64,000 nucleotides of DNA from Muricea muricata (Eukaryota > Cnidaria > Anthozoa > Malacalcyonacea > Plexauridae), in contig OY979716.1 of NCBI GenBank assembly GCA_963855995.1, positions 41,997,818-42,061,817 of the forward strand. The letters run 5' to 3'. The translations under genes and the position numbers were made by a program. Each line of letters opens with the position of its first letter. The first letter of the stretch is position 1. Below the pieces are notes generated by a model. It searched no databases and was not told the origin of the DNA. It saw only the letters and a list, made by a program, of their open reading frames with translations. Shown in pieces: positions 1-64,000 of this stretch.

Positions 1-1158
1 GCATCACTAAATTTGATTACTTCATATCGCGTTTTCAAGTCAAGTTCTTGCCGTTTACTTTTGACGACATGACAAACGTAGCTAGCTCAAGACAAGAAAA
101 ATTTTGAAACCATATACCTTTTTCACACTTTCTTACATTTGTACCATAGTAACTGACATTATTTTAGTGACAATCCCCCAAACATTTCCGACAACACACA
201 AAGACTAGGAAACATTTCATTAGCTGTTATCATTCAGCACTGAAGCAAGTAAAAACCTGTCTGCGTTTCATGCGTTATGTCGGACCTAAGTTTTAACGAA
301 ATCGAAGTTCCCTCTTGGATTCGTGGATACCACGCATACAAAGATTACTGGCAGATCAAGATTGGAGAAGTCCTGGACATAAGGCATGAGCCACAGAATG
401 AGCAAGACAACAATGCTATTGCTGTGATAAAAGATGGGGAAGTAGTTGGCCATATACCAAAGGGCTTAGCGAGTACAAAACAAGGGACAGCCATTGTCAA
501 GCATTTTCTAACGAAAACAGGCTGCAAAGCTGACAATCTCATCTCTCTTCAGTAAAATACGTTGAATTTGAGTTCTTCCACAACTAAATTTTTCCGCCAG
601 TTTTCTTGTGCTTTCCTGGAAATTAGCATCACTAAATTTGATTACTTCATATCGCGTTTTCAAGTCAAGTTCTTGCCATTTACTTTTGACGACATGACAA
701 ACGTAGCTAGCTCAAGACAAGAAAAATTTTGAAACCATATACCTTTTTCACACTTTCTTACATTTGTACCATAGTAACTGACATTATTTTAGTGACAATC
801 CCCCAAACATTTCCGACAACACACAAAGACTAGGAAACATTTCATTAGCTGTTATCATTCAGCACTGAAGCAAGTAAAAACCTGTCTGCGTTTCATGCGT
901 TATGTCGGACCTAAGTTTTAACGAAATCGAAGTTCCCTCTTGGATTCGTGGATACCACGCATACAAAGATTACTGGCAGATCAAGATTGGAGAAGTCCTG
1001 GACATAAGGCATGAGCCACAGAATGAGCAAGACAACAATGCTATTGCTGTGATAAAAGATGGGGAAGTAGTTGGCCATATACCAAAGGGCTTAGCGAGTA
1101 CAAAACAAGGGACAGCCATTGTCAAGCATTTTCTAACGAAAACAGGCTGCAAAGCTGA
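1..1158. repeat. Tandem direct duplication, 625-bp period
   Basis: Bases 1-533 recur at 626-1158 with an offset of 625. By eye I see one difference (G at 53, A at 678). The unit includes the 5' flank and the first part of a HIRAN-domain reading frame. Copy 1 departs from copy 2 just after the codons for GCKA, and 92 unrelated bases (534-625) separate the copies. Such high identity in otherwise decayed sequence means either a very recent duplication or an assembly artefact from two haplotypes. The left edge runs off the window. Confidence 0.9.
277..555 (+). pseudogene. Truncated duplicate of HIRAN-domain protein
   Basis: The first 85 codons equal those of the downstream gene at 902-1369. After GCKA the frame runs into seven unrelated codons and a stop at 553-555. 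The C-terminal third of the HIRAN-like domain is missing, so this copy probably encodes no folded protein. It is the truncated product of the 625-bp tandem duplication. It could instead be a 5' exon spliced to the downstream copy, but I see no good donor site at the break. Confidence 0.7.
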
Positions 1159-1369
1159 AGTTAAGGTTGTTGGAAATGCTGTCAATCGCGGTGGTGGATA
1201 TGGTATGGAAGTCCCGTGCATCTATAAATTTCAGGCACAGAACATATACATCGAGTTGCTCAGGAAACTTTTGGACATTGATAATAATTTATCTGTCAGA
1301 TATGAAACAAGAAAAAGACACGCAGAACAGGAAGAAAATAAAAACAGTACTGAAGCTAAACGACGTTAA
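902..1369 (+). CDS. HIRAN-domain-like small protein (155 aa)
   Basis: This is a single uninterrupted frame starting at ATG 902. Residues 10-110 resemble a HIRAN domain, the OB-like fold in HLTF that binds 3' DNA ends. The pattern shows a GYHAYKDYW strand, a HEPQNEQDNNAIAV segment (the usual 'D-N-AIAV' core) and a GHIPK strand. The C-terminus is a basic and acidic tail rich in R, K and E with no known domain. The family is known in invertebrate genomes as short stand-alone HIRAN proteins or attached to mobile elements. The gene appears intronless, with AATAAA about 70 bases after the stop. The start is the first ATG after the duplicated leader. Function beyond DNA binding is inference. Confidence 0.65.
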   Translation: MSDLSFNEIEVPSWIRGYHAYKDYWQIKIGEVLDIRHEPQNEQDNNAIAVIKDGEVVGHIPKGLASTKQGTAIVKHFLTKTGCKAEVKVVGNAVNRGGGYGMEVPCIYKFQAQNIYIELLRKLLDIDNNLSVRYETRKRHAEQEENKNSTEAKRR

Positions 1370-1440
1370 AAAACCTTGGGTTTTTCACTTTTAACTGAAG
1401 CCAATATGTAAAGTTTTAAATGCGTTACTTTTATAATAAG

Positions 1441-1446
1441 AATAAA
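1441..1446 (+). terminator. Candidate polyadenylation signal
   Basis: AATAAA lies 72 bases after the stop of the HIRAN gene, in AT-rich sequence. Its position suits cleavage and polyadenylation of that transcript. It is a single hexamer, so support is limited. Confidence 0.35.
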
Positions 1447-1529
1447 ATAAGTAACATGATATAACACGGATGTCATGGTCTACATCTATGTTTGGGGTCT
1501 TAAATTATGTTTCCGTCTGTCGACACATT

Positions 1530-1729
1530 TAGAATGTCCGTATTAACGGGGTGATTTCATTAGTTTAGGACTCGGCAATGTGGCCATTGGCCGTATTAGC
1601 GGGGTGGCCGTATTAAAGGGGTAACTTTAATATAAAATGCATTGGTGTTTCGCCGGGACCAAAAAAAGGTGACCGTATTATCGAGATGACCGTATTATCG
1701 AGGTGGCCGTAAGGCGGGGTTCCACTGTA
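1530..1729. mobile_element. Pogo/Tigger-like terminal fragment
   Basis: Read on the minus strand from 1729, the sequence begins TACAGTGGAACCCCG, which matches the CAGTGGAACC terminal signature of pogo/Tigger-type Tc1/mariner elements after a TA target. Inward there are repeats of a CCGTATTANCGRGGTG module at about 1540, 1590, 1610, 1670, 1690 and 1705. No opposite end or transposase was found, so this is a solo or truncated non-autonomous end. Its terminal TA is shared with the MITE that starts at 1730. Confidence 0.6.
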
Positions 1730-2209
1730 GTTGGGTAAGTAGGTTTAATAAATACATAAACGAGCATAGCTCAGTTATTATTCAATCAACCTCAACAAAA
1801 TTTTGCACATGGATACTACATGACAAGACGCATCAAAAAACATTTCTAATTTTGTTGCCAAGGTAACACTGCCCTCCCCAGGCCCCTAATACGAAATTTC
1901 TATAACTTGTTGTATTTATCCACATGGGCATTTTTTTCGAACAATGATCTTCCCATTGAACTTTAGGCATGCATATGTATAGCAGACAAACTTCTGATAT
2001 CATGTTGTTATAACCAGTTTCAGTATACAGCTATTTTATAAAAATTCTGTGTGGAGCCTGGGGACGACAGTGTTACCATAGCAACGACGTTAGAAATGTT
2101 TTTGGATGTATCTTGCAATGTAGTATCTGTGTACAAAAGTTTATTGAATTTGAGTAAATAATAGATGAGCTGTGCTCGTTTATGTATTTATTAAACCTAC
2201 TTACCCAAC
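1730..2209. mobile_element. 480-bp foldback MITE with TA target duplication
   Basis: The left end GTTGGGTAAGTAGGTTTAAT is the exact reverse complement of the right end at 2190-2209. Imperfect inverted similarity continues for about 150 bases on each side, for example around 1740-1880 and 2055-2200. TA dinucleotides flank both ends (1728-1729 and 2210-2211), as expected for the Tc1/mariner superfamily. There is no coding capacity. Confidence 0.85.
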
Positions 2210-2686
2210 TAGTGACGTCACAACTTTTGCCGAATCAGCAGTTTATATTTTGTATATTTTTGCAAATAACTTCGGAACTAAAAGAGATAGTCTATTATAG
2301 TAAATGGCCAATCAGCTTATTTTTTCATGCTCTTTCACATGACACAATAAAAATTTTATTGCCAATGTCCTTTAAGACACGATATACAGTATTCTTACTT
2401 GAATTTATCTACCTAACCAAATATTCCTGATTAAAAGTTCCGCCTGGCAAAGTGCGATAAAAATCCTTCAAGTTTATAATTAAATAGCCAATATTAAATT
2501 TATTATCCCAATTACACATGGTCATGCCCATGCTGCCATTACAAAGCTGTTGCGAAGTTGAAAGTGTGTGAGTGAATGTTAGTATATTACAAAGTTGTAA
2601 TCTGAGATAGACAGGCAAACCTTTTTACACTGCCTATTTTGATACATTTTGCCTGCCAAGAATGCATGAAAAATATCACTTATGCA

Positions 2687-2796
2687 GGTTTTCCCTAAGG
2701 CTATTGTCCTCACCACCATGCCTCAGTTTGATGTAAACAGAATGTTTTGCATTAAAATGAGGTCTGGCGGTAAGGATAATACCATTAGGGAAAACC
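2687..2796. mobile_element. Short palindromic MITE
   Basis: Inverted arms begin GGTTTTCCCTAAGGCTATTG (2687) and end with the complementary form at 2760-2796. A related single arm lies at 30915-30950 inside the CACTA-type element, so this is a dispersed family. No target duplication was resolved. Confidence 0.65.
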
Positions 2797-2976
2797 AAAG
2801 ACCTATATACATATTTATACAGACTATTCAAAGTAGGACTCCTGTGCATTGCTGGTAGGCAAATTGTATTGAATTATGTAAACAATGTTTATCCATCTAG
2901 ACATAATTAGCAAAATGTCTGACAATTTACGTGTCTAATGCTGGACAATTTTACTTTTCAATGAGGTAAAATAGTA

Positions 2977-3124
2977 AAATGAGAGAGCAGCAAAAGTTCC
3001 ACTCACTACCTAAATGATACTACTGAGCAAAGAGGAATTACCAGGACAGACCTAAATTCACTCAAAACATGAATCTGTTGTATCGCTTAGGCATAGTGAG
3101 TGGAACCTTTACTGCTTTTTCATG
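2977..3124. mobile_element. Short foldback repeat
   Basis: Arms at 2977-3025 and 3079-3124 are imperfect reverse complements, sharing AGTTCCACTCACTA and its complement plus the GAGCAGCAAAAG module. It forms a hairpin of about 150 bp with no coding capacity and is probably a MITE. Confidence 0.6.
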
Positions 3125-3280
3125 TTGTTATCCGGCATCAACACTGGGCACATATTAAAGTTTAAAGTGATAAAGTGCTGTATTCTATAAATGTATATGT
3201 AATGCTGTGTTCTCTACAAGGTATACCAAAAATTTTACCTTTATAAATTAATCTATTGTTGTTTTGCTTGTTTTCAGATA

Positions 3281-4095
3281 ATTACCATAGAGGCAGAAGC
3301 TTTGCCTGATGAAGATGGCACAGAGGATGATAACGCAAAAGAGGACAAGAAGAAAAAAGAGTTATTGTCATTTCTGCATGAAGCCGGGCAAGAAAAAGTG
3401 CGGAAATTGGTCTCAATATCAGAAGATCGGTGAGACAGGAGTTGGCACACAGACTTTGGAACACATTCCAAAGATGTTGGGATCCAAAAGAATGGGAATG
3501 AACAACCAAAGTGTTCCTGCCATGATGTGTTGCTGGAAAAGGTAACAAGTCTGGAAAAAAAATTGAGCAGCTTGTTTCGGCTATAGAACACCCAATAAAC
3601 AAACAAAGATACCCATAGTCAAGTGATGTGTTCAGTTTTATCAACCAATCCAATTTTGATAGCTTTGACACTTTTGATGAAGAGCCATCTGTGAAGCAAA
3701 CCATATCTGAGGTTGCATCCATTTGTGCAAATCGCACATTGCCGGGCATGGCTGAGACATCGGAAGAAGAAACAGCTGTGCTAACCACCTCATTTGTCGC
3801 ACCATCAGTCTGTGCTATTTCACCATCCGTATATGACGATATGTTCAAGAAAAGCTCCTCAATTTCTAATTATGCCAAAAATCTTGTGTTTTTGATTTTT
3901 GACAAAGAGGAGCTGGTAGACTGTAATTGTTCCGGAAGGCTTGAGAAGAAGTCATTAGAAAGTGATCCATGTATGGATTTAATTAAAGAAAGTACATTTA
4001 AAAAGTTTCCAATGAAAGACAGGAAAAAATCATGGGCTTCGTGTCGAAAGGCAATTGACAGTGCGATACGCAAACTTAGATTTAAAGCATCGTGA
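3281..4095 (+). pseudogene. BEN-domain-like gene fragment
   Basis: A region after a TTTTCAG acceptor encodes an acidic and lysine-rich stretch, then a leucine-heptad segment near 3540-3580. A 155-codon frame follows (3628-4095). Residues about 80-150 of that frame resemble a BEN domain: YAKNLVFLIFDKEEL, a C-x-GR loop, KSLESDP, then SCRKAIDSAIRK as the last helix. BEN domains bind DNA in transcriptional regulators. The parts are in different frames with no clear donor and acceptor pairs. This is either a decayed copy or a gene whose introns I cannot resolve. It is distantly similar to the BEN gene at 32.5-36.4 kb. Confidence in BEN is moderate. Confidence 0.45.
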
Positions 4096-4388
4096 CTTTT
4101 AATTCTTATTCTATATTTTATGTACATATTGTTATAAATATTTCTACTTTTTGCATGTTTTTGACAATTTTCCCTTGTAATACATTCCACATTGTACCTA
4201 GGCTTAATGTAGTTATTAAAAAAGGTATTAAAAAGTCATTATTGTACCATATTACATGACATTATTAATGGGGTAGGTGGATTTGAGCTGGCTATGGCAT
4301 TGTAACTGCTTTCTTGACTTTAATGACTGTGTGACATGAAAATCTAATCTCCCATCTAAAATTTTCTCAGATTCAGTTTTCCCCCTGC

Positions 4389-4420
4389 ACCCCCCCCCCC
4401 CCACACACACACACACACAA
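4389..4420. repeat. C-run and (CA)n microsatellite
   Basis: A run of about 15 C followed by about nine CA units. Confidence 0.9.
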
Positions 4421-4660
4421 CAGTTTGCAAGTTAGTGATCATTAGTTAACCATGGAAAAGATGCATAAGCATGATGGAGGGACATAATTGCATGGTAATG
4501 TCTGTTAAAATTCCAGCAAAATTTACATTGCATGAATTCTTGCAACTGAAATAGACAATCAATTATTTCGAATTGTTTCACGATCAATATTATATGATTA
4601 AATATGCTTTGTCATTACCAATGCTTTTTGATGGAATTAGCATGCTTTAGACAGGATTAT

Positions 4661-4802
4661 AAAAAGTCTAAACAATGCTAAAGCAGGCTAAACCAGTCTA
4701 AAGGATGGTAATCCGGTCTAAACCAAGCTAAAGCAGGCTGAACCAGTCTACAGCAGTGCAAAACATGCTAATCCAGTCTAAACCATGCTAAAGCAGTCTA
4801 GA
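4661..4802. repeat. Degenerate minisatellite, unit about 20 bp
   Basis: Seven or so copies of a unit close to AAACCAGTCTAAAGCATGCT, with point differences between copies. It lies just upstream of the left end of the 7-kb transposon and holds no gene. Confidence 0.8.
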
Positions 4803-4879
4803 AAGAAACTCTAGTCGAGAAAGGGTCGTAAATGGTGACTGGAGGTAATGAAAACAGTGAAATATTGATGTTTAACTTT

Positions 4880-5186
4880 TAGGCCGTCAGCTAGTGCCTC
4901 TAAATATGTCTAGAAAACGATTTTCGTTGCCCCCTTCGCTAAACTAAAAAAAAATTACACATTCTCATAGAATAAGCAACGCTGAATCCGAATCTAAAAA
5001 GTTCTTGCAGATTCTCTCGGCAGTTTTTGTGCAAAATGCGATTAAAATCCTAAAATTTTCGAGTTTTGCAATAGCATTTTTACTATATTCCATACCTCAA
5101 AATACGTACACTCTGAACCAGTCACCGGCGCGCCAAGTGAAAGTTATACAAGTAAGATAACTTCCGCCTCCTCTTGAGATATGTGA
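4880..5186. repeat. Left terminal inverted repeat of the 7-kb transposon
   Basis: This reads as the reverse complement of 11610-11907 with scattered mismatches. It holds the probable promoter of the internal gene, which starts at 5214, 27 bases after the repeat ends. Confidence 0.88.
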
Positions 5187-5213
5187 TACACATTAATGTA
5201 AACACATGTAAAT

Positions 5214-8200
5214 ATGGAGGAAGATATTTGCTCATGTATAATTCATACCAGCGATATATCCAAAAATGTTTCCCAGTTAAAAGATTTTACGGCTGTAACA
5301 CTTTCAAAATTTTTGAGTACCAGGAAAATATTGCTATCTTTGACTGGAAATCTGACTGGCGTAGCTGTAAAGTCTTTAGAGTATTTCTCTGATGAAGATG
5401 AACGGGCATTCACCAACGAAGGAACTGTTCCTGAAAGAAGCTTGCAATATCATATTGAATGCTATCGAAAGTTTACAGATAAAGTAAGAATTACAAGAGC
5501 GCAACGTATGAGTGAAAAATCCGATACACCATCTACGAGTAAAGAAGATGCAGAACCTGCTGCGAAGAAACAAAGAGCAGACGAAACCCGACAAACACGA
5601 AGTAAACTTCAACCACATGGCTCTACTGCGACTAAGTCGAGACCTAAATCAACGACTGTTCTTCCAAGAATATGCCTTATTTGCAAAAAATCAGAACTCA
5701 CATACACTTGTCCCGTAAGTCGAAAGTCAAAATTACTTTTTTAGAATATTGTGTGATATTAAAATGTTATAAATATTTAAGAATATTAGAGATAGTTATC
5801 CTTCCCAACCCCCAGTATACTAAATATACGTACTATGATACATTAGCACAGTTGATACGAAGCTAGGTTGCTGAAGCAGTAGTATTTACTTTTAGAGAAC
5901 CAAGAAAAAAGTGTTACAAATGCTCACTCAAAGCCAAACCTTTGATGCTGGAAAGTTAAGAATGGCTGCAGAACAGAAAAAGGATGAGTCTATCCTGTTA
6001 CACATTCGAGGCAAAGATTGTGTGGCAATTGAAGCATGCTATCACAAAAAATGCTACACAAGCTACACAAATTTCCTGAATTATAAATTAGTGGAAGATA
6101 AAGAAAGACTGTATGAAGAGTCATTCCAGCAATTTTGTAAACAAGTTGTAGATAAGAAGATCATTACTGACAAAGAAGTAATGCTCATGACAAAACTGTT
6201 TGACTACTTTGTTAAATGTGTTCAAGATACAGAAGGATTAGATGCATCAAATTATCGAATATTTCGTTTGAAAACAAGATTAAAGCTGGCATACCCCCAG
6301 CTAGTTTTCCATAAACCCAGTAAGAGGAACATGAGTGAGTTGGTCTTTTGCGAGGATCTGAGTGCGGGTGTGATTGCAGCAGGACACATCTCAATGTGTG
6401 ACAGTTCTGACACTGAAACTAGCAGTCAGGAAGAGAGTGAAATTCCTGGTACATCAACCCAAAAGAAAACTGGAAACAACAAGCAAGAAGAAATGAGAAC
6501 ATTGTTTCATGCTGCCATGATTCTTCGTGGTAAAATTGAAGAATGTGACAATTTTTACCAAAAGTGGCCCCCTACACCATCTGAGTTTACCCCAACAAAT
6601 GCAGAGCAAATGATTCCCCCTAGTCTATCAGCGTTTCTTTTGTGGCTGCTTGGCTTTTCGTCCACTGTCAACATGAGTACATACTTGAGTATTGCGGAGA
6701 ATCAATATTTAAAGGTTCTTTCTCTTGCCCAAGACATAATTCATGTTAGCTCAAATGGCAGGAAACAGACCCCAAAATCGCTATCTTTGGGCATGGCAGT
6801 AAGGCAAATTACAGGATCATATGCACTTACAAAAATATTAAATGGCTTTGGAAATTCAGTGTCCTATTCAGCAGTCTTGTCCCTTGATACAGCTCTTGCT
6901 TCCCAATGTCTTGACAATGATGCTGTCATACCAGAAGGGATAATTCCAAGAAAATTCACCATGATGGTTTGGGATAACATAGATTTCCTGGAAGAAACAC
7001 CAACGGGTGCTGGTTCAACACATATGGCCAATGGCATTATCATTCAACAAACAAGAGATGATCAGCAACTTCCAAAACACTGCCAGACCAGTACTACTAC
7101 TATAAAGAAGTCATTGCGTTCATTAAAAGCTCCTGAAAACAATTACATACCTACATTCTAGGTAACAAAGAATCGCCAAAGCTACATGTGGCTGCAATAA
7201 ATTGTGCATTGGAAACAAGTGTAGTTACACAAAAGGATTCACTGGATCGAAGTCTGATGCTGGACTTTATGTACACAATTTGCAAGTACTACTGTGATGA
7301 ATTGTCTACAATTCTACCCGGCTGGACAGGTTTTAACACACTGATTAGTGAAAAGCCTGATGGTATTTCAAAGGTGGGTTATCTTCCTGTTGTGGATGCA
7401 CCGGTGACTGACATCTCAACGATCTACACAATCTTGAGACGGAGTGTTGATATTGCAAACAAACTGGAACTGCAATATGCAGTACTAATCTTTGGTGAAG
7501 CGATATATGCCAAGGCACAGCAGGTACGATGGAAAAGTGGTGAATTTCTAAACAAGTTCATTTTTCGGCTTGGGGAATTTCATGCCTGTATGTCATATGC
7601 TACAGCAATCTCATGTCGGTTCCGCAGTGCTGGTTTGCAGGTTAGCATTTTCAAATATTCTTTTATTTCCTTTCACAGTTCATACAAATATTACACACAC
7701 AGACTAGGTTACCAAGTAAAAAGAGATGTTTTAACAGAACTGTGCTGATGAATGATTTATAAAGTCATTCACTGGAAAAATATTGACTTTCCTTAATGCT
7801 GAGTGAACACGCTACTATGCAACATATCAAATATGCTGTCTGATGCAGTCTATGATCTATATAGGTCCAGTGTTGTATTAATAGCAAATATAGTTAGGAA
7901 AGTTATAGATTTGTTAGTGATTTGTTCTTCCTTCAAACCTGATTTGTAGGATATCCTAGTTGAATCCGAGACTGTTGCACAAGGATCTCTGAATGGAGTC
8001 TTCAGTGGAAAGCACTACAACCGCTGCATACGTGCACACAAGTTGGTGTTTGAAGCTATGGAAAGGCTCCGTTTTGAAGCTTTTCTCGATACTCAATCAA
8101 CAGAACAAAAAGGAGAAATCATTGGCCTAGCAAAGGAGATACATGGCAACTTAAAACAAGAGGGCATTGAAAGTTACAGTGGCAATTCTATTCTAAATGA

Positions 8201-11200
8201 AATGGCAAAAAGATAAGTTTTAATTAGTTTATTTTGCTATTATGTAAGCCACATGCAGGGACTATAAAAATGCAGGGACTATAAAAATACAGGGATTGTT
8301 CAATGGAATTTTGACTCATTACTAAAATGTCATCGTGTGAAATGTTATAATTTTCTTCGGTTTTTTCTGGCACTGCAATGTTAAGATGTTCAAAGTATTC
8401 AGAGTACTCAATGACACCAGATTTTTGTGACGTGCTTGTGCAAAGGGGTAGAAAGGGAGTTAGAATCCATTTGCAAGTAGATAAACCCATCTAATTCATC
8501 CCAAAATGTTATTACGTTCCAGATATTTGTTGAAGAGGAGAAGAAAAGGAGTGACATTTGAGTTTTGGTGTACCTACATTGAAATGGTTCAACTGTTATT
8601 AACATTTATCCGAGCAACAAGAACAACTGATTGGAAGCTTCATCTATCTGCAGTGAGAGCAATGCTTCCTTGGTACTTTGCCTACGACTGCATAAATTAC
8701 GCTCGCTATATGTCTGCATACTGGCTAGAAATGATGTGTCTGGATGAGACACACCCAGGTAAGGAAATAACATATTCATACAGCATGACTCTACAATAGT
8801 GAACTTACTGTAATTAAGGTTCAAACAGAATAGTGAACACAAATGCAGTATATACATATAATGTTAATTCATGTTTAGGAGCTTCAGCGGAAATGGAATT
8901 GCAATGGACTGTTCAAAGGCAACAAAATCATGGGTTTTCATCGATTGCCTGTGATCAAACCATTGAGCAAACTTGCAACCGGGATTCCAAAACCAAAGGT
9001 GGTATCGTGGGGTTGACTCAGAATAGAGGAGCAATAAATCAGTGGATTCTTGCTCAAGCTGACAGAAGTGCAGTAACCAGAAATTGTCAGTTGATGGCTG
9101 GTGTAGCAGAGGAGCAAAGGTAACGACAATATTGAATCTGATGATGTCTGAATACAATAGATTAGGTACTGTAGTTTACATTTCTAGAAACTGAATGCTA
9201 CTGTATGTTCACATTTAGAAAGAGGAAAGACCTGGACAAAACTAACTTGGAGAAGCATGAGCAAGCTGTTAAACAGATTATGGCAACAATAACTTCCATG
9301 TCAAACCCGTTTAGCCCAGAAAGCCCCACAGAGTTGTTCAACATATGTAGCGGTGTTGTTGCAGATGAAGAAACAAGAAGAGATTTACAGAATGCATATG
9401 TGAAAGGAGACGAAAGAGTTGAGCAGTATTTCCATACCAAGGTACTATGTGAAGAACCAGATATATTTTCTAAGATTGAAAAAATGAAACTGAAATCTTT
9501 TAATACTATGGCAAAATCAAAGGCAACCCGAACATCTTCTGGCTCTGTCGTTATGGTGAAGAATGATTGTCGCTTCTGGGCAAGGCTTCTTATGATAGCA
9601 AGAAATCGGGATGTTGATCTTCAACATGTTTTCACATATTCCCTGGGACCATATCCAAGAGCACTGGCTACAGACTCTGGCTGTCTTGTTAAAACTGTAA
9701 AATCAAAATTACTTCATGTGCTGGAACAAGAAGCTATGGTGCCACTTATTGAACAGGTTCCAACAAATAGTGCTGCTATTGTTGATGGAATGGCTCTACT
9801 GCAAATGCTGAAAGCAAAAAATATCCCAGAGACATTTGGTCAATTGGCTGATGTTGTTTTGAAGAATGTCATTGACATTGCAGTTTACAATAAATCACGA
9901 CGGGTGGACTTTGTGACGGACAGGTATCCTGCAGTGAGTATAAAAACTGCTGAAAGGTTACACAGGGCAGCATCTGGCACATATACTGTCTCAATACTTG
10001 GTGATCAACAAAAAGTTCCAAAGCAGTGGAAAAAGTTCTTGAGTGTGGGAAGTAATAAGGAACGGCTTGTCGAATTCTTGGTTCAACACTGGAGAAATGT
10101 TCCATGTTCAGCACTGCAGTCAACCCATTTGTTCGCAACAAATAAAGAGAAATGTTACCACTATTACTCTAATGGTGATAGTGTTACTGTTGAAGAAGTT
10201 CCTGAATTGGAGTGTGACCATGAAGAGGCCGACACAAGGATGTTCCTTCATGCACAACATGCTGCAGCATCATCGGATGTTGTTGTTATCAAGAGCCCGG
10301 ATACTGATGTTTTCATCATTGCACTTGCTTGCCAAGCAAATATTCCTGCTACACTTATATTTGACACGGGAACTGCAAATAATCGGAGAAGAATTGATGT
10401 GGGTAGAGTTGCTGAGTTCTTTGGACCCAGGTGGTGCAAAGCCATGATTGGTTTCCATATTTTTACAGGTGGGAATAATTTGGGATAACAGTCCCATCTG
10501 TCTTCATGTATTAACTAGTTTACCAATTAGTAACTAGGTGTTTATCTGATTCTCCTTACATGCCCTTTACCAACTTAATTTAGTGCTTGATGATTTTACT
10601 GACTTGGGAACAGACACTGCTAATGTAAGTCCATTAATGGGTTACAACCTTTAATTTTTTTATGTAAGGTCTGACTCCACAAGTGCATTTTTTGGTAAAG
10701 GTAAGACAACAGCACTTAAAGTAGCAAGAAGCAAAGATGAATTCGGTGGTTCATTTGAGGCACTTGGAAATGATTTACAGCTTCCTGAGAACATCATCAC
10801 GCTTCTGGAGCAATATGTTTGCTGCCTTTATGGCCAAGAAAAAGCTTCATCAGTCAATAATGTCCGTTACAGGATGTTTAAACTTGGCAAGTGCTCAGAG
10901 GACTCACTCCCTCCTAATTTTGATAGTTTATATCAACACATTTTGAGAGTCAACTTTGCAAGTTATATTTGTAAGAATTGTACCATTCCCATTATAAATG
11001 CACCATCACCTGTGGGATATGGTTGGAGCCTACCAGCAGATACACTGGAAATCACATGGGGGACCCAAGGGCCTGCTCCAGACAGCATCTTAGAATTTGT
11101 TAGCTGCAAGTGCAAGAAGGGTTGTCAAACAAACAGGTGCTCATGTTACAAAGCAAATTTGAAGTGCACTGAACTTTGCCAATGCAGCAGCTGTGAGAAC

Positions 11201-11278
11201 AGTGAAGTAGATGATGAGCTGATTGACAATGACTTTGATGGAGAGGCAATGGATTGTGATGATGAGGAATTCGAATAG
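5214..11278 (+). pseudogene. Transposon protein: zinc cluster, XPG/FEN1-like PIN nuclease, CXC
   Basis: Exons at 5214-5714, 5896-7158, about 7161-7640, 7950-8212, about 8523-8758, 8879-9119, 9219-10468 and 10670-11278. Most junctions are GT-AG and in phase. The N-terminal part has CLICKK plus YHKKCYTSYTNF (possible zinc site). The exon at 9219-10468 has the XPG/FEN1 acidic residues in order: VDGMALL (Asp codon 9784), HEEADTR (10219-10239) and SPDTDVF (10294-10314). The last exon adds SDSTSAFFGKGK, like the XPG helix-hairpin-helix entry. At 11101-11200 nine or so Cys form a tesmin/CXC pattern (CKCKKGCQTNRCSCY). The tail is acidic. Breaks: a stop plus 1-nt shift at 7159-7170, a shift near 8550, and a 1-nt mismatch at the 10468/10670 junction. 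It probably acts in transposition. I did not identify the DDE triad. Confidence 0.75.
8224..8500. other. Probable intron of the transposon gene
   Basis: No similarity to the flanking exons. It contains two adjacent copies of a 20-bp unit close to TGCAGGGACTATAAAAA at 8254-8295. The exon before it ends in a stop rather than at a clear donor. Confidence 0.4.
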
Positions 11279-11609
11279 TTTTGAACACGAAAAGAAGTTA
11301 TTTATATATTACTATAGGTATTAATGACAGAATTTGACGTTTCGAGTAAATGCTCTAAGTCGATTTTTATATATAGTACTTATAGTAAAGCATTTTATAA
11401 TATTTAGGCTAATACCTTACAACTGTGAACTGTCCAATATTCTGTCTTTAAAATGCAGAATTAAAGTTTTTTCTTCATTTTTTTACTCGCCATAAAAATG
11501 AAACAGTGAAAACGTTGGTTTATAATCTTAAACGGGTTCGTGTAAAGCCAGAATTGAAAATAAATGAACTAGAAAATAATGTTGCTCATTGTTTACTTCA
11601 AATTTGAAT

Positions 11610-11907
11610 TCACATATCTCAAGAGGAGGCGGAAGTGAACTTACTTGTATGATTTTAACTAGGGCGCGCCATTGACTGGTTACGAGTGTATGCTTTTCGA
11701 GATATGGAATATAGTAAAAATGCTATTGCAAAACTCCAAAATTTTAGGATTTTAATCGCATTTTGCACAAAAACTGCCGAGAGATTCCGCAAGAACTTTT
11801 TAGATTCGGATTCAGCATTGCTTATTCTATGAGAATGTGTACTTTTTTTTTAGTTTAGCGAAGGGGGCAACGAAACTAAACATTTAGAGGCACTAGCTGA
11901 CGGCCTA
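11610..11907. repeat. Right terminal inverted repeat of the 7-kb transposon
   Basis: Reverse complement of 4880-5186, including the poly-A/T tract near 11845 and the terminal GCTGACGGCCTA. It lies 330 bases after the stop of the internal gene. Confidence 0.88.
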
Positions 11908-14817
11908 TTTTGTCAAAAAGCTGTTTAATTAAATGCAAAAACTCAACACAAGGTCAATAAGTTAGTATACTATATAATTCATTTTTATAACAGCAACTAC
12001 TGTACATTAATTGTTCCTTATTAATTAATACCCAGATGGTCCACCATCACATGCTATAACAGCAGGGATTACTTTTTGAACATGTCGTATATATCTCTGG
12101 CATGTTTCCTTTTTTAGTTCTCTTCAGTAGGCTTTAATTCCAATGATAAGATCATCTTTGTTCATTGGTTTCACATATTTCCTCAGGTGATGTTTTAATC
12201 CAGCCCAAACACCCCCAATTGGACTCAAATCCTAGACAACAATATAAAATATAACATACTTGAAAACTGGTAAATTAGCAATATAGCTAGAGTGTTACAC
12301 CAGAATCACAAGCCCACAGTTTCAATTCCTGACAGAGGACCTACTGGCTAGTGTTACAGTAGCACTTTTTGCAACTGTTCCTGATCAGGTCATAAAGCTT
12401 ATTACATATTGGTAATTCAGACTCTACAAAACATGGAATAAAATACAACCAGTAGTGATGAATAAATGTGGAAGATGGTAAAGTTTGCTTACTAACTGGT
12501 GATTCAGGAGGTGTGACCCAGTGTTCAACACCATTGTCTTGCATCCATTTTTTTGTCGAGTTGCTTGTGTGTTTGGGTCGTTATCTTGCCACATGCGGTG
12601 GCCATCAGGATACACCTTTCTAATGAATGGCAACAAATTCCTTTCAAAAACTATATTATATACAGTACAAGACAGCAGTTCTAACTTCTTAGGTTCCTTG
12701 GGGTAAAAATGGTATGTACATGTATGTGGTACACTTAGAGGCTGTCCTTTTATCATACAGGAACTACACCAAGATTATTTCTACACCAAGAAACTGAAGT
12801 TGTCCACTGTCCAGTAGATTTACGAGGGTGCAAGTTGAAAACAAATTAGTGTTAATCCAGTGTTGCAAATAATTAGGCTTCAAACCCACCCGGATTCATG
12901 AAAGCATGATAAAAGACAAAGTTCCTTAAATTTTTTAACCTGGTTGAAGTTCCGAGATGTGTGCGACTTTCACTTGTTTTATACTATAGCATATCAGTCC
13001 ACCAGAATAATTATACATTGCCACAAAATCATGTTGATTTACCCTGGGCAAGGATATATGAATTTATATGCGAGTGCATTTTATACGAGAGCTGTACTAA
13101 TTAAACTGTTCTAGTACCATATGATTTTGTTTATTCATGCAAGTTATGATTTCATGATTTATAGGCATTATTTATAGGCTTATTACTTTCCTAATGTCAT
13201 GCCAAGAACCTTGATTGCAGTTATGATAATTAAATAATTAATTAGTTTTCTAATGAAAAGTTAATTGTATTAATAGTGGTTAGTACCTTTAATGGATGTT
13301 TAGGACAGCCTTTTTGTTTTGGTTTAGTTCCATCCTTATGGAAACACACTCTGCCATGCTGCGCCATCTGGACAGATGTCTCGTCTGTAAATATTACATT
13401 TTCAAATGTGTCTTTTTCTGTAAATGCTTTGAGACAGAACGCTAGACTTTTGATTCTATTTTGCTCATGCACAAGCTGCCAATATCTAGCTTTTTCTACC
13501 TTCCAACCGAGTTTAGGTCTCTCTTTGCGAATGGTTGCCTCAGAGATTTGGACATCACATTCATTGGACAATTTGTTCTTCAACTCTCGGGAGGTTAGTT
13601 CGTCGTTTTCTTGCATTTTCTCTTCAATATACACGATGGTTTCTGGTGCTAATTTAGCAGTTCGACCCAGGGGTGGATCTAGGGGTTGTCAAAGCAGTCA
13701 TGCGACTCATGTAAAAAATGCGCAGGTAATTATTATTCAAAGTTAATCCAGTTAATTACTTTTCGTGCAGCAGCAACGGTGTAATAATTTTTTAATATTG
13801 ACATTTTAGTCCAGTTAGCTAAATTCGTTCAGTGGCACAGCTTTGGTAAAGCAATACTGTCAAGTGATGGATAAGTGGTATTGCCCATTAATTTGCCTGG
13901 TCACATGTTAAATTCTAGCTATTTAATTGGTCAATAGGGTCATCTCCATGGAGATCAGCCATTTTGACTGATCCTTGCGGGAGGTCTGACCAGTTTGTGC
14001 AATCAGCGAGTCTTCTGATTGGATCATTAAAAAAGATTATCCATTCCTGTTGGCTAAGAATTCTTGACCAGTCATGACCATAGATGTCAATGGTCATGAC
14101 CCATTTGCGTGCCGCAATGCAAATATGTCTTGCAAATACGATACTGAAGCCTTTGAAAAGTATTTACACTGAAATGAAGGGTAAAATTCAATGTTTGCGC
14201 TCTTCACAAGAGCTTTTGGCGAATGTGGTGTATTCACCTGACTTTGGAGCCGAAAGTTACGTGCCCAAAAATGCTCGTAAGGGAAAGAACGAAGCGTGCA
14301 CTGTTATAAGGTAAGTTGGGCAACAATACTTTGTTTACGTGCTATTAGTTTTACAATTATTGTAGATTTGCAGTGTGAAATATGGACAACTTTCGTTCGT
14401 ATATATAGCATATTGATATATTTGCATATACTTGCATTGGGTGCAAAGGTCAACTCGATTTCAAAACAATGTTGTGTACTTTATTAACTTAATTCTTATG
14501 GGAAATTTTACACTTTAACATACTCAGTACTCTAAGAATTACAAAATACAATACATACACCATCTAAACATTATAAAAGAATGAGAAACTAATCACGCCA
14601 TCGCACACTGACGTTATTTGGGTACGGTAAAGTACCCTTCTTATGTTGTAAACTTTGTATAATCACTGAAATGCAATCTAAAATTTTATATCACAACACG
14701 ACAGTGTGTTATATTGTGTATACTGCCAGTTATGAACCAAAGTTCTGTTGATCTATTTAATAGTTTTTATTTCTGAAATATGACATTGCGTATGGTATTA
14801 TTGGATACAGTAAAACC

Positions 14818-15151
14818 CTGCATAAAAGAACCAGTGGGTTAAGAACTACCAGCCTAAAATTTAGGCAAATGGGTACCTGAAATAAAAGAACCACTTCAGG
14901 CTGACAAATCAAACTGATTGTTAAAAATCCTTATTAAACTTTTAGCTGAAATAGGTGCTAATCGTGTACTAGGAAAAAAACAAAATACTGTGATACCAGG
15001 AAAACTCTATACCAGGAACAATTGTTTTTGGCTGGAAATAAGAACCAGTTAAGAACCACTTCAGCCTGATTTCTTTTCTAAGTACCTGTTATATAAGAGA
15101 CATTTCAGCCTGAAGTCAAAATTAACTGGTTCTTTTACGCGGGGTTTTACT
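14818..15151. mobile_element. Tigger-like MITE nested in the hAT element
   Basis: The ends CAGTAAAACCCTGCATAAAA and, inverted, AGTAAAACCCCGCGTAAAAG frame 334 bases. GAACCA modules repeat inside (AAGAACCACTTCAGSCTGA three times). CAGTAAAACCC is typical of pogo/Tigger-type termini with TA targets, and TA precedes the left end. No coding sequence. Confidence 0.7.
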
Positions 15152-15689
15152 AGATCTATAATGGTAGGCGATAACAGTTTAGTTCAACCTTTGAGAATTT
15201 TAACTTCCTTGAGCTTTACATTCATGCTAATTTTTATTCACAACACCCTTTTTTGTCTGCTATGAAAGAGCATGGTAAGTACTATTATTGCCTTAAAAAT
15301 CTTCTACCCTGTATGTGTCAAAAGATTGTTCGGATAGCAATCTAACTTAAAATGACTTAGTGAGGAAAGGAATGAATTGTAGTAGTCACAAGAAATGAAT
15401 TGTAGTAGTCACAAGTGGTCATCATTTCATTACATTTTGGGTTTTTCGTCTTTTTTAGGTACAAATATATGTATCCTCTACCCTGATTGTGGTGAGCTGT
15501 AATATAAATTGCTTTTTAACTGCCTAATTAAACCTCGCCAGAATAATCAAAATATAGCTTTAGATGCAATTCACCTATTGCTTTGTTTTGAAGGTAGAGT
15601 TCAACCTGGTAAAACCTTTTAGCCTAATCATTTTGTTCCTTTACTTTTTTATCCTCATTATTTAGTATTTAATAATAGATAATAGAAAA

Positions 15690-16205
15690 CATATTGGTGT
15701 CTAGCAAAATAAAACAATATTTTGTGACAACAGTCTCTTTGTTCATAATGGGGCAGTCTCTATGAAATATGAAATATGACAGAGCATGCGAGTTAGGCCT
15801 GAGTGACCAAATGTAAATCTATGAGGCAGGGAAGGCAAAACACAATATCTGGTAAAGAAATACTCAAATAGTTAATAGGAACCATATTGGTATCATGTAC
15901 AAATGGACAATTTTTTGTAACAATAGTCTCTATGTTTGTAATGAGGCTGTAACTACAATATGAAGTATATGGTATAGCATGAAAGCCGAGTCTGTATGAC
16001 TTGTTGTAAATGTATGAGTTATGGAAGGTAAAAACAATACAAATAGGTAAATAGGGACCATGTTGGTGGCATGCAAACAAAAAATATTTAGCAACAACAG
16101 TCCCTTTGTTCCTAATGCGGCAGTCAACATAGAGTATGAAATAGCATGCCAGCTAGTTGCGAGTGACTTATTGTACGTGTATGAGATTTTGAAGGTCAAA
16201 AAATA
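15690..16205. repeat. Three tandem copies of a ~180-bp unit
   Basis: ACAGTCTCTTTGTTCATAAT (15732), ATAGTCTCTATGTTTGTAAT (15922) and ACAGTCCCTTTGTTCCTAAT (16098) mark equivalent points in successive units. Other shared blocks are ATATTGGT, TAGCATG and ATGTATGAG. Spacing is about 190 and 175 bp. It lies within the hAT element and is probably part of its body. Confidence 0.75.
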
Positions 16206-16639
16206 AACAAACAAAAAAGAGAAAGCTTGTGTGTCAGATTCGTTTCTTTATGCATTTCCTAAGCATGCTGATGAGTCCTGATATTGAGCAAAACAGCACT
16301 AGAGCTAAAATGCGGCTGTAACAAAGTTAATGCTAATATGATGACGTTATGACTTCATTGTATTGGTGACGTCATTACTATGACGTCATGGCAATCACTG
16401 CCCAGAATTTTTTACTCAGTTTAAAAAATCCTAGATCTGCCCCTGGTTCGACCACATCGTGGAGCGTCACCTATGTCGCCTGTTTTCGAATAACGCGACA
16501 GGAAAAGACTTGTCGCACTTTGCGATATTTTAATCCCTTCTTGCTCAACTAATTCTTTTATTTTTGTTTGTTTTGTTCCACTTGATTGTAAGGAAATTAT
16601 TCTCTTTCTCGCATACTCTGAAAGCTTTCCCATAGCCGT

Positions 16640-17085
16640 CAGTGTAAAAACATGATATGAAGCCGGAAGCGACCCTAAAAAAAACTCAGGAAATCGCGAA
16701 GATTTCCAATGATATCCCGTCTAATTACGAGTGTCAGAGGAACGCGTTCCAGTAACAGTGGAATGCAAATTGGAACGCATTTAGGAACGCGTTCCGGATG
16801 CGTTTTCTGTAAGGTTATTTCTGAGCAGTACTGCAGGTAGTTTGTTTTTTAAAAAGTATGTATAAACCATGAGACTATCCTTTTTCCTGCTGATTTGACA
16901 TGCATGATTTTTACAAATCGTGAATTTGTTAAAATGGCAATGCAACTTGCCAACGTTGCCACATAATGTTGCTTCTTATTAACTCCAATTTGTTTTTCGA
17001 ACTAAATTGGCACATCATTTCAAGATCGTAAATTCATGCACAGTATCCTGAAAATTTATGTCACAAACTAAGTAGACTGTTATCA
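16640..17085. other. No gene seen
   Basis: Region upstream of the Tc1-type transposase start. It holds short inverted motifs around GGAACGCGTTCC (16739 and 16787). I see no coding signal. Confidence 0.5.
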
Positions 17086-17337
17086 TTGTATAATCTTCCT
17101 GTTAAGAGGAAGTGGGTAGAGTTCAACACACCTGTTAATTACCCTGTCAAAAGTGTACTAAATTCAATGGCAAATGACGAGCTCATAAATATGGATGACG
17201 ATATTACAAAGTCTTGTGTATCATGGTTTGTGTCTTGGGTTGCTGATACGGGAATAAAACAAGTTATTGATAGTTGGAACAATCATCCTATTCCAGGTAT
17301 TGAAATATTTGCAGAAATAGTAATTAATATGAAATAG
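17086..17337 (+). pseudogene. Transposon-associated protein fragment (integrase-type family?)
   Basis: An 83-codon frame contains FNTPVNYPVKSVLNSM, then a DDDITKSCVSWFVSWVADTG block and SWNNHPIPGIE. I recall this pattern (VNYPLK...SWF...SWN-HPIPGRGIPN) from uncharacterised animal proteins linked to integrase-like transposons, but cannot name a family. There is no upstream exon, and the frame ends just before the TIR element at 17371. It is probably a remnant. Confidence 0.35.
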
Positions 17338-17694
17338 GGGAGAAGGTAATAAGTGTGCACCGCATCAAATGTACCCAGGGCTTCACGGCTGCCTGTGTTG
17401 CCTAAAGCCCTGGGAAAATCCAAACTGGAACTTCCAAAATCTGGTAGTTTGCCAATTAGTGACCGGAAGTAAACGCTTTTAGTTCTGCAAAGTGCTGACT
17501 CAACTGATTTTTTACGAGGAGTGAAGTTTTAAGAATTTGTTCTTAAAGTTTTATAATGAAAGATGGCTTTATTATTCGGATTGTGTTTTTTCTTGTGTGT
17601 TTTACATTCAGGACGAAGCCGATGACATCTTCGGTTTCATATTGGGTTTCATATTACATATGAGTACAAACGATATATTAAATTTCAACGTGAT

Positions 17695-18175
17695 TTGAAA
17701 CATGGCTTCATCACTAACATGGCTAAATCACTCCACAAAATTAACAAAGCTGGAATAGGAACTAAAGAGAAACAATATGAAGCATTATGGTCTGTTGTGA
17801 AAGACAAGAATGACACTATCTGTGTTCTTCCTACAGGGTATGGAAAGTCGTTAATATATTATATCAGCTTCTCCCATTCATGTTTAACTTTTACCCACAT
17901 TGTGAAGACAATGATTTATCTTCATCTTCAAGTTTTGTTCTGTTTATTTCACCATTAAATGCTTTAATGATTGACCAAATCATTAAACTGAAGGATCATG
18001 TGAATGTTTCAATTATGAAAACTGTTCATGTTGATGAATCAAAGGGCGCAATGTATAGTTTACGAGAACCACTGTATATGGACAACGATTCCAGTAAAAT
18101 AATATTTGCACATGCAGAAGCTTTATTGGAGGACAAGAAAGTTTTTCAGTATATATTAAAATCTAAGAAATACAA
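17695..18175 (+). pseudogene. RecQ-like DNA helicase fragment
   Basis: The first frame has the Q-motif region GTKEKQYEAL and Walker A in LPTGYGKSLIYY (17827-17865). The frame then shifts to FVLFISPLNALMIDQIIKL (motif Ia, about 17940-17990). Next comes IIFAHAEALLEDKKVF (18098-18145), a segment conserved in invertebrate RecQ-like proteins just before the DEAH box. The DEAH box and the rest of the helicase are absent; the following sequence is unrelated. RecQ enzymes unwind 3'-5'. This copy cannot. It may be transposon cargo, since it sits inside inverted termini. Confidence 0.65.
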
Positions 18176-18490
18176 AGGGGAGGGGGCTCTAGAGGTGGGC
18201 CAGGAATCATCTGACAAGGGATATCAGCATTATCAGGTTTCCAACATGCAGGGAACAGGCTATGATTTTGAAGCAGTTATCATTCTGTTAAGTTATTGTT
18301 TTGTTTTTCAATTAAACTTGGGATGGTTGCGGGGCATGCTGACCCAATGAAATGGTATTTCCTGCATTTTGAGGACTGTGAATTCTTTATCTTTAGCCCA
18401 CCAAGTGCAAGCTTGTCATCTGGTGTTTGACAGAATAGAATAATAAAGTAGGGTACATCAGGGTGCAATACAACCCAATGGGTTAAATCA

Positions 18491-19062
18491 TTAACCCATT
18501 AAGCTCCAGCACTCTCCTCTTGACGAATAATATCGTCTGGCATTAGACTGACTAAAATAATAAAGTAGGGCACAATGTAACTCAATGGGTTAACAGTGAA
18601 TTCGCCACCACTACAAAAGATGGTCATTATAAAACATAGTTTCTTCCCAGCATATTGTTAACTTTTCATTGATATGGGAGGGGTTAGAGTTCACACACAA
18701 GGGAGCTACAGTCCCCCTTGCCAAAGTTCTCTTCAAAAGCTCCCAGATAAAATGATGTGAAAATAGCATTTTAACACATACTTTCTCAACACGAAGTGCT
18801 CCTTAACTTCAAATTTCAAAATTAGCTTCCTAACTATATGGAAACTAAACCCTTAAAACCTAAGTGGGATTTGATTCAACTAGCACTATGAAAAATGTAA
18901 ACTCAATGCAACAGATTCAGAAGTCAGTTATTATGTTGACACATTACCAAACCCTTTAAGTGGCAAAGCGCGCAGATGCACCCTACTTTATTATTTTACT
19001 CGGCCTAATGCCAGACGATTTTACTTGTCAGGGGAGGGGAGTGCTGCCACTCAATGGGTTAA
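18491..19062. mobile_element. Foldback element, 570 bp
   Basis: TTAACCCATTAAGCTCCAGC (18491) to about 18570 is an imperfect inverted copy of 18965-19062, which ends CACTCAATGGGTTAAT. Shared blocks include CCTACTTTATTATTTTA and TAATGCCAGACGAT. A further half copy lies at 18420-18490. It is a non-coding, dispersed type of repeat. Confidence 0.7.
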
Positions 19063-19173
19063 TGTATGTGCAGCATAAAAGTGTAAGAGTTGTCAGGAAG
19101 CTTATAACCGGTGGTGGACACTATGATGCCAGTGGACAAGTCCGAAACCCTTTGAATAACAGTTGAATTACAC

Positions 19174-19350
19174 TTGCAATTTTTGCTGCAATTTTAGATG
19201 CAATTTTCTTCTCTTGATAGACATGAACGAGTGGATTGGTTACTACTCTTTAAATAAGGGTGCTATTCTCAAAGAATTCATAACCTGATCACTTGTTCAC
19301 ATCCATCAGAAGAAAATTGCACTAGAGATCACAGCAAAAATTTTAAACAG
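19174..19350. mobile_element. Short hairpin MITE
   Basis: TTGCAATTTTTGCTGCAATT at the left matches the inverted GATCACAGCAAAAATTTT at the right. A second pair, GCAATTTTCTTCTCTTGAT and ATCAGAAGAAAATTGC, lies inside. No coding sequence. Confidence 0.65.
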
Positions 19351-20049
19351 GCCTTAACAAGGCTGCATTACCAATTATTTATGCATTCCGTCTCGCTAAC
19401 TACCAAAATAATGCAAAGTTACCGGAACTTTCTTACCTTTGATGTTGCATTTACGCAGCTCGTTACTGGGCATGTATAACGTTGTTGATAATTACGCGTG
19501 TAAAATTCTCTACCCGAGTTTGGGATAATTTGGGCTAGGGGTAAAATTCCCTAGCCATTTTACTATTAAAAATATGAACTTTAACAAAAATGATTTGACA
19601 ATTAATTGTTTATATGTGTCAAAATTGTTTTGCCCAGTAAGGTGAGGGCACAAATTACGCCATACTGGGTAACCTCTAATGATGCACAATGGGGAGGAGG
19701 TGGGCTTTCAAAGTTTCTTGAACACTCGTTGTTCGTCTGTTGAGTTCAGCAACGACTGCTTTAGTCTCGTATGCATGATGTAGCTTTATAATAACTGTTC
19801 CATCTTTACACCTCTGGCTAATACTATTATATTCTTAACAGTATCTTTAACACATTAAGTTAACTATGTTCTTTATCCTCCTATAACTACAATCCGGAAT
19901 GCATAAAATTCCTATTGGCAAGCAAATATTCTATTTACAACCATAAAAACATTTGTTGGATATAAATTAAGCTATATATTGCATGGAATTTAGGGGGGGG
20001 GGGTTAAAGAAATATGATTTCCAGCTGAGAAAGGTGGTCATATGAGTTA

Positions 20050-20099
20050 AAACCCTGATTTGTCCCCCTCTCAAATATTTTGCAAAGTGTCTGCCACTA
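20050..20099. mobile_element. hAT-like terminal remnant
   Basis: On the minus strand the sequence starts AGTGGCAGACACTTTGCAAA. It resembles the end at 58893, which starts CAGTGGCGGACACTTTGTGA. Only one end was found. Confidence 0.4.
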
Positions 20100-20810
20100 T
20101 TCATCACATATTTGACATAATAACTAAAATAAATAGGCTCATAACTTTGGAGTGGCAATTTGTTATTGATAAATTTAATATAAAATATAAATTTTACATG
20201 GATATTTTACACCTTTGGTGAATTTATAAAATGAATAACGTACGTTCAATTTTATAACAATTTCCACACTAATGATATCATGTAATCTCTCGCATAAAAA
20301 ATTACACAACTACACACACATTCTAATTCACCATCATGACTTAAATTGTTATTTGTAATTGAAAAATTCAGGACTTCACTCACAATTTGTCAATTTCTGT
20401 AGATTTGTTGAATTAAAGGTACAGTCTTTTAATAGTCTTCGTTTATCTTTCAGTCTTCGTACAGAATATAAAAAATATCCCCCTTATACGATACCAATGC
20501 GAAATGTATTGTTGCGCCGTTTTCACATTATGATACTACATTTAATGTCTTCCATTGATAAAGAAGATGATTTCAACAACAAAAGCAACTCTTTGAAGAG
20601 TTTTAATACTATAACAGACTAACAGTTATCAAAACATTCCCATGCACTCCTTATAATTAGCCATGTTGCACAAATTATGAAATTAATGAGTGACTTCACG
20701 TTCAATATCCGCATTTCATTGCATTTTTAACAACCAATCAAATCACTTGGAGATTTGGATTTTCTCAGGGCTTTAGGCAACGCAGGTAGTCGTGAAGCCA
20801 TGGGTACGAG

Positions 20811-21777
20811 GTTAAATAGAACGTGCCTAGTGACTGTGAAAATTGGTTCCTGGAACCCAGGCCTCTAAGCGTAAAATTTGGATGCACACTTTTTTCCCAA
20901 ATGTGGCCAAACTAGCACATTTGACTGCATTTATCTCCACAACTAAACGCTCAACAAAAAAAACTAAATTATGATTTACTAACTTTTTTAGCTCTATTTG
21001 GATCACGAAAAACACATTTTGGGTTTATAAGCACTTTAAAGAAATTGCGTTTTGATTCCTTTGTTGCTGCCTATCCTAATTTCAGTGCAATCTTTCATGG
21101 TATAGTAAATGGAGAGAGCTACCTATTTAAAGAAGGCCTTCAGCATTTTTTATCTTTGACAACAAATCAACATTAACACACCTTTATGTAACAGAGTAAC
21201 TTAAAAACTAGTAATAATCAAAGATTAGTGAAGTGCGTTCGATTTGCTAGGTCAAAATGTTATAGGAATTATTTCTTGTGTTGGCATCCTGCTGAAATGA
21301 TGTGCACAGTACGTGAGCGTAAAGAAACTACACGATGATGCAAGATGCGAACTTTACACGTATCTACTAAATTTGTGCTCTGAACGAGAATATTGTAATA
21401 ACCGGAAAATAAAAATCGTATAACTGAAAGAATTAAAGCTGTATATTTTACGGTAAGACAGCAAGCAATGCTATACTGTAGTAGCCTTTACAAGAAAGTG
21501 ATCGCTGGGTCTATGTATTGATGACGCAAAATAAAACAAGAAGGCAACCTGTATTGATACAATAACATTTTTAATAGTAACATAACAACAATAGATAAAT
21601 GAGAAGGAGTAAAATGTCAAGAGTTTTCTAGAGTATCTGCTTAACTATAACAATATATTTACTGCGTAATTTACAACTAGTATCAAGTTCAGAACAAGTA
21701 TCAAATTACAGTTAATGAATAATTAATATGAAGGGAACAAGAGTTTTGTGGACACCGTCTAGTAACAATATATCCAG
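20811..21777. other. No gene seen
   Basis: AT-rich sequence between the TIR element and the RPA-like gene. It should contain the 3' end of the minus-strand Helitron, but I could not locate a convincing hairpin plus CTRR terminus. Confidence 0.45.
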
Positions 21778-23464
21778 TCAAGGTTGAATGTCAGTGATTT
21801 GATATCTACTATCAAATGTAAATTTGAATACTTTCTTGGTGGATAGCAAAGTAATGACTATGTCGTCCTCTGATGCAGTTGTGAGATCGATTTCTGCAGA
21901 GAGTGATTCCATAACATCTTTGAGAATGCTGTGAGACATTCCTAGGGATGATGGTTTGGTTGCTTCATCGCTGGGTTTCACAACAACACGTAAAATCCAC
22001 TGGACATGACACGACGACTGTGTTTGTTTCAAGTTGCAGGAAGAGCAAACTGCCAAAATACTATCAGGGTTGACTACGACATTCTTCTGGCAGGTAATGC
22101 ATGCAAGACTCCTTGTTGACTTCTGAACACCTATTATCCAGCCTTCTATCATTGTTGATATAGCAGATTCCATCAAGTCACTGTCAACAGTGGCAAGAGC
22201 CTGCTCAAAGGCTGCGCATGGTGTATATAGGAATGTTTCTTTCATTGGCGTGTTTAAGTAGCGATCCATCCCATATCCTTTTACTCTTACATTTTTGAAT
22301 TCATACGTTTGGTTGATGTTTAAACAGCCCACGTAGTTTTCCCATAGTGTGAGTTTGGCTGACGATGTTGGATCTCTAATGACAACTTCCTGTTTGTGCA
22401 AAGTACCCTTTATATCTGAATTGATGCGTTTCACACCACTTATTTGGAATACTTGTGCTTTCACTGCGATAAGTTGCTCTTTTGCCAGTTTTGGAAGGGA
22501 AGACAATGGCATGATGGCATCAACAGTCTGTGAGAGGCAATTGGAAATTTCAAAGTGGATCTTGTCAAGTACAGTTATCTTTGAAAACTTTTTAAGGGTT
22601 AGGTCGTCATCTTGCTTGTAGCTTGCCGCCGGCTTTATGTTTTCAATCTTCACAGGACTTTTCGTTTGCGCAATTGTGTGTACTTCCGACCTCCTTTCTG
22701 GTGAGAAGCATACAACCCTTCTTGGTTTATCCTCGCATTGACCTACGAAGTTGAAGTAGCGTTTTTCGTTGTTTAAGGCTTTTTTAACAGGCGAGACATT
22801 GTGTATGTAACATTGTGTAATCTCATCAGCTGGCGGAGGTTCTGTTGAAATGCAAAAATAGAAGGGTATAGTTTAAAGGAAAGGAATACAAAATTATGAA
22901 TTGTCTTAAAAGTGCTACATCACTAGGTGAATAGATCAGTTTTGCAATTAAATATGCAGGCATATTGATTGTAAAACACGATTGCAAAACTGACCTATAT
23001 TAAAGGGCATGATCGACCACAATACAATGCATGCGTTTGTTTACATTATAGGCCCAGTGAACTGCCAAAGGCAGCCACGGCAACTATTGACGAAAGTAAC
23101 TGAAAAACGTAAACAAATGCACGCATTGCATTGTGGTGGATCATGCCCCTTCAATATCATTAAGTGAGTTTTGAATTAGTTACTAGGTTTAGTTGTGTGG
23201 GAAGTCCAAAACTAATTATTTTCTGGACAACACTGTAACAACATATTGGTTAAAACAACCCATGAAGGGGTTGTTGTCACAGATTTATTTTCCATCTCAG
23301 AGACAACCAAAATATGAGTTATGTTAACCAATTTGTTTTCACAGTTTGAATTTCACAGCGGCTGTTTTAAACGGATAATACTTAGGTAAAGAATAGTTAC
23401 CTTCAGTGTTAATCTGACTGTTATCCTGGCGGTTATCCTGGCTGTTATCCTGGCTGTTGTTCAT
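21778..23464 (-). CDS. Helitron RPA-like single-strand DNA-binding protein
   Basis: Two exons: 23464-23401 (ATG, then SQDN repeats) and 22841-21778, joined in phase through a GT-AG intron of 560 bp. Exon 2 has the RPA-type opening CYIHNVSPVKKALNNEKRYF with VVCFSPERR. An OB fold follows (VKAQVFQISGVKRI...VVIRDPTSSAKLTLWENYVG). A four-Cys zinc site is seen in LACITCQKNVVV and AVCSSC. Length is about 375 aa, shorter than cellular RPA1. Such proteins probably coat displaced strands during rolling-circle transposition. The frame is open throughout. The intron holds a hairpin MITE (23001-23154). The 3' end of the gene lies at the distal side of the element. Confidence 0.82.
23001..23154. mobile_element. 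Hairpin MITE in the RPA-gene intron
   Basis: AAGGGCATGATCGACCACAA (about 23002) and its inverted partner ending GGTGGATCATGCCCCTT (23154) are about 42 bp arms. Both include ATGCATGCGTTTGTTTAC-like sequence. No coding sequence. Confidence 0.75.
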
Positions 23465-23706
23465 GATGACTAAAAAAGAAGCCAAAAGCTCATAAGTAAT
23501 ATATACTATAAACACAAATATGTAAACGAATTTAGTAGCAACAGTTAAATACATGCAAATACTATACTAACCTAAAATGACAACAATTCTACTATAGACA
23601 TTCCCACTATTATAGTTATTTGGGAGGTAGATTCATTTCCCCAGTTGTTGATTAAACCATGTGAAATACATTGGTTGAATTACTACTGTTTTGTTTTGAT
23701 GCAGCA

Positions 23707-26282
23707 TTAATGATAGTTATTAGTTTGGTAATGTGTATTGTAAGTTGTCTGTGCCATTTGATCAAGTCTTTCTTCTTCATTCAGTCGATACTGCAAAGTG
23801 GTAGAAGATTTCAAACTAGTTAAGCGCTCGTAGGTCATTGGTTCAATAATGCATGATGACAATATTTTTACCCTACTAAGGGCAACATATGAGGCTCCCG
23901 GAGTTCTTTCTGACTTCCCAATATTTATCCATGCTTTAGGCAAGGTAAGTCCCTGACTTTTGTGGATTGTTATTGCCCATGCTAGTCTAAGAGGAAGCTG
24001 TTGTCTTTCATGGAAACCATTTGATAATTGAGTTGAAGCAGTGATTGGGATTATTGGTACACAAGATGGAAGGGTCTGACTGATAGATGGACCTGTGTAA
24101 TTGTCAAATTTAACAACAACTGCTATTGGCATATCAGGGGGATGTTGATTATTATGATATATAAAATGTACAATTGTTCCAGTTGCACCATTGCAAAGAC
24201 CGACAGCTGGCCATAAATTCATTGTAAGCATTATTTTAGCACCTTTAGCTAAAAACAGTAATGGTTGTAGACCAGAAAAATCATCAGGGCTGACATTCTT
24301 GGCTGCAGGAGACGAATGTCTAGCATTGACTTGAGCAACTGGTTGTTTTAGCTTAGTGAGTTGTTCATGGTTATAGTTGGCAACTTCTTCATTACTGTAG
24401 AACAATCTAGTTGCATCATTAAATTCTTCCAAATTGTCAACATTTGCAGGTTGTCGAGTCAACAGCAGTTTCCAGTCATCTACTGTTGATTCTCCTTTTC
24501 TCAGCCTCAAAAGCAAGTTTCGAAATTGTATCTGTTCAGGATTATTACCTTGGACACGCTGGTTAACATCGAGCTTTACTACTTTATCAAACATAGCGTA
24601 TGTGATATGTCCTTGTTCACCAATACTATTGGTGGGTATGGAATGATAGAGTGGTTTGTCTGCTACAGGTGGAAGCTGAGCTGGATCACCACACAAAATA
24701 AGAGATTTATTACCAAGAAGTTTGTCAAGAAAACCAGAGGCTTGTTTACAGCGCTTGTCTATCCAGCCAAAGTTTATTTGGCCAAGCATGGAATACTCGT
24801 CAATTATAATATAGTCAATGCCTTTTAGTGATTCTTGTAATCTTATCAAACTCTGACCTGTAAGATCTTTATGCCCTCTCGATCCAACTGGTAACTTTAA
24901 AAGTGAATGAATTGTTATGCCATTTATATTAAAGGCAGCTTTACCAATTGTTGCAGTTACCGCACATTTGTCATGCAAAAGCGTACGGATACCATTTATT
25001 AAATAGCTCTTACCAGTACCTGCCACTCCATTGATAATGAGAGCAAGTGGATCTTTGCTTGAAGACATGTCTTGAAAGTGAGTCTGTACAATATTGTATG
25101 CAAGTTGTTGCATTTCACTGAATGTACCAGGATCTATACTTTCATATTGTTCATGTGAGGCCTGATTACTCTGTTCCCTCATGTTCTTTATCCATGCTGG
25201 CATTTCACCAATCTGCTGTTCAGAATAATGACATCTGTCATTGTTCCAATCATAAGATAACTCAGAATTTGTTTGTGAAGAATCAATAAATGGTACATGT
25301 AGGTCAGATATAACCATCCATTCTTCACGAGAGTCTTCAGGATGTGTATCAACATGCTGATCTTCGGTTTCGTGTTGACTATGAATAACAGATTGAAGTT
25401 TGTCAAACCATTCTGGGACATTTGCCTCAGCATATGGTGTTTGTAGGAACTGTTTCCATTTGTTTATCATGTTTTCGTCTGATGTCTCTTCATTATCCCA
25501 AGCATTTTCTTGTGTTTTTTTCCAAGGTTTGTATCTTAAAAGTTGGTATTTACAATACTGAGGGAAGTTTGAACCTCTTGGATTAGAAGAGTATGTAGGG
25601 AAAATTCTTGGAACAACATTATCTGGAAGTGTGACAAGTTTTTTGTTTACAACCTTAAACTGTGTTGCAAACTGGACAAAATTTAATTTAGCTGTATCTA
25701 TTGGGCTATCATAATGTTCCCGATTAGCATAGACATCAAGAAGGGAATTAGAAGAACAAACTTTGCCATCTTCAGTTGGGGAGTTAATATGAATTCTACG
25801 AGACCCATTTAAGCTAACTGGTATTACATTGAAGCTAGAGCTGTAAAGCCTCTGTGAGAGTAAGTGGTGCATTGTTTCTTGAGCAGCATAATCTCTTTCA
25901 CCAAGTGTCTTCATTATTACTTTTTTTATAGCTTTGTGAGGATTACTACTGCTCGGACTATTTTTCATGACTGTGCTAAATGCTGCTTTCATCATAGGTG
26001 TCCTAGGCTCACCTTTAGCAGCATACTTTGTAAGATATTCAACACATGCATAGTGGTCAATGACTACTTGAATGTCACAATTAGCTCTCCAACCCTGTAA
26101 TTGCAGCTGCTGATTGTTATTAAGTCGGGAGTCATTTCTCTTAGTGACAATTTTTGCTCTATACTGGGGTTCATCACTGTTAGTATGAATTTGTTCAAAC
26201 TCTAATCTTGTCTTAGAGCAGATATCCTTTGGAAAGTTGAATCGACATTTCAGTTCAGAATCAGCATTCTTCTTTCTTAAGC
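23707..26282 (-). pseudogene. Helitron RepHel, C-terminal half: Rep tyrosines and PIF1 helicase
   Basis: About 857 open codons follow the insertion point. Near the start is the Rep catalytic tyrosine pair motif, CVEYLTKYAAKGE (about 26010-26046). The PIF1-type helicase has Walker A GVAGTGKSYL (about 25005-25035), Walker B IIDEYSM, the GDPAQLPPV motif, and the motif VI region AITIHKSQGLTLPKAW with YVALSRV. No internal stops are present. The half is separated from its HUH motif by 11 kb of inserted element, so it is inactive as it stands. Family role: nicking and 5'-3' unwinding for rolling-circle transposition. The length and motifs agree with full animal Helitron proteins. Confidence 0.9.
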
Positions 26283-26292
26283 AATCCCTTAC

Positions 26293-26440
26293 GAAAATGT
26301 TCAATAGAATCCTATAGAATATGCTATAGAATATTCCAATTCCAGTAGAATATTCTATAGAACCTATTATCCTATAGAATATTCTATTGCAATATTCTAT
26401 AGAATTTTCTGATCCTATAGAATATTCTATTGGATGTTCG
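26293..26440. repeat. Left subterminal repeat array of the CACTA-type element
   Basis: Repeated, partly overlapping variants of CCTATAGAATATTCTATAGA. I count about eight ATAGAATAT-type cores in both orientations. The motif is itself palindromic (ATAGAATATTCTAT). Confidence 0.88.
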
Positions 26441-26515
26441 TATGAATATTAAATATGTTACTATCAGTATAAAAAAATTTTTTGGATTGATTTATTTTGA
26501 AGAAATATATTTAAC

Positions 26516-26712
26516 AAATAGATTTCATTTTTTCGTGCGTCTGTACTGTAATAGATCACAAATACTGTAATAGATAACGTCATAGCGTGTGAAGAATAAA
26601 AAAGTACACACGAGACGTAGTCGAGTGGATGACTTTTTGTTCTTCACATGCTATGGCGTCACCTGTGATCTATTACAGTACAGAAGCACAAAAAAATGAA
26701 ATCTATTTGTTT
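26516..26712. mobile_element. MITE with ~45-bp inverted arms
   Basis: AAATAGATTTCATTTTTTCG (26517) followed by TACTGTAATAGATCAC is mirrored at 26667-26712. The middle has a further pair, CACACGCTATGACG-like and CATGCTATGGCGTC. It lies inside the CACTA-type element, outside its genes. Confidence 0.75.
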
Positions 26713-27909
26713 TATATCATAATAAAGTTAGCAAAAGTCATGTGAAGACCCGCGAAATAAATTAGACCACGCCATCAGTTGACGTCATCCGTGCACGTGT
26801 ACTTTAATAACACACAGCTCGCGACCAATGAAAATGCAGAATGAACACGAATTATTATATAAATATATGTATGGAACATATGTTATATGTATATTCCACA
26901 GAGCTTTTATGGGATATTTTGTGGAATATTCTATACAATAATCAATTGAACATTTTTAATGCAACCAATTTCTATGTGAGAGTAACGCAACTTCTAAAAA
27001 CTGAAACGAAAACATATGGAAACTATCATAAGACATATTATATACTGATTTAAAATTTCAAAATAAATAAAATTCACTCACTGGCATATTAAATATGGTA
27101 TGTGAAATAATTTTCTCCTTGGATGATTACAAATGTTAACCTATAATTCTTGGGTTAGTTAGAACAATATCACAACCCATATATAAGTCAAGCACATTAA
27201 AAGTTGAATATATTTTTATTAATACAAAATGGTATTTACAGTACATCTAACAGTTGTTGTTTCTCACAAAATTAACAGTACTATAATCACAATATTTACA
27301 ATTTTCTGCCTATTAAACTAACCAAAGTACAGCAAAACGTCATGCAAGAAAACATGTATAAAAAGTGAAAAATATAATACGTAATTATTGAAAATATTCA
27401 TGCTAAAAGGAGCATTTTACTTTCCTCAACTCAGCCCACTTTGTATGATCAAACATCGATTATACACAAGTATCAGAATTTCTAAAAGTTATTAATACAT
27501 GAAATATTTTGTGCACACTTTTTATCATTGAGTACAAGATTTCTTGCATGAAAAACTGACATCTTTAGCCTTGTATGTCAGAAAACCATAGTTTTCAGAA
27601 TTTTCAATCAAAATATCATATTACAATGTGCATACTGTAAGTGCTCAGCTATTCCAAAACGAGCCAAAAGTTGTAAAATTTGGATGAAATGAGTGTAGAA
27701 GCTAATCAATGCTGCTTATAAATGTATTCTGTCATTTTATTGGATAAACTCACATTTTATCTACACTTATAATAAACACACTGTATTATCTTGAATTCAA
27801 AATTCTATAGCAAAACTGCTTGAACAAATTCTTTGCTTTGCTTATTGCACATGGATGACTTCATGACTGGTCAAGATTACTGTACAAACTAGTTATATTT
27901 ATGAAATAT

Positions 27910-30900
27910 TCAGTCATCATAAATACGGTATGGCAATGGACAAAAATATTTTTTGTCATCTACTGTTAGGCAAATACATTTTCGTTCAATTTGAGAGGGA
28001 TCAAGTGCAATTATGTTATTTGTTTCTTGAACTTCTACAATAAATTTACAGGAAATGTTAAAATCTTCATCCCTGAATAGAGATCTTTGATTAGCTACCA
28101 TAGGTTTCACAATTACTGCATGATATAGTGAGCATTGACAGTACTGACAAACCTCCAAAGAACAACAACAAGATGGCTTAACATTCAAGAGACCTAGGAT
28201 TACTCCGTATTTATAAGCTGGATGTTTAAAAGAAATGTTGTGATTTGTGTGCCGTTTAGATCTGGTATAATTCACACCAGAATACGACTGATGATTATAA
28301 ACAAACCGATCATAAAGATCTCCAGACTCAGTGTTTACGATCACACCAAGAAGATCTTGCAATGCAACCAACATACGAGCATCTAAGGTAACCACTTTAC
28401 AAGAACCTAGAACACTCAACCCATCACCACCATTCTTGTGCCTATATCTTGCATCATACAACAGCTTAACAAGTACATCATTTACAGCAACAGCAGAACA
28501 ATCATCTATGCATTTTCTTGCCATTGTTGAAATCTTGTTCTTGAGCAAAAACGTGTCCGTTATCTGCTGTGGAACAGACTGTGTTCCATGGAACAAGTTA
28601 ACAAGAACATGATTGTGCCCTTCAAAAGTAAAAGTAGAAGTAGCCCACAATGGACCGCAATCTCTAACACAATGTCCAAGATGGGTTAAACAGTGAACAT
28701 TAAACTTACAACTTGAAAGCCCGTATAGTTCCTCCAGTTGAATTACAAATTTTGTTAGACAAAATTCAGAGAGAGAAATATCATTCTCTGATAAAGAGTC
28801 ACCTGAAAGAGTGTATATCCCATATACAAAAAGAAAGAAGTGACTCAGATAACGAGAAGGAAGCACTCCTTGAAGAATGAGAAGGCTATAAAAGATAAAA
28901 GCCCTCCACTCTGATGCTTTCCAGTAGCACCTATGTGCAAGGCTTCGTGGGCTTCGGTGAAGTTCGCTAGGAGGACTGATAAGTTGCAGACGCTGATCGA
29001 TCAAGCTGATACTTTGACCAATATAATAACGTTCGCAATGATTCTTAATGTTAAACCACATATCTACCATTTGCCTTACAACCCCTAAGCAAACAGAATG
29101 CATAAAGTCTGTCACTGTGCCCCTCACAGTGTCAAAAGAGGGAAGTAGGTCTGCATAGGTCATCCCTTTCACTCCCTTGACAGGATTGGTAGGTGTTGCT
29201 TCCAATGCATACTTTGCTTGCTTTGCAGCAGTGCGCATAACAACTGGTGTTCTATGGGGGTAGTACCTTAATGGAGGACCATTGTTATTTGGCACAGTTA
29301 CCCCTTCAAACTCACACCAGTCACACCCGTTCATACCATTGTATTGTTTCACATTTCGAACAATAGCTCGAGCAGGAGAATCTGCAGATAGCAACAATGC
29401 AAATACTTTTCTTGGCCGAACTTCATTGTCAAAAAGAAAACCATCCACCTCCAACTTTCGGCACTCATCAACAAATGGTTTCAAAAAGACATTCATTACT
29501 GGCTTCTGGCCAAACCATAAACCAAGCAACAGGATATTTTTCCCCCTTAAGTGTTGAGGAAGCTCATTTACAAAAGCTTGTAAAGGCCACACAGAAAAGT
29601 TAGAAGAGTTAAAGATAGGAATGCCATCTGTATTCCATGTCAAAGATACATCATTTGGATTGAGACCATGCCTAACTATTAGCTCCTTATACAATTTCGA
29701 TGTTGTCACATCATTTATAGTTTTTGATTTAAGGATATGATCTAAATTTCTGTTAGTTAAATAAGGGAAAAGTTTGTTATTCGATAACATGCTTCTAATT
29801 TGTTGTTGAACAGGAATATATATAAAATAATGTCCATTCTTAATACTTTCCTCTTCATTGAATGCTTCATCACATAAATTGCAGGCTGCAAATGTTGTGT
29901 CATTTCCCAAGTACGACATACACGTGGAACAGTAGAAGTGCTTCTATAAATGTAAAGTTTTTCAAAAAATCAATTCTTTTGTTAAGAAATCATACAACAT
30001 AATGCTGAGCAAATTAACTTTCAACAACTTTCAGGCACTATTAACACATACCTCTGACTTCTCTAATTTAAACAAATTATAAAATTTGTGTTTGGTTGGT
30101 GGAACTGTGTTTGGAAAAAATGTATTGAGCAGCAACAGCAGATCTCCAAGTGCCACATCGGTGAGCTTATGTCTCAGCACAAAACAAAGGATTAGGAGAA
30201 GGCTCTGTGTTTTTGTGATATTTGCACCTGGATAAATAGGCACTTTTTCTTCCTATAAGAGTAAAACATTGTTAGACAGTATAGAGTTTATTTATACTAA
30301 CTTAGTGTCACCAATTGTATACATCTTTTGATACAAATTTTTCCCATTACAATTCACAAATATTATGAAATCATTCCCTCTAAGGCAAAGCAAGTGAATC
30401 AAGGAAACATCCAAGCATAGACCTCATGCAATTTTTTACATCCAAAAGATTAATATCAAAAAAGTCCTCAACATGTAGTGTCTACTAAATGGTGAGTACT
30501 TGTCACTTCCCCAACTTATGCACCGGTCAATAGAAGGTTTAGGTTAGCTTTGCTAATCACCTTACTTACCAATAAGGAGACACAAAGCTGCTAATCCCCC
30601 GCTAATGCCCTGCTATGTCCCAGCCCTGGGGATGCAGGGATTTATATTGACTGGTGCACTATTGGTACTCTGTAATTTGACATCACACAATTAAAGATGA
30701 TGCAAATGAGTTATAATCATATACCCTCGTTTGTAAAGAAATACCTGGCTATTGTTGAAATCAAAGCTATCTACCATCCCATCATTTGTGTCAGTTCGTG
30801 AAGCGTCATCACAATTACTTTCAACTTCATCATGCCATTCATTGTCTGTAGGAATCTTTAGTATAGCAAAAAAGTACATACCAAGCATCAGAATCTTGAA

Positions 30901-32161
30901 ATAGCACTTATATAGGTTTCCCTAAGACTATTGTTCTCACTACTAAGCCTTGCTAAGAGTTTAAGAATAGTTTGACATAAAAATATGATTACTATACAAT
31001 GAATTAAGACAGTTTATTAATAAAATATACCTGGTCATTGTTGAAATCAAGCTCATCTGCCTTTGTATAATTTGTGTGACCTTGAGGAGTCTTGCCACTG
31101 CTCCTTTCCTCTTCATCATGCTGTTCATCATCAGGTGGAATCTATGTACAGAAGCATTCATAATATATGTAATGGGAGGCCCATGCATTTTTTAAATTAA
31201 CCTTCATGCAGCTTACATATCCTATTGACCTACAAAACCACAAAGTCTATACGACCTATCACTGCCAGTCCCTTATGGGCCAGTAGAACATTAAATAATA
31301 TTTGCCTTATCTATTTCATGTTGTTCAAGGGATGTTCACATGGTTGCATCCAGAGTTTCAGTGAATACATTTCAGTGACAATTTTAGTGAATAGTTTGAA
31401 GATCAGCTTACAGTTTGCTTTTTAAACATGATCTGTTACATAGTTGAAAAGTGTGTGTTCATGTACTTTGAAACAATATGTTTTCAGCAACAATATGTTG
31501 CTAAGTTGCAACATTTAATTTTGGCAGGCATTGTGTAAACTTGTGGTGGGCATAACCAGCTGATGCAATATAACAAACCTATATAACGGGTCTAAATTAG
31601 TTACTAAAAGATCAAATGATGCTGAAGAACTTCCTAAATTCTGATGCTGTATAACTGATCACTTTATTAATATGAAAAACTGCAAGTTTAGCACAACTTC
31701 AAATAGCCGCACTGAATGATACCCAGTTTATCCACTAATTTTCTATTTGGCAAAAAAATAAATAAAATGTCTGCCATTTCAGCATGCTATGCATGAAATA
31801 TTTTTAAATATTTATTCAACAATTCTAAATGCGTAAAATACTGAGAAATGTCAATAAAATGTTTGATACAATTGCTCTCCCCCCCCTTGGAATGCTCATA
31901 TGCCACCCTTCTTTACACGCATCTATTTTTATAGTAATAATTCTACATACATATTAAGCTAAAACTAATCAGCTTCATAATGAAGCGTAAGGCGTAAAAT
32001 ACATAGGGCTACCATACCGTGTGATTAACAGAATGAACTGGCTGGTCTGACTGAGTCGTTGAGCTGACACGTCGACGTTTTCTTCTGTTGTAAGATGTTG
32101 TCCTTGGAACCTGAACGCCAGGATCATATTCATGCTGTTTATAAGGACCTCTTATTGACAT
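27910..32161 (-). CDS. EnSpm/CACTA-type transposase (866 aa, 5 exons)
   Basis: Exons 32161-32018, 31141-31031, 30855-30745, 30252-30052 and 29943-27910, all GT-AG and all phase 0, giving 866 codons with no stop. Exon 1 is basic (YNRRKRRRV, likely nuclear signal). Exons 2 and 3 are both 111 nt and encode similar acidic segments (IPPDDEQHDEE / IPTDNEWHDEV, both ending DFNN-Q), so one is a duplicate. Exon 4 has LRHKLTDVALGDLL, typical of animal EnSpm proteins. Exon 5 starts with a zinc cluster (HFYCSTCMSY, ACNLCDEA). The tnp2-like core follows: TWNTDGIPIFNSS (likely first catalytic Asp), GLWFGQKPVMNVFLKPF, DWCEFEG and DFMHSVCLGVVRQM. The protein cuts and pastes the element. The copy appears intact. 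Confidence 0.9.
30518..30657. mobile_element. Short MITE in transposase intron 3
   Basis: The left end ATGCACCGGTCAATAGA and the inverted right end TATTGACTGGTGCA frame 140 bases. GCTAAT-type short repeats lie inside. It sits between exons 3 and 4 of the transposase gene. Confidence 0.6.
30915..30950. repeat. Solo arm of a dispersed palindromic repeat
   Basis: GGTTTCCCTAAGACTATTGT and the following bases match the arm of the palindromic MITE at 2687-2796. It lies in the intron between transposase exons 2 and 3. Confidence 0.55.
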
Positions 32162-32521
32162 GACTTCTCACTTTCCAGAGTAATGTTTCGAGCATAAGTC
32201 AGAGGTATAAAACAACAGTTTTTTTCACGTAATCTGAAAACCAAATCCTATGATAGTTCATTTAATGTATATGGCATTTTTACTCGAGTATACACGAACA
32301 CACGCGCTTGCTGTCATCCATGCTTGCATTAATTTCGCTCGAAGCAGACGAAAACACTGGGAATGAGGACGCTCGCAAGGTTGCTTGGGAAATGTGTCAC
32401 CTATCACATGTTCTTTTCGGCGCAAAATTTGACTCGAACACTTGACATCGATTCGCTGTAATCTTTCGAATTTTTAACCTAAATATTTATTGATTTGGTA
32501 AGCTTTTTCTTTTCCTTCAAT
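32162..32521. promoter_or_regulatory. Shared divergent promoter region
   Basis: A 360-bp gap separates the start codons of the minus-strand transposase gene (32161) and the plus-strand BEN gene (32522). It is the only upstream space available to both genes. No clear TATA box or palindromic ATAGAATATTCTAT site stands out. Its role as a bidirectional promoter is inferred from the geometry. Confidence 0.5.
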
Positions 32522-35500
32522 ATGAAATACGCGTTGTTTGAATTCACAAACGAAAAAGCGTGCGAAGTTGGTGAGACGCGATGGATCCTTCGAGAAAATC
32601 CGGACACGTTCAAAAATGTTGGCTGGGATGACGAAAAAGATGTGATGGTGGCATGGCCGTGCGATTTCACGAAAATCCACAAAAAAATAATAAAGGGTTC
32701 CCTAGACCCAGAAGCATTGGAAACCAAAACCTGCGTGGCTAAAGTAAAAAAATTCAGCGGTAAGTCAGAGTCTGTTTTGCACTGGTTGTATGGTTCATTG
32801 AATTATGATTTTGCGCGATATGAAAATTATATGAACTGCCCTTTGCTAAGCACTTTTGTACGTATATCTTATATGCTCATTAATCATGCACTTTATATAA
32901 GGGTTGTAGATAAAAGATAGGCTCAAATTGGAATTACAAAAATACACAGTAAGAGACCATATTAAACTTGTGTGTGTTTGGTGGTGGTGGTGGTGGTGGA
33001 GGGAAGGGGGGATGACATAAAAAAGAAAAAATAACACTTCTTAAATCACTGAAGGCCTTATTATTAAGTGCAAAAATAAATTTTAATATTTCTTAATATG
33101 TCAAGTAAATATATTTAATTTACAAAAATCCAAATGAGAGAAGCCATAATTTGGGTCCATGCATGGGGCATCATAAATGGAGGGGTTAATACTGCTGGCA
33201 TTGCTCAGCAAGGTGTTATTGAGTAAATAATGAATTGTTGATCCGTGGATTTTTAAATAACATGTCTATATATTGTGCCAGCTTTGCACAACATTATGTA
33301 TAGGTTTGTGTTGGAGCATGTTAATTTGTTAAAGTCTTGTCCCTGCTTGCCCACTTCAACATTCTGATTGTAAAATGTTGATCATTTTTGGTATATTCCT
33401 TCAACAGATGACTATGAAACCATTCGTCTTTACCTGAACCAGTATTGTACTACTGGCTCATTGACGACCCCCAATCACGGCAGAGGAAAACGTTTGTTGA
33501 GGCCAAATGGCAGATATACCAATTCAGATGATGAAGATGAACCAGTCGAAAGCATAGAAGACACTCAGGAGAAGGTATACCATCATGAAATCTCTCTTAC
33601 ATATACTGTTTACCTCATATTTTCATTTGGTAAAGGTAGCATATCCTAATTGGTAGGTTTCTGTACAGCAGGTTGTATACAACATGGTTGTGATAAAAAT
33701 AGAAATTTTCACTAAAATTTTGAACCGTCTTGAAGGAAACTGAAATTAGATGACCTATTTTTCACATGGCCAGATACCAGATAAAATTTTGATGGCAAAA
33801 TGAGACTATACATTAAATTCCACAAAATGAAATGCTAAATTCCAATTCTATTTAAACCTCTATTCCAATTTGAAGAACAACCATGTCTTTAGGCCTTTTC
33901 ATGTGAGCCCAGTTACTAAGATGTCTTACCTACCTATGATCTTGCCTGCTATTAGTAAATATGATAAAAATTGTCTATGAGAAGGCAAACTGGCCCACTT
34001 GCTGAGATGAAAGCTAGTGAGATCATAGTTAGAGGTGGGATGAAAAATTCCCCATATGAACATGCCAGTCCAGTTACCAGAATGAAACTTGAAACACACA
34101 AAAATGTTCTTCCTAACAAAGTAACTTGCCAAAGTAACAGGCCCTTTGCATGATTCTTGTAGTTTTAGATCATTTAGGGGGTATTGATTTCATGGGTATT
34201 GATTCTTAATTTTTGGTGGTAGTAGTGTTATTCACAACTGATTAATTGAGAAACAAACACAGGGAATTTTTTCATTTCAAGACAAATGAAAAATTGCTGC
34301 TTGAATAAATTTCTATAGTGTATAATACTTTTAAAATGTTGGAGAATTTTTCTTACAAAAAAGGTGCCTTTTCATGTAACAAATGTGTGATGTTAAAGAA
34401 ATATAAAACATTTTCATGTTACATGGTTGTATCAGCATGAGTGGAAATTGGCATTGTGCGAAAACACGACACTCTGTGGGTGGAGTGTTTTCAAACAATT
34501 TTGAATTTTGATGTAACTGCATTTGAATACAGAAAAAATGTTTGATTCATATTTTTTAATAAGGTAGCACAAAAAATATAGGGGACGATATTGAAATAAC
34601 AGTTTCACAAAAGAGTTATCAGAAATTTTCTGTGTTGAAATTGAGTTATTTCAGCACTGCCAATAAGTGTTCAGAATTTACAAATTCTGTATACTGTATG
34701 TTATAATATATTTTGCAATAGTCTATAATATTGTGAATTTACATCTTTTCAATTCTATTCTTAATAAACCCTTTTTAACCTCACAAAAGGCCCAGAAATG
34801 GCAAGAAGAATGCTAACAAATCACCTCATTCATTTTCCTGTAATGAAATGGAGGCTCTAAAAGCCAAATATAAGTTAGCAACAGAAAAGGCAAGTTGGTT
34901 GCTAAATGCAAGTTTGCGATCTTTCTTAGTTGTAGTTGTGTAACATGTTCAAACCACGTTTGTCCAAATTTAAAATGTTAAATGTCTTTGCTTTCTAGAC
35001 AGCAGACCATTTTATGGACACATTAAGTGGAAATGAGGAAGAAGGCGAGGTATGTCTGAGTATTATGTATACTGCAGTGCAATACTATTGTTCAAATATT
35101 AATGTTTTCTTGTTCGCAATTTTTTTAAGATGTCTTGTGAATTGGAAGATGAAATTGAGTCGCTGAGAAAGGACAATGGCAACCTTCGCAAGAAACTCAA
35201 AGAAAGAGAAAAAGAAATTGAACGTTTGAAGCTTATGATTAACAATCTTAAAGGTAAGCCAATGTATCAACTTTTCAGAAAGTCCATGAATATTGTCACA
35301 CTTGTGACTGATGCAGTCAAGCAATGTACCTGACATTCTTGCACTTGATGTACCAGCGCTCTGTAGTGTTTGTATAGAAAGTCAGAAACCCTATGGCAAA
35401 AACTAAATTTAAAGTTTAGTGCAAATCATAATGTTGTCAAGTGCAAGTTTTCTGATTTTTGTTATCATTTTAGTGATGCCATGCCTGTCAGATATTGTTG

Positions 35501-36421
35501 CTGACTTGCGAGAACAAGTGACTCGCCTGAGTGATCAGGGGCATTCTGGACAAGATTGTTCATCTCCGCAAACACCATCATTCAGCAGAACAACGTTAAG
35601 GACTGGGAGCTCTTCATTAAACTCCTCAAGACCTTCAAGTGGGTCATCTACACCAATAAATTTATCAGATTCAGATATTGAAACAGAACTGGTAAGTTTC
35701 TTAGCCTAGGATTTACTGTATATGTGCATCAAGTCGTTCTATTATAACACTATCTTTGGTTATTGAAACAAGCCAATTACTATAGTAAATGTCACATCAA
35801 ATATTAGATGGAAAATACATGTTTGTCATTAAGGCAATCTTATTAGGGACATGGACAGAAACTGATGCATATATCTTTTTATACCACTATCATAACCATT
35901 GCAGAAATGTGAAATGCCAAAATATTGATATATTTTACCATTTCTTTTACGTATAGGTCCGCTTGTGTCCTAATGTTGAGTTGACAAAAGCTCAATATGG
36001 AGCCATTAAATCAAAGACAAATTTGAAAGATTTTGTTTATGCAATTATGGGTATGTTATGGACACGGGAAATCCTTTACAGTCATTCCATTAGTGGAAAA
36101 TCATCCAATGCATTCAAGGAAAAGGATGCCAAACCTCAACTTGACCCAGAGAAAGTGAAGAGTATTTTAGGTGAGCTATTGTTTTTATACATATATACTT
36201 GGCAGATTCCTCAAGATTAATGACAATCATCCCATCAACAAGTTTTATGCAGAAGCAATTCTAAAAGCATTGTATTATCTTTTCTTCTTCTTCTAGGTTT
36301 AGAGTACGGTGCAAAACGATTTGGCTGTAAAGAAACGGAAGTGAGACAAGTCATGACTGCCAGAATAAACAACATAGTTAAAGTCGAAAAAGCAAAAAAG
36401 AAGTCATGTACCGAACAGTAA
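32522..36421 (+). CDS. BEN-domain protein with coiled coil, carried by the CACTA-type element
   Basis: Exons 32522-32759, 33408-33574, 34790-34889, 34999-35049, 35130-35253, 35474-35691, 35957-36170 and 36297-36421. Seven junction pairs were checked. All fit in phase except exon 2 to 3, where two bases are unaccounted for (missed small exon or frame shift). The intron after exon 3 uses GC-AG (AAAAG/GCAAGT). The N-terminal domain starts MKYALFEFTNEKACEVGE. Exon 5 is a coiled coil (LEDEIESLRKDNGNLRKKLK). Exon 6 is Ser/Thr-rich with an acidic end. Exons 7-8 form the BEN domain: CPNVELTKAQYGAI, DFVYAIMGMLWTREIL, SISGK, QLDPEKVKSIL and FGCKETEVRQVMTARI. BEN domains bind DNA, often palindromes. AATAAA occurs at about 36669. 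It may bind the subterminal arrays, which is inference. Confidence 0.82.
32971..32999. repeat. TG/GGT microsatellite
   Basis: TGTGTGTTT followed by about six GGT units, in intron 1 of the BEN gene. Confidence 0.85.
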
Positions 36422-37049
36422 CTCTTTTACTATAAGAATTCTATATGCATCTATAATATATTTTTTTACAGTTCAATTAGCCTATTCCTTACTTGCACGT
36501 GTAGCCGATTTGCCTTGTGGAAATGGAAAAACAACAGATAATTTAGGTTTCTTTATGCTTTGCATGTGGCCTAATGATTAAGGATCTAAAGGTATTTGTA
36601 GGTGCACAATGTTTTATCAACAAAATTCTTAGGCTACAATCTAATAGAAAGCTAAGAATTGCATTATTAATAAAACATGGTGAAACTTACAAGTACATTT
36701 TGATCTTTAACAGATTTATTCGTTTGGCAAAGCTAGCATCAAATATCTCATTTCTGACTTGTGATTTATACATGAATATGCTCTATTGACATAAAATATA
36801 TAAATATAAAAGCTTCAAAGGTATAATCATATATGTTGCAAAATAACTTTTGGTAATATATAGACTTTGTTGGGAATACCTGTGTTACACTAATCAGTGT
36901 AAACTCAATTAATTGACCGATGTAGGTTTTGCACAACCTGAGTGTATAGAATAGCTTATATAATTAAATTTAGTATTCTATTTAATACAATATAGAAACT
37001 TTGAAAGAATATTATGCAGGCTGGTGTATAAAACCTACGATATGATTCA

Positions 37050-37330
37050 CTTGAATATTCCATAGAATATTCAATACATGTCCGTAGAATCTTCTATAGA
37101 ATTAAGGTGAATATGCCATTGAATATTCTATAGAACATCCAATAGCATATGTTCTAAAATCTTTTATAGAGTATCCTATAGAATCTTCTATAGAATTCTC
37201 TTGAATCTTTTATTAGATATTCTATAGAATATCCTATAGAACATTCCATAGAATGTGTTCCAAAATCTTTTAGAATATGCTATAGAATATCCTATAGAAT
37301 GTTTCAATGTCATATTCCATAGAATATTTT
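37050..37330. repeat. Right subterminal repeat array of the CACTA-type element
   Basis: About fourteen variants of the same ATAGAATATTCTATAGAA motif, spaced roughly every 15-25 bp. They match the array at the left end in sequence but not in copy number. Confidence 0.88.
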
Positions 37331-37341
37331 TGTAAGGGAAT

Positions 37342-40300
37342 AGCTTGTACTACAGCGAGTATGGCGCTGAACAATGTTTAACAGATCACAATAATCATCA
37401 TGCATATCGCATTGTGGAATGTCCTGATAGTGCCTTTGAGATGGGTGGCAGTTAGGTCTTACCCACACACCATCATCTGGCGAATTTGGGTTAACAGTAG
37501 AAAGCAACCAGTCAATGTACTGACATGCTATTTGGGCAGCTTTGTTACCAGAAATAATATCTTGGTTTAGTTCAGGTCTATTTTCATCTTTGTGCTCATC
37601 TTTGTATTTTTGAGCTAAGAAGCCTTTCAGTGCTGTCTTAGTTAGATCACACAAACCAGGGTCATTGTTCAGTTTAGCAGTGCCATGGCAATGGATGCTT
37701 CCCCTAGCTTGGTATTCAAATCTGTACCAGTGCCATTTGGCATCAAGTGTTTTATACAACCAGTATTTGATGAAATTTTCCAACCTTTGGGTAAAATACC
37801 AATCGACAATGTGTGGATTATTTATTACAGCCTGTCGCCTTTCTTCACTAGTACCATTTTCATTACCAAATAGTGCATGCAAGTCAGGCCAATGCATGTC
37901 AGCAGATGAAAATGTGAAAAAAATAGTTGGTGTGCCAACAGTTGTTACAATGGCTTTTAGATCTTCTCTCACCTTGTACCAGTAAGCATTTGAACCAGCA
38001 ACATTTGCAACATATCTAGATATCTTTGAAATAAAAGCATTGCTGTTGTTAGAGGCAGCCACTGCACGTAGTTCATCTACTGTTAAGTGAGCTTCACCAG
38101 GATTTTGCTTAAGAAAAATACCACTTTGTTGCAAGGTTCTTTTTCTTTGAATCATGTTGAAAGTCCAATAAGAAAATCTAGGGTGGTTAGAAAATCTGTA
38201 AACCCATTTTCCATCAACCTTTTCTGCAAATTTAATGAGATGCTTGACTCTTTCACCTATAGGAATCTCACTTAAAAGTGATGGATTTGTTGGATCCCCT
38301 TTACCATCAGGAAATAATGTAGGAAATGCTAATGTAGCTAGGAAAGGTATCTGATATTCATTGATAGGCTGATTGTTAACAGTGGGCCAGTTCACTGGTT
38401 CTTTTGGGCACAATTTATCTTTAATTGCCTCTAATTCCTGTTGCTGTTGCTCATTGACAGGCATAAAACTACTCATTTCTGATGTTTGATTGTAAACTGT
38501 GTCCTCTTCATCGTTATCAGTAGTGGGGCCTAAATCAGGTGATGTTATTTCACTTGACATGTCAGTATCAGACTCAACAGTCATGATACCAGACGGAACA
38601 CCATTGACTGGTAGACATTGCAATGCATGTTCATTGATAGTTATGTCTCTATAATGAGGATTATTTTGCATAAGCCAGAGCAGTGCATTGTGCACTTTTT
38701 GCTTCCGCACATTCACATTCTTGAATGTGTTGTCTCTACCTTTTACCTTTACCATAATTACAGACAAATCCTTGGGAAACCTTGGCAAAACTGTTGCAAG
38801 CGCTTTAACATCTTGAGGCAAATTAATACAATGCCCTGAATAACCCCTTTGTCCACCTGGTTTGATGTAAACTCTCATTATTGGAAGTGCTCGAGCAATG
38901 AGCATTTCTTCTATTTGAGTGAGACCTTGTAGCTCAATAGGTACTGGCCCTGGAATCATGCAATTAGCATCAGAAAACTTTTTTGGTGTGTTTTTATCTC
39001 TAGAACACCTCAAACACACATAGTTAGCTGGACACTTAGGTTTAGTGTTAATTGGCCATGCTTCTTTGCAGATTGTGCATTGAAAAATTACATATTGCAT
39101 AGATTTATGAAATTCTTTCATGCTGCATTTTGCCCAACATTGCTCATGTAATGCACCATTTCTTAAGGCATCAAATTCACTCAGATATACTGTTTTACCA
39201 ATACCTTGAGTAACATTACTATGTGTTGTTAAACAAGTACTAGCTGAGTGATTTTCTTGGACATTTGAATCTTTTTGGTTATTTAAAGATGATATTCTAT
39301 TTTTGTAGGCCTCTCTTCTCTTGGCCAGTCGACGCTGCTTATTATCATTAGTTTCTTGGGCCCTACGTAGCCTAGCCAGCTCTGCCTTTTTTGCAAGACG
39401 AGCCTTCTTTTCATTAATAGACTCAATGGCTCTTTGCAACTTATCACACTCTCTCTTCTTTGCTAATCTAGTCTGCTTGGCATCACTACATTCATTAACC
39501 CTTTTTGTCTTGCCAAATTTTCTCTTGTTTGCAAGCATTTTTGCCCTTGTACACAACTTTCTTTCTAATGAAGTCAGGTTAATGGCATTTTCATTGCATG
39601 TTTCTTGCAAAGTAGAAACATAATGTAAATCAATTATGTAACCCAGAAAAACAGATCTTTGGTTGCGTTGTGAATTAACAGGTGTGACAATTGTTGCATT
39701 AAAATTATTTGGATTAGAATCAGTTATATGAATTATACAGCTAAGAGCATTTGCTACTGCTTGTATGATAACATTATCACACCATGTTCCTTGTTTCGAC
39801 ATCTCATGAATGTAATGATCCCATGACACATTAGCAAGACTTTCAATATATAATTCAGGATTATTAATCATATGAGTAATTCCAGCATTACGAATGTGAA
39901 AATGCAAGTCAGCATTACTATAAAGGCCATGCCCCATAGATGCAAAAAAGCAGTCACCACATGAACTTCCACAATCAAAAGGCAATCGGCCTATTAAAGC
40001 CAATTTATTCACCAAATTATCCCAGGGTAAGTTATCAGCATTGTCTGAATACATGCCACCACTTAACTTGTAGTTGGAACTTAAGTGTTGTTTGTTTAAT
40101 TGGAGTACAAGATCTTTTCTGCCCTTTTTTGTGTTGCAATTGTTTTTGCTAGCCATCATGCTGAAGTTATTGTCAAAACATTGCGGTCTAGCAAACACAT
40201 GTACACTCTGTCTATAGCATTCTATTAATGCATAACCACAGGATTTAAGCGAACTGTTTATCAAAATATCAGCAATACTTTGTGTATAGATGTACGTTTT

Positions 40301-40675
40301 TTTATATTGGGCAGTCTTGAGTGATACAATATAAACCTCGTGACATGCACAGATGGACATTTGACTAGTAAATGGCTGCCCAGCGACACAGCTGAGATGA
40401 AAATATTTGTTTATTTGACCACCTACTACAGTCATGGTCGATAGGCCAAATGGCCACCCAGCTATGTAACTGGGATTTTGGCAGTTTAATGTCTGACCAC
40501 CTACTATAGACATGGTCAGAAGCTCGTATTTTTGTGTGTCAAAATGCGGGAGCAGGTAGCCACGAAAACTTGAATCTGTGGAAAGACAAAGCACAGTTGT
40601 CACCGAACCGCAACGTTCGTTTTGGGAGAGAAACACCTCTACACAGCTTTGTGATATTCTGATAAACTGCTTCAC
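37342..40675 (-). pseudogene. Helitron RepHel, N-terminal half: OTU protease and Rep HUH domain
   Basis: One open frame of about 1,110 codons ends at the CACTA-type insertion. The true start is probably MMASKN near 40159, because the 170 codons before it look like translated leader with a repeated VVGGQ segment. Near 39960 is an OTU cysteine protease motif, [16 protein letters not shown] (Cys), with the matching His in IDLHYVS near 39627. A basic repeat segment follows (about 39540-39280; [28 protein letters not shown]). Next is a Cys-rich zinc site (CTICKEAW...CLRCSR). The Helitron Rep region ends with the HUH motif [11 protein letters not shown] (about 37683-37710). The Tyr motif lies beyond the insertion. 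It is inactive while split. Confidence 0.9.
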
Positions 40676-41178
40676 TCATATTTATTAACGATAAATTTAA
40701 ATAAATCAATACAAATTCCTTACCTTTGGGAGAGCACCAAATGAGCACTGAGTGGCAGAGAGCAGGCGAACACAAAAAGAACGATTGCACGTGGGCTGCA
40801 TCATATGACAATCTGGCCTGAATGTGAAATCGAGGCTATCTGCCATCCAGCCACTCCAAGATGCCGTCAAACCTCAAAATCGAATGGCATACAGACACAC
40901 GCGGGACATCCTCGTAAAACACGCGGATTGATACGTCACGATTAGAATGCGTTCTCCTTCGTCGAACGCAACTAAATATGTTTTTTCAATGTTAATTGAT
41001 ATTTCAACAGTATTAAACACTGTAGTATTGTTCAAGTTGTTGAATATTTTTTTCTTTCAGCATACTGAAAGATCTAGATTCTTTGACTACATGTTCTTAT
41101 TTCAAACCCAACAAAACAACAGCAACTATTAACATCTTAACCACATTATACATACAATAGAAAATTTATCTGAAACAT

Positions 41179-42078
41179 TTATTCTACATGATTGTTGCAA
41201 CTCTTGATCATGCCTCCTACACCAATCAAGAACTCGTCAAGGCTCTTAAACTGGTATGTTGAGGCATACCCTTGTAGCTCACTACAATGTGGGCATTTCT
41301 TACTTACACCATCATTTCCATTATACCACCTGTGAACACAGGCCTCACACATAAGCAGGGTGGAGCAACATTTTGTTGTTATAACTGGTGGCTTTATCAG
41401 TGTTTTGTGGCAAATTTTACACATAAAAGCATCACGAACAAGCTTCACAACCCCTATCGACAAGGAAACCTCCTGACTGACTTGAAGTGTTGACTATGTC
41501 ATCTACCATTACCACGACTGATGAACCATCATCCAGGTGAGCAGTGTTAAAGCAACCTGCTTCATTCGGCCAAAAGGACAAGTCTCCAAACTCTTCTTTT
41601 AGGTATAAAGAATTTGTCAACCTGAAAATTAATGTTTTGTAAACAATACATGCAGAATATAATGTAATATCATACAGTTAACATTTTAATATGTATGTAA
41701 CATTCAAATATATATTTTTGTGTCAAATATAATTTTTGTACAATGCAAATGAACTGTAAATTTTAAGAAATGTACCAGGGGATGGGGAGAGGGGGGACTA
41801 CAAAATACACCATAATTTATATTGTTTTGCTTGTCAATGTTTTCATTCGACCATGCGAATATGTATTTGTATTTGGGGATCCCCACTTGTATTTCACATG
41901 AACTTTATTCAGGTACAAATTTGAAAAGGCTGGTTGCTCCGACAGTCATGAATAAAAGCTAAAAATTATATTAATATAAAATTTATGCAAAATTTACTCA
42001 CCTGGAATGCCAGTGAAAGCCTTGACACTGTCAGTTCGTTGGATGAAATTCACAATCTCAGGTCTTTTCCTTCCTGAC
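41179..42078 (-). pseudogene. RING-like zinc-finger gene fragment, frame-shifted
   Basis: Three pieces on the minus strand: an exon at 42078-42001 (SGRKRPEIVNFIQRTDSVKA, acceptor TTTTAG, donor GTGAGT); a second at 41622-about 41470 (YLKEEFGDLSFWPNEAGCFN, DDGSSVVVMVDDIV); and, in another frame, 41490-41179 with FMCKICHKTLIKPPVI, CCSTLLMCEACVHRWY and KKCPHC. The last is a C-x2-C ... C-x2-C ... C-x2-C RING-like pattern, and the end is at TAG 41179. A single-base shift near 41470 breaks the frame. I recall this exon order from uncharacterised cnidarian proteins. The function is unknown; a RING would suggest ubiquitin ligation. No upstream exon was found before 42078. Confidence 0.5.
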
Positions 42079-42079
42079 T

Positions 42080-42700
42080 AAAATCAAAAAACTTTATGCT
42101 TGCCATTAAAAATTACAGGAACAACGAACGATGCAAACAGAAGAGTACTACAATGCAGCAAATATGATTCGAATTCTTTTATACTGATTTTCCCAATTTT
42201 TTCCCATTCTCGCCGGCTTGCAAGTCTACTGAAGCCCAGCGAAGGACTGGTGGGGGAGGTTTTTACCAGAAGTGCAATCAATTTTCGATTTACCAAAAAC
42301 ATTGATTTACTCTTCACCAAAAACAAAGATTGAAAATTGATTGTATTTTTAATTTTGTACAAAAACGGTATGTAGAATAAAATTGAAAAATGGTGAAGAT
42401 GTGCAACCTTGCTAAAGAGAAAACTTTGGAAGTGTATTTTTTCCTTCAAATTTCGTCTTATAGAAACACGAAAATTAAGGTCCAAAATCTACTTTTATAT
42501 ATATTTACGAATTGAAAAGTTGAAAATTGAATGCAATTTTCAATTTCTAAAAAAATCGAATGGACGAATGACCCACGCATTGTTATTGGTGAGGCTCCTC
42601 GCTTAATTGATTGTGAGAGATGTAGGCTGAAACATTAGATGTCATTATGATTATTAAAATGATTAATATCAAAATCACTCTAGCTACCAATATTTATCAA
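42080..42700. other. No gene seen
   Basis: AT-rich sequence with several short near-repeats of a GATTTACCAAAAAC / CTTCACCAAAAAC kind (42285-42330) and GAAAATTGA words. I find no coding signal. Confidence 0.45.
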
Positions 42701-42704
42701 GAAG

Positions 42705-43429
42705 CTACAAGATATGAAGCAACAGCTTGGCAGGTACCTTCAGATTGTACTTGAATCTGTAGAGGAAGGAGCTGAGCAGATAGTTGTTGAAGTAGATGTT
42801 AATCGCTTCTGATGACATATTATCTAATCCCTTTTCTAAATGCTGAAAATATTCCTCCACTTCACCGTCACATTTATCCGCCCATAAACTATCTAATGCC
42901 TCCTTTAAATTGTTTTCGCCTTTGCCTTGTCTCATTACCACCTGTAACTCGAAGCGATGTGGTAAAACTTCATTGAAAAGTTGCGAGGTGAAAATGTAAC
43001 TTCCAACATCAAGTGGACCTGGAATTGGCTTCAGCTGCTGAAAATCACCGACCAAATAGAAAACTGTTGTTAAATACCATATCGTGTATCGCATTTACCA
43101 CATGGAAAGTGCGAGAGCTTGACATTGATATTTTGTCCCATATCACAACTTTTACATCAGAGATTTCTTTCACGATATTTTTTATGTCTCATAGATCTAT
43201 TTATTACCATATTTGCTGGGAGCTCAGCAGTTTGTAATCCGTAATGGGAGTGTACCGTTTTTGCTGCTCCTTTGGTGGTTAGGTATTTCTTTATACTATC
43301 TACTGCAGTCGTCTTGCCAACACCCGCTTTTCCAAATATACATAGGTTATGCCCAGTTTTTGCAAAATCAAGCACTTCTTTTTGCTCTTTTGTCAACTCT
43401 TTTTGCTGGTTGGTCCTTTCCGTAGTCAT
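42705..43429 (-). pseudogene. PIF1-like helicase fragment, mutated
   Basis: Pieces from 43429: QKELTKEQKEVLDFAKTGHN, Walker A LCIFGKAGVGKTTAVDSI, then KTVHSHYGLQTAELPANMVI, all conserved in a cnidarian PIF1-like family. After a frame shift near 43185 comes VKVVIWDKISMSSS, the Walker B region, in which the usual DE reads DK, so the catalytic Glu is lost. After another shift comes LVGDFQQLKPIPGPLDVGSY (motif III) and SQLFNEVLPHRFELQVVMRQ. The copy lacks motifs IV-VI and the segment between Ia and II is shortened. It is therefore dead. It is unrelated to the Helitron helicase at 23.7-26.3 kb, having only family-level likeness. Confidence 0.75.
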
Positions 43430-44257
43430 ATCTTATGTGCCACAACCTATAATTTATTTAAATAAGAATACTTACATACTGTTCTTATTATGTAAACATC
43501 CAGGTCCTGGATGGAAAAGATAGTAATCTCAACTTCCACACTCTTGTTCTACTATTAGGGACGCTTGATCGATGGCAGGGAACAAGGGATTGACCCTCAT
43601 GTGCAACGCATAATGCACGAATCTTTCTCATAATGCCCTTGCTCAAATCTGTGATTACGTCATTGTTGATGAGCAAGCGTTTTCCTAAGTGTCTCCTAAG
43701 TGTCTAAAACTTGCTTGTTTTCTTCTAAATATTCTTTGCTATTTTTCCTTGCCATATTTTCTTTCAAAGCTGCTTCCAACATGCTACTGGAGCCCACCCA
43801 AGAATTTTCTCTGTACTCATAATGTGCAAGCACCCTAAAAATTTATACTGTGTGATCAGATGCAATTTATAAATTTCATAAAAGTGAGCCAGAAAATGCT
43901 AATGCAGGAACATCTGTATGGAACAGTGAACTCTACTGGGGTGGCGGAGGTAAAAATGTTAAGGAGCGAATGCGTGGAACTCAAAATACTGACGTTAGAC
44001 TATGCGAAAGCATTATTTTGGATATAAATAAAAAATGGGTATTTTTCAATACATTTTAAAATTGATACAACAACATTGAATATTTAGACTTTTCTCGAAT
44101 GGCTTGAAAATATGAAGTAACAACAATACGTTTGTACTCAGGAAGTAAATAAAAATATACTGTAATGTTACATTACATCACGACTGGTAAAACCAGTCAA
44201 ACTACAATCAGTGACATAATTATTGGACCGATTGCTCAAAACATACAACTGACCGCT
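43430..44257. other. No gene seen
   Basis: AT-rich sequence. TAAGTGTCTCCTAAGTGTCT at 43685-43706 is a small direct repeat. No open frame resembles a known family. Confidence 0.45.
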
Positions 44258-44640
44258 TTCCCCCCTTTTCAATGTTGCTCATTTGGTGAGCAATTTCAGC
44301 AGCAACGGCTATGGCACTACTCAGAGGGCTCACTTCATTTATTTTCCTATGATTTTTGCGTAACGGCCTTTTGCTCAAACGTGCGCTAAAGAGTGGTGGT
44401 CACCCCCATGAAAAATTCAAAATGGCTGTCAGGGGGGTGAATGCCTCTATGCACTTGCTGGAATAAAATTCTTAGCAAGTGCATCAAGGCATTCACCCCC
44501 TGACAACTACCAATCCGTGTTACGCTTTTTTCGTCGAGTGAGCCCTCTGTGTAGTACTCTGTGGCTATGGTCTTGTATGATGGTGCCAATAACTTTTATG
44601 GCCGATATAGCAACATTGAAACGGGGGGAAGGGGGGTTTA
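44258..44640. mobile_element. Three-level foldback element
   Basis: The outer arms are TTTCCCCCCTTTTCAATGTT (44258) and the inverted end GAAACGGGGGGAAGGGGGGT (44640). Middle arms, GGCTATGGCACTACTCAGAG and GAGCCCTCTGTGTAGTACTC, lie near 44308 and 44540. A long inner hairpin at 44426-44505 has CAGGGGGTGAATGCC and its partner GGCATTCACCCCCTG, with AGCAAGTGCAT arms. The whole can fold on itself. No coding sequence. Confidence 0.75.
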
Positions 44641-45155
44641 CATGTGAATTTTCACAAATGCATTAAAAAATATCTTATTGGATCTATATGTTCCAAATTT
44701 CAATGTCATTGATTGTCTGAGTTTTTTTTATCAATGGTTTTTCTGACTTAGAATTTGTTAGTATTAGTTTACTTGGCAATGAAGCCTTCCAAATTGTTAC
44801 GGTGCTTCCTAAAATATCATTCCATTATATATAGAGCAAATCTTTATATATTTGTATCCTAAAAGTACTTTTGCTGAACGTTTTTAAGATCTTTATATAA
44901 TGTATGTATGGTAGCTTGAAGCGCACGCGCTATATTAATGTAATTTTGTGTGATTGTTACTTTAACAAGTGACGCTTAGACTGTTCAATATATTTTTCAT
45001 TAGCCAGTGTGACACATTATTAACTCTGTATGATGTATCAGGTTACAGCAGCCAGTTATTATTCACTTATAGCGTTCAATTCATGACTCCATTGATTACA
45101 CGCATATGGTTTACACAACCTACAAATACGAAATCTTGTTTTCTGCCAATTTCGC

Positions 45156-46590
45156 ATGGATCTAATTGAAAGCTGTAGCAATAGCAGTTCTTTGTCTGAT
45201 TCAAAAGAATGTGAGTTAGGAAGGAGGGACATTCGAAAGGTGTATTTAATAACTTATAGCCAAGCCAATACCTCAAAATATCCCACGAGGAATTCCTATG
45301 CCGAAGCTGTTATAAATGCATTCCATAGTGGATCTGCAAACGTTCTTCACTGGTGTTGTTCACAAGAGTTGCACAAGAAATCTGGAGTGCACTATCACAT
45401 GTGCTTAAAGCTTGACATAAATCAGCGGTGGCTACGTGCTAAGAAATACCCTAGAGAAAAGTATGGCATTTCAGTGCATTTCTCAAGCATGCACGCAAAT
45501 TACTACACAGCTTGGAAGTATGTCACCAAAGAGGATCAGGACTCAGTTAAAAGTGAAGGACATCCCGATTTGAAGAACAGCGAAGGACCTTCGACATCGA
45601 AAGCGCATATGGAAAATCGTAATCGTACAATAAAATGAGGTAGTCAACAACAGATGGCGGAACAAGCAAACGCTGACAATTTAGAACAAAGTAATGAATG
45701 TCCAGACGAAACAGAGTGTAAGAAACACAGAGAGAAGCGAAAGCATTTGAGCGCATATGAAGTATCAGAAATCATCTTGAGCAAACGTTTGCAAAATTGA
45801 ACGGAACTTTTAGCCTTTTCCAACCAGCAAAGACAGAAAGGGAAAACAGATTTGGCCAAGTTCATTGTCAACCGAGGTAAAAAAATGGTTAATGAGGTCA
45901 TTGCCACTGCATGGGAGATGGATTCGGCACAGAAAACGCAAGAAAGACAAAGTAAGAGTCATATTGAACTGCTCCACGAAGCCTATCAGCAAGAATGCAC
46001 ATGCAACACTGACCGCCAATAGCACAACTGTGCGTTAACTGTGCAATAACGACATTGCCGTTGACAATTTTGCTGGCTGCGTTAAAGAGCTGTTAATGAA
46101 AGGCCGCGGAAAGTTCTACAATGTTATGTTGACGGGTCCGGCGAACTGTGGCAAAACATTTTCGCTCAATCCGCTCAACAAGGTTTTTAATACCTTCACT
46201 AATCCGGCATCTACAAGCTTCGCATGGGTAGGAGCTGAGAAAGCAGAGGTCGTTTTCTGGAACGATTTCCTTTGGTTACCACAGATAATTGCGTGGCATG
46301 ATTTACTGTTGATGCTCGAAGGTCAGTTGGTTCATTTATCTGCACCAAAGTGTCATTTTGTCAATGATATAGTGTTCGACAATGATACACCAATTTTCAG
46401 CACAAGTAAACACCAACTCGTTTACATGAAAGGCGGTGTTGTGGACGAAAGAGAGACTGAGATGATGGCGATCAGATGGAAAATGTTTAATTTTAACAGA
46501 CAGATTCCACAGGATGAACAACAAGAGGTCAAACCATGTGCAGCATGCTTTGCTTGCCTTATCCTCGAGGCTTACGACTGGCTAGATTGA
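45156..46590 (+). pseudogene. Rep (HUH endonuclease) with SF3 helicase remnant
   Basis: The first frame (45156-45638) has the rolling-circle Rep motifs in order: YLITYSQA (motif I), GVHYHMCLKL (HUH, motif II, about 45390-45420) and YYTAWKYVTKED (motif III Tyr/Lys, about 45498-45535). A middle stretch (45640-46090) is open only with several stops and shifts. The last frame (46096-46590) has SF3 helicase Walker A GPANCGKTF, Walker B VVFWNDF and motif C PIFSTSK. Rep plus SF3 helicase is the replication module of small circular single-stranded DNA viruses and of related Rep-type mobile elements. No capsid gene is nearby. This is an old, broken insertion, and its original element cannot be named. 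Confidence 0.72.
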
Positions 46591-46852
46591 ATATTTTTAA
46601 GCATGAAGTACGTTTACATTAGTTCAATAAAATTTCACAAACAAAACATGAATTTCCTATCTTTTAAGCACTAATTCTCAAGCGGGAAGAAGAGATGGCA
46701 ACACATCTCCACACAAGTAACCATAAACAAGGTCACAAATATAATGCAATGTATAATTTTTTGGACAAACACAAATCTCTAATATTACGCACGATTTGTG
46801 AATTGGGTTATTGTTCAGAAATAACCATCACCCAAGTGTAAATATCATAAGT

Positions 46853-46945
46853 TACCACAAGTAACCATTAGTAAACATATATAAAGAAAGATATATCATA
46901 TAGCTATTTAATTATGTGGTTACTTGTGGTTACTTGCAAAAACAG
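46853..46945. repeat. Small inverted repeat of TGGTTACTTG words
   Basis: GTTACCACAAGTAACCAT and ATGTGGTTACTTGTGGTTAC can pair. More ACAAGTAACC words lie at 46715-46735. It may be the end of an unidentified element. Confidence 0.45.
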
Positions 46946-47253
46946 TCTGTTATTTTGATATAAGTACATGGTTACGTGGCATGAATATATGTGGGCATTA
47001 AATACAAACAGGAACTTGCGCTGATTATCTTAATTAAACAAAAATAGATAGGATTTTCTGGATTTTTCATTTTTTCGGAGTACCTATTTTTTGTATTTTA
47101 TCTTGTACTAATTCTTAAGATCCTATGTGTCATACGTCACGAATATATTATTTTGTGAGGCACATTCGCAATATTTACGTATATTAAATTCGTTAAGCAA
47201 TACATACAACAACTGAAAATAAAGTATCATAAGAATGTAATTAACACTAATAT

Positions 47254-47700
47254 TTTGTACGTTTTCCCTTAAGTTTAGCGATGTCTTTAATTCTCCTTGC
47301 CATGCTCGCAATTGTCTTATTCACAGTCTTGCGAGACCGACCAAATATTAAATTTAACTCTATCGACAAATTCATCCCATGACTGATATGTAATGTTCTT
47401 CTCTAGAATTTCTGCCTCCATTTTTTTATGGACAATGTGAAACAGATTTTCAATGGTATTCAAATCTGGCAATCTAGGTGGAATAACTTGCATTTTTGCC
47501 CCGATTTTATTTAAGGCTTTCTTTACAACAGCTGACGTTTGAGAAGGGTTGTCGTCCATTACAAATAATTTCGGGTCCGCATCACCATTAATCCTTGTGA
47601 TGTCAAACAAAATGGGAAAATGACAGCATATAAAACCTGCAAAATACGGTCCATCCATTTTCACATATGGTCCTGCACAAAAAACACCTCGAAGCAACAA
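47254..47700 (-). pseudogene. Tc1/mariner-type transposase, C-terminal fragment
   Basis: The 127-codon frame has KLFVMDDNPSQTSAVV (second catalytic Asp) and PPRLPDLNTIENLFHIVHKK (third catalytic acid as Glu, in NTIE). A frame shift near 47335 leads into SRKTVNKTIASMARRIKDIA and a stop at about 47252. The N-terminal DNA-binding half and the first Asp are absent. It belongs to a different subfamily from the transposase at 12-16.6 kb. No terminal repeats were found. Confidence 0.75.
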
Positions 47701-47849
47701 GACGTTTTCAACATTTTTTTGAAAATATATTGGATTTTTTTAATCAGTAAGACATCATGTTCTATTAGATTGCTATATTTTTTGAGTTTTTATTGTTTGA
47801 TTTTGTGTTTTTGTGTATGTAATCGATTCACAAAATGATTAACTGTTGT

Positions 47850-48655
47850 TTTTTTTTTAAATCTTTAGTTTGCCATGCTTTGAAGAGTTCGAATTCCAGT
47901 TATGGTATTCAATGGGAAACTAGCTTCAGTTATTTCATTAAAAGTCATACTTGAACACCTGAATACTGGCTGGCTGAATAATCTTGATTTTCACCTTGAT
48001 TCCACTTTTCCGTTGAAGTGAAAATTGGTTTTAATATTTCTTGAAAACAGTTGCTGCAAAACAGGTTAGTCTACATAAACGTCGTCATATGGCGTTTGTA
48101 TTTTTTAGGTAATATTGTCGGCTTATTGTGAAAGATTCGTTAGCGAGTAGCGATTTTCTAACATAAACATGATATATTAATCTTGGACTCACAGCTAAAG
48201 ATAAAATCATGTTTATATATGTATCAATTTACCTACTATTCCATATTAAATTCTATATTAGTTTTCTATTCATGAACACTCAAAACTGCAGTGTGCAGTG
48301 TTACATTTTGATATTCGATTTTGAGCCGAAAACTGACCTATTTTCTTACTTCAAACTTTTCTGTCATATAAAACGGCTTGATTTTGTAGTTGGTTTAGAA
48401 AGCCTGCGCACAGCCGAACAAACATCGCTTACTTTTTTTTCGTATAATGATATTACACACCGGCTTATTTTATCTTTTTGCATAATTTGTATTTCTGTAT
48501 ATATAATACTAGATGCGAAAAGGCAAGTTTATACTAGTAAATCTTCGTTACCAAACTTATTATTTTTCATTAGTTTACATCATGACTTGTAAATACATTT
48601 AATTTTACAACATACAAGTAGAATAAATATTAAAGCCCAACATAGTGCTTTTAGT
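47850..48655. other. No gene seen
   Basis: AT-rich sequence. A 127-codon frame at 48209-48592 is rich in F, I, Y and L, as expected by chance from T-rich DNA, and I do not call it. Confidence 0.45.
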
Positions 48656-48703
48656 AAAGCCATAAATAGACCAGTTTCATAAGGTTATATATGTTTATTA
48701 AAA

Positions 48704-48738
48704 GTGACGTTTCGTCTTAACATAAGACATCTTCAGAC
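48704..48738 (-). ncRNA. Hammerhead-ribozyme-like motif of a Penelope-like element
   Basis: On the minus strand the core reads CTGAAGA, then a stem (TGTCTTA / TAAGACG type with a short loop), then GAAAC followed by GTC. CUGANGA and GAAA boxes separated by a hairpin are the conserved core of type I hammerheads. Such motifs are known in the terminal repeats of Penelope-like elements. It lies 160 bases downstream of the GIY-YIG frame stop, where such a repeat is expected. Stem I and III pairing was not confirmed. Confidence 0.5.
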
Positions 48739-48899
48739 TAAATACAAGATACATTAGCATGCAATATTTGAATATATAAGTTTAAGTGTTATGTTACAGA
48801 GTGTCAAATTACAAGGGACAATTAGATTTGACTGGGACAACATAGGACAGTGTGATACAATTAGGACAACAAGGACATTTACACACAAAGACAGTCGAA

Positions 48900-49499
48900 C
48901 TAGAAAAGGTTAAGAGGAATCGAGCTGCCTTGGATATTAAGAGTAGGTTTGTATTTATTTATGAGGAGGCTCTCGTGTATCATTAACTCATACGAATCAG
49001 AACAACAAGAAATGATTTTGATATCGTCCAAGTCCACTTTGTGACCAGAGGCACACGAGTGGGAAAGCACACTGGACTTAGTGGGGTTAGAGGTATGTTT
49101 TCCCGTAATAGGAGAGATACCCAGGTGCTCTGATATTCTAGTGTGTAAATGGCGTGTGGTTTGACCCACATACGATGCGGAACAGCATTGACACTTAAAA
49201 AGGTAAACAACACTAGATCTCAGGTACTTGGGAACTTTATACTTAAAAGGGAAAAAAGAAGCGATTCGTCTAGAGGAGCAGAAAACAAATCTAGTATTGA
49301 GATGAGGGAAAGCGGCATTACAAAGGCGATTGATTTGGGTGCGGATTTGGAGAGAATGCATGCCTGTGAATGGAAGGCAGAAATAGATTATTTTCTTGGG
49401 AACCGTCTGGACGGAAGGTTTAGGATCAAAGGTATCGCCCAAAAATCTACGAGTAATGCGTTCAAACATGCGTTCAATTGACACCCCATTTGAACTCAC
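48900..49499 (-). pseudogene. Penelope-like element, 3' part with GIY-YIG endonuclease
   Basis: A 199-codon frame, truncated at its 5' end, encodes the region between the reverse transcriptase and the endonuclease, then the endonuclease. YLFKCQCCSASYVGQTTR holds the GIY-YIG-like pair (here with SYVGQT). HTRISEHLG carries the conserved Arg and His. VLSHSCASGHKVDLDDIKI, then ELMIHESLLINKYKPTLN with the catalytic Glu, complete the domain. The Cys pair in KCQCC matches the Penelope-type zinc site. No reverse transcriptase was found upstream, as usual for 5'-truncated copies. Confidence 0.88.
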
Positions 49500-49553
49500 C
49501 AGAAAAGCTGCAAAACAAACAATAAACGCTTACCGTTTGAGGACTATAGACAC

Positions 49554-49655
49554 TCATATAACTTCATGCATTCAAATGACTTAATCATGCATTCAAATGA
49601 CTTCATGCATTTTATCTAACTTTATGCATTCATATATACTTCTTGCATACATCTA
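49554..49655. repeat. Short tandem repeat around TTCATGCATTCAAATGAC
   Basis: Four to five imperfect copies of an 18-20 bp unit containing ATGCATTCA. Confidence 0.7.
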
Positions 49656-49659
49656 ACTT

Positions 49660-50262
49660 CATCCTCGTGTATTCGCTATAGGTAACTTGGAATTGCGTGT
49701 ATTTCACGTGAGACATAACAATCAATATAATCATGCAAACACAAGAAAACATGCAGGATGGCAATTTATACCTTGGGGCTATTGTCCATTTCTTCAAGTG
49801 TCATGTCACACTCTTCAGTTCGCGATCTTCTTGCACAGCTAGAAATAGTTAAATTAGAAACAGTTTTGATGTATGTTACTTAGTCTATCATATATGCATG
49901 AAAAAGTAAATATTTGCCATTCATAGTACTTCCAGTACTCCTTAACATCTACTGTTATTCTGTATATGCGTAGGTGTCAACAAGTAGAAGATTAAAAGGA
50001 CACAATTTGGTTTTTTATGTGATCTATGTTATATTTCTTGAGGTAAAAAACAATTTGTGTACAATTTTGAAAGGTTTTGACTTTTCCCGTCATGCACGTG
50101 TGTATATGAAAACGCGAAACTCCAAGAAAAGCATCCTTAACTCATGGAATACGAAAAATATTATCTATTTCTAACAACACTTGTATAGTTCTTTCAAGTT
50201 TATCGTAAGTAATATTACTGATCGTACGAACCTGATCGTACGCTACTGATATATATATTTAC
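49660..50262. other. No clear gene
   Basis: A 70-base stretch at 49770-49842 is open on the minus strand between splice-like sites but matches no family I know. The rest is AT-rich and featureless. Confidence 0.4.
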
Positions 50263-50269
50263 CTTGGCT

Positions 50270-50500
50270 AACTCTTTAACTCTCAGCGAGAGGCAGGAGG
50301 ATTGCCGTGCTCATATTAAGACAGTCGTCGCAACGCCAGTCAATATCTTGCCCATTTCTAACGGCGTTTCTGTACTGCTGCGGAGTTATTCCACTGTTGC
50401 ATTTTCTGTGCTGCCATCTCTCACATCCATTGCACTGTATACCTTGTTGTCTTGCTCGGACTGAATCTTTGCAGCAAATACATTAATGCTGATCAGCCAT
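50270..50500 (-). pseudogene. PHD-like zinc finger fragment, transposon-associated
   Basis: The minus-strand frame includes CICCKDSVRARQQGIQCNGC, then WQHRKCNSGITPQQY and DIDWRCDDC. The spacing of Cys and His (C-x2-C, W-x-H-x2-C, C-x2-C) is that of a PHD-like finger. I recall this sequence type from the N-terminal region of MULE/FLYWCH-like proteins in marine invertebrates. An in-frame stop sits just before the first Cys pair, and another follows 20 codons after the last. It is an isolated exon or a remnant, and nothing downstream continues it. Confidence 0.55.
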
Positions 50501-50504
50501 CGCA

Positions 50505-52040
50505 ACGAGTCTTAGATGGTGAAGCGTCTTGAGTAATAAGTGTTGTGAACCAGCCGCCAACAAGAAGTGAATGAAAAAATGTTCACTTTTTACGCTTTTT
50601 ATACACAATGTGCTAATTTAGCAGAAATAACAAACACAAGACTGCGTAGCTATCAACGATGACTCATGCTGCATGCATGCATATTTTCACGCAAATTAGC
50701 TAAACATTGAAAACAACAAGGACAATGCCTCAGACAAGGACAAAAAGAGGCAAGGTTCAGGGTTTTTCGTCATCTTACTGTTCTTGTGCAGAAGCGGTTG
50801 GCCACGGTCCTGAAAAGGATCATGGGTATCAACCTAAACCAACTAGAGGCCTGATAAACATCAACCTCTAAAAAGCAATTCACATGCAAGCGAAAGAGTA
50901 GCGTTTGAAAAAAGCTATTTTGAAAAGACCATTCAAGTCTTTTTTGTGCGATGAGCAAAAGGAATATTAGGTAAGACATTTACATAAATAGTAATAGTTG
51001 AAATCTTTGTCAAAATTGGCCAAATCTACCCCACAACGTAGTTTTATACTTAGTATATAAAATGGCGCTCCCACTCGCATATGTTTTGCCATGTTTCGTG
51101 CAGTTTTCAGGAACTGGTTTTGGGTTCACAGTCTGTTCCAAAGTCTGATGTATACAATTATGCCAGCTGATGACGATTATGTGGTTGAACTCCATTGAAC
51201 CTCTTGTAGTTTATCAGTTATTAGCGTTGGAAGACAGGTCATAATTTGCTATTTGACCACTTTAATATAGTCGTCTTACATTTATACTTTTACCACCAAA
51301 TTTCGTAGATGCGAAAATGCGGAAAGAGAAGACATTGTCAACCAACGGGGAATACCCCAGGAAAACCAGATAAAAAAGTTCATGACCCGAAAACATGGCC
51401 GAGCGTGCCCATGTGAGCTCAAGAAAGACTTTGTTTAACAATTTTGAAACACCTGTAAGTGCAGCTCACTTGTTGTTTCAGTTACATATGCAGTAAATGT
51501 TTATTTCCTTTCATTACTAATAACTGAGCTACAAATTAGTAAAGTTGACAAGATACACTAGAAAATTATATTTATGTGATTATTAAACATTGTAGTATAC
51601 TGGTATATAAACACTTGTGTTGAAGTCATGGAAGAACTCTGCAACAGTTGCATTAATATTTTTATTTTTCCCTTAAAGCAGACTCACTGCCTTGAATGGT
51701 CGAGGGTAGAATTAAAAGGCCTTGTTCAATATGTGGCTCTTCACAGTGAAAATCAAGGGTGGCCTACCCTAAGTGTTCAAAAAAAAGTGTTCAACTGCTG
51801 TAGCAGAGTTCAGTAGGATGCCATTAAGAACAGGTTTGTATTCTATGAGATCAACTAATTATATCAATCTTTAGCATTTATAAGTTTTGTCATTGTGATA
51901 TTGCCTTGTACTGTGTAAACAAACCATATTAAATTAATAATATTAATCATGAGATTATTAATAATCTTCTGTGCATGTGTAAAACCAATTTGAATTTTTA
52001 AAAGGCCAAATTATATTAAATAAGAACAACTTTCAATTCT
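50505..52040. other. No recognisable gene
   Basis: AT-rich sequence with only short frames. TTAATAATATTAATCATGAG at 51934-51965 is an AT palindrome. Nothing matches a family I know. Confidence 0.45.
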
Positions 52041-52042
52041 TT

Positions 52043-52336
52043 AAAAGAAAATACAAATGTTACAAGAAGATTGAGCAAGAATACGTGAAGAGAATTGACC
52101 CTAATCTTCCATATTATTACTGGACTGGAAACAATGAAAGGTTTGACATAAGACCAATGGATTCGCTCAATAAGCCAACAGAAGGCAAATTAGAAATACT
52201 GGACCAAATATCTATTTCTCGAAGAGCAGACCCAGGGGTTTTTGTTGCGAACAGGGCTTTGCTTCCTCAAAGAGGAAGCCTTACTGTTCGTGCACAGTTT
52301 CATGTGAAGGTTACATTATATGATAGGTGCCTTTGA
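52043..52336 (+). CDS. Unrecognised open frame
   Basis: About 97 open codons starting within FKRKYKCYKKIEQEYVKRID and ending at TGA 52334-52336. The composition is balanced and protein-like (DPNLPYYYWTGNNERFDIRP), unlike the T-rich chance frames nearby. The bases before 52043 have no ATG in frame, so a 5' exon is likely if the gene is real. I do not recognise the family. It could be a single exon of a host gene or a transposon remnant. The neighbours are empty sequence and the DIRS element. Confidence 0.3.
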   Translation, partial: KRKYKCYKKIEQEYVKRIDPNLPYYYWTGNNERFDIRPMDSLNKPTEGKLEILDQISISRRADPGVFVANRALLPQRGSLTVRAQFHVKVTLYDRCL

Positions 52337-52339
52337 CAC

Positions 52340-53088
52340 AAAAAATATTCAATATTCAGTCAGTTTTTACTGAACATCTCTGAAATTTGGCAGAAATATT
52401 GCTTGATAGCTGTAGAAATACGTGACTTAAAACCATGTAGGTGAGTTTAAAATTATAGCGATAGTTGCATGGTTTTTGAGAATCAGCAGTCTTGGACGCG
52501 ACAAGTTTTCTCCTTCGCTAGATTTACGCAGGAACTTCCAAATTAACATTTTTCGAATCTCTGATAATCAAGTTACAAAAATGTGTTCGCATTTTTTGAC
52601 AGGTTGCGTTATAGCTGAGATATAAGCCAGGCAACTTTAGTGTTCCTTCTGTTCGGGAGTGCGTTGAGAAAAACTATCATAACTCAAAAATTATCACGTT
52701 ACAAAAAATTTCCGAACACGTTTTTACTCCTTAACTATCTCCCTATATTGTGACAAAGTTGGGTAAAATCGGTTAAAATGTAAGAGCTGAAAAGCTCACT
52801 TTGTATTGAGAATTGTGCAAAGTTCTCCTTCGTACCTTCTCCGACTGATACTCGCAATACTGGCGCAGATTCGCGTCCGGCAGCGGTCTGGAACCCACGC
52901 TAAATTTTTCCGACATGCGCATAACCGTCCTCTTTTTTCGTGGGCAAGCTTCGGTTCGGAAACTCACTTAAAAGCTTGGTTTTAAACGGAAAAAGTCATA
53001 CAAAACCGAGATTTGATCGATGTTAATGTTTGTTATAATGCTCGACAAATTTGGCGGGAAATTAATTTCCACTGTTATGTTATTCCGC
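52340..53088. other. Probable 5' non-coding part of the DIRS element
   Basis: No coding signal. It lies directly upstream of the gag-like frame. I could not find the expected terminal repeats. Confidence 0.35.
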
Positions 53089-54126
53089 CTGCAGGTGCCC
53101 GCCTCGCAGGAGAGTGAAACTGTTGTTCAGGGTGCCAGCCCGAACATCACACAACAAACCGCTGAGCAAATACACAGCTTAGTGGATGAGCATTTGGCTA
53201 CCTCACTTCAAAAAGTGCTTCCATCCATCTTGAAAGAGGCTTTAGCTAGCTCAAAGGAGGCACCTCAGCCTGATAATAGAGATGACGAAAGACAGGAAGG
53301 TCCAAAAAAATCACTAGCTTCACCATTAGATCGTTTTTACACTACCACTAAGGAGTGTATTTTATCTGATCAGATAGTAGAAGTAATAAAAACAGCTTTC
53401 TCAAAATAATTGAGCAAAGATATATGGTCAGACCTGATGGAAAAATATCCACAAATAAAGGGCACTGAAAATATTTTAGTTGCCCCAACTATGGAGACTG
53501 GAACAAAAGACTACATGCACCAAAAATTTGGCCATCCAAAGACGAAAGAAATATTGGCATTTGAAGAAGGACTTGCCGAACGACAAGCACCCTTTCTCAC
53601 GGTCGCTCGTCCCATCGCAACAGCTTTAGTAAAGCTCGATGCCAATGATGTTTTGGATGAGGAAGGAAATGAGTCAGGGCCAGATCCTGATGAGATCAAA
53701 AGCTTGTTAGAAGATGCATTGGTTCTACTTGGCAATGCAAATGTGCGTCTCAATCAGTGGCGCCAGAAGAGGTTCGCAGAATACCTCACCGATGTGGGAA
53801 AACGCACCCTGAAAGCTGGTATCCCAACTGACAAGCATCTTTTTTCCGATCAATTCCATGAGATGGTACAAAGTGAGCATGAGCATTCCGGTACCAATAG
53901 CAAATTGATTGCAACACCACCCAAGCCATCCATGACAACTAATCATAAGAAGCCCTTTCTATTGGCTCCCCAGAATCGAGCCGACCCGCGATCCTGGGGG
54001 AAAAGAAAATGGTCATCACAAGCCGGTCCAAACTACCAGAGTACATCGGGATACAACCCATCTTCATTTAAGTTCTCTACATCCAAACGACCTCGAAGAA
54101 ATACGGCAACCGCCAATGCCAGCTGA
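53089..54126 (+). pseudogene. DIRS gag-like protein
   Basis: One frame is interrupted by TAA at 53407-53409; the codons continue in the same frame to 54126. The segment FYTTTKECILSD before the stop and WSDLMEKYPQIKGTENILVA after it are typical of DIRS gag-like proteins of marine invertebrates. KSLLEDALVLLGNANVRLNQ also fits. The C-terminus is basic and low-complexity (KRPRRN). Its role would be RNA packaging. The premature stop makes this copy inactive. Confidence 0.75.
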
Positions 54127-55827
54127 CTACAGTATTCCTCAACTTCAAAACATAAATCCTTCAGTGTCGACGCCAGCAGGGCGCCTGGTGCACTTTTTAC
54201 CAAACTGGAAAAAACTGACATCAGACTGGTTAGTCTGGCAAATTGTAGAAGGTTACAGAATTCCTCTGAAGTGTGTACCACATCAGTGGCGACCAAGATT
54301 GACAAAAGGAAGTTCAATCGGACAAACAAGATTGCTCAAAACAGCAATACATGAACTCCAGGAGAAAGGAGCAGTGAAGGAAGTGAACAGAGTAGACGAT
54401 CAGTACCTGTCAATACTGTTCATCTTGAAACAAGGAGAGAAGAATCGACCAGTGTTCAACCTAAGATAACTGAACCACTGTGTACAGCTGGAGAAGTTCA
54501 AACTGGAGGGTCTGGACATGGTTTGGATACTTCTCCGACCTGGCGATTACATGATGAAACTAGATTTACAGGATGCATACTTCATGGTGCCCATACACGA
54601 GCAACACAAGAAGTACCTAAGACTGCAATTTCAGAACAAAATATACGAATTCCAATGTCTTCCATTCGGTCTTTCATCTGCCCCGAAAGCTTTCACACGA
54701 TTGCTCAAGCCTGTGGTGCAGTGCTGCGTGCGTCAGGGATCCGACTTGTGATTTACTTGGACGACATCCTGATCATGCATCAGGATCGACAGGAGATTGT
54801 CAGGATTTTCAATATGGTTCTAGCACTATTGGAGAACTTGGGATTCCTTATCAAACGGGAGAAATGCTCCCTTAATCCAACTTAAGCACTAGTATTCTTA
54901 GGAGCCCTCCTAGATTCCAGGAAGATGACCATTGCAGTACCGATGGAGAAGGTTCAAAACCTTCAGGTCGAGAGTGCCAAAGCATTAAGAAACAGAAGCT
55001 GCTCAATGCACCAATTAGCTGCAATGATTGGCAGAATGAATCAAACGTCGAGAATAGGTATCCACCAAGCTCCCCTACATTATCGGGCCTTACAGCGAGC
55101 ATATATCAGATGTCTTCACCAGTGGGGACATCACACACAATCCCAGCAAGCTCAAGTTCCTCTCGACTCGCAAGCACTGGAAGAGTTAAAATGGTGGACC
55201 TCTCAGATGATTTCACAACACAACGGTGTAGCACTCCATCCCCCACCAATCGATATGACAATCGAGACGGATGCCTCTACCAAAGGTTGGGGAGCAGTAT
55301 GCAAAGGCACAAAGACGGGGGGGAGGTGGAGCATCAGCGAATCCACCTACCATATCAACTACCTGGAACTGAAAGCAGTATACCTGGCAATTCAGGCTTT
55401 TATCAAGGAAGAAGCCCAAACACCAAGGCATTTGAGACTGTTGATCGACAACACAACCGCGGTGGCGTACATCAACAAGAAAGGAGGTACGCGATCTCCA
55501 CACCTAGCGACTCTAGCAATGGAGATTTAGACATACTGTCTATCACGCCAGATATGGATCACAGCAAAGCATCTTCCAGGTTTAATGAATTCCGAAGCAG
55601 ATTATGCATCCCGGAATTTCGACAATCACACAGAGTGGATGTTAGATCCCATTATCTTTCAACAAATTACAACTCGATATTACACACCGGAAGTGGACCT
55701 TTTGGCAACGTGCTTGAATCACCAGGTTCCCCAGTATGTAGCACGCTATCCCGATCCAGGAGCTCTGGCGACCGACGCCTTCTTGCAAGATTGGAGTCGT
55801 TGGACAGTATTTATTCACCCCCAATAA
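54116..55827 (+). pseudogene. DIRS reverse transcriptase and RNase H
   Basis: The reverse transcriptase starts about 54230. Motif A is MMKLDLQDAYFMVPIH (about 54551-54596), motif B QCLPFGLSSAPKAF, and motif C the catalytic VIYLDDILIM (about 54748-54777). An in-frame TAA lies at 54467, a shift near 54740 and a stop at 54883. RNase H follows in the second frame: MTIETDASTKGWGA, HINYLELKAVYLAI and RLLIDNTTAVAYINKKGG. After a stop at 55528, a connecting segment ends in PEVDLLATCLNHQVPQYV and DAFLQDWSRW. The order and motifs are those of DIRS pol. It is inactive because of the breaks. Confidence 0.9.
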
Positions 55828-55829
55828 TA

Positions 55830-56650
55830 TTGATCCCAAAAATTCTCATGCAAATGAAACAAGACAAGGCAACAGGGCTACTAGTTGCCCCACATTGGCA
55901 CGGCCAACCTTGGTTTCCAAATCTTAAGGGGATGTTGGTAGATTATCCAGCACGATTACCAGCTCTCCCAACGACAATTTTCCTTCCATTTGCCCCAGAG
56001 GAGAGTCGTCTTGAGACAGCTGGACTTCCAGAAGAAGTGTGCCAAGTTATCATGGCGTCATGGCGGGAGTCTACACAACAAAGATATGAAGTACCATGGA
56101 AAGTATGGACGAGTTGGTGTGTTCAACGGCAGAAGTGTCCATTTTCAGCTCCTGTAAATGACATTCTTACATTTCTTGCCGAACAATTTAATAGTCGTGA
56201 TTTGGCATATAGAACAATCGCTGTTTATAAGGCGTGTATTTCACAGTTACATGATCCTATTGAAGGTAGACAACTTGGTAATCTGCCTTTAGTTCCACGC
56301 TTTATGAAAGGCATCTTCGAATTACGACCTCCACAACCAAAGTTATGTTCGATATGGCCTGTGTCGAAAGTATTATTACACTTTGCCGGCCGGGAGCCTT
56401 TGGAAGGCCTTTCGTTGAAAGATCTGACTCTCAAGCTTACAATATTACTGGCATTAACTTCGGCTGCACGTGCACACGAACTGGCAGCGTTAAATTTAAC
56501 TTCGGCCCTCATAAAACAGGATGTATGTGAATTTACTATCCCTATACATGTGAAAAATGCAAGACCATACCATCCACCACGAAAGATAGTATTGACAAGA
56601 TACAACAAAAACTCGGCAATTTGTGTTGTACGATGTTTAAATCAATATGA
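55830..56650 (+). pseudogene. DIRS tyrosine recombinase, truncated
   Basis: The frame continues from 55110 but becomes meaningful from about 55830. SWRESTQQRYEVPWKVWTSW matches the N-terminal SAM-like domain. Box I has the catalytic Arg in TSAARAHELAALNL (about 56457-56498). Homology stops after VVRCLNQY near 56650. The HxxR motif, His/Trp and catalytic Tyr are missing. The enzyme would integrate circular DNA copies without making target duplications. The truncation abolishes that here. Confidence 0.85.
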
Positions 56651-56788
56651 GTTTGGTCATTTCACGAGTCATCGTCGAGCCGAGTCAGGTTCGAGTCACG
56701 AGCCAAATTCGAGTCAAGCTAAAACTTCATTTAAGCACTATTTTAACTGTTGAGGCCACTGCCCGTTTGCGGGCTAAATCACGAAGCA

Positions 56789-59700
56789 ATGGCTTCTGCA
56801 GAAGGTATGTATTGTATATTCACGTCCATTTCCAGAATCTTTATCAATCATATTATATACAGTTGCCTAAATCGTGCAATTTTTAGGCCTAGCCTTGTAA
56901 CTTCTAATTTTCTTTATTTTTTCTTTAGAAAAAGACGACATGATAGTTACTAAGGTAATAAAAAATCGTATGTCAAGCAGCAGTTTAATTCATAAACAAC
57001 ATGCTACTGAGTACTGTGTTAACATTTTAATTTTATTTTATTATTCAGCGTTCTGACCCCATTATTTATTTCTAATAGGATACCATTTTCATTGATTTAA
57101 CATTAGATAGGTATGTATATTTTATATCATATAAATATATTTATATATATATAAACTAAAAGACAGGTTGAAATTCAAAATATCTTAGAGGGCATTACAA
57201 ATAGACACTCACCCCACCCTCTAGGTCCTTTTCCCAGTCACAAATCCACAGTATAGGGATGAACAGTAGGGCCACTCTATTTGGCACTCTATTTGGCACT
57301 CTATTTGGCACTCTATTTTTTATTCATTTTATGCAGTTTCCTGGCTGCCAACACCAACAGGCAGTTCAGCATTCTTATTGGCCAGAAACTGCAATTGACT
57401 GCCTGGGATGATGGTGATAAGACGCGTAATGCGACAAACGTGGCGACACAAATTTCAAAGGTTCTGACTTGAGTGGATCTACTGTCCGTTCCCTATACTG
57501 TGACGAAACTGAGTGACTTTATGTCTATTGAAATTTATGGTAATAAATTATTCTAATTAACATTATCAACATTATTACAAATATAGCAAAAGTATCGATG
57601 AACGTATTTTTTAAAAGCTTCCTGGGTGACAGATTTGAATTCCTGCACACTTTCACATGCACACTTTCCTCACTGTTGAATTGTTATGATCATGCAAATG
57701 CACACTTTTCTACTGTGTAGATATGAGCTTCCCCATGCACTGCAGAGATTCCTAAAAATTCCCCATATCATCCATAGTGTTCATATAGTGATATAGCACT
57801 TGAGAGGTTTTGGAATGGGACAAGCTAAATCTAGTCTTTAATATTTTCAGCAATATTGAACCAGTTGAAGATCTAGTGAGTATTTTGTATAATATATTAT
57901 GGTATGATTTGTAACCCAAGGTTCCTATGATAGTAATAACCTATATAAATGTATATGCCATTTGTTTCTGAGGTTAAATAAAAAGACAGTATAATTTTGC
58001 AAAATACCTTTGATTAATAGCATATTGGGGGTGAGGGGGGGGGGCAGCAATGGGGGCGATCGCCTCCCCCCGCAAAGTTTAACTGAAGCTTCCATTTTGA
58101 AAAGTGGAAGCACAAGAAAGTTTTCATTGCAAGAACTGGAAGCACTACAAATACAATATAAACAACAGCATGTTTTAATTAAAACAAATGAAAGTATTCT
58201 AATCCCACAAAATAAGTGTCATAAACTTTTTTGGCATCATACATATCGTGATAATTAGCTTAGAATTCTTCAACCACGAATGGAATTAATTAATATACGG
58301 TAATCATTTCAAAATTCAATGGCAATGCCCATAAACATGTTCCTTGTACAAATAGAAATAGAATTTCTAGTTTTATTTGTATGAGAATACAATATGTTAA
58401 CGAAACAGAAGTATGTGAAGAACAGAGTCATAGACGAACTATGCATAGACTGATCAAGTCCTGATGTTTATTTATATAATCTTGATATAAGAATTTCACT
58501 CGCTCAGCGGAATAAATTTTACCATTTGAAATATAATTTTGTGGAAACACCAAGTTTATTATGCGATGATAAACTTATGTGGTGTTTCCACAAATTAAAT
58601 TATATTTTAATTTGATTTTCACCATGCAATCATACAAGGAACTTAAATTTTACAGTTGTCATTAGCATGTTAATTAAACCATATTGCAATTCCATCACAA
58701 GTGTAGATAATCATCCAGAATATTTTCTCTGAAATGTAGTTGTTTATGCTTAGCATGTGATTTATAACAAAACGCACCATGCAAATAGTGTAAAACCTAA
58801 AATTTTCTGGGGAGGGCATACCCCCGAACCCCCTTAGAAGGCTCGTACCTTCGGTACTTGCCCCGCCTATATTTCACAAAGTGTCCGCCACTGCGATAAT
58901 CCTTTCTGTGTTCTAAGATTGGGTTTTAAAGAAAACCAGTGTTTCTTTCTTTTTGGGGGTTTGTGCAAATTGCATTTTAATGCGTTGGTTATTTGATATT
59001 ATTAAAAACTGTGGTTGAATGCCACAAATATGTGCTACTGTTTTCAAACTGTTTCCTATGTGATGTTGATTATACGTTCATTTCTGTGGATTCCATTGTA
59101 TTACTAGTAAGTAATACTTGTTAATTAAGCATGAGGACTTAATTTTTACCTGGTGGATAGACCAGGACCAGGTTTCGTGATATTGGATATAACATGATTC
59201 ATAGTTTCATTACAGTATTGTTTCGTATACAAAATAATTTTGTTTGAATTAGGTGGTAACCAGTGCTGAAAGTTCACCAGAAAAACAAAATGGCAATTAT
59301 AAAAGAAAAAAAAGGACCTCATCAACATCAAGAAAGCTATTTGAAGAGAACTTACCAGAGGAGGTGGAAATTGTACCAGGTAAGGTGGAGAGCTTACAAG
59401 ATGAGCAGGAGAGCTTACGATATGCGGTGGACAACATACAAGATGAGTTGGAGAGTTTGCAATCTGAGGTGATCTTACCACATGATTTGGAGAGTTTACA
59501 AGATGAGGTGGAAAGCATACCAGAAAGGTTTCATACATTACATACTTGTTAATTAATTAACCCTGACTGCTGCATGCAATTGAGCTGAAGAAAAAACAGA
59601 TTGTCTAGGACAAATTTTACAGCAAACTGCCCCCTTGAGCATGTGGAGAAGTGCTGTTATGGTAAAAAGGGTGATAGCAGGGTGACACAAAGCGATATCG

Positions 59701-62700
59701 TCACTGACATCGTTTTTGTCACTGATGTATCGTGTTTTTTTGTCACTGATGTATCGTGTTTTTTTGTCACTGACATTGTTTTTGTCCAGCTCTGTTTGTC
59801 CCAGATGAAGGTATTGAAGGCACATGTTTTGAAGTATGTAATAAACAGGTGATCATATGAAAATGTTTGTCTATTACACGCGTAAAAACGCACAAGTTGT
59901 TACAAGTATGCAAAAACAAGTTGTTACAAGTCTGTTCACAAGTTGTCTACAAGTTGTGTTCGCACTGCTTGTTTCTAGTTTGTCGTGACAAGTTTGAAGC
60001 AAGTTGTTAACAACTTGCAATTGTAACAAGCTTGATGGCATTATCAGACTTGTTACAAGGTTGTTCTAACAAGTCTGATACAAACATGATACAACAAGAA
60101 TGTTACAAGTTTAACGACACAAGGTTGCAGCAATATCGTTATATCATGATTGTAACAGGCTTGTTGGAACAACTTTGTATCAGGTCTGACAATATCAACA
60201 TGGTTGTTACAAGTTGCTAACAGCTTGCTCCAAACTTGTTGACAACTTGTAACAAGCCATGCGAACACAACTTGTTGACGGCTTGTTTGCAGACTTGCTA
60301 CAAGTTGTGACATTTTTACGTGTGTAGGCGGAGGAAATCACGTGCTGTGTTTTTTTTTTACATTCTTGCTGAATAAAGGGTTAAACCAGATGATATTGCG
60401 ATGCCTATTTCTATGTGTTTGTTGACGTGTTTGATGAATGTAGTCTAGTTTGTTGTCAAACTAGACTACATTCATACACAAACTAGACTACATTCATACA
60501 CAAACTAGACTACATTCATCAAACGGCTCAACACACACGTAGAAATATGCAACGCAATATCATCTGGTTTAACCCTCCATTCAGCAAGAATGTCAAAACA
60601 AACATTGCACGTAATTTCCTCCGCCTAATAGACAAACATTTTCATATGATAACAATAAGCTCCGTATGGTTTTTAACAGGAACAAAGTTAAGGTTAGTTA
60701 CAGCTGCATGAGCTATGTCAAGTCCATAATATCAAGACACAACACACACGTCATTAGGAAAAACCAGCCAACAATTGAGACCTAGACACTTGCACATGTA
60801 GAAACAAGAATACATGCCCACTAGAGGAACACTGCATGACCAAGGACATTGTATACAAGGCCACAGTTACAACAGACAACACAAGCAGCACAAAACATTA
60901 CATAGGCATGACAGCAAGCACATTTGGACCCAAATTTGCGGAATACGCTTTTGAATTTAAAGATTAAAGAGCGGCGGGAAATTTTCTGTGTTGACATTGA
61001 GATATACCACTTTGAAGTATACTCCAAGGTATATAGAGTTTATGGAATTCTAATGCAGAATCTGTTCTTTAATATAGGAAAGTGAGCCAGGTAAAGTTAA
61101 CTCCTGATGTTTGGGCAGATGTGCCAATCGAGAAAATTGAGAGGCTTCCATATGATATAGACGGACTAAAGATTTACATCCTTGAATATGATGATGGTAA
61201 CAAAACTACTGTTACTGAGGATGGGCGACAGTGGTGCAATTACACTACGTCAAGACGTGCGGGCTTCATTGGAAAGAGATACTTGAAATCTTGCAAAGGG
61301 TCGCACCGATGTGAAAATGAGCACTGCGGCTACTTTCGTCAGTACAATAAAGTAAATCGAGTCCAGTTTGAGAAAAAAGGATCCTGCTTAGTATGTAGCA
61401 CATGTGGAGCAACACCTGTTTTTGTACCATGTGCTGCTAGGAAAATATGGGAGTATCCCGAAGGGGAATCAAGAGTAACTGTATATCACTACGGAACACA
61501 TACATGTTTCCCAGTCAAGAGAAGCCCAGCAGCCATTACAGAGGCAGCCAGAACGGCATTCAAACAATCCAGAACCCTAAGACCAGAAAGGTTTGTAAAT
61601 GACAAGTTAATTGAAGCCATCGAGAACGAAGAATCCCTTGAAGGAATTAAAGATCTGGCAGATAGTTTGATCGACCGACAGACGCTAAAAAATATGAAGC
61701 AGTCCGTTAAAACGAAACTCGACCCAGTGGGACACAGTTATGATGCAGTGATGAAGTACAAGACAAAAGTACAGGATGTACTTAAAGATCCCTTCTTGAT
61801 TTACAAGGTGGACTGTGAAAAGCAAATTGTGTTCAAGACCAGCCGGGAACAGTTGCAACTTGCTGTTGAGATGGACCGTGACGGCCAAGGGCATCTGAAA
61901 ACTGAACCTTGCCATATGGATGGTAAGCACAACCGTGTCACTGGATATATTACTATATCCTTAGTTGTGTATAACCCAAATTTACGGGAAATGACGAAAA
62001 TTGCAACCATGGAATGTCCAACAGAAAGCAAGCAGAATATCGGGATGTTTTGGGGTTGTCTAAATAAAGCGTTACAACAATATACTGGCGACAGCAAGTA
62101 TGTGTTTAAACCTCATATGTACGTTTTCGATGAAGGCGGGGGATTTTGGGCTTCACTGGAAGAAAAATTAGGAGCAGAAGAGATTAGTCGAGCCGTTAGC
62201 TGTGAACGCCACTGGGGATTCTCTGTTGACAGAAATGCAAAGAAACTAATTGGAGACGATTTGAGAGAGGAATACCGTTTTCTTTCCAATTCAGTGCTGA
62301 AAGCATCCACTACGAACATGTACTACAAGGCAAAGGTGGCTTTAGAGAGGTTCATCGACAACAGTCCATTTTTGAGGAACTTGTGGAAAGCCCGTCGATC
62401 CCATGTTTTCCGCGCTTTCAAACCTGGTTTTAATGTAGCAAAGAGTAATTTGGCAGAAGTCCACCATTCAAGATGGCATCATATTAGTGCAGAGAATCTC
62501 ACCTTGATTCAAGCTTGTCGCGAAGATGTAGCTGAAAGCGTTAAGCTTAAGAGCCGACTAGAAGGTTATCAGGTTGGTGCTTACAAAGGAGGTCGTGGCC
62601 CATCCACCGCAGACCTGCAAAGACGAAGACACCTCGACCAAAAGAAGCAAGCAGAAACGTTCTGCAAGGAACTGGATGATTACGTTGAGAGTGGAGAAGA

Positions 62701-63616
62701 CCAACAACTTCGAGAATCAGAGCACTTTGTGGATGAATCTGCTGCCCACAGACATGATCCTCTGGAAAAGCGACCACGTGAAAAGACAAGCTCTTGTGCC
62801 TCTACGACCAAAAAATCTGAAGTGGATAAACGACTTGCTCCAAAACGAAACACGAGAAGTAGTAAGTTTTTACGTTCCCTACAGATTGCCAAGGCATGTC
62901 AAGAAAGCTTCAGAGTTGTCGAAATCAAAGTAAACTCCCCACATTGCCATGAAGTCACGATCACTCATAACACAGGGACTAGTTACAAAGTAACTCTAGA
63001 TAAGATGCCTAACTGCGATGGTTGCAAGTATTGTACAAGCCGAGATATTTGTAGTCATATTCTTTGGATCCTTCTTTATGAATACAAAATCCCAGAGAAG
63101 AGCGAACTTCTTCACCAGCGTTCATTTCTAAATTCTGAGCTGGAAAGCATCATGAAAGGGCGTCATGCAAAGCTAGCAACTCCAGAAAGACTATCGGCAA
63201 CAACTGTCAATACCGTTACCACAGTTACAGCAAATACCCTTACACCAAAGGCTGCGAAAGATTTCAGCAACCCAGATTACCGAAAACAACAATGGTGTAT
63301 TTCTCGAGTGACTTCAAGAGGTCGCACGCCTACTTGTTCTGGTCGAAATTGCCCCAGACAATTTGAAAGAGGAGATCTTTCAATTCAAGTGTCAGCACGG
63401 TGGATTCCACCCCACGGAACTACGGATGGAAAGAAATTTACCGTTGATCGCAACTACCACTTTTGCTTGCAGTGGGCCTGCTTGCAGAACACTCCTGCTA
63501 ACAGTAACCTTCAGGTACCACCTAGTACAATGAAATTAGGTGAAGCTGTCGGACCGACTCTTTCCCCAAAGGACTATGAAACTATATTATCAGAACATTT
63601 ACCACTGGAGTGGTAA
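56789..63616 (+). CDS. MULE-type transposase-derived gene with SWIM finger, multi-exon
   Basis: Exons that join in phase: 56789-56804, 56929-56954, 57079-57110, 57337-57460, 59253-59379 and 61083-63616. The last is an intact frame of 844 codons. It has an N-terminal zinc cluster of WRKY-GCM1/FLYWCH type ([31 protein letters not shown]). The MULE-like core has DDE candidates in [24 protein letters not shown] and [10 protein letters not shown], plus the C-x2-H pair SCERHW. A SWIM finger follows in [19 protein letters not shown], then a Cys-rich tail ([18 protein letters not shown]). Five small 5' exons look host-like ([15 protein letters not shown]). No terminal repeats were seen in the window. 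It may be domesticated or an intact MULE whose 3' end lies beyond 64 kb. Confidence 0.75.
57273..57315. repeat. CACTCTATTTGG tandem repeat
   Basis: Three to four exact copies of a 15-bp unit (CACTCTATTTGG plus TTG-type bases) just before exon 4 of the MULE-type gene. Confidence 0.85.
58531..58605. mobile_element. 75-bp near-perfect hairpin
   Basis: ATATAATTTTGTGGAAACAC with CAAGTTTAT pairs with ATAAACTTATGTGGTGTTTC and CACAAATTAAATTATAT around a loop of about 10 bases. It is an intronic MITE or the hairpin end of one. Confidence 0.65.
58801..58893. mobile_element. hAT-like terminal fragment
   Basis: On the minus strand it starts CAGTGGCGGACACTTTGTGA and continues into a G-rich segment (GGGGGTTCGGGGGTATGCCC). 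It resembles hAT-type ends and the weaker remnant at 20099. The other end was not found. Confidence 0.5.
59380..59530 (+). repeat. Minisatellite in register with codons (ESLQDE units)
   Basis: About six copies of a 21-bp unit near GAGAGCTTACAAGATGAGGT. The frame of exon 5 of the MULE-type gene stays open through it, giving repeated VESLQDE heptads, and ends at TAA 59550. If the GTAAGG donor at 59380 is used, the repeat is intronic; otherwise it makes an alternative short coiled-coil protein end. Confidence 0.75.
59699..59786. repeat. Tandem repeat, unit about 25 bp
   Basis: Four copies of a unit near TTTTTGTCACTGATGTATCG. Intronic. Confidence 0.85.
59877..60324. mobile_element. 448-bp MITE, TA target duplication, inserted in the palindrome
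   Basis: The ends CACGCGTAAAAACGCACAAG and the inverted CACACGTAAAAATGTCACAA lie between TA at 59875-59876 and TA at 60325-60326. The body is a web of ACAAGTTGTTACAAG-type words in both orientations. Removing it rejoins the arm of the surrounding palindrome. Confidence 0.85.
60457..60520. repeat. Tandem CAAACTAGACTACATTCATA units
   Basis: Three copies of a 22-bp unit at the centre of the palindromic element. Confidence 0.85.
60690..60968 (+). pseudogene. GIY-YIG-like retroelement fragment
   Basis: The plus-strand codons read SYSCM...[17 protein letters not shown], then [28 protein letters not shown] and [20 protein letters not shown] before a stop. VYKATV plus YIGMTA is a GIY-YIG-type core with an upstream Cys cluster. 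I recall it from invertebrate retroelements with reverse transcriptase upstream. One frame adjustment is needed near 60775. It is distinct from the Penelope-like copy at 48.9 kb and lies in the last intron of the MULE-type gene. Confidence 0.6.
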
Positions 63617-64000
63617 GCTTTCATTAAAGCTTTTTTATATTATGCGCCTCGTTCTGGGGTTTTCAGACAAATACAGTACTTTTACCACTAAAAGAGATTT
63701 TGGTCACGATCAAATAATATAAACTATTAGTTTTGCGTTTGTTTTAATATACATTTGGTTTAAATTTATGTAGCTATATAGAGTATATATGATAATATCT
63801 CGTTTTAAGAAGATAGCATTAATCGATCTGCTGTTGACTATTCATATTAAATTTGATGGTTTTGTTGTATGAATTGAACTAACAGGTAATTAATTAACAT
63901 AATACCTAGCCGACGAACAATAGCGCCAAGCGTTCAATTTCCTTGTCAGATTTTTCTGACTGTCTAAAAATGGGCGAACTATGGGTCATAAACCTAGTTT
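63617..64000. other. 3' flank of the MULE-type gene, no gene seen
   Basis: AT-rich sequence with no convincing AATAAA. The last 100 bases are less AT-rich. The window ends before any terminal repeat of a possible MULE element could be found. Confidence 0.45.

Follow-up and report, generated by a model that had tools for sequence, protein, structure and literature searches.

The 64,000 bp stretch of Muricea muricata DNA analysed here, which we refer to as the window, contains an 11,053 bp transposable element that carries two genes head to head, one encoding a transposase and the other a protein with a BEN domain, and this pairing is found throughout a transposon family in the same genome. The BEN gene, together with palindromes arrayed at the ends, suggests that the element encodes its own end-recognising partner, and we put at roughly 0.7 the probability that, in this two-gene family, the BEN protein binds and pairs the ends as a partner of the transposase, in the manner of plant TNPA. 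The locations of the features are shown in Table 1.

That this is a real transposable element is seen from its boundaries. The termini, CCCTTACGAAAAT and ATTTTTGTAAGGG, are of the CCCTTAC/GTAAGGG type and are flanked by AAT direct repeats, and the insertion site is a Helitron gene that returns to a single open frame of 1,970 codons once the element and one AAT are removed. The initial annotation had described these termini, the AAT duplication, the length and the exact rejoining of the interrupted Helitron frame, and all of these hold. It had further proposed that the whole 11,053 bp moved as one unit, which the ends, the AAT repeats and the rejoined frame support, but a 362 bp MITE-like repeat is nested within the element, with 87-90% similarity at 39 further places in the genome (among 40 candidates scored), and joint movement therefore need not include those 362 bp. 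The end motif CTATAGAATATTC occurs 35 times in the window with no more than two mismatches, against 2.29 expected. A 17-mer of the terminus also matched five viral loci (L001-L005), which we take to be chance matches in a large collection.

Table 1. Coordinates of the element and its parts, in window positions.
Feature	Position	Strand	Remarks
Whole element	26286..37338	none	TIR CCCTTACGAAAATRTTC-like, inverted at the opposite end; AAT direct repeats on both sides
Target-site copies, AAT	26283..26285 (left), 37339..37341 (right)		direct repeats
Left subterminal array, 10 bp palindrome TTCYATRGAA	26294..26450	none	7 sites, ≤1 mismatch
Nested MITE-like foldback repeat	26505..26866	none	362 bp; inverted arms; high-copy
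BAH-like C-terminal domain of transposase	27934..28425	-	assigned by fold match only
Transposase exon 5	27910..29943	-	677 codons; catalytic core
Transposase exon 4	30052..30252	-	
Transposase exon 3	30745..30855	-	resembles a duplicate of exon 2
Transposase exon 2	31031..31141	-	
Transposase exon 1	32018..32161	-	contains RGPYK
Intergenic region between the two start codons	32162..32521	none	360 bp; putative shared divergent promoter; arrangement kept in relatives
BEN gene exon 1	32522..32759	+	start of Tudor-like N-terminal domain
BEN gene exon 2	33408..33574	+	
BEN gene exon 3	34790..34889	+	frame of 5' border in doubt in window copy
BEN gene exon 4	34999..35049	+	
BEN gene exon 5	35130..35253	+	coiled coil; helix in model of relative P0001
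BEN gene exon 6	35474..35691	+	
BEN domain	35957..36421	+	exon 7 (35957..36170) and exon 8 (36297..36421; presumed recognition helix)
Right subterminal array, palindrome TTCYATRGAA	37036..37330	none	11 sites, ≤1 mismatch

The transposase gene is complete, as previously proposed, with 866 codons in five exons, every one of them in phase 0, and GT/AG introns. Its 866-residue product has the catalytic residues D295, D377, C396-x2-C399, H606-x3-H610 and E630, and the CMC signature, tested as DDE with C(2)C and H(3-4)H between the second D and the last E according to the accessible part of the source (PMC12730594), is present in all 27 aligned transposase rows. The Pfam family Transposase_21 (PF02992) scores 25.4-26.1 bits against the window transposase, below its cut-off of 28.6, and matches 24 of the 27 aligned members at E≤1, the best at 4.3e-12. 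The predicted fold is RAG1/Transib-like with a BAH-like C-terminus, and the N-terminus is basic; PDB sequence searches with the transposase and BAH-like profiles gave non-significant matches only. There are 117 database relatives at E≤0.001 among 7,995 candidates scored, the nearest at 87%, and those with names come from the octocoral Dendronephthya (50% and 72%), Lingula (48%) and fishes (35-38%), with the RGPYK of exon 1 common to the Dendronephthya and Lingula relatives. No relative was recovered by scanning viral contigs with the alignment or in the scan of the genome-contig collection.

The predicted product of the second gene contains a Pfam BEN domain (PF10523) at 1.2e-10, its 41.9 bits well above the cut-off of 23.2, and the relative P0001 scores 48.1 bits. 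A two-sequence BEN profile searched against the PDB places Insv (7.2e-10) and BEND6 (7.7e-10) in a tie as the nearest BEN domains of solved structure, followed by Bsg25A (4.7e-7), and no other match appeared in that search at E≤10. Two database relatives of the protein have E≤0.001. One, alike at 45% along the whole query, has 388 residues and comes from a 1,704-base contig that is probably a transcript; the other, at 40% over 60%, belongs to the octocoral Paramuricea clavata. An exon 1 profile matched 42 proteins, the window's own included, and a viral contig scan with the BEN alignment found no relative. Foldseek comparison of the protein model with the PDB gave no match at E≤0.001, and with viral structures it gave a bracovirus protein at 2.1e-3. 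The N-terminal part has Tudor-like fold matches; a PDB sequence search with the Tudor-like profile returned non-significant matches only and Pfam a single weak Tudor-named match (0.036, in one of 25 rows), so that both the Tudor-like and the BAH-like assignments are drawn from folds.

The initial annotation had presented this as a spliced BEN and coiled-coil gene diverging from a shared 360 bp region, and while its domains and layout stand, the frame between exons 2 and 3 is doubtful in the window copy. Exon 2, which ends at 33574, is out of frame with exon 3 at the acceptor before 34790; weak in-frame acceptors are present at 34806, 34809, 34854 and 34875, and small intervening exons are imaginable. 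Among the nine related copies in which exon 3 was found, it is open in phase 0 from the acceptor in seven and shifted in L015 and L033, in a comparison made by eye and without a check of the end of exon 2 in each. The BEN gene of the window copy thus appears to be either spliced elsewhere or frameshifted, and because this junction is in doubt the copy may or may not make BEN protein.

The linkage of the two genes was examined across the window's own genome (453 Mb in 74 contigs), in which the window occupies C1:41997818-42061817. There transposase exon 5 has at least 75 matches (66 of 272 candidates scored), merged to 55 loci, and BEN exon 1 has 34. A divergent transposase lies within 6 kb of 24 of the 34 BEN exon 1 copies, the window's included, where random placement would give 0.0124; 27 have a transposase within 20 kb, and ten have none within 6 kb. 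The head-to-head order and orientation are kept in all 20 further pairs that we fetched, which were selected because they were pairs, and 17 of these have a detected transposase exon 1, which lies 291-568 bp from BEN exon 1 when measured between matched ends. Seen from the other gene, no BEN exon 1 was detected within 6 kb at 31 of the 55 transposase loci. On reading three of those 31, we found divergently placed BEN exons at C10 and C11, and none in the 10 kb read at C15, a 37% relative. Other copies in the genome thus carry the BEN gene in the same divergent arrangement, which was a question raised at the outset. Family-wide linkage is practically certain, and since it is divergent, lies within one genome and is accompanied by co-divergence of both genes, the BEN gene belongs to the transposon family and is not a one-off capture.

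The co-divergence is seen by comparing protein distances for transposase exon 5 and BEN exon 1: over 21 pairs the Mantel r is 0.921, a value inflated by near-identical groups among the pairs and reached in none of 2000 permutations (209 of 210 comparisons were usable, and transposase distances were taken from the largest exon 5 piece of each copy). Within clade I alone r is 0.825 (12 pairs, again none of 2000 permutations). This correlation shows joint inheritance, not function. Both genes have also moved together recently, because near-identical copies are present at distant places (the groups L015/L016, L017/L018/L019, L022/L023/L031 and L025/L026); for L015 and L016 the transposase dS is 0.007 and BEN exon 1 is identical. 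Between the window and L014 the transposase has dN/dS of 0.13/1.09. In seven diverged pairs the dN of BEN exon 1 is 0.14-0.58, well below dS, which reaches 2.9 in one pair and is saturated in the other six. The transposases of L029 and L033, with dN close to dS (0.125/0.127), are those of decaying copies.

Left ends were found in 18 of the 20 fetched loci (none in L016 or L030), of which 17 start with CCC, as does the window's, and one with TCC. Both ends were found in seven of nine copies examined, L025 and L026 lacking a detected right end, and the target duplication is 2 bp in five of the seven (TC, TG, TG, GT and CA), 3 bp at the window copy and absent at L022. The element had been classed as EnSpm/CACTA in type, which the CMC signature supports, but a CCCTTAC TIR and mostly 2 bp duplications depart from the plant pattern of CACTA/CAC TIRs with 3 bp duplications. 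Because CCC termini and 2 bp duplications are instead the marks of TRC elements, the family fits the animal TRC branch of the CACTA/EnSpm (CMC) superfamily rather than plant CACTA.

Both ends of the window element carry arrays of a 10 bp palindrome, TTCYATRGAA, with nine exact occurrences against a shuffled mean of 0.006. For the family, the motif counts cover 15 left ends (14 fetched and the window's; eight of clade I and seven of clade II) and leave out L018, L019, L027 and L029, which gave fuzzy matches only. The general form TYCWWWWGRA, a motif defined after inspection of the ends, occurs three to nine times in every one of the 15, with shuffled means of no more than 0.28 (100 dinucleotide shuffles each). 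The clades differ in the specific form: TTCTATAGAA is present in six of the eight clade I left ends (0-3 per end) and in none of clade II, and TCCTATAGGA in all seven clade II left ends (2-7 per end) and in none of clade I; six clade I right ends, the window's and five others, have two to four copies of TTCTATAGAA each (with letter shuffles as the control).

The clade II palindrome differs at one position from the first ten letters of TCYAATHRGAA, a consensus set beforehand by published work on the fly protein Insv, which according to the accessible part of that work binds TCCAATTGGA and variants of this form (PMC6911014). The full 11 bp consensus is found in four of the seven clade II left ends (five times in L022, four each in L023 and L031, and twice in L032; shuffled means 0.02-0.05), and since L022, L023 and L031 are near-identical these four ends stand for two families. 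The right end of L022 has three further sites; there are none in the eight clade I left ends, in either of the window's own ends, or in the clade II left ends of L021, L025 and L026. The predicted recognition helix of the BEN domain reads EVRQVMTARINNIVK in the window and KQVRSHIKAKLNNTER in L022, and the parallel with the palindrome difference, being one of two clades, is only suggestive. Palindromes that track the clades are expected from common descent alone, and are consistent with a co-evolving binder without being proof of one; the independent point is that several ends contain a site that earlier work had reported for a BEN protein related to this one.

A protein that the element itself encodes, with a BEN domain and a coiled coil, together with arrays of palindromes at either end, matches what one would expect of an end-pairing factor. 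In the mechanism that we favor, the DDE transposase with its RAG1/Transib-like fold would cut and join, while the gene diverging from the shared region would supply a protein with a Tudor-like N-terminus, a coiled coil and a BEN domain of the Insv/BEND6 kind. Dimers of this protein would bind TYCWWWWGRA palindromes at both ends, the coiled coil would multimerise the dimers and bridge the two ends, and the transposase would thereby be recruited to the CCCTTAC tips; transposition would then depend on the BEN protein, which would do the same job as plant TNPA though probably unrelated to it. Insv binds palindromes as a dimer and can assemble into multimers through its coiled coil and C-terminal parts, by which sites lying far apart could be bridged (PMC6317261). 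What strengthens the comparison with TNPA is that the palindromes at the ends are not the same in the two clades and that some of them match the published Insv site, although binding itself is presumed.

The main rival, which we regard as unlikely though well worth weighing, is that the BEN protein is owned by the element but has a chromatin role, in expression, insulation or the steering of insertion, and that the transposase itself binds the palindromes. Both Insv and Elba act in repression and at chromatin boundaries (PMC6911014, PMC6317261), and the Tudor-like fold matches, the BAH-like domain of the transposase and its basic N-terminus would all suit such an arrangement; it sits less well with the published Insv site being arrayed at the ends of several members, and with the window copy's divergent promoter region having no palindrome even at one mismatch. 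Given the Tudor-like and BAH-like parts, a chromatin role may also hold in addition to end pairing. It is improbable that the end palindromes are sites for a host factor such as heat-shock factor, making the element inducible, with the likeness to the Insv site arising by chance in AT-rich DNA: GAANNTTC does occur 11 times in the window's two end blocks, but the three-unit heat-shock element is absent from both, for which reason we rejected heat-shock-factor arrays, and in four clade II ends the exact 11 bp Insv consensus occurs far more often than in shuffled sequence. That the window copy alone captured a host BEN gene has nothing in its favor beyond animals having BEN genes, and it is scarcely credible in view of the 24 linked loci in a single genome, their common layout and a Mantel r of 0.92.

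Plant members of the superfamily need an end-binding helper; we know of none that has been identified for animal members, nor is one named for animal CACTA elements in the accessible portions of the literature found, and a transposon-borne BEN protein, close to end arrays some of which match the Insv site, is a strong candidate. A literature search, judged by title and with most subscription papers outside its reach, returned no paper on a transposon encoding BEN or BAH domains. The family offers naturally diverged pairs of protein and site from which BEN recognition could be worked out, and its BEN genes are a possible source of chromatin-boundary BEN proteins. With its predicted RAG1-like core, BAH-like tail and Tudor-like partner, it would join RAG1/RAG2 as a further example of a transposase coupled to parts that resemble chromatin readers. 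More speculatively, and with considerable doubt on our part, animal CACTA elements could have long used BEN proteins as their second transposition protein, the BEN domains co-evolving with their own palindromes and one lineage using the fly Insv site, and animal boundary factors with a palindrome-binding BEN domain may be descendants of these transposon proteins.

Among known systems the closest are the TRC elements SmTRC1 of Schistosoma and Spongebob/EnSpm-4N1_HM of Hydra, which like the window family have TIRs starting with CCC and 2 bp duplications, and whose Transposase_21-type transposase the window family appears to share (PMC1636069, PMC4298943); SmTRC1 is described there as splicing one unit in alternative ways to yield several proteins, with no BEN gene mentioned in the parts available, whereas the window family has a separate divergent BEN gene and arrays of BEN-type palindromes. 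Maize En/Spm is similar in combining two proteins with arrays of short repeats near its ends. There TNPA binds the repeats and is needed besides TNPD, but it is a splice product of one transcription unit, whereas the BEN-domain protein of the window family has its own divergent gene (PMC2613891, PMC1636069). Fungal DNA transposons with TET/JBP genes also show chromatin-related genes carried by EnSpm and other elements, although in the available sections these encode a DNA-modifying enzyme passed between superfamilies, unlike the presumed DNA binder found here (PMC12730594). Insv, Elba/Bsg25A and BEND6 have the nearest solved BEN domains by sequence, and Insv shares the coiled coil; these are chromosomal regulators, not stated to be transposon-borne in the parts of the accounts at hand, whereas the window BEN gene is carried by a transposon and the palindrome of clade I does not fit the Insv consensus. 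RAG1-RAG2, RAG-like transposons and Transib share the predicted transposase fold, but the BEN partner is unrelated to RAG2 in domain content, the two genes are divergent and the ends are of CCC type. PIF/Harbinger elements of animals also have a second, Myb-like DNA-binding protein besides the transposase, and differ from the window family both in superfamily and in DNA-binding domain.

The C-terminal region of the transposase is probably a BAH-like domain, as judged by its fold match, and this region is found in 26 of 27 aligned transposase relatives, which range from cnidarian to fish. Two neighboring exons of the same gene look like tandem duplicates. A more distant transposase family, at 36–39% identity, is present elsewhere in the same genome with open frames of 765 codons (contig positions C3:39525568, C15:5414642, C53:331102 and C3:26708119); the C15 member, the one member read, shows no BEN gene in the 10 kb covered.

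Two of the stretches fetched around related copies contain additional sequences. In L021 (reverse complement) a second CCCTTACAAAAAT end, starting at about 762, adjoins the clade II element and bears a different palindrome, AACTATAGTT, with seven copies within the stretch; this is perhaps a third palindrome type. In L036 (reverse complement) a second, diverged BEN fragment lies on the opposite strand at about 1918–2605, immediately beyond the right end of the copy L015.

Features of the window within and around the element.
Feature	Window coordinates	Strand	Remarks
BAH-like domain, transposase C-terminal end	27934-28425	-	fold match only
Neighboring transposase exons	31031-31141 and 30745-30855	-	111 bp each
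Foldback MITE nested in element	26505-26866		genome search
Helitron gene, split in two by element	37341-40675 and 23707-26280	-	
Cysteine-rich ORF	10655-11278	+	CXC/tesmin matches weak, below cut-off
GIY-YIG domain ORF	48900-49529	-	3.2e-6
847-codon ORF	61073-63616	+	

The nested MITE recurs at at least 39 further genomic places that are 87–90% alike (40 scored among 1219 first-look candidates), and the split Helitron gene encodes OTU protease, DUF6570, Helitron_like_N and PIF1 domains. The GIY-YIG ORF is perhaps part of a Penelope-like element, and the 847-codon ORF, which has no Pfam match at E≤0.01, seems to resemble a MULE/SWIM transposase.
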